DNA from: an uncultured Bifidobacterium sp.
GTDB lineage: Bacteria; Actinomycetota; Actinomycetes; Actinomycetales; Bifidobacteriaceae
Length of the DNA: 52,317 nucleotides
Direction of reading: 5' to 3'
NCBI RefSeq assembly: GCF_945269915.1
Contig: NZ_CALYOY010000013.1
Location: 1-52,317 of the forward strand
Below, one piece after another: positions 1 to 52,317 of this stretch (positions are counted from its first letter, which is position 1; each line of letters opens with the position of its first letter). The position numbers and the translations under genes were made by a program. The notes below the pieces were generated by a model. The model made no database searches and was not told the origin of the DNA. It worked only from the letters and a program-made list of their open reading frames with translations.

Positions 1-322
1 GGCGCAACGTCAGCGACCGGACCGACCACGACCACAAACCCATACACATCACCATCACAGGGACCAAGGACTCTTTGGCACACACCCGAACCTCACGCCT
101 GAACAACCGGAAAAACCATCCAACACCCCCTCTACCCTGCGGTCTCCACTCTTTCACGGATACCAGCAGAGCACACTATTCATGCCGTCGCTGTAGATCT
201 GAACTGATCAATCCCGGTCTCGAAGTTGGTACGGTTGTATTGTTTGGACAATTGAGAATCTACGTCTCCGTATCATAGGGGTACGGCGATAGAATGATGG
301 TGACTGGATTTAAGGACACAAC
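1..322. other. Upstream region without a supported gene
   Basis: No convincing coding region is visible. A 67-codon open frame at 75-278 starts at TTG, has no ribosome site and an implausible composition. A TTGGAC (244-249) lies 21 nt before TATCAT (271-276), which is too far apart for a confident promoter. The only clear signal is the ribosome site just before the gene at 323. Confidence 0.4.
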
Positions 323-1261
323 ATGAAATATATGAACATCGGCACCTCTGGTGTCAAAGCATCCCGTGTGGCTCTTGGAGTCATGCGCATCGATACCAAG
401 TCGCCGGAAGAGGCTGCCACAATAGTGCGGACGGCCCTGGATGCTGGAATCGACTACTTCGATACGGCAGATTGCTACCATGGTGGTGAAAGCAGCAGGG
501 TGTTGGGTCGGGCCCTGAAGGAACTCGGCATCGACCGGGCCAGTATCGGCATCCAGACCAAGGTAGGCATCTACCGCGATCCTGCCAGTGATCAGATCAC
601 ACGGTACGACTTCTCTGCCAAGCACTTGATTCAGGCTGTGGACCAGGAACTGAAGAATCTGCAGACCGATTATGTCGACTACCTACTCCTGCACAGGCCG
701 GATACCCTGGTTGAGCTGGACCAGTTGGCAGAGGCCTTCAACACGATGCAGACCTCGGGGAAGGTCCGGCACTTCGGGGTCAGCAATGTCAATCCTATGC
801 AGGTAGAGCTCCTGCAAAGCGGAATCAGCCAGAAGTTGGATGTCAATCAGATTCAGTTCGGCCTAGGACATACGGGCATGGTTCAGCAGGAATTCCACGT
901 CAACATGATTGACGATTCCAGCCTGGATCACGATGGCGGTCTGATTTCCTACTCGCGCCTGAAGCACATGACCATTCAGGCCTGGAGCCCCTTCCAGACG
1001 GGCTTCTTCGAGGGGGTCTTCATCGACAATCCCAAGTTCCCCGACCTGAATGATTGCCTGCAGAAAATCGCCGAGCAGCACGGCGTCAGCAAGAGCGCCA
1101 TAGCCGTGGCATGGATTCTTCGCCACCCAGCCGGCATGCAGGTTCTGCTGGGGTCCATGACCCCCTCCCGCATTACCGAGATGGCAGCAGGTGCCGATGT
1201 GGATCTGACCGCCCAGGAATGGTACGACCTGTACCTTTCCGCCGGGAACGACCTTCCCTAA
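323..1261 (+). CDS. Aldo/keto reductase
   Basis: NAD(P)H-dependent oxidoreductase of the aldo/keto reductase superfamily, a cytosolic TIM barrel that reduces aldehydes or ketones. The catalytic tetrad is visible: Asp47 and Tyr52 (in FDTADCY), Lys80 (in QTKVG) and His124 (in LLLHRPD). The length, 312 aa, is normal for the family. The barrel layout and the C-terminal half (HFGVSN, then AWSPFQTGFF) resemble the YdhF-like branch. The start is the ATG preceded by AAGGA 7 nt upstream. The physiological substrate cannot be read from sequence, and no operon partner is obvious; the next gene begins 45 nt downstream and could be cotranscribed. Confidence 0.9.
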   Translation: MKYMNIGTSGVKASRVALGVMRIDTKSPEEAATIVRTALDAGIDYFDTADCYHGGESSRVLGRALKELGIDRASIGIQTKVGIYRDPASDQITRYDFSAKHLIQAVDQELKNLQTDYVDYLLLHRPDTLVELDQLAEAFNTMQTSGKVRHFGVSNVNPMQVELLQSGISQKLDVNQIQFGLGHTGMVQQEFHVNMIDDSSLDHDGGLISYSRLKHMTIQAWSPFQTGFFEGVFIDNPKFPDLNDCLQKIAEQHGVSKSAIAVAWILRHPAGMQVLLGSMTPSRITEMAAGADVDLTAQEWYDLYLSAGNDLP

Positions 1262-1305
1262 GATAATTCCGGTAGGTCGAGCGGCTCGGTTTCAAGGTAG
1301 TTCCC

Positions 1306-1557
1306 ATGCACTATTTCACTCCCAAGCGATGCGCAAGCACGTCGAAGATCATGTATCATGACAAGGCAAAAGCGCTCCGTGCAGCTGATCAGAGCCTGAT
1401 GGAGCGGGGTGCCCGGCTCTGGGTGTATCGGTGCCAGTACTGTGGTTTCTGGCATCTGACCAGCCATGAGCCGGGCTCTTACACCCGGGTGCCCCTCAAT
1501 CAGCAGCTGAAACCCCATTCGAGGAGGAAGGGCTACAAGCCCCGGCATTTGAGATGA
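1306..1557 (+). CDS. Small CxxC protein of unknown function
   Basis: An 83-residue basic protein of a type common in actinobacteria. The centre carries CQYCGFWHLTSH (about residues 43-54), a single CxxC followed by two histidines, which could bind one zinc ion. The C-terminal third is rich in Arg and Lys, which would suit nucleic-acid contact (inference). I do not recognise a named family. The coding frame is supported by the ordered knuckle and by close spacing to the preceding reductase gene, but no strong ribosome site is visible. Confidence 0.6.
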   Translation: MHYFTPKRCASTSKIMYHDKAKALRAADQSLMERGARLWVYRCQYCGFWHLTSHEPGSYTRVPLNQQLKPHSRRKGYKPRHLR

Positions 1558-1585
1558 GGATGCCACTAGCAGGCCTGCCGCTTGG

Positions 1586-2431
1586 TTATCGGGTCATATC
1601 GAATCCCTGTGCCTGGATGGAGGGGAGCATCGGCTCGTGGTCCTCCTTGGGGTTGCAGGCCTTGTCCGCGATAATCCTGCTGAAAGTCTTGCGCGGAGCA
1701 TCCATGTGGCGCAGGTCCCGGTAGTAAAGCTTGACCGTCTCGTCAAAGTCCTTTAGTGCCTGGTCCGGGGTGCCCGGGGTATCGGACCGGCCATAGGAGT
1801 CGAGGAATATCTGGGCCGGCCTGGGCATGCGGGGCTTCATGGGTGGATCCTGGGCAGGATGGCCTATGGCCAGGCCCAGTACCGGGTAAACCAGGCGTGG
1901 CAGGTCGAGCAGGTCGATCATCCGATTCACATCATTGATGACGCTGCCGAGGATGACACATCCCAGACCCATGGAATTGGCCGCGGTTTCCATGGCATGC
2001 AGGGCGAGAACGGCATCGTTCTGGGACTGTAGGAAGACATACCCTGTGTTGAGTACGAACCCTTTGGAGTCGATATCGATACCTTCGCGCTTTGCCAGGT
2101 CCGCATTGCGGCGCTGGTCGGCCAGGAAGATGTAAAGGAGGGGAGCCTGGGCCACATAGTCCTGGTGGGCCATGTCTGCGATGGCCCTGGCCTTGGTCGG
2201 GTCAGAGATGCGGATGGCGGACCACTCGTTGAAGTACCTGCTGGTGGCGGCATGCTGGGCCGTCTCTTCAAGCAGGGCAACCGTGTCGGGATCGATTGTC
2301 TCATCGGTGAAGGCGCGGATGGTCCGACGGTTGAGCAGTGTGTTGATGGTTTCGTTGTGTATCGTGGCTTCTGGTTTGGCGGATCTGCCGCCCTTCCCGG
2401 GTCTGCCGGGGGATTGTGGTGAAGTGGTCAT
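1586..2431 (-). CDS. NfsA/FRP-type NADPH nitroreductase (flavin reductase)
   Basis: FMN-dependent oxidoreductase of the nitroreductase fold. Visible family signatures are NRRTIRAF near the N-terminus (FMN phosphate binding), the stretch AMETAANSMGLGCVILGS in the middle, and YPVLGLAIGHP in the C-terminal half, as in NfsA. The frame is open further upstream, but residues before the ATG at 2431 look non-coding; alternative ATGs lie at 2449 and 2440. From 2431 the protein is 281 aa, close to the usual NfsA/Frp length (about 240-280). No strong ribosome site is seen. It is convergent with the small CxxC gene. The likely role is reduction of nitro compounds, quinones or free flavin; the true substrate is unknown. 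Confidence 0.85.
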   Translation of the reverse strand: MTTSPQSPGRPGKGGRSAKPEATIHNETINTLLNRRTIRAFTDETIDPDTVALLEETAQHAATSRYFNEWSAIRISDPTKARAIADMAHQDYVAQAPLLYIFLADQRRNADLAKREGIDIDSKGFVLNTGYVFLQSQNDAVLALHAMETAANSMGLGCVILGSVINDVNRMIDLLDLPRLVYPVLGLAIGHPAQDPPMKPRMPRPAQIFLDSYGRSDTPGTPDQALKDFDETVKLYYRDLRHMDAPRKTFSRIIADKACNPKEDHEPMLPSIQAQGFDMTR

Positions 2432-2683
2432 GGGTCCCATTGTGTCCATTGCAACAGACGGGCACAAGACCCTGAAGGGTGTTCTTGCTGTGGGAGTAGT
2501 GACATATACCAACGCATGCCCTCCGTGCCGACTGCTTCGGGGTGCGCAAAAGGATGTATGACGGGTTGATCCGTAAAGCCTGATTCATGGCCGTTGACCC
2601 GTAATCTTACTCATGACATCCGGGTCGGTGAAAGCCGGCTTGTGGCATGCTGGCTTATGCGAGCCCGCTGAGGGGCGTGGCCT

Positions 2684-3046
2684 CTACTTATGGCGCCGAT
2701 CGATCAAGGTCTGGGAACCCCGTTCGATCAGGGTTGATGCCAGTGTGGTCACGGCGGCCGAAAGGACGGCGAACAGCAAGCCAGCTGTGGCGCTCTCCTG
2801 GTCACCCTCTTCGGTGTCCACGCCACCGTTGCGTTTGCGCACCAGGCTGCTCCAGAAGGCTTGGAAGAGCTTGCCGGCCACCAGACCAGCGATGCTGGGG
2901 AGGGCAAACTTCGCAACCTTGTCCATGAGTGTTTCCGGATCCGACTCAATCGAAGAACGCATGCTGTTCACCTTTTCATCTATCCGGTGGAATACGCCGA
3001 CCAGCTGGTCGGCTTGATTGCCCGGTTCCTGTCCTACCATGCTCAT
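2684..3046 (-). CDS. DUF4235 family membrane protein
   Basis: A 120-residue protein with the DUF4235 layout seen across actinobacteria: a short polar N-terminus, a first hydrophobic stretch (LPSIAGLVAGKLFQAFW), a charged linker (VRKRNGG, then acidic DTEEGD), and a second hydrophobic stretch (LLFAVLSAAVTTLAS) ending in a basic tail (IDRRHK). This predicts two membrane segments with both ends cytoplasmic. Function is unknown in the family. ATG at 3046 or 3040 are both possible starts, and neither has a strong ribosome site. The next gene is divergent. Confidence 0.75.
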   Translation of the reverse strand: MSMVGQEPGNQADQLVGVFHRIDEKVNSMRSSIESDPETLMDKVAKFALPSIAGLVAGKLFQAFWSSLVRKRNGGVDTEEGDQESATAGLLFAVLSAAVTTLASTLIERGSQTLIDRRHK

Positions 3047-3108
3047 GAAGCCATTATTCCACGGATTTGGCTTAAAGGTGGCGCACTCGTGGGTGGTAAG
3101 ATACCAGC

Positions 3109-3807
3109 ATGATACATGCTGCGTCATCAGGCAAGGATGCCTCGAACGGCGGATATGCCGTGCTCCTGCGACACGGACAGACCGCATGGAGTGAGACGGG
3201 TCAGTACACGGGCAGGACGAATCTGTCCCTGACTGCAGAAGGCAGGAATCAGGCTAAAGCGGCAGGTGAGCGATTGCGCCTTGCCTTCCCGGATGGATTC
3301 GACCCTGAGTTTACCTTTGCCAGCCCCCTGCAGAGAGCCCAGGAAACGGCCCGGCTGGCTGGTTATGATCGGCTTGCCGATATGCCCGAGATCGTGGAAT
3401 GGGATTACGGTCACGCTGAGGGACGTCGGCCTGCGGACGTGAGTGCCGAGATCGGGAGGGACTGGTGCCTGTGGGTTGACGGACCCCAGGCGCTGCGTGG
3501 CTGCCCGGCCCAGGATTGGAAGACCGAACTGCCGACTGGTAAGCGGATTAAGGTTCATGTCACCGAGGGAGAGACCCTGGACCAGGTGGCCCGACGCACC
3601 CGCAAGGTCGTGTCCCGTATCGAGCCTGTGGTCCGTGCAGGCGGACACGTTCTCCTGGTCGCCCATGCCCATGTTTTGCGTATCCTGGTCACCCAGTGGA
3701 TGGACTTGGATCCGGACAAGGCCCAACTCCTCCGCATGGACACGGCCCATTACGGTGTGCTCGGCATCTACCAGGACAAGCGCGTCCTCAAGCAGTGGAA
3801 TGTGTGA
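3109..3807 (+). CDS. Histidine phosphatase family protein (phosphoglycerate-mutase-like)
   Basis: A 232-residue cytosolic phosphatase or mutase-like enzyme. The catalytic motif LLRHGQT places Arg21, His22 and Gly23 at the phosphohistidine site; a second conserved His lies in VAHAHVLRIL near residue 187, and the acid-containing loop in EIVEWDYG. These are the hallmarks of the acid/phosphoglycerate mutase branch. Family members range from cofactor-dependent mutases to broad-specificity sugar-phosphate phosphatases, and nothing here separates them. The start ATG is at 3109; the gene is divergent from the DUF4235 gene with only 62 nt between starts, so promoters must be compact. Confidence 0.88.
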   Translation: MIHAASSGKDASNGGYAVLLRHGQTAWSETGQYTGRTNLSLTAEGRNQAKAAGERLRLAFPDGFDPEFTFASPLQRAQETARLAGYDRLADMPEIVEWDYGHAEGRRPADVSAEIGRDWCLWVDGPQALRGCPAQDWKTELPTGKRIKVHVTEGETLDQVARRTRKVVSRIEPVVRAGGHVLLVAHAHVLRILVTQWMDLDPDKAQLLRMDTAHYGVLGIYQDKRVLKQWNV

Positions 3808-3908
3808 ATCGTCGGTACCGTCAGCACTCCCCGGTGCGCATAGGCTGTAGTGGCCATCGGCTCACGATACATGCAAACGGTGTCAGCTTGGTATATGTCC
3901 GAGCCTTA

Positions 3909-3937
3909 TTGGAGATAATCTGCTTCTGTGTGATATT
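3909..3937 (+). promoter_or_regulatory. Candidate sigma70-type promoter of glgP
   Basis: TTGGAG (3909-3914), a 17-nt spacer, then GATATT (3932-3937), preceded by TGT, which gives an extended -10. The predicted start of transcription is near 3944, just before the operator at 3951. It is read by eye and has not been tested. Confidence 0.5.
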
Positions 3938-3950
3938 TTAGGGTGTCTAT

Positions 3951-3962
3951 GATAACGTATGC
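3951..3962 (+). promoter_or_regulatory. LacI-type operator upstream of glgP
   Basis: GATAACGTATGC, an imperfect palindrome close to the LacI/MalR-type core GCAAACGTTTGC. Near-identical 12-mers occur at 7787, 8101 (reverse) and 21659. It falls just downstream of the predicted transcription start, a classic position for repression. Confidence 0.5.
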
Positions 3963-4135
3963 AATACGGTAAGTCGCATGGCCACCATGCGGCGTCATCG
4001 GTGACGATAACGGAATAAGGCCGGTCTCCTTTCGGTATGGAATCAAGCCGAATCGCCCCTCGGGCGTACAGCTGACACAGTGTCGTGGGGAGGTTGATAT
4101 GGCCGGATGTATGCAATATATGGAGGCAGCAGAAG

Positions 4136-6589
4136 ATGGTTGATGCGACCCAGTCGGGCCTGTCGATGTCGGCAGAGGAGTTTGCCCAGGCAGTGCGTCA
4201 GAGAGTGACGAATGCCTATGGCACCGAGTGTTCCCAGGCACGCGTCGAGGACGTCTATCAGGCTGTTGCCGGCCTTGTCCGTGAGCAGCTGATGCGCTCC
4301 TGGGTCAGGAACAACCAGCGAATGGTCGAGGGTTCCACCAAGGCGGTTGGGTATTTGAGTGCCGAGTATCTGTTGGGCAAACAGCTCTCCAACGCCCTGT
4401 TGAATGCCGGCCTGACCGATCAATTCGATGAGGCCATGCAAATACTGGGTTTTGACCCCAGGAAGGTCATCGAAGCGGAGCATGAACCCGGTCTGGGCAA
4501 TGGTGGCCTGGGGCGTTTGGCGGCCTGCTATGTAGATTCACTGGCCTCCCTTGACGTACCGGCCTTTGGCTACGGAATTCGGTACGACTACGGCATATTC
4601 GAGCAGTCCTTCGACAGCCAGGGCCGACAGGTCGAGCGCCCTGACTACTGGCTGGAAGAGGAAGACGCCTGGGGTCATGAGAACCCGGGCAGGGTGCAGA
4701 GGATATCCTTCGGTGGCCGCGTGGTAAGCAAGGACGTCCGCCGGGTCTGGGAACCAGAATGGTCGGTCCGCGCCGTACCGGTCGACTACCCGGTTCCGGG
4801 ATATGCATCCGGCAGGGTCAACACCCTGAGGCTGTGGGAGGCTCGGTCCTACGATGAATTCGATTTGGATGCGTTCAATAAGGCGGACTATCTCGGTGCC
4901 GTCAAGCCCCAGGTGGAGGCCGAGACCATCAGCAAGGTGCTCTATCCGGAGGATTCCACCACTGCGGGCAAGTTGTTGAGGCTCGAGCAGCAGTACTTCT
5001 TTGTGGCCGCCTCCATTGCGGATGCCATCGCCACTTTCTACCCGGGCGAGGAGCATCCGGATCTCACGGGATTGCCCGATAAGATCTGCTTCCAATTGAA
5101 TGACACGCATCCGGTCATCGGTATCGTTGAGCTGATGCGGGTATTGCTTGATGTCTATGGGTATGAATGGGGCCAGGCCTGGGAGATCACCCGGTCGACC
5201 TTCAACTACACTTGTCACACCCTTCTTCCCGAGGCCCTGGAGGAATGGCCGGCGGACCTCATCGCCCAGCTTCTTCCCCGTCATATGGAGATCATCGAAG
5301 ACATCGATCGTCATTTTGTGGCGGAACTGCAGGCCAAGGGGGTTGGTGCCGATCAGATCGACAGGATGCGCATCGTCACCCCTGGTGATGGCCGCAGGGT
5401 CAGGATGGCCTACCTGGCCACTGTGGGTGGGCAGAAGGTCAACGGTGTGGCCGAACTGCACTCCCAGCTGCTCAGGGACATCACTCTGAAGGACTTCAAC
5501 GCCGTCTACCCCCAGAAGTTCACCAATGTCACCAACGGGGTCACCCCTCGTCGGTTCATCCGCTTGGCCAACCCCCGACTGTCCGCGCTGATTACGGAAG
5601 GCCTGGGTACGGATCGGTGGATTTCCGACCTTGACAGGCTGGAGGGTCTGGAAAAGCTCGCTGATGATGCCTCCTTCGTGGATCGGTTCATGCAGGTCAA
5701 GAAGGCGAACAAGGTGGACTTCGCGGATCATGCCGAAAGGCGCTATGGATTCCGCCCGGATCCGTCGACCATGTTCGATGTCATGGTGAAGCGTCTGCAT
5801 GAGTACAAAAGGCAGTCCCTGAAGATACTGTCGGTGATTGCGCAGTACAACGCCATCAGGAGTGGCGCGGTCGATTTGACCACGATGCAGCCTCGGACCG
5901 TGATTTTCGGCGCCAAGGCTGCTCCCGGCTATGCCATGGCCAAGCTGACCATTCAATTGATCAACAATGTGGCACGGGTCGTCAATGCCGATCCTCAGGT
6001 CAATGGCCTCCTGGGGGTCTACTTCCCCTGGAACTACAACATTGAGCTGGCCGAGCACCTGATACCCGCCACCGATCTGGATGAGCAGATATCGCAGGCG
6101 GGCAAGGAGGCGAGCGGCACCAGCAACATGAAGTTCGCCCTGAACGGTGCCCTCACCGTTGGTACGCTTGATGGCGCCAATGTAGAGATCCGCAACCAGG
6201 TCGGGGAAGACAACTTCTTCCTCTTCGGCATGGACGTATCGCAGGTGCAGGATCTGTACGACCGTGGGTATGATCCGCGGGCCTACTATGAAGCCGATTC
6301 ACGGTTGAAGGATGCCGTGGACATGGTTGCATCGGGTGCTTTCTCGTACGGTGATACCAGCACGTACCGGGATCTGGTCCAGGACTGGTTGAACAAGGAC
6401 TACTTCATGACCATGGCTGATTTCACCGCCTACATGGACATCCAGGATGACATCGAGCAAGCCTACAGGGACGATGGGGAATGGGCACGTAAGGCGATAC
6501 TGAACATCGCCCGCTGCGGTACCTTCAGCTCCGATAGGGCCGTCGAGGATTACCTTGACCGGATCTGGATGACCGGACCACAGGACTGA
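4136..6589 (+). CDS. glgP: Glycogen/maltodextrin phosphorylase
   Basis: GT35 enzyme that removes glucose from alpha-1,4-glucans with phosphate, giving glucose 1-phosphate in the cytosol. At 817 aa the length is right. The pyridoxal-phosphate site is clear: ASGTSNMKFALNGALT, with Lys666 as the Schiff-base lysine. Other family blocks are the N-terminal EHEPGLGNGGLGRLAACY and VKRLHEYKRQ in the C-terminal domain. The frame is open 17 codons further upstream, but the ATG at 4136 is chosen because GGAGG lies 9 nt before it. It is monocistronic, with its own promoter and operator upstream and a strong terminator after it. Together with MalQ it forms the standard maltodextrin/glycogen breakdown route. 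Confidence 0.97.
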   Translation: MVDATQSGLSMSAEEFAQAVRQRVTNAYGTECSQARVEDVYQAVAGLVREQLMRSWVRNNQRMVEGSTKAVGYLSAEYLLGKQLSNALLNAGLTDQFDEAMQILGFDPRKVIEAEHEPGLGNGGLGRLAACYVDSLASLDVPAFGYGIRYDYGIFEQSFDSQGRQVERPDYWLEEEDAWGHENPGRVQRISFGGRVVSKDVRRVWEPEWSVRAVPVDYPVPGYASGRVNTLRLWEARSYDEFDLDAFNKADYLGAVKPQVEAETISKVLYPEDSTTAGKLLRLEQQYFFVAASIADAIATFYPGEEHPDLTGLPDKICFQLNDTHPVIGIVELMRVLLDVYGYEWGQAWEITRSTFNYTCHTLLPEALEEWPADLIAQLLPRHMEIIEDIDRHFVAELQAKGVGADQIDRMRIVTPGDGRRVRMAYLATVGGQKVNGVAELHSQLLRDITLKDFNAVYPQKFTNVTNGVTPRRFIRLANPRLSALITEGLGTDRWISDLDRLEGLEKLADDASFVDRFMQVKKANKVDFADHAERRYGFRPDPSTMFDVMVKRLHEYKRQSLKILSVIAQYNAIRSGAVDLTTMQPRTVIFGAKAAPGYAMAKLTIQLINNVARVVNADPQVNGLLGVYFPWNYNIELAEHLIPATDLDEQISQAGKEASGTSNMKFALNGALTVGTLDGANVEIRNQVGEDNFFLFGMDVSQVQDLYDRGYDPRAYYEADSRLKDAVDMVASGAFSYGDTSTYRDLVQDWLNKDYFMTMADFTAYMDIQDDIEQAYRDDGEWARKAILNIARCGTFSSDRAVEDYLDRIWMTGPQD

Positions 6590-6597
6590 ACGGCATC

Positions 6598-6646
6598 GTG
6601 CGGGTGACATCCGGTTGCGACCGCATGTCACCCGCACGGGTTTCTT
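6598..6646 (+). terminator. glgP terminator, between convergent genes
   Basis: A perfect 13-bp stem, GTGCGGGTGACAT (6598-6610) with ATGTCACCCGCAC (6625-6637), a 14-nt loop, then GGGTTTCTT. It lies between glgP and the oppositely oriented LacI gene and probably serves both. Confidence 0.8.
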
Positions 6647-7655
6647 ACGACCTGGGAGGTTTGGTCGTGTCCCTCAGCACCAGATGGGTCGGAAACATCT
6701 GGAAGCGAGTATGAGGTTCGCGGTCGGCGATAAGGTCCAGAACCTTTTCGGCCGCCGACTTGCCCATGGCGTATGGGTCCTGCCTGATGGTCGTCAGGCC
6801 CATCTGGCGGCTATAGGTGCTGTCGTCGAAGCCGATCATGGAGAGATCCTCCGGTACGTGTCTTCCGTAGCGGCGAATTCGGTAGAGGACGGGTATGGCC
6901 AGCTCGTCGGTCTGGAAGCAGACGGCCGAAGGGGCAGGGTCGAGGGCCAGCAGCTGGGAGAGTGCCGAGTTGGAGACGTCCTGGCCCGGAGGACACTGTA
7001 TGGCTGTGACCTGATCGGTGATACCGGCATCCTTGCAGGCGTCCATGAACCCGGCAAGGCGTTCGTCGGCACGGTATTGGAAGGGTGAGCCGTGGCCGGC
7101 CCTGACGAACGCAATCCTGTGATGGCCGAGGCCTATGAGGTGGTTGACCGCCAGTTTCATGGAATCGTGGTCATTCACGTTGACCGCCGCGTTGAACCGG
7201 TCGGTGGCAGGTATGTTGATGCCTACGATCGGCACGTCCATATCTCCGAGTTTGGCTATCTCCTTCGGCTCGATGTTGAAGGAGCAGACGACGATGGCAT
7301 CGGCGTTGCGTCGGACCGGCAGGTTGGTGAAGAAGCGGTTGCGCGCTTCAAAGGTGTTCATGGAGTAGATCGAGATGTCGTAGCCGGCATCCTGCAGAAC
7401 GTCATTCAGGCCTTCGAAGACGTGGCTGTTGAACCATTTGGTGATGCTGTCGCTGATAAGCATGGCGATGCGCAGGGATTGCCCCGATTTCAAGGCCGCA
7501 GCCGACCGGGAAATCCTGAAGTCCAATTGCTCGGCCACTTCCAGCACCCGATCACGGGTGCGGCTCGACACCAATTGCGGACGGGTAAAGGACCTGGACA
7601 CCGTGGAGACGGAAACCCCCGCCTTTTCGGCTACATCTTGGATTGTGGACTTCAT
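6645..7655 (-). CDS. LacI-family transcriptional regulator (sugar-responsive)
   Basis: A 336-aa repressor with an N-terminal LacI helix-turn-helix (STIQDVAEKAGVSVSTVSRSF, about residues 3-23) and a hinge ending near residue 55, followed by a periplasmic-binding-protein-like effector domain (blocks VPIVGINIPA, HRIAFVRAG, SMIGFDDS). The start at 7655 is chosen for GGAGGGGG immediately upstream. It is divergent from the first binding-protein operon. A 12-bp operator-like motif lies in this intergenic region at 7787 and again at 8101, with relatives before glgP and malQ, so it may autoregulate and control starch or maltodextrin genes. The effector sugar is not known. Confidence 0.9.
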   Translation of the reverse strand: MKSTIQDVAEKAGVSVSTVSRSFTRPQLVSSRTRDRVLEVAEQLDFRISRSAAALKSGQSLRIAMLISDSITKWFNSHVFEGLNDVLQDAGYDISIYSMNTFEARNRFFTNLPVRRNADAIVVCSFNIEPKEIAKLGDMDVPIVGINIPATDRFNAAVNVNDHDSMKLAVNHLIGLGHHRIAFVRAGHGSPFQYRADERLAGFMDACKDAGITDQVTAIQCPPGQDVSNSALSQLLALDPAPSAVCFQTDELAIPVLYRIRRYGRHVPEDLSMIGFDDSTYSRQMGLTTIRQDPYAMGKSAAEKVLDLIADREPHTRFQMFPTHLVLRDTTKPPRS

Positions 7656-7786
7656 CGACCCCCTCCGATCGGCAGGCACCTATGACGGCGGGAGAACACC
7701 TGAGACCTGAACATGGGCAAACCGACCATACCTATCCTCCCGACTACAGTGTGACAGCAAGATTTCAGCAAGGTGTCCGGTTCGGA

Positions 7787-7798
7787 GACAACGATAGC
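7787..7798 (+). promoter_or_regulatory. LacI-type operator (lacI side)
   Basis: GACAACGATAGC. It differs at one position from the malQ-upstream site GACAACGATTGC and at two from the reverse of the 8101 site. It lies 132 nt upstream of the LacI start codon, consistent with autoregulation. Confidence 0.45.
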
Positions 7799-8100
7799 AT
7801 CATCTTCCATACTATTGCCCTTGCAATTATATGATGACCGGCCTCTTGAGATCTGGTTCTGGATGCTATGTGGGCGTTTCACTGGTCTGCTCACGAGATG
7901 GTTACGTTTTCATTATTGAGACACACGGTGGGGTCCTTCTGGTTGGATCTGCTCCACAGTTGCAGGGATGGTCCCGAAAGTTGCATGTTGCTACATTCCA
8001 TCGCCCGGATGCTGGATCCACCCGACATCTTGTCTTTCTTACGGTCTTTAGGGGACAGCCTGAATTTGGTCGAGAAGTGGCGGACCGGCATGGCACGTAT

Positions 8101-8112
8101 GCTATCGTTTGC
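8101..8112 (-). promoter_or_regulatory. LacI-type operator overlapping the binding-protein promoter
   Basis: GCTATCGTTTGC, reverse complement GCAAACGATAGC, which matches 10 of 12 positions of the LacI/MalR core GCAAACGTTTGC. It overlaps the proposed -35 element TTGCAT (8109-8114), a repressing position. Confidence 0.5.
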
Positions 8113-8136
8113 ATTTTTTGGAAATTTGTAGACAAT
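8109..8136 (+). promoter_or_regulatory. Candidate promoter of the first binding-protein operon
   Basis: TTGCAT (8109-8114), a 16-nt spacer, then GACAAT (8131-8136). It predicts a leader of about 75 nt. Confidence 0.4.
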
Positions 8137-8219
8137 GGTAGATAGATCGGATTTCATGTCAACGCGGATCCAGTGCATTGGCATCGTGAGGAATTCGGCA
8201 CGAACAAGAGAAAGGTTCG

Positions 8220-9569
8220 ATGATGAATCAAATGGTAACCAAGGGGGTCGGTCTTCTGGCGGCCCTGACCTTGTCGGTTGGTGCCCTTGCGGGATGCGGT
8301 TCCTCGTCTTCATCCGGAGACGACAAGGCCGATGCGGGCAAGGTGTTCTTCATGAACTTCAAGCCCGAGGCAGCGGATCAGTGGAAGGACATCGCTGACG
8401 AGTACACCAAGGAGACCGGCGTAAAGGTCGATGTGCAAACCGCCGCTTCCGGCACCTATGAGCAGACGCTCAAGTCGGAGATCGCAAAGTCACAGCCTCC
8501 GACACTCTTCCAGGTCAACGGCCCTGTGGGTCTGTCGAGCTGGAAGTCCTACACGGCCGACATGTCCAAGAGCGAGGTTTACAAGCAGCTCAACAACAAG
8601 GACCTGGCCCTGAAGTCGGACGATGGTTCCCAGGTGCTCGGTGTCCCCTATGCCATGGAGACCTATGGGTTGATCTACAACAAGGACATCCTCGGCAAAT
8701 ACATGAAGCTCTCGGATGCCAGGGTCAAGTCCGTCAAGGAAATCGACTCCTTCGAGAAGCTCAAGGAGGTGGCCGACGGTATCCAGCAGCATAAGGATGA
8801 ACTCGGTGTCAAGGGTGCGTTCACGTCCGCAGGGTTCGATTCCAGCTCCGATTGGCGCTTCAAGACCCACCTGGCCAACATCCCCCTCTACTATGAGCTG
8901 AAGGATGAGAACGTCAAGGCACAGCCCGAGACCGTCAAGGGCACATACATGCCTCAGTTCAAGCAGATTTTCGATCTGTACCTGAAGGACTCCACCACCG
9001 ATCCCAAGCAGCTGAGCTCCAAGACCGGTGATGACGCCAACTCCGAATTCGCCCTGGGTGAGGCCGCACTGTACCAGAACGGGACCTGGGCATGGTCGGA
9101 CCTGGAGAAGGCGGGCATGGACAAGTCGAACGTGGGCATGATGCCCATTTACATCGGGGCACCCGGCGAGAAGAAGCAGGGACTGGCCACAGGATCCGAG
9201 AATTACTGGTGCATCAACAAGAAGGCCTCCAAGAAGGACCAGCAGGCCACTGAGAAGTTCCTGGCCTGGATGATCACATCCGAGAAGGGGAAGAAGGCCA
9301 TGAGTTCCGACATGGGCCTCACCACCCCTTTCAAGAGCTTCGACAAGGTCAAGTCCGACAACCCCCTGGTCGAGGAGGCCGTGAAGGACTCCAAGTCGGG
9401 CAAGGAGCAGGTCGGCTGGAACTTCACCATGATGCCTTCCGAGCAGTGGAAGAACGATCTGGGCAACGCCATGCTGGAATATGCCCAGGGCACCGGTGAC
9501 TGGGACAAGGTCAAGAGCGCGTTTGTCGACAACTGGGCCAAGGAGTATCAGGCCAACCATAAGGCTTGA
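8220..9569 (+). CDS. ABC transporter sugar-binding lipoprotein (SBP1)
   Basis: Family-1 extracellular solute-binding protein, anchored in the membrane by lipid. The signal peptide ends in LSVGALAGC, with the lipobox cysteine at Cys26; a Ser-rich linker follows. The mature protein has the fold expected of maltose/oligosaccharide-binding proteins (about 420 residues). Two ATGs stand in tandem at 8220 and 8223; AAAGG at 8211 suits the second slightly better. It is paralogous to the two binding proteins at 14.9 and 16.4 kb, sharing blocks such as SGTYEQTLKSE and the C-terminal MLEYAQGTGDWDKVKS. The permease genes follow after a large hairpin. The ligand is unknown; the context suggests an oligosaccharide containing glucose or fructose. 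Confidence 0.93.
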   Translation: MMNQMVTKGVGLLAALTLSVGALAGCGSSSSSGDDKADAGKVFFMNFKPEAADQWKDIADEYTKETGVKVDVQTAASGTYEQTLKSEIAKSQPPTLFQVNGPVGLSSWKSYTADMSKSEVYKQLNNKDLALKSDDGSQVLGVPYAMETYGLIYNKDILGKYMKLSDARVKSVKEIDSFEKLKEVADGIQQHKDELGVKGAFTSAGFDSSSDWRFKTHLANIPLYYELKDENVKAQPETVKGTYMPQFKQIFDLYLKDSTTDPKQLSSKTGDDANSEFALGEAALYQNGTWAWSDLEKAGMDKSNVGMMPIYIGAPGEKKQGLATGSENYWCINKKASKKDQQATEKFLAWMITSEKGKKAMSSDMGLTTPFKSFDKVKSDNPLVEEAVKDSKSGKEQVGWNFTMMPSEQWKNDLGNAMLEYAQGTGDWDKVKSAFVDNWAKEYQANHKA

Positions 9570-9613
9570 GACTCTCGATCCTGTTCCCGCAAGTGGTCGT
9601 GTGAGTTGACTCG

Positions 9614-9657
9614 GTCCTGCACGCCTTCCGGCCTTTGGCGCGGAAGGGGTGCAGGAC
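9614..9657 (+). promoter_or_regulatory. Large intercistronic hairpin between SBP1 and permease genes
   Basis: A 17-bp stem with one mismatch (9614-9630 with 9641-9657), extended by GCC/GGC around a TTT tip. No U-tract follows, so it is more likely a processing or 3'-end-protecting structure that keeps binding-protein mRNA in excess over permease mRNA, as described for malE and related operons, than a full terminator. Confidence 0.65.
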
Positions 9658-9690
9658 AATCTGAACAGCGGGGATCGAGGAAGGATATAC

Positions 9691-10545
9691 ATGGTTTCGA
9701 TGGTTGGTAGGTCTGTTCGTAGGTGGTGGGGGTTGTTTACGTTGCCTACGGTGTTGGCTTTTGTTGTTGGTTTTGTGGTGCCGTTTGTGATGGGTGTGTA
9801 TTTGAGTTTCTGTCGGTTCACGACGGTGACGGATGCGCGGTTCATTGGTCTGGGGAATTACCGGGCGGCCTTGTCGGATGGTGAGTTCTGGCATGCGTTG
9901 GTGTATACGGTGGCGTTCACGGTGGTGACGACGTTGGTGGTCAATGTCGTGGCTTTCGCGGTGGCGTTCCTGTTGACGAAGGCGATCCGCGGGGCGAATG
10001 TGTTCCGTTCGGTGTTCTTCATGCCGAACCTGATCGGCGGGATCATCCTGGGGTATATCTGGTTGTTGCTGCTCAACGGGGTGTTGGCCCATTGGGGTCG
10101 TTCGATCACGTATTCGGGTGTGTATGGGTTCTGGGGGATGGTGATGTTGTATTGCTGGCAGCAGATCGGCTATATGATGATCATCTATATCGCGGGTCTG
10201 CAGGCTCTTCCCGGTGATGTGATCGAGGCGGCGCAGGTCGATGGCGCCAATGGGCGGCAGACCTTGTTCCGGGTGACGTTGCCGTTGATGATGCCCAGTA
10301 TCACGGTGTGTTCCTTCCTGACGGTGACGAACGGGTTCAAGATGTTCGACCAGAACCTGGCGTTGACCAACGGGGCCCCGTCGAACACGTCCGAGTTGTT
10401 GGCGCTGAACATCTACCGGACCTTCTACGGCAGGACCGGTTTCGAGGGTGTGGGCCAGGCCAAGGCGGTGGTGTTCTTCGTGATCGTGGCGGTGATCGCG
10501 GTGTTGCAGAACAGGTTGACGACCAGCAGGGAGGTGTCGGCATGA
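9691..10545 (+). CDS. Sugar ABC transporter permease, MalF-like, copy 1
   Basis: A 284-aa inner-membrane permease with about six transmembrane segments and the cytoplasmic EAA loop (EAAQVDGANGRQTLFRVTLP) that docks the ATPase. Start ATG 9691 has AGGAAGG upstream. It overlaps the next permease by 4 nt (ATGA at 10542-10545), so the two are translationally coupled. From its second base it belongs to a 1,704-bp direct repeat with 17823-19526, and its protein is the same as copy 2 apart from the initiator codon. The first 40 or so codons end almost only in T or G, unlike neighbouring genes. No ATPase gene is in the window. Confidence 0.93.
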   Translation: MVSMVGRSVRRWWGLFTLPTVLAFVVGFVVPFVMGVYLSFCRFTTVTDARFIGLGNYRAALSDGEFWHALVYTVAFTVVTTLVVNVVAFAVAFLLTKAIRGANVFRSVFFMPNLIGGIILGYIWLLLLNGVLAHWGRSITYSGVYGFWGMVMLYCWQQIGYMMIIYIAGLQALPGDVIEAAQVDGANGRQTLFRVTLPLMMPSITVCSFLTVTNGFKMFDQNLALTNGAPSNTSELLALNIYRTFYGRTGFEGVGQAKAVVFFVIVAVIAVLQNRLTTSREVSA

Positions 10546-11395
10546 GTGAGCGTATCAGGCATTCGTGGTTGTGGACGGTTCTGTTCACGGTGGTCTCCCT
10601 GTTGTGGGTGTTCCCGATCGTGCTGGTGGTGGTCAATTCCTTCAAGAACAAGGCGTATATCTCTCGTGACGCGTTCTCGGTCCCGCGGGGCCGGGCCTTC
10701 GTGGGGTTGGATAACTACGCGCGGGGGATCGAGCGGACGAACCTGTTGGCGAGCTTCGGCTGGACCGTGGTGGTCACGGTGGGTTCGGTGGCCCTGATCC
10801 TGTTGTGCACGTCCATGTGCGCCTGGTGGATCGTGCGGGTGGGCAACCGGGTGGCGAGGTTCCTGTACCTGTTGTTCCTGTTCAACATGATCGTGCCGTT
10901 CCAGATGGTGATGTTCACGCTTTCCAAGCTTGCGGACATGCTGGGGCTGAACACGCCCTGGGGGTTGTGGATCGTGTATCTGGGGTTCGGCGCCGGTCTG
11001 GCGGTGTTCATCTTCACGGGTGTCGTCAAGGGCATCCCGGTGGAGCTGGAGGAGTCGGCCATGATCGACGGGGCGAGCATCCCGCGCACCTTCTTCGGGA
11101 TCGTGGTGCCCATCATGCGTCCCTCGATCGTGTCGGTGGCGATCCTGGAGGCGATGTGGATATGGAACGACTTCCTGCTGCCCTACCTGACCCTGGACAT
11201 GCGTAAGTACAAGACCATGAGCATAGCGATCCAGTACCTCAAGGGCGGGTACGGCAGCGTGGACATGGGGGCCATGATGGGATGCCTGGTCCTGGCCATC
11301 ATCCCCATCATCGTCTTCTACCTCGTCTGCCAACGCTACATCATCAGCGGCGTCCTCGCCGGCGCCGTCAAAGGATAACCACACACAGGAACCAG
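9692..11395 (+). repeat. 1,704-bp direct repeat, copy 1 (two permease genes)
   Basis: From the second base of the permease start codon to 17 nt past the second permease stop, this block matches 17823-19526 with a constant offset of 8,131 bp; I saw no substitution or indel, and open frames on all six frames inside the block have the same lengths and translations in both copies. Flanks on each side are unrelated. Confidence 0.95.
10542..11378 (+). CDS. Sugar ABC transporter permease, MalG-like, copy 1
   Basis: A 278-aa membrane permease with an N-terminal segment and about six transmembrane helices. The EAA loop reads EESAMIDGASIPRTFFGIVVP. The ATG at 10542 overlaps the stop of the preceding permease; the longer open frame from 10308 is just overlap with that gene. 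With its partner it forms the channel for a binding-protein-dependent importer. Codons at the 3' end are almost all C-ending, in contrast to the T/G-ending start of the pair. It is identical to the gene at 18673. Confidence 0.93.
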   Translation: MSERIRHSWLWTVLFTVVSLLWVFPIVLVVVNSFKNKAYISRDAFSVPRGRAFVGLDNYARGIERTNLLASFGWTVVVTVGSVALILLCTSMCAWWIVRVGNRVARFLYLLFLFNMIVPFQMVMFTLSKLADMLGLNTPWGLWIVYLGFGAGLAVFIFTGVVKGIPVELEESAMIDGASIPRTFFGIVVPIMRPSIVSVAILEAMWIWNDFLLPYLTLDMRKYKTMSIAIQYLKGGYGSVDMGAMMGCLVLAIIPIIVFYLVCQRYIISGVLAGAVKG

Positions 11396-11397
11396 AC

Positions 11398-11440
11398 AGG
11401 ACCGGCCCCGGTGTATCGTCAGGATAACCGAGCCGGTCCT
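11398..11440 (+). terminator. Stem-loop after permease copy 1
   Basis: AGGACCGGC (11398-11406) pairs with GCCGGTCCT (11432-11440) around a 25-nt loop; the tail is only TCC. It is probably a weak terminator or processing site ahead of the DUF624 gene. It begins 3 nt after the end of the direct repeat. Confidence 0.45.
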
Positions 11441-11472
11441 TCCATACCCGGCACCACACCCCGGAGGCGATC

Positions 11473-12072
11473 ATGAACTTCCTTTCACCGGACTCCGGTT
11501 TCATGCGCGGCTTGTCCGATGCCATAGACGCCATCTGGATCAACCTCCTGATGGTGGTCACCAGCCTGCCTTTGGTAACGGTGGGTGCCGCCTTGGCGGC
11601 GGGGCATGACGCGGCAAGGCGAATGCTGGAAGGCCAGGGGAACGTCACGGCTAACTACTTCAGGGCCTTTAAGGCGAACTTCGCCAAGGCCACCCTGATC
11701 TGGCTGGTGTTCGGCCCGACCCTGGCTGTCCTGGTCTTCTCCTGGGTGGTCTTGCAGATCCCCCTGCTCCTGATCGTCAAGTTCGCCTTCAGTATCGTCT
11801 GGATCATCGGTTTCGAGTGGGTGTGGGCCCTGCAGGCCAGGTTCGAGAATTCCGTCGGGCGCACACTCTTGAATGCCATGGTTTTCGGCGTGGTCGGATG
11901 GATCAGGACCCTGGCCATGGTGGCCATGGACCTGTGCTACCTGGCTCTGGTTGCGGCATCATGGTTCTACATGCCTCAGGGGCTCTTCCTCCTGGCCATT
12001 CTTGGGTACGGGACCCTGATCACGCTGCACACCCCTCTCCTGAATGGGGCTCTTGCGCGGTACGTGTCCTGA
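11473..12072 (+). CDS. YesL/DUF624 family membrane protein
   Basis: A 199-residue integral membrane protein with about five hydrophobic segments, matching the DUF624 (YesL) family that is regularly encoded with family-1 sugar ABC importers and glycosidases. Features are the N-terminal FMRGLSDAIDAIWINLL and a C-terminal TLHTPLLNGALARY. GGAGG lies 7 nt before the ATG. The molecular role of the family is not established; association with oligosaccharide uptake is from genomic context. It sits between the permease genes and the second LacI regulator. Confidence 0.8.
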   Translation: MNFLSPDSGFMRGLSDAIDAIWINLLMVVTSLPLVTVGAALAAGHDAARRMLEGQGNVTANYFRAFKANFAKATLIWLVFGPTLAVLVFSWVVLQIPLLLIVKFAFSIVWIIGFEWVWALQARFENSVGRTLLNAMVFGVVGWIRTLAMVAMDLCYLALVAASWFYMPQGLFLLAILGYGTLITLHTPLLNGALARYVS

Positions 12073-12155
12073 TTCCCGGTGAAAGGGGACTTTACCTATC
12101 GCCCGGGTCCGGGGCTGAGGCGGAAAGTTGTGCCGCGCGATTAGGATTGGACAGC

Positions 12156-13199
12156 ATGGTCACATTGCAGGATGTCGCACGGGAAGCAGGCGTTTCGATT
12201 GCCACGGCATCCTGGGCGGTCAATGACAACAAGAATGTCAGGATACCGGAATCGACCAGGAAGAAGGTCAGGAAGGTCGCCGAAGACCTGGGGTATCGGC
12301 AGAATGCGATGGCTCGGAGTCTGGCCAGGGGGCGCTCCGACCTGATAGGGTTCGTCAGCGACGGCGTGGCCACGTCGCCATTTGCCGGCCAGGTTATTCA
12401 GGGTGCGCAGGATGAGGCATGGCGGAACGGCAAGATACTGCTCATCGTCGATACGCATGGCGATCCAAGCATAGAACGCAGGGCCTGTGCTTTTATGCTG
12501 GAGCGCCAGGTTGAGGGAATCGCCTACTCGTCATGGGTGCATCATGAGGTCCAGCCTCCACGCGATCTTGGCAATGTCAACGCGGTTCTGGTCAACTGCT
12601 TTGACAAGAGGGGGCGTTTTCCCGCCGTTGTCCCCGATGAGGTCCAGGGCGGACGTACCGCCACGGAGCTACTGATTGAAGCGGGACACAGGAGAATAGC
12701 CTTCGTCAATGATGTCGGAGTCTCGCCTGCTTCGAAGGGGCGACTGCAGGGGTACAAGGAGGCTCTTGCCCATGCAGGGGTGGCTTTTGACCCGGACCTG
12801 GTCCTTCAGTGCAGGGCTGACCAGGACGGTGGTTATGGGGTGATGCGGCAGGTTCTGCAAACGCAGGCCACGGCGGTGTTCTGCCACAACGACAGAACAG
12901 CCATGGGTCTGTATGACGCCATGCGTGAGCGCGGACTGCATGTGCCCGATGATCTTTCAGTCGTGGGATTCGACAATCAGGAACTAATTTCGGCCCATCT
13001 CCATCCGGCCCTTTCAACCGTCGGTCTGCCCCAGTATGAGCTGGGTGTTCTCGGCATCCGTACCCTCCTTCAGTACCAGGAGCGACGAACAGAAGGCGCG
13101 ACCAAGAAGGGGGAGGGTGTCAACAAGCCTTTCTACGAGCCCATACGAGTGGTCTGCCCACCTGTCCGCCGGAGCTCAGTCAAGCCCATAGCCGACTAG
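12156..13199 (+). CDS. LacI-family transcriptional regulator 2
   Basis: A 347-aa repressor. The helix-turn-helix starts at residue 2 (VTLQDVAREAGVSIATASWAV); the effector domain contains HRRIAFVNDVG and SVVGFDNQELIS. The frame is open upstream to 11817, but that part overlaps the DUF624 gene, so the ATG at 12156 (AGGA 9 nt upstream) is used. The recognition helix has Ser-Ile-Ala-Thr-Ala-Ser-Trp, with Trp where Arg is common, so its operator may differ from that of the first LacI protein. The nearest downstream promoters (13.2 and 14.8 kb) both carry TAAGYGCTTA, the likely target (inference). Confidence 0.9.
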   Translation: MVTLQDVAREAGVSIATASWAVNDNKNVRIPESTRKKVRKVAEDLGYRQNAMARSLARGRSDLIGFVSDGVATSPFAGQVIQGAQDEAWRNGKILLIVDTHGDPSIERRACAFMLERQVEGIAYSSWVHHEVQPPRDLGNVNAVLVNCFDKRGRFPAVVPDEVQGGRTATELLIEAGHRRIAFVNDVGVSPASKGRLQGYKEALAHAGVAFDPDLVLQCRADQDGGYGVMRQVLQTQATAVFCHNDRTAMGLYDAMRERGLHVPDDLSVVGFDNQELISAHLHPALSTVGLPQYELGVLGIRTLLQYQERRTEGATKKGEGVNKPFYEPIRVVCPPVRRSSVKPIAD

Positions 13200-13238
13200 T
13201 GGGTGCCAGAACGATTCCTTAGGGTTGGAGGCTCGCAT

Positions 13239-13266
13239 TTGACTTTCGGTGTAAGGAATCTATAAT
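13239..13266 (+). promoter_or_regulatory. Promoter of the GH32 gene
   Basis: TTGACT (13239-13244), a 16-nt spacer, then a perfect TATAAT (13261-13266). The operator-like TAAGTGCTTA starts at the last base of the -10 element. Confidence 0.75.
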
Positions 13267-13283
13267 AAGTGCTTAATCGCTTA
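13266..13283 (+). promoter_or_regulatory. Operator-like TAAGTGCTTA plus half-site before GH32
   Basis: TAAGTGCTTA (13266-13275) differs at one base from the perfect palindrome TAAGCGCTTA at 14837; a further half-site CGCTTA follows at 13278-13283. It covers the transcription start region, so a repressor bound here would block the GH32 promoter. Confidence 0.55.
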
Positions 13284-13335
13284 AACAGAGCAGTCGAAAG
13301 CGTTGTACTGAGATATGAGAACCCGAAAGGACATA

Positions 13336-14730
13336 ATGACGAAGCTGTACTATCAATTCCCTGGCACTTGGTTCGGTGATTGTATGCCCTTTGGGAAGGG
13401 CGATGAGTTCTACCTCTTCCACCAGCGTGATGATCGCGATCCTGTTCCCTTTGGTCAGCCTTTCGGCTGGTCGCTGGCTACGACCAAGGATTTCGTGCAC
13501 TATAAGGACTGCGGTATCGCTATACCTCGGGGAAGTGACCAGGACCAGGACCAGTTCATCTATGCCGGCAGCATCTTCCAAGCCGAGGGGCAGTACCACG
13601 CTTTCTACACTGGGTATAACCGGGATTATCCAGCCCAGGGCAAGCCCTCGCAGGTGCTGATGCATGCCGTCAGCGATGACCTCCAGCATTGGCGGAAGAC
13701 CCAGGACGCCCTGACCTTTACCCCTCAGGAGGGGTACGATCCTGACGATTGGCGTGACCCCTGGGTTATTCGTGATGAAGACAAGGACCAGTACCTTCTG
13801 GTGCTGGGTGCCAGGAAGCAGGGTCCGAAGACCAGGCAAAGCGGACGGACCGTGGCCTTCACCTCCAAGGATCTGAAGGACTGGCGATTCGAAGGCGACT
13901 TCTGGGCTCCCGACCTGTACACCATGCATGAGATGCCTGATCTGTTCAAGATGGGTGACTGGTGGTATCACATCGTTACCGAGTACAGCGACAAACACGG
14001 CATGATCTACAGGATGGCACCCAGCCTGGAAGGCCCGTGGACCGCCCCTGTCGACGACGCCTTTGATGGCAGTGCCTATTATGCCGGAAGGACCTTCGAG
14101 CTGAACGGCAAACGCGTCCTGTTCGGCTGGGTCGCCACCAAGGAACACGACGATGACACGAGCAATTATGAGTGGGGCGGTACATTCGTGCCCCATCAGA
14201 TCATGCAGCGTCAGGATGGTTCACTGGGCGTGCAGCCGGTGGACACCCTCTGGGAGTCCTTCGACGATCGGCGTGCCCTGCCTGATGTGAGCCTGGATTC
14301 ACCCGACAGGTGTTCGGAACAGGTCCTGGATGATCAGAGCGGTGACTTGATCAGCTTCGAGGCCGATGTCTCATTCTCTGCCGGTACGCGTGCCTTCGGT
14401 TTGCGTCTGTATGAAAACGAGCAGACCGGTGAATCGTACCAGTTCGATTTCAAGGTCGGTGAGAATCGTTATCTCTTTGAGGGGAACCCGAACTACCCCT
14501 GGTTCAGCAACATGAACATTGGGCTGGAAAGGCCCATAAGGCTCGAACCTGACACCGTGTACCACATGCAGCTTGTGGTCGATGACACCATAGCCACCTT
14601 ATATGTTGATGGTGTTGCCCTGAACGCCCGGGTGTACCGCCATTATGGGGACGGACTGAGTATGTTCGTCACCGAAGGCTCCATCAAGGTCTCGGGCATA
14701 TCCATCTCCAACACCTTGAAGGAGGTGTAG
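13336..14730 (+). CDS. GH32-like fructan/sucrose-active glycosidase, atypical active site
   Basis: A 464-aa cytosolic protein (no signal peptide) with the GH32 plan: an N-terminal five-bladed propeller and a C-terminal beta-sandwich (about residues 300-464). The RDP motif is present (WRDP, Asp141). The nucleophile motif, usually WMNDPNG, is replaced by WFGDCMPF (candidate Asp15), and the acid/base motif, usually ECPD, reads EMPD (Glu199). GH32 enzymes release fructose from sucrose, fructo-oligosaccharides or fructans; this variant may prefer another fructoside. The ATG at 13336 is chosen over 13315 for AAAGGA just upstream. A strong promoter with operator precedes it, and a binding-protein gene follows. 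Confidence 0.8.
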   Translation: MTKLYYQFPGTWFGDCMPFGKGDEFYLFHQRDDRDPVPFGQPFGWSLATTKDFVHYKDCGIAIPRGSDQDQDQFIYAGSIFQAEGQYHAFYTGYNRDYPAQGKPSQVLMHAVSDDLQHWRKTQDALTFTPQEGYDPDDWRDPWVIRDEDKDQYLLVLGARKQGPKTRQSGRTVAFTSKDLKDWRFEGDFWAPDLYTMHEMPDLFKMGDWWYHIVTEYSDKHGMIYRMAPSLEGPWTAPVDDAFDGSAYYAGRTFELNGKRVLFGWVATKEHDDDTSNYEWGGTFVPHQIMQRQDGSLGVQPVDTLWESFDDRRALPDVSLDSPDRCSEQVLDDQSGDLISFEADVSFSAGTRAFGLRLYENEQTGESYQFDFKVGENRYLFEGNPNYPWFSNMNIGLERPIRLEPDTVYHMQLVVDDTIATLYVDGVALNARVYRHYGDGLSMFVTEGSIKVSGISISNTLKEV

Positions 14731-14836
14731 TCACTTACCAAGAACCCATCAGGTAACCGGCATCCGTCGATGACGCAGTGGATGCCGGTGAGTACGATCC
14801 CACCACCCATGAAGCGTGAGTGGAGTCTTTTTAGCT

Positions 14837-14846
14837 TAAGCGCTTA
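14837..14846 (+). promoter_or_regulatory. Palindromic operator TAAGCGCTTA before SBP2
   Basis: A perfect 10-bp palindrome of LacI-operator type, with a second half-site ATAAGCG near 14867-14873. It is related to the site overlapping the GH32 promoter, suggesting control by the same regulator, probably the LacI protein at 12156-13199. Confidence 0.55.
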
Positions 14847-14857
14847 TCCATTTGTGA

Positions 14858-14885
14858 TTGAAGTGAATAAGCGTCCCGATAAAGT
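14858..14885 (+). promoter_or_regulatory. Candidate promoter of SBP2
   Basis: TTGAAG (14858-14863), a 16-nt spacer, TAAAGT (14880-14885). The operator palindrome lies just upstream and the half-site lies in the spacer. Confidence 0.4.
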
Positions 14886-14912
14886 AGTCGGTCTCAAAGC
14901 AATGGAGTGAAT

Positions 14913-16226
14913 ATGAGAAGAATCATGAAGGCCACGGCGGCAGTAGGCGTCCTGGTGCTGTCCGTCAGTGGGCTTGCCGCCTGCGGAGGGTCTCAGGAGA
15001 GCGCGGATAAGGGTCACGTGTACTATTTGAGCGCGAAACCCGAGCAGCAGGATGAATTCAAGGAGCTGGGCAAGCAGTTCACCAAGGATACGGGAATCCC
15101 CGTCGATATATCAGTGGCATCATCGGGTACTTATGAGCAGTCCCTGAAGAGCGAGCTGGCCAAATCGAATGCCCCCACCATGTTTGATGTCGATAACAAT
15201 GACTTCCAGAACTGGGGGGATTACTACAGTGACATGTCGGGCACCGGCATTTACAAGGATCTGAAGAACAAGGATTACGCACTCAAGCTCAATGACAAGG
15301 TCATTGCAGTGCCCTATGTCATGGAGCGCTACGGAATCATCTACAACAAGGCTTTGATGAAGCAGTATTTCGACGCAAAGTGGTCGAGCATCAAGTCCAT
15401 CAAGGAAGTGAACAATTTCAAGGCCTTGAAAACTGTCGCTGATGAGATCCAGGAGCATAAGGGGGATCTGGGCGTCAAGGGCGCTTTCAGCTCGGCAGGA
15501 TTCGACGCCAGCTCCAGCAAGCGCTTTGGGGATCAGCTCGCCCACATTCCCGTCTATTACGAGTACCGGGACCAGAATGCCGTGGAAGAGCCCCCGACCA
15601 TTTCAGGCAAGTACATGGAGAACTTCAAGAACATCTTCGACCTGTATCTGAAGGATTCGACCACCCCGCCGACCCAGCTGTCGAGTGCGACGATGGATGA
15701 CTCGAACAACGAGTTCGCCACCAAGCAGTCCGTTTTCCTGCAAAACGGTTCATGGGGGTACCCGCAGATAAAGGACCAGGATGTGCCCGATGGGGATATA
15801 GGAGTGCTGCCCATCTACATCGGTGTCCCCGGTGAGGAGAAGTCCGGTCTGACGGTCAGTTTCATGTACTTCGCCACCAACAAGAAGGCCTCCGACAAGG
15901 ATAAGAAGGCGACGGCGCAGTTCCTGGATTACTTCCTGAAGAACAACAACGCCAGGAAGATCGTGACTGACGATATGGGCTTCGAGACGCCTTTCAAGTC
16001 ATATGAGAAGGATGGCTTCAAGTCGAAGAACCCTGTTCAGCGGGCCAATGATGCCTACGCCAAGGCCGGTGATTACGATACGGTGATTCACCCGCTTCCC
16101 AGCGCCCAGTGGGTGGCTTCGCTCAGCGATGCCATGCTTGAGTATGCTCAGGGAACAGGTGACTGGTCCAAGGTCCAGAGTTCGTTCGTTGACGGCTGGG
16201 CCAAGGAGTACAAGACCACGCACTGA
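14913..16226 (+). CDS. ABC transporter sugar-binding lipoprotein (SBP2)
   Basis: A 437-aa family-1 solute-binding lipoprotein. The signal peptide is short and hydrophobic with lipobox LAAC (Cys24). The frame also contains GTG at 14907, but GGAG 5 nt before the ATG at 14913 and equal length with the next paralogue favour 14913. It shares most of its sequence blocks with SBP3 (LGKQFTKDTGI, DQLAHIPVYYEYRDQ, MGFETPFKSY, WSKVQS), so the two look like a tandem duplication, with SBP1 more distant. Ligand-facing positions differ, so the two probably bind related but distinct sugars and share one permease pair (inference). Confidence 0.93.
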   Translation: MRRIMKATAAVGVLVLSVSGLAACGGSQESADKGHVYYLSAKPEQQDEFKELGKQFTKDTGIPVDISVASSGTYEQSLKSELAKSNAPTMFDVDNNDFQNWGDYYSDMSGTGIYKDLKNKDYALKLNDKVIAVPYVMERYGIIYNKALMKQYFDAKWSSIKSIKEVNNFKALKTVADEIQEHKGDLGVKGAFSSAGFDASSSKRFGDQLAHIPVYYEYRDQNAVEEPPTISGKYMENFKNIFDLYLKDSTTPPTQLSSATMDDSNNEFATKQSVFLQNGSWGYPQIKDQDVPDGDIGVLPIYIGVPGEEKSGLTVSFMYFATNKKASDKDKKATAQFLDYFLKNNNARKIVTDDMGFETPFKSYEKDGFKSKNPVQRANDAYAKAGDYDTVIHPLPSAQWVASLSDAMLEYAQGTGDWSKVQSSFVDGWAKEYKTTH

Positions 16227-16248
16227 CAGGAAGGCAGAAGTCCAGGGT

Positions 16249-16283
16249 GGGGGCGTTCCGTCGGATTCCCGCAGAACGTCCCC
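16249..16283 (+). promoter_or_regulatory. Intercistronic stem-loop between SBP2 and SBP3
   Basis: GGGGGCGTTC (16249-16258) pairs with GAACGTCCCC (16274-16283), 10 bp including one G-T, 15-nt loop, no U-tract. It is probably an mRNA processing or stability element separating the two binding-protein messages. Confidence 0.5.
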
Positions 16284-16370
16284 GCCGGCCCTACCGGTGC
16301 AGCGGTTGATGGCGAGGTACTCATTGTCGAGTGCCGTGACTGATTCCAAAGGAAAGGGATGAGGTGCGAG

Positions 16371-17684
16371 ATGAAAGCCAAATCGATTCTGGCAGTGGCT
16401 GCTTCCTTGTGCATGATGCTGGGTGTCTCGGCCTGTGGGGGGTCATCGAATCCCTCCGCCGAGGGGCGGGTGTACATGATCAGTCAAAAGGTCGAGAACA
16501 ATGATCAGTTCGTTGAACTGGGTAAGCAGTTCACCAAGGATACAGGGATCGCGTTCAATGTTGTCTCCCCTGCGGCGGACAGCTATGAGCAGACACTGAA
16601 AAGCGAGCTTGCCAAGAGCAACGCCCCGACCATCATCGGACTCGATAACAACGACTATCCGAATTGGGCGGAGTACTGTGCGGACCTATCCGGCACAAGT
16701 ATGTACAAGGACCTGAAGGATCCCAATTACGTGTTAAAGACCGGCGATAAGGTCGGGGCCATACCGTTCGTTTTGGACCGGTACGGCATCATCTACAACA
16801 AGGCGATACTGGGGAAGTACTTCCACGCTTCCTGGGCCAGTCTCCACTCCGTGGATGAGATCCGTGGTTTTGATGCCTTGAAGACCGTGGCAGATGAGAT
16901 CCAGGCGCATAAGGATGAACTCGGCATCAAAGGGGCCTTTACCTCAGCTGGTTTTGAGTCAAGTTCCATCCGGCGTTATGGCGATCAGCTCGCCCACATC
17001 CCCGTTTACTACGAGTACCGGGATCAGGGCAGGACAGATCTGCCTCCCACGGTATCCGATAAGTACGTACCCGACATGAAGAGGATATTCGACCTGTACA
17101 TCAAGGATGAAACGGTGCCTGCGACACAGCTGTCGAGTGCCACCTTTGACGATGCGGTATCCGAATTCTCGCTTGGGGATGCCGTTTTCATCCAGACGGG
17201 ATCCTGGGCGTATCCGCAGCTCAAGGGCCAGAAGGTCGAAGACAAGGATATGGGCGTCCTGCCGATATACATGGGTGTGCCCGGAGAGGACAAGGCCGGG
17301 CTGACGATCAGTTCCAACTACTTCGCCATCAACAAGAAGATCCCTGCCGCCGACAGGAAGGCGACCGAGCGCTTCCTGGACTGGATGCTGACCAATGATG
17401 GGGCCAGGAAGATCGTGACGGACACCATGGGCTTTGAGACGCCTTTCAAGTCCTATTCCAAGGCAGGGTACAAGACCCGAAATCCCATTCTCAGATCCAA
17501 CGATGCCTATGCCAAGAGGCATTGCTACGACATGACCATCCGTCCTCTACCCTCGCAACAGTGGTCCCTCAGTCTTGGGAACGCCATGTTGGAGTATGCC
17601 CAGGGTACGGGGGACTGGTCCAAGGTCCAATCGGCCTTCGTCGACGGCTGGGCTTCGGAATACAAAACGACTCACCAAGGATGA
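16371..17684 (+). CDS. ABC transporter sugar-binding lipoprotein (SBP3)
   Basis: A 437-aa paralogue of SBP2 encoded directly downstream. The lipobox is GVSAC (Cys22). ATG at 16359 is also possible (AAGGAA upstream), but ATG 16371 with GAGG 6 nt before it gives a more typical signal peptide and the same length as SBP2. Conserved blocks run through the whole protein, while stretches near residues 50-60 (FNVVSPAADSYEQ against DISVASSGTYEQ in SBP2) differ, pointing to altered ligand preference. It is followed after 137 nt by the second copy of the permease pair. A Cys in the C-terminal region (RHCYDM) is not shared with SBP2. Confidence 0.93.
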   Translation: MKAKSILAVAASLCMMLGVSACGGSSNPSAEGRVYMISQKVENNDQFVELGKQFTKDTGIAFNVVSPAADSYEQTLKSELAKSNAPTIIGLDNNDYPNWAEYCADLSGTSMYKDLKDPNYVLKTGDKVGAIPFVLDRYGIIYNKAILGKYFHASWASLHSVDEIRGFDALKTVADEIQAHKDELGIKGAFTSAGFESSSIRRYGDQLAHIPVYYEYRDQGRTDLPPTVSDKYVPDMKRIFDLYIKDETVPATQLSSATFDDAVSEFSLGDAVFIQTGSWAYPQLKGQKVEDKDMGVLPIYMGVPGEDKAGLTISSNYFAINKKIPAADRKATERFLDWMLTNDGARKIVTDTMGFETPFKSYSKAGYKTRNPILRSNDAYAKRHCYDMTIRPLPSQQWSLSLGNAMLEYAQGTGDWSKVQSAFVDGWASEYKTTHQG

Positions 17685-17821
17685 GGATGCCTATGGGCGC
17701 GATTGAGCACGGTTTCAATGTTTGCTGTCGTACATATCGGCGGGGTTGTGTCTCTGGTCATCCACGTTTCTCAGTGAGACCGGACCGGGCACTGACTCGG
17801 GATATGGGTTAGGAGGTTATG

Positions 17822-18676
17822 GTGGTTTCGATGGTTGGTAGGTCTGTTCGTAGGTGGTGGGGGTTGTTTACGTTGCCTACGGTGTTGGCTTTTGTTGTTG
17901 GTTTTGTGGTGCCGTTTGTGATGGGTGTGTATTTGAGTTTCTGTCGGTTCACGACGGTGACGGATGCGCGGTTCATTGGTCTGGGGAATTACCGGGCGGC
18001 CTTGTCGGATGGTGAGTTCTGGCATGCGTTGGTGTATACGGTGGCGTTCACGGTGGTGACGACGTTGGTGGTCAATGTCGTGGCTTTCGCGGTGGCGTTC
18101 CTGTTGACGAAGGCGATCCGCGGGGCGAATGTGTTCCGTTCGGTGTTCTTCATGCCGAACCTGATCGGCGGGATCATCCTGGGGTATATCTGGTTGTTGC
18201 TGCTCAACGGGGTGTTGGCCCATTGGGGTCGTTCGATCACGTATTCGGGTGTGTATGGGTTCTGGGGGATGGTGATGTTGTATTGCTGGCAGCAGATCGG
18301 CTATATGATGATCATCTATATCGCGGGTCTGCAGGCTCTTCCCGGTGATGTGATCGAGGCGGCGCAGGTCGATGGCGCCAATGGGCGGCAGACCTTGTTC
18401 CGGGTGACGTTGCCGTTGATGATGCCCAGTATCACGGTGTGTTCCTTCCTGACGGTGACGAACGGGTTCAAGATGTTCGACCAGAACCTGGCGTTGACCA
18501 ACGGGGCCCCGTCGAACACGTCCGAGTTGTTGGCGCTGAACATCTACCGGACCTTCTACGGCAGGACCGGTTTCGAGGGTGTGGGCCAGGCCAAGGCGGT
18601 GGTGTTCTTCGTGATCGTGGCGGTGATCGCGGTGTTGCAGAACAGGTTGACGACCAGCAGGGAGGTGTCGGCATGA
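17822..18676 (+). CDS. Sugar ABC transporter permease, MalF-like, copy 2
   Basis: The 284-aa protein matches the permease at 9691-10545 residue for residue after the first codon. Here the aligned start codon is GTG (17822) rather than ATG, because the repeat begins at its second base; AGGAGG (17811-17816) is 5 nt upstream. ATG 17819 is only 2 nt from the ribosome site. The permease is therefore under different upstream control from copy 1, with a better ribosome site but a weaker start codon. It overlaps the next gene by 4 nt. Confidence 0.92.
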   Translation: MVSMVGRSVRRWWGLFTLPTVLAFVVGFVVPFVMGVYLSFCRFTTVTDARFIGLGNYRAALSDGEFWHALVYTVAFTVVTTLVVNVVAFAVAFLLTKAIRGANVFRSVFFMPNLIGGIILGYIWLLLLNGVLAHWGRSITYSGVYGFWGMVMLYCWQQIGYMMIIYIAGLQALPGDVIEAAQVDGANGRQTLFRVTLPLMMPSITVCSFLTVTNGFKMFDQNLALTNGAPSNTSELLALNIYRTFYGRTGFEGVGQAKAVVFFVIVAVIAVLQNRLTTSREVSA

Positions 18677-19526
18677 GTGAGCGTATCAGGCATTCGTGGT
18701 TGTGGACGGTTCTGTTCACGGTGGTCTCCCTGTTGTGGGTGTTCCCGATCGTGCTGGTGGTGGTCAATTCCTTCAAGAACAAGGCGTATATCTCTCGTGA
18801 CGCGTTCTCGGTCCCGCGGGGCCGGGCCTTCGTGGGGTTGGATAACTACGCGCGGGGGATCGAGCGGACGAACCTGTTGGCGAGCTTCGGCTGGACCGTG
18901 GTGGTCACGGTGGGTTCGGTGGCCCTGATCCTGTTGTGCACGTCCATGTGCGCCTGGTGGATCGTGCGGGTGGGCAACCGGGTGGCGAGGTTCCTGTACC
19001 TGTTGTTCCTGTTCAACATGATCGTGCCGTTCCAGATGGTGATGTTCACGCTTTCCAAGCTTGCGGACATGCTGGGGCTGAACACGCCCTGGGGGTTGTG
19101 GATCGTGTATCTGGGGTTCGGCGCCGGTCTGGCGGTGTTCATCTTCACGGGTGTCGTCAAGGGCATCCCGGTGGAGCTGGAGGAGTCGGCCATGATCGAC
19201 GGGGCGAGCATCCCGCGCACCTTCTTCGGGATCGTGGTGCCCATCATGCGTCCCTCGATCGTGTCGGTGGCGATCCTGGAGGCGATGTGGATATGGAACG
19301 ACTTCCTGCTGCCCTACCTGACCCTGGACATGCGTAAGTACAAGACCATGAGCATAGCGATCCAGTACCTCAAGGGCGGGTACGGCAGCGTGGACATGGG
19401 GGCCATGATGGGATGCCTGGTCCTGGCCATCATCCCCATCATCGTCTTCTACCTCGTCTGCCAACGCTACATCATCAGCGGCGTCCTCGCCGGCGCCGTC
19501 AAAGGATAACCACACACAGGAACCAG
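17823..19526 (+). repeat. 1,704-bp direct repeat, copy 2
   Basis: Second copy of the block at 9692-11395, same orientation, offset 8,131 bp. It ends inside the left arm of the hairpin at 19522-19556. Confidence 0.95.
18673..19509 (+). CDS. Sugar ABC transporter permease, MalG-like, copy 2
   Basis: A 278-aa permease identical to the protein at 10542-11378, with the same 4-nt overlap to its partner. It closes the SBP2-SBP3-permease operon and is followed by two stem-loops, the second a strong terminator. As in copy 1, no ATP-binding subunit is encoded nearby. Confidence 0.92.
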   Translation: MSERIRHSWLWTVLFTVVSLLWVFPIVLVVVNSFKNKAYISRDAFSVPRGRAFVGLDNYARGIERTNLLASFGWTVVVTVGSVALILLCTSMCAWWIVRVGNRVARFLYLLFLFNMIVPFQMVMFTLSKLADMLGLNTPWGLWIVYLGFGAGLAVFIFTGVVKGIPVELEESAMIDGASIPRTFFGIVVPIMRPSIVSVAILEAMWIWNDFLLPYLTLDMRKYKTMSIAIQYLKGGYGSVDMGAMMGCLVLAIIPIIVFYLVCQRYIISGVLAGAVKG

Positions 19527-19556
19527 TGCGGGCCTATTTGTGTATGGCCCACTGGT
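19522..19556 (+). terminator. First stem-loop after permease copy 2
   Basis: ACCAGT and GGGCC (19522-19534) pair with GGCCC and ACTGGT (19546-19556), with a 2-nt bulge. The end of the direct repeat (19526) falls inside the left arm. Confidence 0.5.
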
Positions 19557-19569
19557 ATTTGAGGTTAGA

Positions 19570-19614
19570 CCGACCCACCGGTTGCTCCTTCGAGCACGGT
19601 GGGTCGGCTTTTCT
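19570..19614 (+). terminator. Rho-independent terminator of the SBP2-SBP3-permease operon
   Basis: CCGACCCACCG (19570-19580) pairs perfectly with CGGTGGGTCGG (19597-19607); the loop contains a further TGCTC/GAGCA stem with a CTTC tip. CTTTTCT follows. It separates the transporter operon from the alpha-glucosidase gene. Confidence 0.88.
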
Positions 19615-19811
19615 GGTTGGCGTGTATGAGGCCAGAAGATACGAGGGGGTTGGGTATTCTGTATTCCCGTAAGGACGGTGTCCGCAAGGCATCGGCCGGT
19701 CGGCTGTCTGATGGGGGCGGACCCCGTCGAAACCTTTCACCGGCTCGCGCCGATATATGGAGACGGTACTTGGTTGTTCAAGCGAAGTTGATGGAAATGC
19801 ACCGGAGGAGG

Positions 19812-21566
19812 ATGGCAGTGGATACGGATGTGCTCGAAGACGACTGGTGGAAGCAGGCAGTGGTCTATCAGGTTTACCCTCGTAGCTTCAAGGACTCGGA
19901 TGGAGACGGTCTGGGGGATCTGCCGGGAATCATCGATAAGATTCCCTATCTGAAAGCGCTCGGCATTGACGCGGTCTGGCTTTCCCCCTTCTACCCGTCG
20001 GCCTTGGCCGACGGCGGATACGATGTGATCGACTATCGCAATGTGGATCCCAGGCTGGGCACGATGGGCGATTTCGACTCCATGGCGGATGCCCTCCATG
20101 CAGCCGGCCTGAAGCTGATTGTCGATATCGTTCCCAACCACACCTCCAACCTGCATCCTTGGTTCCGGGAGGCCCTTGAGGCCGGACGTGGGTCCAGCGG
20201 GCGCGATCGGTATATCTTCAGGGAGGGGAGGGGCGACCATGGCGAACTCCCCCCGAACGATTGGCGGTCCCTCTTCGGTGGTCCTGCCTGGGAACGGGTG
20301 GATGACGGCCAGTGGTACCTGCACATCTTCGCCAGGGAGCAGCCGGATCTGAATTGGAAGGATCCTCGGGTTCATGAGGACTTCCAGCGGACCCTGCGAT
20401 TCTGGTCGGACCATGGGGCCGATGGTTTCCGCATTGATGTCGCCCACGGCCTGGCCAAGGAGCTGGACGACAGGCCCCTGGACCAGATGGATCCCGATGC
20501 GGTCGGGAATACCCTCTCCCACGATGGCACAAGTCCTCTCTGGGACCGCAACGAGGTGCACGACATCTACAGGGAATGGCGGGCTGTCTTTAACGAGTAC
20601 CGACCGCCCCGTTTTGCGGTCGGCGAGGCCTGGGTGGTGCCCGAGCACCAGTATCGGTATGCCTCGCCGACGGAACTCGGCCAGGTGTTCAACTTCGAGT
20701 TCGCCAAGGCGAACTGGAACCGGGAACAAATGGGCACGGCGATCCGCGAGGGTATGGAGGCTGCAGACAGATCCGGGTCGACCACGACCTGGGTCATGAG
20801 CAATCACGACATTCCCCGTCATGCGAGCAGGTACGGTCTTCCCCAGGTCGATGCCACGAATTATCACCAGCTGGCAAATGATTGGATCCTCCGTGACGGC
20901 CGCAGCTACCGCGAGGACAGGGCCCTGGGAACGCGGAGGGCTCGTGCCGCCATATTGATGGAACTGGCTCTGCCCGGATCGGTGTATATCTATCAGGGAG
21001 AGGAGCTTGGCCTGTTCGAGGTTCCCGATCTTCCCTGGGACCGTCTCGAGGATCCCACCGCCCGTCGTACCCATGGAAGCGCGACGGAGAAGGGGCGGGA
21101 TGGTTGTCGCGTTCCCCTGCCGTGGAGTTCCGAGGACCAGCCTGAGTCGGCTCCCTGGCAGGCAACCTTCGGACAGGGCGGGTCCTTCGGGTTCTCGCCG
21201 GACACCAAGGAGGACGGTACACCCAGCGACGATCCGCACCTGCCGCAGCCCCTGTGGTTCAAGGACTTCTGCGTCGACCTTCAGGAGGGTGACGACTCGT
21301 CCATGCTGGCCCTCTATAGGAAGGCCCTGGCCCTGCGATCCGAATGGATGAAGAAGGCCCTGGCTTCGGGGCTGGACCTCGAGGAGAGGAAGGATGATGT
21401 GCTGACCTTCCGGCGGGCGGATGTCTCTGGATCGGGTGGACTCGTCTGCATGACAAACTTCGGGACCAATCCTGTCCCCGTCCAAGACGGTTCCATTGTG
21501 CTGGCTTCGGGAGCGCTCCAGGAAGGGATGATTCCAACCGATACCACCGTCTGGATCCGCTTCTGA
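19812..21566 (+). CDS. aglA: Alpha-glucosidase / oligo-1,6-glucosidase (GH13)
   Basis: A 584-aa cytosolic GH13 enzyme hydrolysing alpha-glucosidic bonds in short oligosaccharides. Catalytic residues are Asp209 (DGFRIDVAHG, nucleophile), Glu272 (AVGEAW, acid/base) and Asp333 (SNHDIPRH, stabiliser). The N-terminal WWKQAVVYQVYPRSFKD and DGGYDVIDYR are typical of bifidobacterial alpha-glucosidases. The frame is open to 19599 but the natural start is near the GGAGGAGG at 19804-19811: ATG 19812 or GTG 19818, the latter better spaced. It lies behind a strong terminator, so it needs its own promoter, which I could not identify. The symbol is by similarity to bifidobacterial enzymes. Confidence 0.92.
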   Translation: MAVDTDVLEDDWWKQAVVYQVYPRSFKDSDGDGLGDLPGIIDKIPYLKALGIDAVWLSPFYPSALADGGYDVIDYRNVDPRLGTMGDFDSMADALHAAGLKLIVDIVPNHTSNLHPWFREALEAGRGSSGRDRYIFREGRGDHGELPPNDWRSLFGGPAWERVDDGQWYLHIFAREQPDLNWKDPRVHEDFQRTLRFWSDHGADGFRIDVAHGLAKELDDRPLDQMDPDAVGNTLSHDGTSPLWDRNEVHDIYREWRAVFNEYRPPRFAVGEAWVVPEHQYRYASPTELGQVFNFEFAKANWNREQMGTAIREGMEAADRSGSTTTWVMSNHDIPRHASRYGLPQVDATNYHQLANDWILRDGRSYREDRALGTRRARAAILMELALPGSVYIYQGEELGLFEVPDLPWDRLEDPTARRTHGSATEKGRDGCRVPLPWSSEDQPESAPWQATFGQGGSFGFSPDTKEDGTPSDDPHLPQPLWFKDFCVDLQEGDDSSMLALYRKALALRSEWMKKALASGLDLEERKDDVLTFRRADVSGSGGLVCMTNFGTNPVPVQDGSIVLASGALQEGMIPTDTTVWIRF

Positions 21567-21567
21567 T

Positions 21568-21611
21568 TTCTCTCCTTCTTGCTGCAATCGAGTGCAGTGA
21601 GAAGGAGAGAA
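21568..21611 (+). terminator. Terminator between aglA and malQ
   Basis: A perfect 12-bp stem, TTCTCTCCTTCT (21568-21579) with AGAAGGAGAGAA (21600-21611), with CTGCA/TGCAG pairing inside the loop. It abuts the malQ promoter, whose -35 starts at 21612. Confidence 0.75.
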
Positions 21612-21641
21612 TTGACATTGTTTCGTGTCAAGCGGCATAAT
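21612..21641 (+). promoter_or_regulatory. Promoter of malQ
   Basis: A perfect TTGACA (21612-21617), an 18-nt spacer, and CATAAT (21636-21641, 5 of 6). It predicts a start near 21648 and a leader of about 190 nt. Confidence 0.8.
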
Positions 21642-21658
21642 AACTAATATCAACTAAT

Positions 21659-21670
21659 GACAACGATTGC
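21659..21670 (+). promoter_or_regulatory. LacI-type operator before malQ
   Basis: GACAACGATTGC, about 11 nt past the predicted transcription start. It is nearly the same 12-mer as before the LacI gene (7787) and related to those before SBP1 and glgP. Confidence 0.5.
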
Positions 21671-21837
21671 AATAATGCAGTCAATAGAATATCGGACCTG
21701 CCGATTTTCTGATCTTGCTGTGCGACGTGTCCGAGTGGTCGAGTGATGAGGAGACGAGTGATGCCCTACGTGGGTGATGTCCATTGTGGTCATATGCAGA
21801 CGCCGAAGACGACCTGTGAGATTTCGGATGGTGCCTC

Positions 21838-23961
21838 GTGGTGAGTGAACAGGAAACAAGGCGTTCCGCTGACAATGCCCTGCATGAGCTGGCCGAACTG
21901 TACGGTGTGGCTAGCGAGTATGAGGACCAGCAGGGCACCCCCCGGTACATAACGGATGATGTCCTGGTGCGCGTGCTGGGGGATTTGGGTGTTTCGGCGC
22001 GGGACGAGAAGGAGGTCTCCCGGTCGCTGAAGACAGCACGCCAGGAAAAGGCTGACGAGTTCTGCCCCCCGACGATTCTGCAGATCCTGGGCGAGGAGAC
22101 CAGGGTGGAACTGGGCCGGGTCGATGGGCCTGTCACGGTTAGGCTGGTGCTTGAAGACGGCAGGGACCTGTCTCGGTCGGTGCGGTGTGTCTCCTCGGTG
22201 CTTCTTGTCGGGGCCGATGTTCCGATGGGATATCACACCCTGTCGGTTTCCGATGGTGCGCATGGCGCCGATTCGACGCTCATCACCGCCCCACGGCGTA
22301 TACCCCTGCCGCAATCCGTCGCCGACCATCCGAGGTGGGGATGGATGGCGCAGCTGTATTCCGTCAGGTCCAAAGATTCATGGGGCATCGGCGATTTCTG
22401 CGACCTGCAGCAGCTCTTGAAGGATGCGGCCTCCAAATCCGGGGCGGATTTCATGCTTATCAACCCGATTCATGCCTCGGAGCCCGTACCACCGCTGACG
22501 CCTTCTCCCTACTTCCCGGATTCCAGGACCTTCCTCAATCCCATCTATATACGGCCGGAGGCTATTCCCGAGTTCGCCAGGCTGGATTCCACCGACAGGG
22601 CACGCATTGCGGATCTGCTGGCCAAGATTGCTCCGACTGATGCGAATGCCAACGTTCTTGACAGGGATGGGTGCTGGGACAGCAAGCAGAAGGCGCTGAG
22701 AATCATCCACGACCAGGTAAAGCTGACACCTGAGAGGGCAAAGGAGTTCAAGGGATTCGTTCAGTCCGGTGGCGAGGAACTGGAGGGCTTCGCCTTGTGG
22801 TGCCTGGCTTATAGCTGGTGGGGGGCGCCCACCCAGGATGAAGGATCCTGGTTTCGTAGGGAGAGTCCGAGCTCCCCATCCATTCAGGACCTGAAGCAGG
22901 AACACCCTGATGACTTCGGCTTCTGTCTCTGGCTGCAATGGGTGGCCGATCAGCAGCTGAGCGCAGCACAGCGTACCTCCAAGGCGGTCGGCATGGCCGT
23001 TGGGCTGATGGAGGACATGGCGGTCGGGGTCAACCCGCTTGGTGCCGATGTCTGGTCCCATCCCAGCCGGTATGCTTCCGGGGCCACGGTCGGGGCGCCC
23101 CCTGATGCCTTCAACCAGCAGGGACAGAACTGGATGCAGCCGCCCCTGGATCCGAATGAGCTCAGGAAGAGCGGCTACCGCGCCTACAGGCAGCTGGTCC
23201 ATGGCATGTTTGCGCATTGCGGGGCCATTCGAATAGACCATGCCCTGGGGCTGTTCCGGTTGTGGTGGATTCCGAACGGCTCGCCTGCAAGCCAGGGGAC
23301 CTATGTGTACTATGACCACGATGCGATGCTCTCCATTCTGGCCATCGAGGCCACCCGTGTGCAGGGGATGGTCATCGGTGAGGACCTGGGCGTGGTGCCA
23401 AGGTTCGCTTCCAAGGCCCTGGCCGACCGCGGGGTTCTCGGTACGATCATCGAATGGTTCGAGCAGGCAGACGGGGAGTTTGTGGATCCTGCCCGCTACC
23501 GGACCTACGCCCTGGCTGCAGTGACGACCCACGATCTGCCGCCGACAGCCGGCTACCTGGAGTATGAGCACGTCAGGTTGCGTGAGGATCTGGGTCTGCT
23601 CGTCACATCTCCCGAGGAGTTCGAGCGTTCGGCCCGGCAGGAACATGCCGCGATGATCCGTTTCCTTGTTTCCCACGGCTGGTTGTCGCCTCGGGTGGCT
23701 GGGGACGAGGAGGGGCATCTGCAGGAAATCGTCGAGGCCATGCATCGTGCCATCGTCCACTCTCCCTGCCTGCTGAGAGTGGCCGCCTTGGTCGATGGTG
23801 TTGGTGAAAAGCGCTCGCAGAACCAACCGGGCACCGTCGACGAGTACCCGAATTGGCGTGTGCCCCTGGCTGACGGTGATGGAAAGGTCGTGTATGCGGA
23901 TCAGGTCTTCGATCTTCCCCGCATCCAGTCCCTAGCCGCAGTAATGCGTGGGGAGGACTGA
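21838..23961 (+). CDS. malQ: 4-alpha-glucanotransferase (amylomaltase)
   Basis: GH77 enzyme that transfers maltodextrin segments between chains and releases glucose, feeding GlgP. The length is 707 aa, as in actinobacterial MalQ with its N-terminal extension. Catalytic residues: Asp467 (IRIDHALGLFR), Glu515 (GEDLGVVP) and Asp566 (THDLPP). The block INPIHASEPVPPLTPSPYFP is also diagnostic. Start is at tandem GTG codons 21838/21841; the ribosome site is weak (GGATGG), so translation may be modest. Strong promoter and LacI-type operator upstream. It is followed, after 263 nt, by the heat-shock operon, so it is probably monocistronic. Confidence 0.95.
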   Translation: MVSEQETRRSADNALHELAELYGVASEYEDQQGTPRYITDDVLVRVLGDLGVSARDEKEVSRSLKTARQEKADEFCPPTILQILGEETRVELGRVDGPVTVRLVLEDGRDLSRSVRCVSSVLLVGADVPMGYHTLSVSDGAHGADSTLITAPRRIPLPQSVADHPRWGWMAQLYSVRSKDSWGIGDFCDLQQLLKDAASKSGADFMLINPIHASEPVPPLTPSPYFPDSRTFLNPIYIRPEAIPEFARLDSTDRARIADLLAKIAPTDANANVLDRDGCWDSKQKALRIIHDQVKLTPERAKEFKGFVQSGGEELEGFALWCLAYSWWGAPTQDEGSWFRRESPSSPSIQDLKQEHPDDFGFCLWLQWVADQQLSAAQRTSKAVGMAVGLMEDMAVGVNPLGADVWSHPSRYASGATVGAPPDAFNQQGQNWMQPPLDPNELRKSGYRAYRQLVHGMFAHCGAIRIDHALGLFRLWWIPNGSPASQGTYVYYDHDAMLSILAIEATRVQGMVIGEDLGVVPRFASKALADRGVLGTIIEWFEQADGEFVDPARYRTYALAAVTTHDLPPTAGYLEYEHVRLREDLGLLVTSPEEFERSARQEHAAMIRFLVSHGWLSPRVAGDEEGHLQEIVEAMHRAIVHSPCLLRVAALVDGVGEKRSQNQPGTVDEYPNWRVPLADGDGKVVYADQVFDLPRIQSLAAVMRGED

Positions 23962-24048
23962 ACCGGTGACCTCCTGAGTGGGATTGCTTCCTACGGGTTC
24001 CTGCATCATGGCGGTTTCGACATCTTCTTCGGGGAACGGGAATAATAG

Positions 24049-24081
24049 TTGCCGAAAGAAGTTGAGTGATGTAGGCTCAAG
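24049..24081 (+). promoter_or_regulatory. dnaK promoter with HAIR (HspR) operator
   Basis: GTTGAGT (24061-24067), 7 nt, GCTCAAG (24075-24081). This matches the actinobacterial HAIR consensus CTTGAGT-N7-ACTCAAG at 12 of 14 positions. A plausible promoter, TTGCCG (24049-24054) with a 17-nt spacer and TAGGCT (24072-24077), overlaps it, so HspR bound here would block transcription of dnaK-grpE-dnaJ-hspR. Confidence 0.85.
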
Positions 24082-24224
24082 TTTTGGAGTGGTCAGGATG
24101 GCTGCTTACCGGGGCCGACGGAGGTCGGCCATCGGGGCCACGAACGAAGCGCGAGTGGAAAACGTAGAAAGCAAGGGGTGCAGGCACAGGTCCTGCACCG
24201 GAACTCATCAGGAGGTAATGAGTT

Positions 24225-26111
<1,887 letters not shown>

Positions 26112-26112
26112 T

Positions 26113-26904
26113 ATGTCAGCCTTTGACAAGGATGACTATCTGACCGGCATGGATGATGCCGAGTCGCTCAAGGGCGATGCGGCCTCGTCCGGCCGGGCCG
26201 GGGGTTCCCCTGGCAGCGGGTCCGACCAGGATCCGCGTGAGGGCCAGGGCCGGCAGGACCCGACCAGGAATGATGGCACCCCCAAAGGATGCCACGCCGC
26301 CCAGTCGGACGAGGCGCAGGGCCAGGGGGCCGATGGCCAGGATTCCGGTGGCGCGGCCCCGGGCGACCAGGCCAAGGGCAGGCACCAGGTCCCGGAAGAT
26401 GGTGATACCCCGGTCCGGGATCAGGAAGGTCAGAGCCAGGACGGCGATTCCGCCGATGACGATGGTCTGACCCCCCTGGGCAAGGCCAAGAAGGAGGCCG
26501 CCGAATACCTGGATGCCCTTCAGCGTGAGCGGGCCGAATTCGTCAACTTCCGCAACAGGACCAAGAAGGAACAGGACCTTTTCCGCCAGCACGGCATCGT
26601 GGATGTCCTCACTGCCCTCCTGCCCGCCCTGGACGACATCGATCGGATCCGGGAGCACGGCCAGATGGACGATTCCTTCCAGGCCGTGGCCAACAGGATC
26701 GACAAGACCTTCGAGAAGTTCGGGGTCGAGAAGTTCGGAGAAAAGGGTGAGGACTTCGACCCCACCAAGCACGAGGCCATCCTGCACAAGCCCGATCCCG
26801 AGGCCAAGAAGGAGACCGTCGATACGGTCGTCGAGGCCGGGTACCGGATTGGCGACAGGGTGATTCGGGCCGCCAGGGTGGTGGTGACGTCGCCCGGACA
26901 ATAG
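26113..26904 (+). CDS. grpE: Nucleotide exchange factor GrpE
   Basis: GrpE co-chaperone, 263 aa, that releases ADP from DnaK. Residues about 119-263 are the GrpE domain: a long coiled coil (AAEYLDALQRERAEFVNFRN) followed by the beta-wing region (ETVDTVVEAGYRIGDRVIR). The first 118 residues form an unusually long, low-complexity extension rich in Gly, Asp, Gln, Arg and Ser, presumably disordered. The start overlaps nothing and lies 1 nt after the dnaK stop; the frame open further upstream (25957) is inside dnaK. A very stable hairpin follows the gene. Confidence 0.95.
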   Translation: MSAFDKDDYLTGMDDAESLKGDAASSGRAGGSPGSGSDQDPREGQGRQDPTRNDGTPKGCHAAQSDEAQGQGADGQDSGGAAPGDQAKGRHQVPEDGDTPVRDQEGQSQDGDSADDDGLTPLGKAKKEAAEYLDALQRERAEFVNFRNRTKKEQDLFRQHGIVDVLTALLPALDDIDRIREHGQMDDSFQAVANRIDKTFEKFGVEKFGEKGEDFDPTKHEAILHKPDPEAKKETVDTVVEAGYRIGDRVIRAARVVVTSPGQ

Positions 26905-26953
26905 GCGGCTGGTGATCGTGGACGATCCACACAGTGAATCGGCGCCCGGGCAT

Positions 26954-26989
26954 GCGGCGGCGAGGCGGGCTGATTCCGCCCGCCGCCGC
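26954..26989 (+). promoter_or_regulatory. GC-rich hairpin between grpE and dnaJ
   Basis: A 14-bp stem of G-C pairs with one bulged A (26954-26968 with 26976-26989) and a 7-nt loop, no U-tract. It probably marks a processing or attenuation point that sets DnaK/GrpE levels above DnaJ/HspR. Confidence 0.65.
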
Positions 26990-27046
26990 ACGCACAGGTG
27001 GCGGTTCCTATCCGATATTCGTTACTTATGAGGAAAGGAGACATGG

Positions 27047-28066
27047 ATGGCTGAGAATGAATGGCTGAGCAAGGACTATTACAAGGTCCTTGGTGTCTCC
27101 AAGGACGCCAGCGATGCGGAGATCACCAAGGCATACCGCAAGCTTGCCCGCAAATACCATCCCGATCTCAATAAGACCAAGGAGGCCGAGGAGAAGTTCA
27201 AGGACATCTCCGAGGCCTACGACGTGCTCAGCAACAAGGAGCAGCGTCAGAAGTACGATGCCATCCGCCAGTTCGGCATGGGGGGCGCACGCTTTTCCGG
27301 GGGTTCCGGACAGGGAGGGTTCAGCACCGATGCCTTCTCCGACATCTTCGGCTCCATGTTCGGCGCAGGTGGCGCCCCGGGAGGCAGCAGGATCCGCTTC
27401 AGCACCGGAGGGGGTCAGCCCGACTTCTCCGACATCTTCTCCGCCTTCGGCGGGGGTGGGGCCCCGAGCGGCAACACGTCAGGCTATGGCGGGTATGAGA
27501 CCCGGCAGGAGGCCAGGCCGGTCAAGGGTCGGGACCGCAACTCCTCGATCAGTCTCTCCTTCCGGCAGGCTGTAAAGGGTGCCACGGTCTCCCTGAGCGT
27601 GGGCGGGTCCAAGTTCAAGACCCACATCCCCGCCGGGGTGCGTAACGGGCAGAAGATCCGTCTGCCCGGCAAGGGCAGGCCAGGAAGCAATGGGGGCGCC
27701 AGTGGCGACCTCTACCTGCAGATCGAGGTCAAACCCAGCACCCGCTTCAGCATGGACGGGCGCGATCTGGTCATGGACCTCCCGGTCACCGTGTCCGAGG
27801 CGGCCCTGGGAGCCAAGGTCCGGGCGCGCGATGTGGACGATCAGGTGGTCACCTTCAAGGTGCCGGCCGGGTCATCCAGCGGTGACCAGGTCAAGGTGGC
27901 CGGTCGTGGCGTCCAGGACAGGCGCGGCAACGGCGATCTGGTCGGCCGCATCCAGATACGGATGCCCGACAGGATCGGCATGGCCCAGAAGAAGGCCCTT
28001 CGGGAGTTCGCCAAGGCCAGCCAGGACTTCGATGCCCAGGTGGCCGATGACCGCCTGAAGATCTGA
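27047..28066 (+). CDS. dnaJ: DnaJ/CbpA-type co-chaperone lacking zinc fingers
   Basis: A 339-aa Hsp40 that stimulates the DnaK ATPase. The J domain carries the HPD motif at His38-Pro39-Asp40. A long Gly/Phe-rich region follows (about 78-145, with GGAPGGSR and GGGGAPSG), then the C-terminal substrate-binding domains (about 160-330). None of the four CxxCxGxG motifs of classical DnaJ is present, so it is a type II (CbpA-like) protein, despite its dnaK-operon position. AAGGAG stands 6 nt before the ATG at 27047. Confidence 0.95.
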
Positions 28067-28100
28067 ACGGGCTGGTATTCGACAGGAGTTATATCCGTTT

Positions 28101-28124
28101 CCCTTCCGGTTCCCGCCGGAAGGG
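28101..28124 (+). promoter_or_regulatory. Stem-loop between dnaJ and hspR
   Basis: CCCTTCCGG (28101-28109) pairs perfectly with CCGGAAGGG (28116-28124) around a 6-nt loop. No U-tract, so possibly a partial terminator or processing site. Confidence 0.5.
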
Positions 28125-28134
28125 CACCCGGTGG

Positions 28135-28152
28135 GGTCCGATGCATCGGACC
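28135..28152. promoter_or_regulatory. 18-bp perfect palindrome before hspR
   Basis: GGTCCGATGCATCGGACC reads the same on both strands and ends 26 nt before the hspR start. The symmetry without a loop suggests a protein-binding site more than an RNA hairpin. It does not match the HAIR consensus. Confidence 0.6.
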
Positions 28153-28178
28153 GGATTGCGCCAGGGAAGGGAAAGGGG

Positions 28179-28757
28179 ATGAAGGCCATGACGCGGATAG
28201 ACAGGGAGACCCGGCGTATGTACCTGGCCTGTGCCCAGGCCCTGGTCCGGGACGAGATGAATCTGGATGCGGCCGACGATGCCGGGATGGACATCGAGTT
28301 GCCGGTCTTCAGCGTGGGCCAGGTGGCCGACCTGGCCGATATCCATCCGCAGACCCTTCGCCAGTATGACCGCCTGGGCCTGATTGTGCCCAAGCGGACC
28401 GAGGGGGGAGCGCGACGCTACTCCCTGCGCGATCTGGACCGGTTGACCCGGGCCCAGCACCTGAGCCAGGACGAGTCCATCAATCTGGCGGGGGTGACCA
28501 GGATCCTGGCCCTGGCCGAGGAGAACCGACAGTTACGTCGTCAGCTCAGGCGGACCAGGCAGGCCGAGGAGCCCAGCATGTTCGCTGCCGCAGCGGACGG
28601 CCGGGTGGTTGAGATCAAGCGTTCCGGCAGCGCCCGTCTCTGGCGCCAGGAGATCATGCACGAGTATGATCGGTACCCCAGCGGGGAACCCGTCCGGAGG
28701 GGCAAGAAGCCTGTATCCACCTCCAAGTCCCTGATCATATGGGGCATGCGTTCCTGA
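28179..28757 (+). CDS. hspR: Heat-shock repressor HspR (MerR family)
   Basis: A 192-aa MerR-type repressor of heat-shock genes that works with DnaK as co-repressor in other actinobacteria. The winged helix is FSVGQVADLADIHPQTLRQY followed by DRLGLIVPKRTEGGARRYS (about residues 46-84); a coiled region (LALAEENRQLRRQLRR) follows. The basic C-terminal tail (SGEPVRRGKKPVSTSKS) is longer than in many HspR proteins. ATG 28179 has GGAAGG 8 nt upstream; ATG 28188 is an alternative. It is the last gene of the operon and binds, by family knowledge, the HAIR site at 24061. Confidence 0.93.
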   Translation: MKAMTRIDRETRRMYLACAQALVRDEMNLDAADDAGMDIELPVFSVGQVADLADIHPQTLRQYDRLGLIVPKRTEGGARRYSLRDLDRLTRAQHLSQDESINLAGVTRILALAEENRQLRRQLRRTRQAEEPSMFAAAADGRVVEIKRSGSARLWRQEIMHEYDRYPSGEPVRRGKKPVSTSKSLIIWGMRS

Positions 28758-28968
28758 TTCGTCGGTCGGGCTCGTGGTTCTGTGGTATTGTTGACAGGTT
28801 GGCCGGTTCTGTCCAGGAATGCAGACCAATCGTCGCCTGAATGCTGTGATTGCCGGGAAATGCTACGCGCTTCCGCGAAATCTTCTGCTTTGCTCGCGGC
28901 TCGCGGGCTGTCAACCGATATGCCCGTTGTTTTTCCCATTTGAAAGGCTATCCTTGACTTCTCACGTC

Positions 28969-30606
28969 ATGCCTGAAACTGCAACTTCATCCACACCAGC
29001 ATCCAAGACCGGTACCAGCTTCGCCGATCTGGGCGTTCCCGAGGCCCTGGTCAGCGTCCTCGAGGCCGACGGGAAGACCGAGGCCTTCCCCATCCAGGAA
29101 GACACCCTGCCCGATTCCCTGGCCGGGCGCGACATTCTGGGCCGTGGCCGGACCGGATCCGGCAAGACCCTGGCCTTCGCGATTCCACTGGTGGCCCGCC
29201 TGGCCCTGGATAGGACCACCCTGCCCAAGGGGTCCAAGGAAGCCGACCGTGGCCGTGGCCGCAAGCCCCTGCCCCATCCGCGTGGCCTGGTCCTGGCTCC
29301 CACACGTGAGCTGGCCAACCAGATCGACGAGGTCCTGGCACCCCTGGCCAATGCCTACCACATGCGGACCTGCACCGTATACGGTGGGGTCAAACAGGGC
29401 CGTCAGGTCGATGCCCTCAAGCGCGGTGCCCAGATCGTCGTGGCCTGTCCGGGCCGTCTGGAGGACCTTCTTCAGCAGAAGGTGCTTTCCCTGGAATCAG
29501 TCAGCATCGCCGTCCTGGACGAGGCCGACGAGATGGCCGATATGGGCTTCCTCCCCGCCGTCGAGCGCATCCTCTCCCAGGTGAGGCCAGGCGGTCAGCG
29601 CATGCTCTTCTCCGCAACACTGGATCACGGGGTGGATGCCGTGGTCAGGCGCTTCCTCAGGAACGCCAAGGTCCACGAGGTGGATTCAGCCACCCAGCAT
29701 GTGGATCAGATGACCCACCACATCTTCGAGACCACCCAGGATGCCAAGCATGACCTGGTCCGCCGTCTGGCCTCCGGCCAGGGAAAGCGCATCCTCTTCA
29801 CCCGTACCAAGTTCCAGGCCAAGAAGCTGGCCAAGAACCTGATCACCAACGGGATCCCGACAGCCCAGCTGCACGGCAATCTTTCCCAGAACCAGCGTGA
29901 CCGCAACCTGGAGGCCTTCTCCAAGGGTGATGTCCGTGTCCTGGTGGCCACCGACGTGGCCGCCAGAGGCGTCGATATCAGTGATGTGGACCTGGTGGTC
30001 CAGGTGGATCCTCCGGCGGACTCCAAGTCCTTCCTGCACCGTTCCGGGCGCACGGCCCGGGCCGGCAGGGCCGGCGACGTGGTCACCGTGGTCCTGCCGG
30101 ATCAGCGGCGTGACGCCAAGCGGATGCTCCGTATGGCCCATATCGATGCCAAGCCCGTTCATGTCACCGCCTCCTCGTCCGAGGTCGACGAGCTGGTCGG
30201 CCAGGCGGCCGAACCAATTCAGGGCTGGTCCCTGGAATCCTCCACCCCAGGCCGATCAGGCGATGGGCGCAAGGAGGGTTCCCGTGGTCGTTCCTCCGGT
30301 GCCCGTGGTCGTAGTCGCGACCGTGATCGGCGATCCCGCGATGGGGGACCCCGTCGGGGAGGCAACCGTCCGGCGCGCTCGCCTCGTAATGACGACTTTG
30401 CAAGCCAGGATGGGCCCATTGATGCCCGCACTCGCAGAGGGCGTGGCCGAAACCGTCGTAAAGACGGCGCTGGTTGGTCGGAGGGGTCCGGGCGTGGTCG
30501 GAGGACCGGCCGTGACCGGACCTCCGGCAGGTCTGCCGGTTTCCGGCATGTACCACATCGGCATCATAACAGTTCCAATCCCTTCAGTTCCTCTCGGAGT
30601 CGCTGA
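28969..30606 (+). CDS. DEAD-box RNA helicase
   Basis: ATP-dependent RNA helicase, 545 aa. Q motif (AFPIQ), motif I GRTGSGKT (Lys66), motif Ia PTRELANQ, motif II DEAD (184-187), motif III SAT, and motif VI HRSGRTARAG are all present. The C-terminal 130 residues are a basic Arg/Gly/Ser-rich RNA-binding tail ending in NSSNPFSSSRSR. An in-frame TTG at 28954 with GAAAGG upstream could be the true start, adding five residues. TTGACA occurs at 28791 but its -10 is poor. The long leader may be regulatory, as in cold-shock helicases (inference). Part of this gene is duplicated as a decayed fragment at 36.7-37.1 kb. Confidence 0.95.
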   Translation: MPETATSSTPASKTGTSFADLGVPEALVSVLEADGKTEAFPIQEDTLPDSLAGRDILGRGRTGSGKTLAFAIPLVARLALDRTTLPKGSKEADRGRGRKPLPHPRGLVLAPTRELANQIDEVLAPLANAYHMRTCTVYGGVKQGRQVDALKRGAQIVVACPGRLEDLLQQKVLSLESVSIAVLDEADEMADMGFLPAVERILSQVRPGGQRMLFSATLDHGVDAVVRRFLRNAKVHEVDSATQHVDQMTHHIFETTQDAKHDLVRRLASGQGKRILFTRTKFQAKKLAKNLITNGIPTAQLHGNLSQNQRDRNLEAFSKGDVRVLVATDVAARGVDISDVDLVVQVDPPADSKSFLHRSGRTARAGRAGDVVTVVLPDQRRDAKRMLRMAHIDAKPVHVTASSSEVDELVGQAAEPIQGWSLESSTPGRSGDGRKEGSRGRSSGARGRSRDRDRRSRDGGPRRGGNRPARSPRNDDFASQDGPIDARTRRGRGRNRRKDGAGWSEGSGRGRRTGRDRTSGRSAGFRHVPHRHHNSSNPFSSSRSR

Positions 30607-30681
30607 TTGAACCGGAACCCAGCAATGCGTCGGATCGTGGTTACTCTGACGTAGGTCGTTTAAGGTGTCATACTCGTCCAA

Positions 30682-30707
30682 CACCCGTAGGGGAACTTTT
30701 CCGGGTG
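30682..30707 (+). terminator. Weak stem-loop after the helicase gene
   Basis: CACCCG (30682-30687) with CGGGTG (30702-30707); a short T-rich stretch comes 10 nt later. It could end the helicase transcript. Confidence 0.3.
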
Positions 30708-30736
30708 CCTGCTGATTGGTTTTCCGATGGCATAGC

Positions 30737-30749
30737 ATCAGTACTGTTT
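30737..30749 (+). promoter_or_regulatory. Possible GntR-binding motif, copy 1
   Basis: ATCAGTACTGTTT, 41 nt before the GntR start, resembles ATCAGAAGTATTT (33700-33712) in the MFS promoter at 10 of 13 positions. It contains the palindrome CAGTACTG. Confidence 0.3.
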
Positions 30750-30789
30750 GGTATTCTCCCGGAGAGCATGTATGCAGGAAGGTAATTGG

Positions 30790-31446
30790 ATGGAGACAAG
30801 CAAACGTAATCAGGCTTACGATTATTTGCGTAAACAGATTGTTTTCTGCAAAATGAGACCCGGAGACACCATTAGCGAGAAGATTGTTGCTCAAGAGCTT
30901 GGTTTCAGTCGGACTCCGGTCAGGGAGGCCATTAACAAACTGGTCGAAGAGGGGCTGGTGCAGGTATTCCCGAGAAAAGGTATCATTGTCAGTCAAATCT
31001 CCCTGCATGGTCTGAACGATATGCTGAACAGCCGCCTTTTGGTGGAGCCTTACCTGATGCACTGTGCCTTCGATAAGCTGGATTTGGAAGCTCTGCGAAC
31101 ATACAGGAAAGATGCTCTAAGCCGCGTTGAACGGGACTGTTTCGAAGTCGTTTCCATTCAGGATGACTTCGACTACAGTTTTCACATGTATTTTGCACGT
31201 CTGGCGGGAAACCGGTATCTCGAAGGTTTCATGGATACGCTGCTTGCTCTGAGCCAACGGACGCGCATATTCCTGCCATCCCAGCAGGAACGGAATGCAG
31301 CTTCCAACCGTGAGCATCTTGCAATCATCGATAGAGCCATTGCCGGGGATGAAGAGGGCGCGGTCCAGGCCATCCGCAACCATCTCGAAAACTCGCGGAT
31401 CAGTTATATGGAGGCCAGCCAGGTGCAGGCTGACTATTTCTGCTGA
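30790..31446 (+). CDS. GntR-family regulator (FadR/FCD type)
   Basis: A 218-aa regulator. The winged helix occupies residues 1-70 (AYDYLRKQIVFCKMRPGDTI, then GFSRTPVREAINKLVEEGLV); the rest is an all-helical FCD effector domain with metal-ligand-like residues in DDFDYSFH and REHLAII. FCD regulators typically sense small organic or sugar acids, which fits the dehydratase and transporter 3-5 kb away. Start 30790 is chosen for AGGAAGG 7 nt upstream; upstream ATGs at 30748 and 30772 are less likely. It is convergent with the transketolase gene (13-nt gap). Confidence 0.9.
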   Translation: METSKRNQAYDYLRKQIVFCKMRPGDTISEKIVAQELGFSRTPVREAINKLVEEGLVQVFPRKGIIVSQISLHGLNDMLNSRLLVEPYLMHCAFDKLDLEALRTYRKDALSRVERDCFEVVSIQDDFDYSFHMYFARLAGNRYLEGFMDTLLALSQRTRIFLPSQQERNAASNREHLAIIDRAIAGDEEGAVQAIRNHLENSRISYMEASQVQADYFC

Positions 31447-31459
31447 CCCCCATTTGAAG

Positions 31460-33562
31460 TCAGAACACTCCCAAGGAGGCCAGTGACGCTTTTGCCGCAT
31501 TGATTACATGGTCGGTGGTGATGCCGAAGTCGATCAGATTCTGTTCTCCTTCCCCCTGTAATCCAAAAGTCTCCACTGAAACAGCCTGACCGGCATCACC
31601 AAGATACCGATACCATGACAGGGCCAGACCAGCTTCGATGCTCACACGAGCCTTGACTGAGGTGGGCAAAACCCAATGACGGTATTCTTCTTCCTCCTCC
31701 TGGAACCACTCCATGCATGGCATTGAGACCACCCGCGCGTTGATTCCTTCCCTGGCCAGTGTCTCTGCGGCTTTGAGGGCCAGCTGCACTTCGGATCCTG
31801 ATGCCATCAGGATAAGGTCGATGTGTCCCGTCGGATCGCTCAGGATGTAGCCGCCATGGCGTACGCCTTCCCGTGCTCGTTCCGAAGTCTGCTGAAGAGT
31901 GGGGAGCGGTTGTCTGCTAAGCACCAGTGCGGTCGGATGTGTATTGCCCTTTTCAAAAAAATGTCGGTAGGCTTCGGCCGTTTCAAATTCATCCGCTGGT
32001 CTGACAACCTCCAGATTCGGTATGGCCCGCATGGCGGCGAGGTGCTCGACCGGTTGATGAGTAGGACCATCTTGACCGAGTGCGATCGAATCATGCGTCC
32101 AGATGTACAGGTTGGGGATGTCCATCAATGCCGCCAGACGGACCGCAGGACGTTCATAGTCGGAAAACTGGAAGAAGGTGCTGCCGAAAGGTCTGGTATC
32201 CGACCCGAGAAGGATTCCATTGGTGATGGCACCCATGGCGAACTCACGGACGCCGAAGTGTAGTTGCCGTCCGAATGGACTGGCTTCAGGACATTGTCGG
32301 GTGGCATGACAGGCTGGCGAGAATGAAGCTGCACCATCTATATCGGTCATGCAGGCCCCTCCGAGGTCTGCCGATCCACCCCAAAGTTCAGGCATGATGG
32401 GCGCTACGGTGTTGAGTATCCGACCGGAGGCATGGCGTGTTGCGACATCCTCGCCGATTGTAAAGCTGGATTCCAGCGTGTCGATGGTGTCATCAAATTC
32501 CTCGGGCAGGTCGCCGTGATGGATCCTGTCATAAAGATCGGCCTTATCCGGGTTATCCATCCTCCAAGCCCTGTACAGTTGATCCCATCTTGCGTGGTCT
32601 TCGAGACCACGTTTACCGACCTGCCTGGCGTGGGCCAGTGCTTGTTGGTCCACTTGGAAGGTTTGATCCGGGTCCAGACCGAGGATGGATTTCAAACCCG
32701 CTACCGCTTTCTCGCCCAGGACAGATCCATGGGCTTTGGCCTCATTGGTCATGCCGGGAGTGGGCCAGGCCATCAGCGTGTCAACCTTGATGAACTTTGG
32801 TTTGTCGGTTATGGACTCCGCTCTGTTCAAGGCTTTGGACAGGGCGGATAGGTCTTCCTTGTAGGATCCATTGGGCTGAATGAAGCTGACGGTGTCCGTG
32901 TACCAACCGTAGGCATCAAATCGGGCAATCACGTCTTCATTGAATACCATGTCCGTGTCGCCTTCGATTTGGATATGGTTGGCGTCGAAGATGACGGTCA
33001 GGTTGTCCAAGGCCATGTTTCCGGCCAAGGAGCAGGCTTCGGACGTTACCCCCTCCTCCAGGTCCCCCTCCCCGCAAACCACCCACACCCTATGATCGAA
33101 CGGCGATGCATCTCGCGCCGCATAGGGGTCCAGAAGGCCGCGTTCGTACCTTTGCCCACACGCGAAGCCAACCGCTGAAGCCAGTCCCTGTCCCAACGGT
33201 CCGGTTGTCATTTCCAATCCGGGTGTCACCCCCAATTCAGGGTGGCCGGGGGTCCTGGTCCGGGCGTCCGCCCGATAGTTCATCAGGTCATCCAACGTCA
33301 GACCGTATCCCGACAGGTAGAGCTGAAGATATTGAGCCAGCGAGGCGTGCCCTCCTGACAGGATGAATCTATCCCGTCCCGGCCAGTCCGGATCGGCGGG
33401 GTCATGCCGGATATACCTTTGATAGAGGGTGTAGACGATCGGCGCCAATGAAATTGCCGAACCGGGATGTCCGTTACCTGCCTGTTCCACAGCGTCAGCC
33501 GTCAGGGCCTTGGCCATATTGATGGCCCGTCTGTCCAAATCATTCCACGTTGCATTAACCAT
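31460..33562 (-). CDS. tkt: Transketolase
   Basis: A 700-aa thiamine-diphosphate enzyme moving two-carbon units between sugar phosphates. Visible are GHPGSAISLAP, GPLGQGLA, the TPP/metal motif GEGDLEEG...DNLTVIFDAN, and the pyrimidine-domain stretch WTHDSIALGQDGPTHQP. The ATG at 33562 is preceded in frame by a GTG; the ribosome site is weak (AAAGG about 13 nt away). It is likely a second transketolase dedicated to this locus, because it is flanked by a GntR regulator and a transporter rather than by transaldolase (inference). It faces the MFS gene divergently, so one intergenic region may control both. Confidence 0.93.
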   Translation of the reverse strand: MVNATWNDLDRRAINMAKALTADAVEQAGNGHPGSAISLAPIVYTLYQRYIRHDPADPDWPGRDRFILSGGHASLAQYLQLYLSGYGLTLDDLMNYRADARTRTPGHPELGVTPGLEMTTGPLGQGLASAVGFACGQRYERGLLDPYAARDASPFDHRVWVVCGEGDLEEGVTSEACSLAGNMALDNLTVIFDANHIQIEGDTDMVFNEDVIARFDAYGWYTDTVSFIQPNGSYKEDLSALSKALNRAESITDKPKFIKVDTLMAWPTPGMTNEAKAHGSVLGEKAVAGLKSILGLDPDQTFQVDQQALAHARQVGKRGLEDHARWDQLYRAWRMDNPDKADLYDRIHHGDLPEEFDDTIDTLESSFTIGEDVATRHASGRILNTVAPIMPELWGGSADLGGACMTDIDGAASFSPACHATRQCPEASPFGRQLHFGVREFAMGAITNGILLGSDTRPFGSTFFQFSDYERPAVRLAALMDIPNLYIWTHDSIALGQDGPTHQPVEHLAAMRAIPNLEVVRPADEFETAEAYRHFFEKGNTHPTALVLSRQPLPTLQQTSERAREGVRHGGYILSDPTGHIDLILMASGSEVQLALKAAETLAREGINARVVSMPCMEWFQEEEEEYRHWVLPTSVKARVSIEAGLALSWYRYLGDAGQAVSVETFGLQGEGEQNLIDFGITTDHVINAAKASLASLGVF

Positions 33563-33670
33563 CACTTGTTAGCCGCCTTTCGCGGGTATGTTTCCCAAGG
33601 CTTCGTTTTCCTGGTGTCGGGAGCATCGGTGCCGTTCTGCTGAATGGGTAAGCCGCCTGAATATCGCAAA

Positions 33671-33712
33671 TTGACATCAACGTCGAACAGCTTTAATATA
33701 TCAGAAGTATTT
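33671..33712 (+). promoter_or_regulatory. MFS transporter promoter with possible GntR motif
   Basis: TTGACA (33671-33676), a 17-nt spacer, TAATAT (33694-33699). ATCAGAAGTATTT follows at 33700-33712 and resembles the motif before the GntR gene, placing a potential repressor site at the transcription start. Confidence 0.5.
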
Positions 33713-33793
33713 CAGAGTTGCAAAGTGGCAATGCAGTAATACCCGGCGCAGTTGCCGGTGATACCGCACTGGAGTCATTAACGGAGGAGATCA

Positions 33794-35194
33794 ATGACGG
33801 ATCTATCGATTTATGAGACCTTGGATCATGCCAAGGCCATTCTTGACCGGCAGGAGGCCAAGCATGCATCGCGCGCCGGCTGGCTTATGGTTACGGCGCT
33901 GCTGATTGAATCCTGGGATATTTACTCCATGTCCTTCATCATGACCCATCTGAAGGATGTTTTCCACCCCAGCAGCTTCCTTCTGGGCTTTGCAGCTGCA
34001 GGTACCCAGTTAGGTGCCATCATTGGTTCGATCCTTGGTGGTTGGCTTACCGACAAGTTCGGTCGTCGGAATATATTCCTGGCATCAATGAGTATGTTTG
34101 CTCTTTGCGCTGTTCTTCAGGCCCTTTCCCCCAATATGTGGGTCTTGGCCATCATCCGCTGCTTTGCTGGTTTGCCAGTGGGCGCTGATGTGGCTAATGG
34201 ATTCACCTACATGATGGAGATACTGCCCAAAGGCAAACGAGAGATTATGGGTAATCGTTGGCAGTTCATGTTTTCCTTGGGTATCCTCTGCGCCATCCTT
34301 TTGGTGACCGCGTTCGAACTGAGCAAGATACCGGCCAATCTGACCTGGCGATTCGTTCTGGCTATTCCAGCGATTCCGGCTGGTCTGCTTCTTCTTGTCC
34401 GTTCGGGCCTGCCCGAGACCCCGGTATGGTTGGTCGAGCATGGCGACTTCGTCAAGGCTCGCAAGGTGGCCGATGACTATTACGGCAAGGATGTCCTGGC
34501 AGGCGTGATTCCTGATCACGATGTCAAGATTCCTCAGCCTACATGGGGAGAGGCCATAAGAGACCTTTTCAGCGACGACTTCAGTCGGAAGAGCACGATT
34601 TTCGCTTGGATCTCCTGCTTTGTACAGGCGTTTGAGAATTATTCGTTCTCCTTCTATCTGCCAACCATCCTGGCGGGTCTGGGTATTGCAACGCTGGTGC
34701 AGAACAACATGGCCATGTTCGCCGTTTATGTGCTTGCGGCCATCTCGGCTTTCGTGGGACCGTTGACTTTACCGCGTCTTGGCCACAAGGGTTTGAGCGA
34801 GTGGGGATTCGGCTTGGTGACCATTGGTATATTGGTTATGGTCTTCGGGATTACCAGGACCAATATGGCAATCATCATTATTGGCTCCGGAATCATGCTT
34901 TGGGGACATTACTGGTCATCCGAAAGCGGTATGACAATAGCGTCCTTAGTGGCTAAGCCCGCCTATCGTGGTGCAGCTTCGGGTATCGCTTATGTATTTG
35001 TCAAGCTGGCATCTTTCCTCACGTTGTGGGTCTTCCCCACTCTCTATGACAAGTTGGGGGTTCCCAAGGCGACGCTCTTGATTGCCATTGGACCCGTCAT
35101 CGCCTTCCTGGCTGCCGTTTTCGTCCTGCCGGAGACGTTCGGACATGCCGTCAATGCGGAGGTAATCAGGTCTGCCGAGGCTGCAGAAGACTAA
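33794..35194 (+). CDS. MFS transporter (sugar/organic-acid porter type)
   Basis: A 466-aa major-facilitator protein with about 12 transmembrane helices. The signature loop between helices 2 and 3 is GGWLTDKFGRRN, and the equivalent CFAGLPVGADVANGFTYMMEILP resembles motifs of the metabolite:H+ symporter branch. A long polar N-terminus (about 30 residues) precedes the first helix. GGAGGAG lies 6 nt before the ATG. Placed directly upstream of the dehydratase gene, it probably imports that enzyme's acid substrate (inference). Confidence 0.9.
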   Translation: MTDLSIYETLDHAKAILDRQEAKHASRAGWLMVTALLIESWDIYSMSFIMTHLKDVFHPSSFLLGFAAAGTQLGAIIGSILGGWLTDKFGRRNIFLASMSMFALCAVLQALSPNMWVLAIIRCFAGLPVGADVANGFTYMMEILPKGKREIMGNRWQFMFSLGILCAILLVTAFELSKIPANLTWRFVLAIPAIPAGLLLLVRSGLPETPVWLVEHGDFVKARKVADDYYGKDVLAGVIPDHDVKIPQPTWGEAIRDLFSDDFSRKSTIFAWISCFVQAFENYSFSFYLPTILAGLGIATLVQNNMAMFAVYVLAAISAFVGPLTLPRLGHKGLSEWGFGLVTIGILVMVFGITRTNMAIIIIGSGIMLWGHYWSSESGMTIASLVAKPAYRGAASGIAYVFVKLASFLTLWVFPTLYDKLGVPKATLLIAIGPVIAFLAAVFVLPETFGHAVNAEVIRSAEAAED

Positions 35195-35304
35195 TTCCCT
35201 AACCTTGCGGTCCTATCCGCTGTTTACTTGACTGGTCTGGGAGAGAACAATCAACTTGGGATAGGTCCGCCATATAAATGTCAACAATCAGAAAGGAATC
35301 TCCC

Positions 35305-36405
35305 ATGTTTGAAGTCCCCGCGATAAAGAGCGTCAAGCTCACCACTGCACGTGTACCGTTGCCGGAAGGCCCTTGGGGCGACCAGATTCACCATGTCGAG
35401 AACATCGAGGTGATTGTGGCCGATGTCACCGGGGACAATGGAGTGACCGGTACTGGTTTTAGCCATACCTCGGGTTGGTGCGGAGCTACTATAGCGACCT
35501 TGGTCAAGGAGATGATCCCCGATGTGATAGGGCTGCCTGTTTCGCCAAGGGCCCTGTGGAACCGTTCTTACAAGTACATTCATGATGTCGGCGGGGCTGG
35601 GGTAACGACCCATGCCCTATCCTCGTTGGATATTGCCTATTGGGACCTCTTGTCCAAGTCCTTGGACATCTCCTTGTATGACATGCTGGGTAAAGTGCGC
35701 GACAGGGTTCCACTGTACGGTTCGGGCATTAATCTGAATCTCTCCATCGACGAGGTTATCGAGCAAGTCAAGCGTTGGAAGGCCAAAGGCTACATTGCCG
35801 CCAAAGTCAAAGTGGGTAAGCCGGATATCGAGGAAGACGTCGAGCGGCTCAAGGCCATTCAGGAGGCTGTACCTGGATACCCGCTGGCTGTGGATGCGAA
35901 CCAGGGTTGGAATCTTCCCGCAGCCTTGCGTGCATTCAAAAAGTTCGACGACCTCGATCTGTTGTGGATTGAAGAACCGCTTCCGTCCGACGATATCGTC
36001 GGGCATAAGGTTTTGCGTGAGCGGGTGAACACGCCTATGGCCATGGGGGAGAATATATACAATCTGAACCAATTCAACCAGTATTTCTCGCAGGGATCCT
36101 GTGATTACGTACAGGCCGATCTGGGACGAGTCGGAGGGATAACGGGATATCTCGACATCGCTGCTGCAGCGCGTGCTTATAACCTGCCTATGACTCCCCA
36201 CTTTGTTTTCGAGTTAAGTGCCAGTCTGCTCTCCACCATCCCCAATGTCTACGCCTCGGAGGTTACCGATGGTGGTACATGGAGCGATTTACGCATCTTC
36301 AAGTCATCCGGTCATGTTGACGAGGATGGTTTCTGGGTTCCTCCGTCCGGACCGGGCCATGGTATCGAGGTCGATCGGGATTATCTGGATGACCACCGCT
36401 TCTAG
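35305..36405 (+). CDS. Mandelate racemase/enolase superfamily sugar-acid dehydratase
   Basis: A 366-aa enzyme of the enolase superfamily, MR subgroup. All catalytic positions are present, with spacing matching mandelate racemase: Lys167-x-Lys169, metal ligands Asp197 (VDANQGW), Glu223 (IEEP) and Glu249 (GEN), and the His-Asp dyad Asp272 and His299 (TPH). MR-subgroup members in sugar loci usually dehydrate aldonic, aldaric or uronic-type acids to 2-keto-3-deoxy acids; the specific substrate cannot be told. Start 35305 has AAAGGA about 8 nt upstream; 35278 is less likely. It follows the MFS gene by 110 nt and is followed by a strong terminator-like stem. Confidence 0.92.
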   Translation: MFEVPAIKSVKLTTARVPLPEGPWGDQIHHVENIEVIVADVTGDNGVTGTGFSHTSGWCGATIATLVKEMIPDVIGLPVSPRALWNRSYKYIHDVGGAGVTTHALSSLDIAYWDLLSKSLDISLYDMLGKVRDRVPLYGSGINLNLSIDEVIEQVKRWKAKGYIAAKVKVGKPDIEEDVERLKAIQEAVPGYPLAVDANQGWNLPAALRAFKKFDDLDLLWIEEPLPSDDIVGHKVLRERVNTPMAMGENIYNLNQFNQYFSQGSCDYVQADLGRVGGITGYLDIAAAARAYNLPMTPHFVFELSASLLSTIPNVYASEVTDGGTWSDLRIFKSSGHVDEDGFWVPPSGPGHGIEVDRDYLDDHRF

Positions 36406-36433
36406 TCATCTTTGAAATACACCGATTTCATGT

Positions 36434-36466
36434 CCCCATCCCGGTTGAGAACAGGCCGGGATGGGG
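36434..36466 (+). terminator. Stem-loop after the dehydratase gene
   Basis: A perfect 11-bp stem, CCCCATCCCGG (36434-36444) with CCGGGATGGGG (36456-36466), 11-nt loop. No U-run, but position and strength fit a terminator. Confidence 0.65.
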
Positions 36467-36659
36467 TACGTCTGGAAAAGTATCTGGACAACAGGCAACC
36501 ATGGGTGGAATCATTGTAAACAGGTCGGAACTCACGGATTAATGGACCATATGCTAATCACAGCCGCAGGACCGATTTTCCTGTTTTCAACTTCTGCACG
36601 ATGGAGGATTCTGCGCAGATCATAAACACGATTCCGAGAGATTAACTGTTCTTGTCTTC

Positions 36660-37111
36660 AAGGGGCATTCTGTCCGATTTGGCGACTGGGTGGAACTCTT
36701 TGGGCAATTGTAATGTGCTCAGCACAACACTGTGGGGCATGATTTCCCTTGTCGTCTCCTGCAATTGGTCTGACGGTGAGGTTTTTTTTTTGCTTCCGTT
36801 GCATGACAACCTCTTCCAGAACCAGCGTGACCACAACCTGGAGGTGGCCGTCCGGCGCCCATGCCGTGATGATGACTTTGCATCGGGCCACGAGTGGCCC
36901 ATTGATGCCCGAACCCTCACAAGTCGTGAAGGAAGACGTCGTGGAGACGGTGCCACTGGGTCGGGGGGATTCGGACATGACCCAGGGTGGTCGTCGGAAC
37001 GGTCGGGGTGCCGGTCGTCACCGGACTTCCAGCAGGTCCGTCGGCTTCCGGCACGGACCACATCGACATCGCAGGGCCTCCAATCCCTTCCGTTCCTCCC
37101 GAAGTCGCTGA
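36660..37111 (+). pseudogene. Decayed DEAD-box helicase fragment
   Basis: The segment contains LHDNLFQNQRDHNLEV, matching LHGNLSQNQRDRNLEA of the intact helicase, then jumps directly to the C-terminal tail (RDDDFASGHEWPIDAR against RNDDFASQDGPIDAR). After a frame change near 36930-36980 it continues as GRHRTSSRSVGFRHGPHRH and ends SNPFRSSRSR with the same stop and following bases TTGAACC. Upstream, VLSTTL may be a remnant of motif III (LFSATL). Motifs I and II are missing. A run of ten T (36782-36791) lies inside. It is non-functional as a helicase. Confidence 0.8.
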
Positions 37112-37121
37112 TTGAACCAGG

Positions 37122-37162
37122 GGGGGCCGGGTCATACCAGTACAGGCGACCCGGCCCCCTTG
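37122..37162 (+). terminator. Terminator after the helicase pseudogene
   Basis: A perfect 12-bp stem, GGGGGCCGGGTC (37122-37133) with GACCCGGCCCCC (37148-37159), 14-nt loop, then TT. The remaining 300 nt before the next gene hold no feature I recognise. Confidence 0.65.
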
Positions 37163-37462
37163 CATATCGCCCAGAGCAGCACGGCATCTTCAGCCCAAGA
37201 GCGATACGACGCCTGGCATCGGTACCTCGAGGGATGCAGGCGAGAAGGAACGGTGGGCGACGGTTCGCGAAGCTTGAGCAATGATGGTTTCGGCAGCCAA
37301 GATTCGTACCACGGCGAGACGGTCGGCAATCCTGATTGTGGGCATCCGGGCGTTCAGATGAGTCTACGACTGGTGGGGGCTCCCGGACGCATAACTGATA
37401 CCCTTGATGACCACGAGAAGGTGTCCTGATCGGGATCCCTGTCGGAGCACTGGAAGAAAGAG

Positions 37463-38626
37463 ATGCTGATGAATACTGACCCGAACCACGACCCCCAGGA
37501 TCCCAATCCTGTAATAGGTGAGGACCAGGCTGGGGTTGCCCCCGGCCAGGCCTCGGCGGCCCCCTCCGATCAGACTCCGGAGCCAAGCACTGATTTCGTT
37601 GTCATGGTGGATGGGCAGACGGTTGAGAGCGAAGCTGGACAGGACTCCCCGTCATCCCCTATCGGTGAGGAGCCCCAAGAGGTTGCTGTGATCGGTACCG
37701 ATTCGTCGGTTTCCCGATCTGATACGCCCCAGGCGGGCCAGCGGTCCGATCCTTCCCGGGTCGATGCCCAGCCCGCTGCCTTGCATACCGATTCGCAGCC
37801 GGGTACTGCTGAGACGGATCCTCAATCCGTGGCCCCCCAATCGGCAGATTCACCGGAGGGCTATCAGTTCGGCCCCCAGCGTGCCGACCCGGCGTATGAT
37901 GCTTCGCAGGCTGGTTCTCAATTTGATTCCCAACAGTTTGAGCCGCCACAGACCGGTCCGCAGTTCGATGCCTCTCAGGCTGGTTCCCACCAGGCGGGCG
38001 GGCCACAGTTCACCCCCCTACCTGGTGCTGTTCCAGTAGGCGTGCAGCCTCAGCCCGAGGTTCCACAATTCGGTGCACAACCTCCCGCTTCGCAGTTCGG
38101 AGGACCGCAGGGTGGGCAGAATCCCATCCCTGGAGGGCAGGCCTATCCTGCACCGGCGCCATACCCTGCTCCGAATCCGTATATGGCCCAGAACCCGTAT
38201 GCGGGTCAGTTCCCGCAAATGGCCCCGCCGATTCAGCAGGACAGCGGCAAGGCGAGTGGTCTGGCCATCGCATCCTTGATTCTGGCCATCCTCTTCTGGC
38301 CCATCGGTCTGATGGTTTCCATCATCAGCGTTTGCCTCTCATCCGGCCGCGAGAACAGGACCAGCAGGATCCTGTCCCTTGTCGCCTTGGGAATCTCCCT
38401 GCTGGTATTCCTGTTCAACGTCATCATATTCGTCGTGGTGTTCCACAGCACGGTGGATTTCTTTGAGAATCATATACCGGATCTTATTGATCAGTCCTAT
38501 TCCCAGACTGCCGATGACAATGGACAGGATGATGGCGAGGACCGGGAGAGCGGCCTTCGGTATTCCGAACATGCTGCAATCGACCCCATCTGCGATCTGA
38601 CCAACGGTCTGGAGTTCATCGCCTAG
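37463..38626 (+). CDS. Pro/Gln-rich DUF4190-type membrane protein 1
   Basis: A 387-aa protein. The first 265 residues are low-complexity and polar, with loose repeats around ASQAGS, PQFGAQ and QPGTAE, ending in Pro/Tyr/Ala repeats (PAPYPAPNPYMAQNPY). Two hydrophobic helices follow (ASLILAILFWPIGLMVSIIS and a second after a short basic turn), the DUF4190 pattern, then an acidic C-terminus. ATG 37463 and ATG 37469 are both possible. This architecture places a disordered domain next to the membrane; function is unknown. The next gene encodes a protein of the same plan. Confidence 0.75.
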   Translation: MLMNTDPNHDPQDPNPVIGEDQAGVAPGQASAAPSDQTPEPSTDFVVMVDGQTVESEAGQDSPSSPIGEEPQEVAVIGTDSSVSRSDTPQAGQRSDPSRVDAQPAALHTDSQPGTAETDPQSVAPQSADSPEGYQFGPQRADPAYDASQAGSQFDSQQFEPPQTGPQFDASQAGSHQAGGPQFTPLPGAVPVGVQPQPEVPQFGAQPPASQFGGPQGGQNPIPGGQAYPAPAPYPAPNPYMAQNPYAGQFPQMAPPIQQDSGKASGLAIASLILAILFWPIGLMVSIISVCLSSGRENRTSRILSLVALGISLLVFLFNVIIFVVVFHSTVDFFENHIPDLIDQSYSQTADDNGQDDGEDRESGLRYSEHAAIDPICDLTNGLEFIA

Positions 38627-38860
38627 GAGTGTTCGGAAGACGGTCCTGGTCCAGCCGCGGAACAATCCTTGCGACGTCGTGATCATATGGGATTCAGGGC
38701 CGTAGCCCCGACTCGAATGAGATATGGGTTCGGCCGTCGTCCTCGCGGTTCCGGGATGGTAGTATTTCCTGGAGAGTATTGGATATCGCAGTATATAACT
38801 CTTGACAAGTCATTGATGGTATATACCGGCTGAAGTGTGCCCCGGGAAGAGAGAATGATT

Positions 38861-39988
38861 ATGAGCGACGATGCGCAGAATACAGGTACTCCCGGGTTCA
38901 ATGGTCCGGGTCCGGACAACCGGGACTCTGAGAATGACCGGCTCTCGGGTGCGGGACAGTCGGGATACAGGCGGCAGGCAGATCCCACCCCGGACAATCC
39001 GATGCCGGGCACGCCTTATGAGCCGCCGGCTGCGGTGCCGGAGCAGCCTGCTCAGACCTATGGTCGGCCGGACTGCGGTCAGTCGGTTTATGGTCGGCCG
39101 GACTATGGAGCAACCCCGACTCCGGGCCGGCAGCAGACGCAGTATTACAACAGCCCGCAGGCACAGCCTTCTGGGTCCATGCCGGGTCAACCGACCCCGG
39201 GAATGCCTCGGGCCCAACCGATTCCGGGTGCCCCCATGCCGCAGGGCCAGCCCTTCGCCCCCCAATATCAGCCCCAGGGTTATCAGCAGCCGTTTTATGG
39301 GCAGGGCTCCACGGATGAGTCCTACAGTGGCCTGTCGATCGCGGCCATCATTACCGCCGTTCTTTTATGGCCGGTTGGCCTGATCCTGTCAATCGTCAGT
39401 CTTTTCACCTTGCGCAAGGACGGGCGGGAAAAAGGCAGGGGCTTGTCGATCGCCGCCTTGATCGTCTCCATCGTCATCGGGATCGTTTCGATTCTGCTGG
39501 TGGTGGAAGGGGTGCACTTCGTTGATCGTCTTGTCTCGGATGCACAGAGTCAGGCACAATCGCAGTATTCTGCGCCTACGGATGAAGGCGATGGTTCCGC
39601 CGATACACAATCGGGGACATCCAAGCATTACAAGAGCATTCAGGACTGGCTCGACCACTCTCCGCGTGGCAGGCAAGCCACGAAAGAGCTAAGGAAACAG
39701 AAGGAACAGGGCAACGAGGATGGATACGCTGTCGAGCTGAAGGACGGTGGCGACCAGAAGCTGGTTATGGATATAACCTATGAAGATTCATCCAGTGATG
39801 AATCAGACAGCTCTGGTGTAGATATGACGGATGCGATCATGGACGCATTCGAGCCGACCATGAAAGCCCTGGCGCTCTCGCTTCAACAGGAGGGGTTCGA
39901 TCACCCGACCGTTGAGCTGCTCTTGCACAGTCCCGACAACTCATTCCAGCGTAGCGCCACCTATGACACGGATGGCAAGATTTCCTAA
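38861..39988 (+). CDS. Pro/Gln-rich DUF4190-type membrane protein 2
   Basis: A 375-aa relative of the preceding protein. Residues 1-150 are Pro/Gln/Gly/Tyr-rich with a repeated YGRPDxG unit (TYGRPDCGQSVYGRPDYG) and PGxPxPG units. Two membrane helices (LSIAAIITAVLLWPVGLILS and LSIAALIVSIVIGIVSILLV) flank a basic turn. Unlike protein 1, it carries an extra domain of about 120 residues (KHYKSIQDWLDHSPRGRQA to the end), probably outside the membrane, that I cannot assign. Start 38861 (alternatives 38855 and 38837) follows GGAAGAGAG. A terminator-like stem follows. Confidence 0.75.
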   Translation: MSDDAQNTGTPGFNGPGPDNRDSENDRLSGAGQSGYRRQADPTPDNPMPGTPYEPPAAVPEQPAQTYGRPDCGQSVYGRPDYGATPTPGRQQTQYYNSPQAQPSGSMPGQPTPGMPRAQPIPGAPMPQGQPFAPQYQPQGYQQPFYGQGSTDESYSGLSIAAIITAVLLWPVGLILSIVSLFTLRKDGREKGRGLSIAALIVSIVIGIVSILLVVEGVHFVDRLVSDAQSQAQSQYSAPTDEGDGSADTQSGTSKHYKSIQDWLDHSPRGRQATKELRKQKEQGNEDGYAVELKDGGDQKLVMDITYEDSSSDESDSSGVDMTDAIMDAFEPTMKALALSLQQEGFDHPTVELLLHSPDNSFQRSATYDTDGKIS

Positions 39989-40024
39989 CAGGAAAGCCCA
40001 AGCTGCCGACGCGAAGAGGTGAAA

Positions 40025-40067
40025 GACGTCTGCGGGCCGCATTGAGGATCTGCAGGCGTCATTTGTA
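40025..40067 (+). terminator. Stem-loop after DUF4190 protein 2
   Basis: GACGTCTGC (40025-40033) pairs with GCAGGCGTC (40052-40060), 9 bp with one G-T, 18-nt loop, tail ATTTGT. Confidence 0.55.
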
Positions 40068-40120
40068 CCAGGCGCATTCAGGGAAACAGACAAGCACAGG
40101 TTAGATGGTCGATGGACCTG

Positions 40121-40193
40121 TGGAGCTGAGGGTAGTCGAAACCCCGACCTCTTCGATGCGAACGAAGCGCTCTACCAACTGAGCTACAGCCCC
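40121..40193 (-). tRNA. tRNA-Ala (anticodon CGC)
   Basis: A 73-nt cloverleaf on the minus strand. Acceptor stem GGGGCTG/CAGCTCC with discriminator A; D-arm GCTC-AGTTGGTA-GAGC; anticodon stem CTTCG/CGAAG with loop TTCGCAT, giving anticodon CGC (reads GCG, Ala); T-arm GGGGT/ACCCT, closing with one G-T pair around TTCGACT. The 3' CCA is not encoded. Flanked by DUF4190 protein 2 and dedA. Confidence 0.95.
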
Positions 40194-40383
40194 AGGCGTT
40201 GCCCGACCATAGCCGAACAACAGATGATACTTTAGCGCGGGGCCCTCCCAAACGCAATTCAATACGGGGAGGGGCGGCGGATAAGGAGGGTTCCCGTCTG
40301 CATGTCTGCGGTTCTTCCTTGTGAAGGGGCCCATGCCGGCGCGTGAGTAGCCTCCCTATAATTACAGCGCGGGAAGTCGGGTG

Positions 40384-41091
40384 TCACTCCATCCGGTTTA
40401 CCGCCTCCTCTGTCTCTTCCTTTTCGTCGGCCTCGGTCTCCTTGCCCTTCCTGCCGAACCTGGCCCTGATGAGGCCGATGACGGTGGGCAGGACGGAGAT
40501 GACCAGAATGAGGATGACGACCAGCTCGAAGTGCTCCTGAACGGCCGGAATACCACCGAAGAAGAAGCCCAGGAGGGTGAAGACGGTGGACCAGACCAGG
40601 CCGCCCAGAACGCTGAAGGGCGTGAAACGCCGCCACTTCATACCCGAAATGCCGGAGATGAAGGGCATGAAGGTCCTGATGAAAGGAAGGAAACGGCCCA
40701 GGACGACGGCCAACGGACCCCACTTGTCGATCAGGTTCTCGGTTCTGGCGATCCGCTCAGGTGTCAGTGACCTGACCCTACCGGAACGGACGATGGCCCG
40801 CCCGAAGAAGTGCCCGATGAAATAGTTGCTCTGGTCGCCGACGATGGGGGCCAGCCATACGATGGGCAGGAGGACATCCAGCTTGAGACCGCTGGAGGGG
40901 TCGTGGGCGAAGACACCGGCCGCAAAGAGAAGGGAGTCCCCGGGCAGGAAAGGCATGAAGACCACGCCGGTCTCGACGAAGATAATCAGGAAGATGAACG
41001 CGTAGGTAGGCCCCAGGCCCATGGCGATCCATCCGGCGATGGCGCTGCGAGGGTCCTTGAGCAGGTTCAAGAGCCAGTTGATGACACCCAT
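40384..41091 (-). CDS. DedA family membrane protein
   Basis: A 235-aa integral membrane protein of the DedA/SNARE-associated superfamily, implicated in lipid flipping and envelope homeostasis. Signatures visible are FLPGDSLLFAAG, a second GDQSNYFIGHFFGR, and GRFLPFIRTFMPFISGI. The C-terminus is a highly charged, acidic cytoplasmic tail (EADEKEETEEAVNRME). ATG 41091 is chosen as the start of the hydrophobic domain; upstream in-frame residues from 41142 look untranslated. No strong ribosome site is seen. Confidence 0.92.
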   Translation of the reverse strand: MGVINWLLNLLKDPRSAIAGWIAMGLGPTYAFIFLIIFVETGVVFMPFLPGDSLLFAAGVFAHDPSSGLKLDVLLPIVWLAPIVGDQSNYFIGHFFGRAIVRSGRVRSLTPERIARTENLIDKWGPLAVVLGRFLPFIRTFMPFISGISGMKWRRFTPFSVLGGLVWSTVFTLLGFFFGGIPAVQEHFELVVILILVISVLPTVIGLIRARFGRKGKETEADEKEETEEAVNRME

Positions 41092-41396
41092 GTGTGAGGC
41101 CGTCCCGTCCGTTGAAGTTCGAGTAATGCAAAACCGACTCACACTCTAACAAGGCGGACCCGTGTTCGTCAGTCATGGCGGACATTCCTTGCGGGGATAA
41201 CACAACCGACCGGCTGCCCGGATGCGAGGAATCGGGAAATCAATGCCAAACGGTATGCCTTGTGGAAAGTCGGACTTCGGTATCGGATAAGGTGGGGAAG
41301 GCAATATCGATTTCATGGTAGAAACCGTGTGAGGTTTCCGGCTCCATGTACAGGGACGCAGGAAACGGAGCGGACATCCGCAAGGGAAAGGTAAGT

Positions 41397-42836
41397 ATGA
41401 GCGATACGCATAGATTTGAATTGCCGGCGGACTTTACCTGGGGAACGGCCACCGCCTCATTCCAGGTGGAGGGGGCCGCCAGGGAGGACGGCCGCGAGGA
41501 TTCCATCTGGGATACCTTCTGCCGCGAGCCGGGGAGGATCCTGGATGGGTCCAACGGGGACCAGGCCTGTGACGAGTACCATCGCTACCCCGAAGACATC
41601 TCCCTGATGAAGGAGATGGGGGTGGGGGCCTACCGTCTCTCGGTGGCCTGGCCGCGCATCTTCCCCAGCGCCCAGGGCAGGTTGAACCAGGCCGGACTGG
41701 ACCACTACCGGAGAGTTCTGGACATGCTGCGCGACCAGGGCATCAAGCCGGTGGTGACCCTCTACCACTGGGATCTGCCCCAGTACCTCCAGGATGCAGG
41801 CGGCTGGCCCAACCGGGATACGGCCAAGCGCTATGCCGAGTATGCCGGTGTCCTGGCCCGAGCCTTCGGTGATTCGGTGGATACCTGGACCACACTCAAC
41901 GAGCCATGGTGCACGGCCTATCTGGGGTACGGCAACGGTGCCCATGCGCCGGGAATACGGGATTACGACCAGGCCCTGGCAACTGTTCACCACCTGAACC
42001 TGGCCCACGGTCTGGGTGCCCAGGCCATCCGGGCGGAGCTGGGTGACAAGGCTCGGGTTTCGGTCACCCTGAACCTGCAGGTGAACCGGGCCGAGTCGGG
42101 AAGCGAAGAGGACCTGGCGGCCAAGACCCGGGCGGACCTCTTCGCCAATGAGGTCTGGCTTGGCCCCATGCTTGCCGGGACCTATGACCAGCGCATCAGG
42201 GAGGCGGCCCAGGGAATCACCGACTGGCGGTTCGTGCGGGAGGGAGACCTGGAAACCATCCATCAGCCTCTGGATGTGCTCGGTATCAACTATTACTCAA
42301 CCAACCATGTACAGGCAAGACGGATCGGTGAGGGTTCAACCCAGGCCGGTGTCGGCCCCCAGGGCAGTCTGCCCGACCAGGAGGCCAACGCCATGCCTGC
42401 CCAGGAGTCGGTGGAGACACTGCCTCCCCGGGGTGAGCTGACTGCCATGGGATGGAACCAGGAACCCCGGGGGTTGACCGACCTCCTGCTTGAGGTTTCC
42501 CATCGTTTCCCCGACCTGGACCTGATGGTGACCGAAAATGGTTCGGCCTGGGAGGATGAGGTCAGCCCGGATCCTTCCCAGCCCGGTGGGAAGATTGTGC
42601 ACGATCCCAAGCGGGTGACCTACTTGGAGCAGCATGTCAGGGCCGTGGCCAAGGCCATCCAGGATGGCGCCAGGGTCACCGGCTACTTCGCATGGTCCCT
42701 CCTCGACAACTTCGAGTGGGCCCTGGGCTACACCAAGCGGTTTGGACTGATCCGTGTGGACTACCCGACACAGGAGCGGATCTGGAAGGATTCCGGCCGC
42801 AGATATGCGCGGATCGTCAAGGATAATGCCATCTGA
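41397..42836 (+). CDS. Beta-glucosidase (GH1)
   Basis: A 479-aa cytosolic family-1 glycosidase that hydrolyses beta-glucosides (or 6-phospho forms) with retention. Acid/base Glu169 lies in TLNEPW and nucleophile Glu380 in VTENGSAW; N-terminal FTWGTATASFQVEGA is the family signature. AAGGGAAAGG precedes the ATG at 41397. It is monocistronic. Upstream (about 41243-41258) a LacI-like inverted motif, TGCCAAACGGTATGCC, may be an operator. Plant-derived beta-glucosides are the probable substrates; the absence of a PTS nearby favours unphosphorylated sugars (inference). Confidence 0.95.
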   Translation: MSDTHRFELPADFTWGTATASFQVEGAAREDGREDSIWDTFCREPGRILDGSNGDQACDEYHRYPEDISLMKEMGVGAYRLSVAWPRIFPSAQGRLNQAGLDHYRRVLDMLRDQGIKPVVTLYHWDLPQYLQDAGGWPNRDTAKRYAEYAGVLARAFGDSVDTWTTLNEPWCTAYLGYGNGAHAPGIRDYDQALATVHHLNLAHGLGAQAIRAELGDKARVSVTLNLQVNRAESGSEEDLAAKTRADLFANEVWLGPMLAGTYDQRIREAAQGITDWRFVREGDLETIHQPLDVLGINYYSTNHVQARRIGEGSTQAGVGPQGSLPDQEANAMPAQESVETLPPRGELTAMGWNQEPRGLTDLLLEVSHRFPDLDLMVTENGSAWEDEVSPDPSQPGGKIVHDPKRVTYLEQHVRAVAKAIQDGARVTGYFAWSLLDNFEWALGYTKRFGLIRVDYPTQERIWKDSGRRYARIVKDNAI

Positions 42837-42868
42837 GTAGGAGACTTCCGTATAGGCCCGGTGCATCT

Positions 42869-42899
42869 CTCCGTTCCCGGATAGGTCCGGGACCGGGAG
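42869..42899. terminator. Possible bidirectional terminator between GH1 and O-mannosyltransferase
   Basis: TCCCGG (42875-42880) with CCGGGA (42887-42892), extended across an internal loop by CTCC/GGAG. It lies between convergent genes. Confidence 0.35.
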
Positions 42900-42930
42900 A
42901 AGTACCGGGGCTTCGGTTTTCCGGGTCCGC

Positions 42931-44661
42931 CTATATCCAGCTGGGGAGCCACATGTGGATGCGCCAGAACCAGTAGGGGACCGGCATGGCCGTCCAGAGA
43001 GGGTAGAAGAAGAGTGAGGTCATCCCCAGGATGATCATCGTCGTGCACATCATCTGCCGGTAGACCAGCTGGCCGGTGTCGTGACGGACACGGTCGGCCA
43101 TGTAACAGATTCCCAGAATCATCCAGGGCAGGATGACGATGGAGTAGAAGGTGAAGGTGGTCCGGTTCAGGTATTGGATCCAGGGGAGCCACCCGCCCAG
43201 GAGGCCGGCCAGCACAGCCCAGAGGCGCCAGTCGCCTCTGTGGGCGCGTAGGCAGAGACCGATGGCTATGAGAATACAGGCCGAACCCAGCCACCAGATC
43301 AGGGGGTTGCCCAGGGAGGTGACGGCAGCGACACAGGGTGAGTCGGGGCTGATGGAGCACAGACCGGGATGGTCGGTGAATCTCTGCCAGTAGAAGCTGG
43401 TCGGGCGCACCTGCAGGGGCCAGGTCAGGGGGTTGGCCATGTAGGGGTGCGAGGCATCCAGGGTGGTGTGGAACTGCCACATCTCGCGGTGATACTCGAC
43501 CAGGGAACGCAACCCCTCAGGCAGCCAGGTCAGGCCCTGACCGGGGTGGCCGCCCGCCCACCCGTGCATGTAGGAGTCGCTGTGCCTGAACCATCCGATC
43601 CAGGAGGCCAGGTAGGTGCCTGCCCAGAGGGGGATCATGACCAGGGCGGCGGGAATCCCGTCCTTGAGGATGCCCGCCTTCAGCCATGATCCGTACCCGA
43701 CCTTGTGGCGCTCCCAGGCATCCCAAAGGACAGAGATCAGGGCGAAGACCGCGAAGAGATAGGCCCCGGACCATTTGGTGCCCGTGGCCAGCCCCAGGAG
43801 GACGGCGGCACCGGTTCTCCACCAGGACCAGGCGATGAAGGGGCCGGTCGTCTCGGTGGCCAGGATCCAGCCATCGTCCTTTCCCTGCGCGGGCCAGGGG
43901 AGGGGAGTGCGGATCCGGTAGTGGAGCCTTTCAATCCTCCAGTCCGTCTTCCAGGCGGCCCGAAGGCGGGCCCGGGCCCAGTCACGGTGTCCGAGGAGAC
44001 AGAGGAAGGCGGCCAGGGCGAAGACCATGATGAAGTTGTCCAAAAGACCGGTGCGGCTCATGACGATGCCCAGGCCGTCTATGGACATAAGGAACCCTGC
44101 CATCATGGCGATGGGCAGATTGCGGAAGAGTCTGAGGGCCACCCGGCAGAGGAGGAGGATGGCGATGGTCCCCGCAATGGCGGTGGCGACCCGCCAGGCG
44201 AAGGGGTTGTCGGCCCCGCCGAAGAGCTTCAATCCCAAGGCGATGCACCACTTGCCTATGGGTGGGTGGACCACATATTCGGCCTGGTCCAGCCACTGGT
44301 TCACGTCACCTTGGGCGAAGGCCTGGTCGATGGGAATCTTGTTGGGGGGCAGGACCTTGGGCCAGATCCTGGGTTCGCCCGTCTTCAGCATGGTCCAGGC
44401 GTCCTTGACGTAGTAGGTCTCGTCGAAGACGACGGCGTGGGGGGAGCCGAGCCTGATGAAGCGTAGGAGCCCGCCCAGGAGGGCCATGAGCATGCATCCC
44501 AGCCATTCCGTCTGGCGCCTGGTCAGGCTGTGCAGGTACCGGAATCCGTGCAGCTGCTGGAGCCGACCGCCGGATACGGGTGGATGACCCGTGCGACGGG
44601 CGGCACGCCGACCATGCCTGGCGGAGTGATGCTGCGAAGAATTGCTGAGGATGGATGCCAT
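42931..44661 (-). CDS. Protein O-mannosyltransferase (GT39 family)
   Basis: A 576-aa polytopic membrane enzyme that transfers mannose from polyprenyl-phosphate-mannose to exported proteins, the actinobacterial Pmt. The first extracytoplasmic loop contains the catalytic acidic pair in VVFDETYYVKDAW; later loops show YVVHPPIGKW and LLDNFIMVFALAAFL. About ten transmembrane segments. The frame is open to 44952 but that part overlaps the rsmI gene on the other strand and looks non-coding; ATG 44661 gives a basic cytoplasmic N-terminus (RHGRRAARR). The divergent pmt-rsmI arrangement is conserved in actinobacteria. Confidence 0.92.
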   Translation of the reverse strand: MASILSNSSQHHSARHGRRAARRTGHPPVSGGRLQQLHGFRYLHSLTRRQTEWLGCMLMALLGGLLRFIRLGSPHAVVFDETYYVKDAWTMLKTGEPRIWPKVLPPNKIPIDQAFAQGDVNQWLDQAEYVVHPPIGKWCIALGLKLFGGADNPFAWRVATAIAGTIAILLLCRVALRLFRNLPIAMMAGFLMSIDGLGIVMSRTGLLDNFIMVFALAAFLCLLGHRDWARARLRAAWKTDWRIERLHYRIRTPLPWPAQGKDDGWILATETTGPFIAWSWWRTGAAVLLGLATGTKWSGAYLFAVFALISVLWDAWERHKVGYGSWLKAGILKDGIPAALVMIPLWAGTYLASWIGWFRHSDSYMHGWAGGHPGQGLTWLPEGLRSLVEYHREMWQFHTTLDASHPYMANPLTWPLQVRPTSFYWQRFTDHPGLCSISPDSPCVAAVTSLGNPLIWWLGSACILIAIGLCLRAHRGDWRLWAVLAGLLGGWLPWIQYLNRTTFTFYSIVILPWMILGICYMADRVRHDTGQLVYRQMMCTTMIILGMTSLFFYPLWTAMPVPYWFWRIHMWLPSWI

Positions 44662-44690
44662 CACCACCAAGATTAGGACATACTGAAAGC

Positions 44691-45665
44691 ATGATGAGGA
44701 ATGACGATCAAACCCTTTCCCGGACCGACAAATCCCCAGAGGGACCTGGCGGAGATCCGGAGGGCGGGCCGTCCTATGTTTCACGTGGAACACTGTTCCT
44801 GGCTGCCACTCCCATAGGCAATACCGGGGATGCTTCCGCCCGGTTGACCTCCCTCCTGGAGTCGGCCGACCTGGTGGCCGCGGAGGATACGCGCAGGCTT
44901 TACGACCTGGCCAACAGGCTGGGTGTGCGGGTATCGGGGCGGGTGGTGGCATACCACGACCACAACGAGGACCACATGGCCGATCCGATCCTGGACCAGG
45001 TACGGGATGGGGCCTGTGCCCTGGTGGTATCCGATGCGGGCATGCCCACCATCAACGACCCGGGCATGGCCATCGTCCGGCGGGCCATCGAGCGGGGGGT
45101 CCCGGTCACCTGTGCCCCGGGGCCCAGTGCTGTTCTGGATGCCCTGGCCCTGTCCGGACTGCCCACGGACCGGTTCTGCTACGAGGGTTTCCTGCCCAGG
45201 CGGCATGGCGAACGCATCCGCCATCTGCGCTCGCTCAGGAATGAGCCACGGACCATGGTCTTCTACGAGACCACCCACAGGATCGACCAGGCCATGCAGG
45301 ATCTGGATGAGGCCTTCGGGGCGGACCGCCTCATGGCCCTTTGTCGGGAACTGACCAAGGATCACGAGCAGATTCGACGGGGGACCATTGCCCAGATCAT
45401 CGAATCCATGGCCCAGGACCCACCCCGGGGCGAGATGGTCCTGGTGGTGGCAGGTGCCGGCTCCGACCAGGTCCAGGCCGGAACTTCGGAAGTCCTTACA
45501 GACCATGCCCTGGCCGTCATGGCCAGGCAGCGGGCCGAGGAGGAGGGCGTCAGGATCAAGGACGCCATCGCCCGGGTGGTCGCCGAACACCCCCTGCCGG
45601 ATGGGTCCCTGCCCAACCGCAAGAAGGTATATGCGGCCACCCTGGAAGACCGCCGGGAGGACTGA
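44691..45665 (+). CDS. rsmI: 16S rRNA 2'-O-methyltransferase RsmI
   Basis: Methylates the 2'-OH of C1402 in 16S rRNA with S-adenosylmethionine. Family blocks: GTLFLAATPIGN, ESADLVAAEDTRRL, SDAGMPTINDPG, GPSAVLDALALSGLPTDRF, FYETTHRI and RELTKDHEQIRRG. Tandem ATGs at 44691 and 44694; about 30 residues precede the usual start of the fold (GTLFL), an N-terminal extension rich in Gly, Pro, Asp. A parS-like sequence lies within this extension at 44777-44792, so the extension may exist because of it (inference). Divergent from the O-mannosyltransferase with only 29 nt between the start codons. Confidence 0.94.
   Translation: MMRNDDQTLSRTDKSPEGPGGDPEGGPSYVSRGTLFLAATPIGNTGDASARLTSLLESADLVAAEDTRRLYDLANRLGVRVSGRVVAYHDHNEDHMADPILDQVRDGACALVVSDAGMPTINDPGMAIVRRAIERGVPVTCAPGPSAVLDALALSGLPTDRFCYEGFLPRRHGERIRHLRSLRNEPRTMVFYETTHRIDQAMQDLDEAFGADRLMALCRELTKDHEQIRRGTIAQIIESMAQDPPRGEMVLVVAGAGSDQVQAGTSEVLTDHALAVMARQRAEEEGVRIKDAIARVVAEHPLPDGSLPNRKKVYAATLEDRRED
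44777..44792 (+). other. parS-like centromere site inside rsmI
   Basis: TGTTTCACGTGGAACA matches the ParB-binding consensus TGTTTCACGTGAAACA at 15 of 16 positions; its reverse, TGTTCCACGTGAAACA, is a known functional parS variant in Bacillus subtilis. It is the only such site I found in the window. Confidence 0.65.
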
Positions 45666-45836
45666 GGTCTGCCGGCGGTTCGGGGATGGGAACGGTATTC
45701 GCTCTTCTGCCGGTATTCTTTTCCTCCGGGTTTTCGGCAGTCTTAAACTACGGGACGGCTGTGATTGAAGGGCATTGGCTTTGGTCTCTGGCCCGGGTGA
45801 GTGGTCTGGGGAGTGGCTCGAAGTGCTCGCGGAATC

Positions 45837-46265
45837 TCATGAATCCTCCAAGAGAATCTCCAAGGACCGTTTCACACCGGGGCCGCCCAGCTGGGAGACG
45901 GTTTCCAGGAGGGCCGGGGAGGCAGCCGGATTGGCGGCCAACCAACGGCGCAGTTCCGGGTGTTCCCTGGCTATGAGCCAGAGGATGTCCGTCGGGGTCT
46001 CTGGGTCGGTGGCCATGGCGGGGGTCGGGACCAGGGGCGGTTCAGGTGGCCCGGATTCATGGCTTTGACTGGACAGGGCATATGGGGTGCTTATGACCGC
46101 CGACATTCTCGTGGCCTTGTTTCGTCGGTTTGCGCGTCGGCTTTTGTACCTGCGCCCCTTGATTGCTGGTCCCAGGGGCCCTGGGGATTCCACTTTGCTG
46201 CCGCACCGGAACGCTGAGAGCAGGCCGGGATTGGAGACGGACCCTTGCTTGTGGCGGCGGGGCAT
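45837..46265 (-). CDS. LRV-like (variant leucine-rich repeat) protein
   Basis: A 142-aa protein. The C-terminal 60 residues (DILWLIAREHPELRRWLAAN and then SPALLETVSQLG) resemble the helical variant leucine-rich repeat unit found in actinobacterial proteins of unknown role. The N-terminal half is basic, low-complexity and may be partly non-coding; a shorter form from the Met at codon 55 lacks it. Its ATG overlaps the stop of the upstream gene by one base (TGATG at 46267-46263), indicating translational coupling. Confidence 0.55.
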   Translation of the reverse strand: MPRRHKQGSVSNPGLLSAFRCGSKVESPGPLGPAIKGRRYKSRRANRRNKATRMSAVISTPYALSSQSHESGPPEPPLVPTPAMATDPETPTDILWLIAREHPELRRWLAANPAASPALLETVSQLGGPGVKRSLEILLEDS

Positions 46266-46993
46266 CAGAAGAAGGCCTTGAGCCCGGTGATGGTCTTGAT
46301 GCCTGTGGCGTGTCCCGGCCAGCGGGGGTTGGCGGCAAGGAGATCCAGACAGTCGGAACAACTGACCTGGTAGCGGTCCATGAGTTCGTGGATTCGCTCC
46401 TGTCGGGCTTCGCCCCTGCTCAGGGCCTGCTGCTCCTCACAGGCCAGGTCGCAGGCGGTCCACAGGGGGGAGGTGACCCAGAGCCTGCCCAGTCGCATCA
46501 GGTATTGGGGATTGAGCTTGCGGTTGTGGGGGCGGAGGGGACGTCCAAGAACGGGTGCGCGGAAGTGGGAGTTGGAGATGACATCGAGGGTCTCCGGGAA
46601 TGTGCCGTTGAGCCAGATCCAGAGGGCCAGGGATCCGCAGGCTGCCGCCCCGAAGGGAAGCAGGGGAAGGATGATCGAGGCGCGTCCGAAGATGCCTTCG
46701 GCGTCGTCATTCCGGTAGCAGGTTGCAGGGTCCAGGACTGTGACGATACCGAGCCGAACCAGTAGGTTCAGGCTCAACCGGCCTGGGAGATCACCAACTT
46801 GTATCAGACCCGGTGAAGAGGGGAGATCTTCGGCTGCCGACAGCGATTCATGGTGCCGGGGTGCGACGGTTCCCGGGCGGTCTTCCGTCTTGCCGCCCGG
46901 CCTGGCGGGGGGTCTGACCAATGTGCGGGAGGCATGGCCCATCCTGACTGGCGACAAGGTCCGGTCTCCCCCGAAGACATGTTCTCGAGTCAT
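46265..46993 (-). CDS. Uncharacterised AbiEi/DUF559-like protein
   Basis: A 242-aa protein. The central block (ALWIWLNGTFPETLDVISNS, then RLWVTSPLWTACDLAC) resembles the C-terminal domain of AbiEi-type regulators and related hypothetical proteins, where a Thr-Pro-x-x-Thr-Ala-x-Asp-Leu sequence is common. The N-terminal helix-turn-helix of true AbiEi is not evident. Two cysteines near the C-terminus (SCSDC) could bind metal. The start at 46993 is uncertain; the frame is open to 47080. It is coupled to the LRV-like gene and divergent from metG. Function unknown. Confidence 0.5.
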   Translation of the reverse strand: MTREHVFGGDRTLSPVRMGHASRTLVRPPARPGGKTEDRPGTVAPRHHESLSAAEDLPSSPGLIQVGDLPGRLSLNLLVRLGIVTVLDPATCYRNDDAEGIFGRASIILPLLPFGAAACGSLALWIWLNGTFPETLDVISNSHFRAPVLGRPLRPHNRKLNPQYLMRLGRLWVTSPLWTACDLACEEQQALSRGEARQERIHELMDRYQVSCSDCLDLLAANPRWPGHATGIKTITGLKAFF

Positions 46994-47052
46994 GGTCCCG
47001 ACACTAGGAGGGGCCACTAGGACTGGGACGCAGGCTGTTTGGAGTGGGGCAG

Positions 47053-47062
47053 TTGTGGATAA
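47053..47062 (-). promoter_or_regulatory. Perfect DnaA box upstream of metG
   Basis: TTGTGGATAA; the reverse strand reads TTATCCACAA, matching TTATCCACA at all nine positions. It is a single box, not a cluster. It lies in the metG/AbiEi-like divergent region, about 120 nt before metG. Confidence 0.6.
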
Positions 47063-47169
47063 GTTCGATGGCAAAAGCATTCAATGTGTACAAAACGGGC
47101 CTGGGAAGGGGGCATGTGGACGAAGGGCGGAATTCCATGGAAGGCCGCCCGGTTGTAGGCCGAAAACGA

Positions 47170-47182
47170 TACCCTTGCAACT
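47170..47182 (+). promoter_or_regulatory. Possible leaderless promoter of metG
   Basis: TACCCT (47170-47175), a TANNNT-type -10, ends 7 nt before the metG ATG, so transcription would begin at or within a base or two of the start codon. No ribosome site is visible in the preceding 20 nt. Confidence 0.4.
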
Positions 47183-49087
47183 ATGAGTCATATTCTTGTT
47201 TCCGTTGCCTGGCCCTATGCAAACGGGCCCCGTCACATCGGTCACGTGGCCGGATTCGGCGTACCTTCCGATGTATATGCCCGCTACGAGCGCATGAAGG
47301 GCAATGATGTCCTCATGGTCTCGGGCACCGACGAGCATGGCACCCCCATTCTGGTGGAGGCCGATGCCGAGGGTGTGGGTCCCCAGGAGATTGCCGACCG
47401 CTACAACCGGGTCATCGCCAAGGACCTCTGCGACCTGGGCTTGAGTTACGACCTCTTCACCCGCACCACCACCGGCAACCACGAGCATGTGGTCCAGGAG
47501 CTCTTCAGGCAGTGCCTGGAGAACGGCTATATATACGAGGGAACCCAGAAGGTGGCCATCTCCCCATCCACCGGCCGCACCCTGCCCGACCGCTACATTG
47601 AGGGCACCTGCCCCATCTGCGGAGCCGATGGCGCCCGGGGTGACCAGTGCGACAACTGCGGCAACGAGCTGGACCCGGACGAGCTGATCAATCCGGTCTC
47701 CAAGATCAACGGGGAGACCCCCCGTTTCGAGGAGAGCAAACACTTCTTCCTGGACCTCCCGGCCCTGGCCGGGGCCAACCTGGCCTGGCTGAAGACCCGG
47801 GAGGGTTGGAGGAGCAACGTCCTCAACTTCTCCCTGGGTCTCTTCAAGGAGGTCAAGCCCAGGGCCATCACGCGTGACATCGACTGGGGCATCCCGGTTC
47901 CGGTGGATGGATGGATCGACAATCCCAACAAGAAGCTCTACGTCTGGTTCGACGCGGTGATCGGTTACCTGTCGGCATCCATCGAGTGGGCCCGCCGTCA
48001 GGGCGATCCCGAGGCCTGGCGCAAGTGGTGGAACGATCCCGAGGCCCCTGGCTACTACTTCATGGGCAAGGACAACATCACCTTCCACTCCCAGATCTGG
48101 CCCTCGGAGCTCCTGGCTTACAACGGCAAGGGGTCCAAGGGCGGCAAGGCCGGCGAGTACGGCGAGCTCAACCTGCCCGAGCAGGTGGTGGCCAGTGAGT
48201 TCATGACCATGGAGGGCAAGAAGTTCAGTTCCTCCCGGGGCATCGTCATCTATGTCAAGGACATCCTGGCCCGCTACCCGGTGGACGCGGTCCGCTACTA
48301 TATTTCGGTGGCCGGCCCCGAGACCTCGGACTCCGACTTCACCTGGTCCGAGTTCGTGCGCCACAACAATGAGGAACTGGCGGCATCCTGGGGGAACTTG
48401 GTCAACCGCGTGGCCAACCTCCTCAACAAGGACTTCGGCTGCATCCCCGAGATTCAGGATTCCTGGCTGACCGAAAGGGACCGTGCCCTTCTGGACGAGA
48501 GCCTGAAGGCTTTCGACATCGTGGGCGGGCTGATCGAGCGTCACCGTCAGAAGGCGGCACTGGGCGAGGCCATGGGCCTGGTGGGTGACATCAACAAGTA
48601 CATTTCGGCCCAGGAGCCCTGGAAGATCAAGGATGATCCGGATCGTCTGGCCACCGTGCTCCACACGGCCGCCCAGGCAGTGTGTGATGCCAATACCATG
48701 TTGGCCCCCTTCCTGCCCCATGCCTCCCAGAAGGTCTATGAGGCCATGGGTGGTACAGGCACCTTCTCCCCCCTGCCCCACCTGGAAGAGGTGGAGGACC
48801 TGGACAAACCCGGCTTCACCTACCCGATCATCACCGGCACCTACAAGTTGGGTGAGAACGTCCACTCCTGGGCTCGTGAGTCCATCAAGGACGGCACACC
48901 CATCGCCAAGCCTTCGCCGATTTTCGCCAGGATCCCCAATGAGGCCGTCCAGGAGGAGTTGCATCGATTCCAGACCCAGCTTGACGAGCGCAAGGCCAAG
49001 GAGCGGGAGCGCTTTGAGGCGGAGCAGGCCAAGCTCAAGGAGCGGTCCGGGAACCGAGAAACATGGAGGGACGAACCCCGGGTCTGA
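47183..49087 (+). CDS. metG: Methionyl-tRNA synthetase
   Basis: Charges tRNA-Met with methionine. A 634-aa class I synthetase with the HIGH motif at His18-His21 (PRHIGHVAG), a zinc knuckle region (CPICGAD, then [10 protein letters not shown]), and the KMSKS equivalent KKFSSSRG near residues 346-353. The anticodon-binding helix bundle follows, and the last 50 residues form a highly charged helix ([20 protein letters not shown]) not typical of shorter MetRS proteins. No ribosome site precedes the ATG, suggesting leaderless translation. Confidence 0.97.
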
Positions 49088-49119
49088 TTCACAGACAATT
49101 CTAAGGTTATGGGGTACTT

Positions 49120-49262
49120 TCCTTAAGGTGGGCCTGCTTATATAAGAAGCATCGGTTGAAGTACTGACCGACGGGGTTGTTACAAACCTCACAATTGAAC
49201 CCCTTCTTCTTCCCCTTCTCTTCTCTCCTGGCGACCTTTCCCGGTCGCCAGGTTCTTTTTTG
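49120..49262 (+). ncRNA. Candidate small RNA or metG 3' region
   Basis: Downstream of metG, an AT-rich box with TG-extended TATAAG (49141-49146) precedes about 115 nt with two hairpins: GGGGTT/AACCCC and the terminator stem at 49227-49252. A pyrimidine-rich stretch lies between them. No open frame spans it. This could be an independent short transcript or simply the tail of the metG message; a good -35 is missing. Confidence 0.3.
49227..49262 (+). terminator. Rho-independent terminator after metG
   Basis: CCTGGCGACC (49227-49236) with GGTCGCCAGG (49243-49252), a perfect 10-bp stem, TTTCCC loop, then TTCTTTTTTG. Confidence 0.93.
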
Positions 49263-49387
49263 CGGGGTATGACTCCGAGCCATCACGATCGATTACATGC
49301 CGGTGACTTGTTCGTCTTGTGCAGAACGGCCCCAACAGTGCCTGCAGTGCGCGTCTTCGTCACACACGGGCAATAGGATGAAGTCTT

Positions 49388-52317
49388 ATGGAAATCAGTC
49401 GATTCGCCTGCGTCCTTTTCGATCTGGATGGGGTGCTCGTACCCACCACCAAGCTGCACAAGGCGGCTTGGAAGCAGCTCTTTGATAAGGTCCTGCCCAA
49501 GGGTTCCGAGCCCTATACCGAGCAGGACTACTACACCTATGTGGATGGCAAGCCCCGTTATGACGGAGTCGATGCCCTCCTGAGGAGTCGGGGCATCGAG
49601 CTGGACTGGGGGAGCCCGACCGATGGACCGGATGCCAAGACGGTCTGCGGGTATGGCAATCGAAAAAACTCCACCTTCGAGCGTCTGCTCAACGAAAAGG
49701 GCATCAACCCCTACCCCGATACGGTGGACGTGCTGCGTCACCTGACCACCAATGGGAAGCGCCTGGCCGTGGTCTCCAGTTCGAAGAACACGGCCGCGGT
49801 CCTGGAGGCCGCCGGCATCGCAGGGTTCTTCGAGACGGTGGTGGACGGGAACACCAAGAGCGAGCAGGGTCTCAAGGGCAAGCCCGCCCCCGACACCTAT
49901 GCATATGCAGCCAAACTGCTGGGTTTGCGCAACCAGGATGCCATCGTGGTGGAGGATGCCCTCTCCGGGGTGGAGGCTGGCCACGCCGGTCGGTTCGGTC
50001 TGGTAGTCGGCGTGGACCGGGGGGCAGGTCGGCAGAACCTGCTGGACTCGGGTGCCGATACCGTCATCGACAATCTGATCGAGCTGATCGAGGACGACGG
50101 GGGAGAGCGCCGGCTCGGGGAGAATCCCGACCTGGACCCGGACCGGTACCCCATCGATGAATGGGCCTTCACCGAGGTGGGTCGCCCCAACACGGTCAGC
50201 GCCACCAACTTTTCGGTGACCAACGGCAACATCGGTGTCCGTGGCCAAGGCGACGGCACCCGCTGCCTGGGAAGTGGAACCTTCCTGAGCGGCTTCCACG
50301 ACACCTTCGACATCACCCACCCGGAGGGGGGCTACGGGTATGCCAAGGTGGGCCAGCTGATTCAGGGTGTCCCGGACGCTTCGGACTTCACCTTCAAGGT
50401 GGAAGGAATCCCCCTGAGGCATCCCCAGGAGAACCGGCAGAGCCTGGATTTCCGCTCCGGCATCTGCACCACCACCTACCGATACCAGCTGGATGACGGA
50501 ACCCGTCTCACAATCAGCCTGGAACGGATGGCCTGTCTCTTCGACAGGAGTCTGACCGTCACCATGGTCCAGGTGGATTCCCCGGACCGCGACATGACCG
50601 TGGTGGTGGATGGCGCCGTCAACGCCGATATGCCTCATCGTTCGGTGACCGATGACCCCCGCAAGTCCCAGATCATCGACGGGTGTGGTATCCACGAGGT
50701 CCTCGACAACGAGGTCTACCCGGCGGCCGGCGGCGACTGCCGGGTCTACCGGTGCAACAATTCGCGGTTGAGTGTGGCCCTTGGAATCAGACAGACCAAG
50801 AACGGTCAGCCGGTCGACGGCCAGTCCTGGCGTCTGGACATCAAGCGCGGCGGTTCCGCCCGCCTGGTCCGCTATGCCGTCTACCAAAGCCATCCCATCC
50901 TGCCCCAGGGCACCACCGGCAACGGCCTGGTCGTCCAGACCCAGAGGGAGGGCACCCGCAACCTGGTCGAGGATTGCCGCGACATCCTTGATGAGTTCAG
51001 TGCCCAGGACCTCCAGGATCTGAAGGACCGCCAGCGCGAATGGCTGGACAGGTTCTGGGAGCGCGAGGACATCCGCGTGGAGGCCAAGGATCAGGGCCGC
51101 ACCCAGCAACTGGTGCACTGGGAGCTCTTCCAGCTGGCCCAGTCCACGGCACAGATCACCAACGGGGTCGGCGCCAAGGGGTTGAGTGGGTCCGGTTACA
51201 GCGGCCATTACTTCTGGGATACCGAAATCTACATTCTCCCCTTCCTGACCTATTCGGACCCCAAGCGGGCCAGGTCGGTGCTCCACTATCGTTACCTGAT
51301 GCTGCCGGCGGCCCGTCGCAGGGCCGCAGCCCTGAACCTGGGCGGGGGCCTCTTCCCCTGGCGGACCATGAACGGGGAGGAGGCCTCGGCCTACTTCCCG
51401 ACGGGTACTGCCCAGTATCATATCGATGCCGACGTGGCCTACGCGGTGGCCCAGTATGTGCAGGTCAGCAATGACCAGGACTTCCTGGAGACCGAGGGAA
51501 TCGACATTCTCGTCGAGACCGCCCGCCTCTGGATGAGCCTGGGACGGTACAAGGCCGACGGCCGCTTCCATATTCACTGTGTGACCGGGCCTGACGAGTA
51601 CACCGTTCTGGTGGATGACAACCTCTACACCAACGAGATGGCCAGATTCAACCTTCTGGCCGCTTACCGGGCCTATGAGTACCTGCGCAAGAACCGTGTG
51701 GATCTGATCGGCTCCATCCGCACGCGTCTGCACTTCGAAGATGACGAGGCCCAGGAGTGGATCCGGGCCGCCGAAGCCATGTTCGTCCCCTACGACAACA
51801 ACGAGGGGGTGCACGCCCAGGACGCCCAGTTCATGGAGCGCCCCATCTGGCACTTCGACCGGTTCACGGCCCGTCCCCTCCTGCTCTACTATCACCCGTT
51901 GGTGATCTACCGGCATAAGGTCCTCAAGCAGACCGACGTGGTCATGGCGCTCTACCTGCTCAGCTCCTGGTTCACGCCCGAGCAGAAACTGGCCGACTTC
52001 GACTATTATGATCCGCTGACCACCGGGGATTCCACCCTTTCCGCGGCCTCCCAATCCATTGTGGCCGCCGAGGTGGGTCGGGATGACCTGGCCATGAAGT
52101 ACTTCCGGCAGTCCCTTTTCACCGACGTTTCCGACATGCATGCCAACACCGCGGATGGAATCCATCTGGCGGCCTGCGGCGGGGTGTGGTCCGCGCTGGT
52201 CTGTGGTTTCGGTGGTCTGCGCGACACCGGCGGTACAAGACTGAGCATCGATCCCCACCTGCCCAAGGAGTGGGATTCCCTGTCTTACCAGCTGACCGTG
52301 GGTGAGACCCGGTTCAG
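49388..52317 (+). CDS. Beta-phosphoglucomutase/GH65 phosphorylase fusion (partial, 3' end missing)
   Basis: The frame stays open from ATG 49388 past the window end (976 complete codons seen). Residues 1-220 form a HAD-type beta-phosphoglucomutase: Asp12 and Asp14 in FDLDGVLV, SSSKN (motif II), GKPAPDTY (motif III) and VEDALSGVEAG (motif IV). Residues from about 240 onward are a GH65 disaccharide phosphorylase, with catalytic Glu737 in TGPDEYT. Fused, they would convert an alpha-linked disaccharide (maltose, trehalose, kojibiose or similar) and phosphate to beta-glucose 1-phosphate and then glucose 6-phosphate. The ribosome site is modest (AGGA). The exact disaccharide cannot be assigned from what is visible. 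Confidence 0.93.
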   Translation, partial: MEISRFACVLFDLDGVLVPTTKLHKAAWKQLFDKVLPKGSEPYTEQDYYTYVDGKPRYDGVDALLRSRGIELDWGSPTDGPDAKTVCGYGNRKNSTFERLLNEKGINPYPDTVDVLRHLTTNGKRLAVVSSSKNTAAVLEAAGIAGFFETVVDGNTKSEQGLKGKPAPDTYAYAAKLLGLRNQDAIVVEDALSGVEAGHAGRFGLVVGVDRGAGRQNLLDSGADTVIDNLIELIEDDGGERRLGENPDLDPDRYPIDEWAFTEVGRPNTVSATNFSVTNGNIGVRGQGDGTRCLGSGTFLSGFHDTFDITHPEGGYGYAKVGQLIQGVPDASDFTFKVEGIPLRHPQENRQSLDFRSGICTTTYRYQLDDGTRLTISLERMACLFDRSLTVTMVQVDSPDRDMTVVVDGAVNADMPHRSVTDDPRKSQIIDGCGIHEVLDNEVYPAAGGDCRVYRCNNSRLSVALGIRQTKNGQPVDGQSWRLDIKRGGSARLVRYAVYQSHPILPQGTTGNGLVVQTQREGTRNLVEDCRDILDEFSAQDLQDLKDRQREWLDRFWEREDIRVEAKDQGRTQQLVHWELFQLAQSTAQITNGVGAKGLSGSGYSGHYFWDTEIYILPFLTYSDPKRARSVLHYRYLMLPAARRRAAALNLGGGLFPWRTMNGEEASAYFPTGTAQYHIDADVAYAVAQYVQVSNDQDFLETEGIDILVETARLWMSLGRYKADGRFHIHCVTGPDEYTVLVDDNLYTNEMARFNLLAAYRAYEYLRKNRVDLIGSIRTRLHFEDDEAQEWIRAAEAMFVPYDNNEGVHAQDAQFMERPIWHFDRFTARPLLLYYHPLVIYRHKVLKQTDVVMALYLLSSWFTPEQKLADFDYYDPLTTGDSTLSAASQSIVAAEVGRDDLAMKYFRQSLFTDVSDMHANTADGIHLAACGGVWSALVCGFGGLRDTGGTRLSIDPHLPKEWDSLSYQLTVGETRF

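Follow-up and report, generated by a model that had tools for sequence, protein, structure and literature searches.

How do two copies of a gene pair stay identical to the last base when the genes around them differ? The question arises from a 52,317-bp stretch of DNA from an uncultured Bifidobacterium sp. (the window, meaning the whole stretch analysed), which carries the same pair of sugar permease genes twice. We consider it highly probable (roughly 88%) that the two pairs, which lie in tandem operons, evolve in concert through gene conversion, with the limits of their homology setting its bounds.

Two copies of one permease pair in different surroundings

A repeat search of the window found a single maximal exact repeat, in which positions 9692-11395 (copy 1, + strand) match positions 17823-19526 (copy 2, + strand) over 1,704 bp at an offset of 8,131 bp; no other exact repeat of ≥30 bp, direct or inverted, occurs within the 52,317 bp. 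The first-pass annotation, made from the sequence alone, had described a perfect direct repeat of this length and spacing, running from the second base of the permease A start codon to 17 nt beyond the permease B stop codon, and the search confirms both its exactness and its limits. Chance cannot account for an exact match of 1,704 bp. Two permease genes fill the repeat, and no nuclease, integrase or mobile element was found inside it.

In copy 1, permease A (9691..10545, + strand) starts with ATG at 9691 and is overlapped through the bases ATGA by permease B (10542..11378, + strand). Both proteins match BPD_transp_1 (E 7.8e-15 and 1.5e-12, respectively); UgpA/GlcT-like matches for permease A and GlcU/MalG-like matches for permease B are weak and below cut-off, and neither permease reaches an NCBIfam equivalog cut-off. 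In copy 2, permease A (17822..18676, + strand; repeat identity and BPD_transp_1) starts with GTG at 17822, or with the ATG of the preceding codon (17819) as an alternative; permease B (18673..19509, + strand) is assigned from repeat identity. Searching the pair against its own genome returned both copies at 100%, a distant relative at 72% (C15:43533-45212) and a match of 26 bases. None of 18 matched plasmid records covers 80% of the repeat, leaving no close plasmid relative among them, and viral contigs gave two matches to the pair (66% and 54%).

The surroundings of the two copies differ, as the annotation had also reported. The binding-protein gene SBP1 (8220..9569, + strand; SBP_bac_8, E 3.4e-43) lies upstream of copy 1, which is followed by a DUF624 gene (11473..12072, + strand; PF04854, E 7.3e-12), a LacI-family regulator (12156..13199, + strand, with a longer frame from 11817; PF00356, Peripla_BP_3 and LacI-family models), a beta-fructosidase-like GH32 enzyme (13336..14730, + strand; PF00251, E 4.7e-32) and two further SBP_bac_8 genes, SBP2 (14913..16226, + strand) and, upstream of copy 2, SBP3 (16371..17684, + strand). 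After copy 2 comes a GH13 enzyme, called aglA in the annotation (19812..21566, + strand, with a longer frame from 19599; Alpha-amylase family, E 3e-93). SBP2 and SBP3 are 62% identical, SBP1 and SBP3 46%.

BPD_transp_1 permeases with SBP_bac_8 partners are consistent with a CUT1 sugar ABC importer, the class to which the pair presumably belongs. In bifidobacteria, a shared ATPase encoded elsewhere is known for such importers. The locus resembles carbohydrate ABC importers with MalF/MalG- or UgpA/GlcU-like permeases in placing BPD_transp_1 genes beside SBP_bac_8 genes, a LacI regulator and glycosidases, but differs from them in having one channel sequence in two operons with diverged binding proteins. 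The annotation had predicted that recombination between the copies would release the intervening genes as an 8.1-kb circle; the 6,427-bp interval plus one copy gives 8,131 bp, and the prediction is mechanically sound. The predicted deletion product, SBP1-permAB-GH13, was absent from all 16 stretches fetched from other genomes.

Copies identical within genomes and different between them

We propose that the locus consists of two tandem sugar ABC-importer operons, which differ in their binding protein(s) but both contain the complete permease pair, and that homologous recombination would copy one pair over the other, any crossovers being either absent or not retained. Because homology between the operons is confined to the pair, repeated tracts would end at the gene ends; the pair would thus remain identical while the start-codon base, leaders and neighbours stayed specific to each copy. 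We infer that the recombination is of the RecA type and the transfer non-reciprocal, and likewise its rate and its benefit, which may be that two operons with different binding proteins share one standard channel.

The comparison took in eight genomes that have both copies at a single locus, and gene order there is largely common to the genomes compared. The copies are identical in three of them: the window (1,687/1,688 positions), G024 (1,687/1,688) and G007 (1,642/1,642 aligned). Between these genomes, the pair is 87% identical for window-G024, 86% for window-G007 and 97% for G024-G007. Identity within genomes and difference between them, the pattern for which the annotation had suggested looking among relatives, holds in three of the eight; in the other five the copies have diverged (71-86% alike), so homogenisation is not universal.

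G024 and G007 are each a single contig. Across 1,683 coding bases their pairs show 53 differences, none of which splits the copies within either genome, except for bases missing from copy 2 of G007, which carries deletions of its own. In both genomes the leader and neighbours of each copy are orthologous and specific to that copy: over 60 nt, the copy-1 leaders are alike in the two genomes, as are those of copy 2, whereas copy-1 and copy-2 leaders are unlike each other. The permease tree groups copies by genome, and a tree constrained to unite the three copy-1 sequences is rejected (AU p 7e-136, lnL 910 lower). The exact repeat, which starts at the second start-codon base, ends 17 nt past the stop in the window and 2 nt past it in G024. 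A partial tract occurs in G022 and G026, where the copies are 85.5/85.9% alike and yet the final 269/281 bp are identical.

G024 and G007, each with identical copies of its own while orthologues differ, lend strong support to the annotation's suggestion that the channel genes alone are undergoing continuing gene conversion. Its companion suggestion, very recent copying as a single event, is not supported, since the two-copy layout of G024 and G007 predates their split and homogenisation recurred. In the window, whose leaders are unlike those of G024, it is gene order alone that would speak to the age of the two-copy state; elsewhere in the locus, the GH13 gene is inverted in G024 and G007, and G024 has a minus-strand LacI gene between SBP1 and copy 1.

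Complete identity within a genome is also what a fresh duplicate would show, but it is very improbable that segmental duplication arose recently and separately in the different species: given the same two-copy order in G024 and G007, with an orthologous leader and neighbours for each copy, such an origin would need two landings at the same place beside the same genes, and a duplication landing precisely over an existing pair would be gene conversion by another name. The common layout refutes this origin for G024 and G007, unless close relatives are single-copy at the same two-operon locus. An assembly artefact, with one real copy or two diverged ones written twice, is marginally more improbable still. 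The window does come from a 71-contig draft, and 1.7 kb is longer than short reads; against this, its copies differ at the start-codon base and in their flanks, the deletions in G007 are confined to one copy, and an equivalent state, in different sequences, is present in two single-contig genomes. As both of these relatives have the same two-copy locus with their own identical copies, an assembly copy or one-off duplication is very unlikely.

Possible movement of the pair between species

Gene conversion within the genome would account for matching copies, but homogenisation alone does not explain why the pair has lower silent divergence than its flanks. Silent-site divergence between G024 and G007 is 5.5% for the pair against 13-25% for the flanks; between the window and G024, four-fold-site divergence is 28% against 62-75%. 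The pair may also spread between species without its neighbours, replacing both recipient copies, a proposal to which we give somewhat less than even odds. Besides the window-G024 contrast, it draws on conflicting trees. Six housekeeping genes group the window with G022/G026 (support 100/100), while permease trees group it with G024/G007 on DNA (99/99), codon positions 1+2 (87/89) and protein (78/73). Both DNA (p 0.0004) and protein (p 0.013) reject a clade uniting the window with all G022/G026 copies, and codon positions 1+2 reject one uniting it with G022_2 and G026_2 (p 0.03).

Other results weigh against such spread. Protein rejects neither the window with G022_2 and G026_2 (p 0.19) nor a grouping of G024, G007, G012_2 and G010_2 (p 0.19). 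In the DNA tree, the program marks the window, G024 and G007 as differing from the other rows in base make-up, so odd composition may pull these three together in that tree. The tree of LacI, GH32 and SBP2 is unresolved, placing the window with G024/G007 (77/81) but not rejecting a placement with G022/G026 (p 0.40), and one housekeeping gene taken alone puts the window nearer G024 (91%) than G022 (88%). Lastly, the window-G024 divergence of the pair (28%, with 9.3% of amino acids) is close to that of core genes (36% and 7.8%), so it may be the flanks that are unusual. For the core-gene comparison, 16 ORFs were shared, of which five were dropped as likely wrong-frame (four-fold differences of 0-9% beside many amino-acid changes) and 11 kept; ten of these were offered to the species tree, which used the six present in all nine taxa.

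A strand-asymmetric bias at silent sites

The compositional anomaly is the most unusual part of the locus. In the homogenised pair, A stands at the third position of only 5-6 of 561 codons and G at over half, and third positions follow a steep 5'->3' gradient from T to C. The G+T strand skew of the pair is the strongest in the sampled quarter of the genome: over the most skewed stretch of copy 1 (9692..10540, + strand), and likewise over 17823-18671 in copy 2, keto skew is +0.32 and +0.34 per 800 nt, reaching +0.50 in the first 281 nt, and the largest value outside the pair among 4,356 windows is 0.195 in size. The odd composition occurs in all three homogenised genomes, which represent one sequence lineage, and in 0/17 other copies tested. 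The gradient test covered 20 of 26 copies, omitting W_2 and G024_2 (duplicates), G007_2 (deletions) and three of other length.

The existence of GC-biased gene conversion in bacteria is disputed (PMC8153448, which cites Lassalle 2015). Our locus has in common with that process recombination together with raised GC3, at least in G024, but the process does not predict a bias that is strand-asymmetric and graded. That such biased conversion, plain codon selection or a Chi-like motif produced the odd codon make-up is unlikely, and all three appear to fit poorly. Biased conversion predicts the raised GC3 of the pair seen in G024 (0.81 and 0.95 vs 0.60-0.65 in neighbours) and, with weaker contrast, in the window (0.81 and 0.92 vs 0.67-0.83); it expects A and T to be depleted alike, but in the window, G024 and G007 the 5' sixth of the pair has A3 of 0-1% and T3 of 29-31%. 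Elsewhere in the sample, the ORFs lowest in A3 show C3 of 0.45-0.57 and G3 of 0.32-0.37, unlike the G/T-rich pair. Among 5-8-mers occurring at least three times in both the window and G024, a search using no known Bifidobacterium Chi, the best reached only z 2.8 over codon-shuffled controls.

Two other candidates were rejected: a hidden overlapping gene, because open stretches in other frames reach a similar maximum length in the G022 copies, and strand deamination as sole cause, because the window has G at 78 of 117 four-fold sites where G022_2 has C. An amino-acid shift (Val and Arg up, Ile and Lys down) resembled whole-codon pressure but is not used as evidence here, since G012_2 has much of the shift without the silent bias. 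Nor is slow silent evolution used as a sign of the bias: between G012 and G010, which are without it, the permeases also show low silent divergence (4.3% and 7.7% vs 14.3% in core genes). A genome-contig scan took in at least 79 loci with flanks of up to 10 kb, the first 40 receiving a low-A3 check; among the loci listed, one had two permease-A copies (71% alike) and comes from the G012 genome again. None of 21 pairs profiled from that scan (two from G012, one from G025) has a comparable composition. The nearest is a milder T-to-C trend in the AT-rich L060.

The G+T strand bias of the pair is maintained and may favour recombination of the pair itself. A bolder version, which we regard as unlikely and a shade less so than the conventional causes above in probability, would make the pair a nuclease-free conversion driver: its G+T-rich coding strand would be a preferred RecA substrate, richest 5' and fading 3', and the G+T-rich version would overwrite its paralogue, and other versions between species, composition being at once the cause and the result of an unusually high frequency of conversion. 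One strand of the pair does have the high TGG/GT content of a RecA-preferred GT-rich sequence, windows over the pair having the highest TGG/GTG/GGT triplet share of 2,094 windows of their own sequence (pair 0.131, mean 0.075). Single-strand folding gives a mixed picture: in each of the three homogenised genomes the first 200 nt rank within the weakest 1% of 1,500 background pieces, but in the non-homogenised G023 they nearly do so too (98.7/99.7 percentile), and over its full length the pair does not stand out. In the available passages of Kim et al. (2013, PMC3763553), RecA prefers TGG/TG-rich DNA, but neither Chi nor TG-rich DNA affects nucleation, only dissociation from TGG repeats being slower; those passages concern biochemistry on short DNA, and ours is a natural gene pair known from its sequence.

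The pairs of tuf, a very highly expressed housekeeping gene, also evolve in concert. Like them, the present locus has two near-identical protein-coding copies per genome; unlike them, it encodes a sugar permease pair. Gene conversion also makes bacterial rRNA operons evolve in concert (Gifford et al., 2020, PMC8022953, available passages) and, as here, dispersed copies in one genome are kept identical by intragenomic recombination; by comparison with what those passages describe, the permease pair is protein-coding, lies in two different operons, has homology confined to two genes and shows odd strand composition. In the openly licensed literature, nothing was found joining Bifidobacterium, gene conversion and permease; among the titles and abstract openings listed on concerted evolution of ABC transporters, on concerted evolution in Bifidobacterium and on duplicated permeases in Bifidobacterium asteroides, none reported such a pair, and the available passages of PMC9429759 do not treat a homogenised permease pair.

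For sugar loci of this kind, permease trees, copy counts and assemblies can mislead. The locus is a compact natural example, from three genomes, of a bacterial protein-coding pair that evolves in concert; its homology stops where the genes do, which makes it easy to trace donor, recipient and boundary. Its strand-asymmetric silent-site bias, found among the tested copies only in the homogenised lineage, provides a test of whether composition steers bacterial gene conversion.

Two permease copies in one locus

An exact-match scan of the window bore out the perfect 1,704-bp direct repeat reported in the first-pass annotation (9692-11395 and 17823-19526), which proved the sole direct repeat of ≥30 bp; the scan found no inverted repeats of that length in the window. 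The repeat contains two overlapping permease genes (A and B, both BPD_transp_1); it starts at base two of the first start codon and extends 17 nt beyond the second stop codon. The locus is ordered SBP1, permease A-B, DUF624, LacI regulator, GH32, SBP2, SBP3, permease A-B, GH13, and the binding proteins have diverged (identity 62% for SBP2/SBP3, 46% for SBP1/SBP3), so that gene order suggests two importer operons with different binding proteins and one identical channel. These two copies are the only close matches in their own genome (1.97 Mb, 71 contigs), a third permease pair on contig 15 being 72% identical; when ~507 kb of this genome was compared with itself, the 1,704-bp repeat was the only one >300 bp at ≥85% identity. 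Among the matches listed for permease A, the nearest named relatives belong to Bifidobacterium.

A search of 27 genomes of the genus, including this one, gave matches at E ≤ 1e-100 in 19, eight of which hold two copies within one locus. Copies were identical or nearly so within genomes but different between them in the window (1,687/1,688), G024 (1,687/1,688) and G007 (1,642/1,642, copy 2 lacking 46 bases), with cross-genome identities of 87% (window-G024) and 97% (G024-G007), but not in five relatives with diverged copies: G026 (85.9%), G022 (85.5%), G014 (74.3%), G012 (71.6%) and G010 (71.4%). In the permease tree, copies join by genome (support 100/100 for the window, 100/99 for G007, 98/90 for G024), and a constraint uniting copy-1 sequences was rejected. 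This near-identity within three genomes and grouping by genome support the earlier proposal of ongoing gene conversion of the channel genes, and we conclude from these sequence comparisons that the pairs very probably undergo concerted evolution.

Very recent duplication, the other origin proposed, is very unlikely, as is an assembly artefact; G024 and G007 are single-contig assemblies. In both, the repeat begins ≤2 bp from the start codon, and each copy's leader is conserved from one genome to the other, while copy-1 leaders are unlike copy-2 leaders. Because the window leaders are unlike those of G024, the age of its two-copy state rests on gene order. That order varies: GH13 is inverted in G024, G007, G022 and G026, SBP3 is absent from G022 and G026, and G024 has a minus-strand LacI gene between SBP1 and copy 1.

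Diverged copies also share identical 3′ ends, of 269 bp in G022 (L124:6596-6864 and 13334-13602) and 281 bp in G026 (L125:6807-7087 and 13546-13826). Since G022 differs from G024 by 11–15% there, this stretch is not simply invariant, and we read these ends as partial conversion tracts. Copy 2 of G007 shifts register twice, by 45 bp and by 1 bp, yet has no substitutions in 1,642 bases, which suggests that the copies were equalised recently. Its permease A (L123:13854-14656) looks like a gene broken soon after homogenisation, although the single-base gap is possibly a read error.

The most likely mechanism would be that, when breaks or gaps are repaired, one direct copy pairs with the other in RecA-type recombination and sequence passes non-reciprocally between them; tracts would stop where the homology does, at the gene ends. 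Crossing over is predicted to excise an 8.1-kb circle that takes SBP2/SBP3, GH32, LacI and DUF624 with it, and cells with such a deletion may be lost through selection for the second operon.

Base composition of the homogenised pairs

The homogenised pairs are compositionally anomalous (9692-11378 and 17823-19509 in the window, and likewise in G024 and G007). A occupies the third codon position (A3) in only 6, 5 and 5 of 561 codons. The 17 other copies, among which several are close siblings, have 23–107 such codons in 561. Gene A has G3 of 56–59%. This ranks first among 295 mechanical ORFs sampled from the window's genome, gene A being one of them (z +4.7), and some of the ORFs that follow it are over-long frames drawn from the pair; measured against a G024 sample of 130 ORFs, z is +5.7. 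From 5′ to 3′, T3 falls from 29–31% to 1–2% and C3 rises from 9–12% to 53–56%; against synonymous-codon shuffles these gradients reach z 6.2–8.0 in all three homogenised genomes and ≤2.0 in the 17 others. The same gradient appears in the choice between TTG and CTG for leucine, a silent site at the first codon position (z 3.3–3.7; others ≤1.8). Per 800 nt, the two copies have G+T skews of +0.34 and +0.32, stronger than anywhere else in the genome sample (at most 0.195 in size outside the pair; 4,356 windows).

In the window-G024 comparison, 1 of 72 four-fold differences involves A, the core-gene figure being 21% (binomial 9e-7); for G024-G007 it is 0 of 16, against 32% (0.002), although A is involved in 2 of 29 differences when all third positions are counted. 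By these counts the bias is maintained, not fading. Because the sequence has a single lineage across all three genomes, the association of bias with homogenisation counts phylogenetically as one case, perhaps two.

GC-biased conversion fits poorly as the cause: T would go along with A, and T3 is 29–31% at the 5′ end, where A3 is near absent. Elsewhere in the sample, the ORFs lowest in A3 favour C, and no short motif in the pair clearly exceeded codon-shuffled controls. Dissociation of RecA is described as slowest on TGG repeats (PMC3763553), and in TGG/GTG/GGT share the windows over the pair rank top among 2,094, making it plausible that the composition favours recombination; single-strand folding agrees with this candidate property only in part. 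Our search of openly licensed PMC literature found no earlier report of such composition.

Silent-site divergence and possible exchange between species

Between G024 and G007, 5.5% of four-fold sites differ in the pair, while seven neighbour genes give 13–25% and a set of 11 core genes gives 19%; for the window and G024 the values are 28%, 62–75% and 36%. Across 8220-21566 of the window, compared with G024 (L122), the sugar-locus haplotypes thus look older than the species split (neighbours 62–75%, core 36%). Permease silent divergence is also low between G012 (L126:5053-6740 and 12718-14405) and G010 (L127), which lack the letter bias (4.3% and 7.7% against 14.3% in core genes); it is not lowered between G022 and G026 (0–6.5% by gene; core median 2.2%).

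A species tree of six housekeeping genes joins the window to G022/G026, whereas permease trees join it to G024/G007; in the permease DNA tree, the base make-up of the window, G024 and G007 rows was flagged as unlike the rest. Protein-level tests did not reject the closest alternatives to the permease grouping (p 0.19 twice), and the neighbouring-gene tree gave no resolved placement. Cross-species transfer of the pair, hidden paralogy and constrained silent sites may act together here.

The window's upstream block (4085-9569: a phosphorylase-like protein, named by eye, minus-strand LacI and SBP1) is ordered as in G012 and G010, not as in G024, and its SBP1 protein is 87% identical to theirs, against 66% for G024 and 64% for G007. 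The downstream part of the locus has the G024 gene order. The permease pair thus looks like a joint at which binding-protein blocks may have been exchanged between species.
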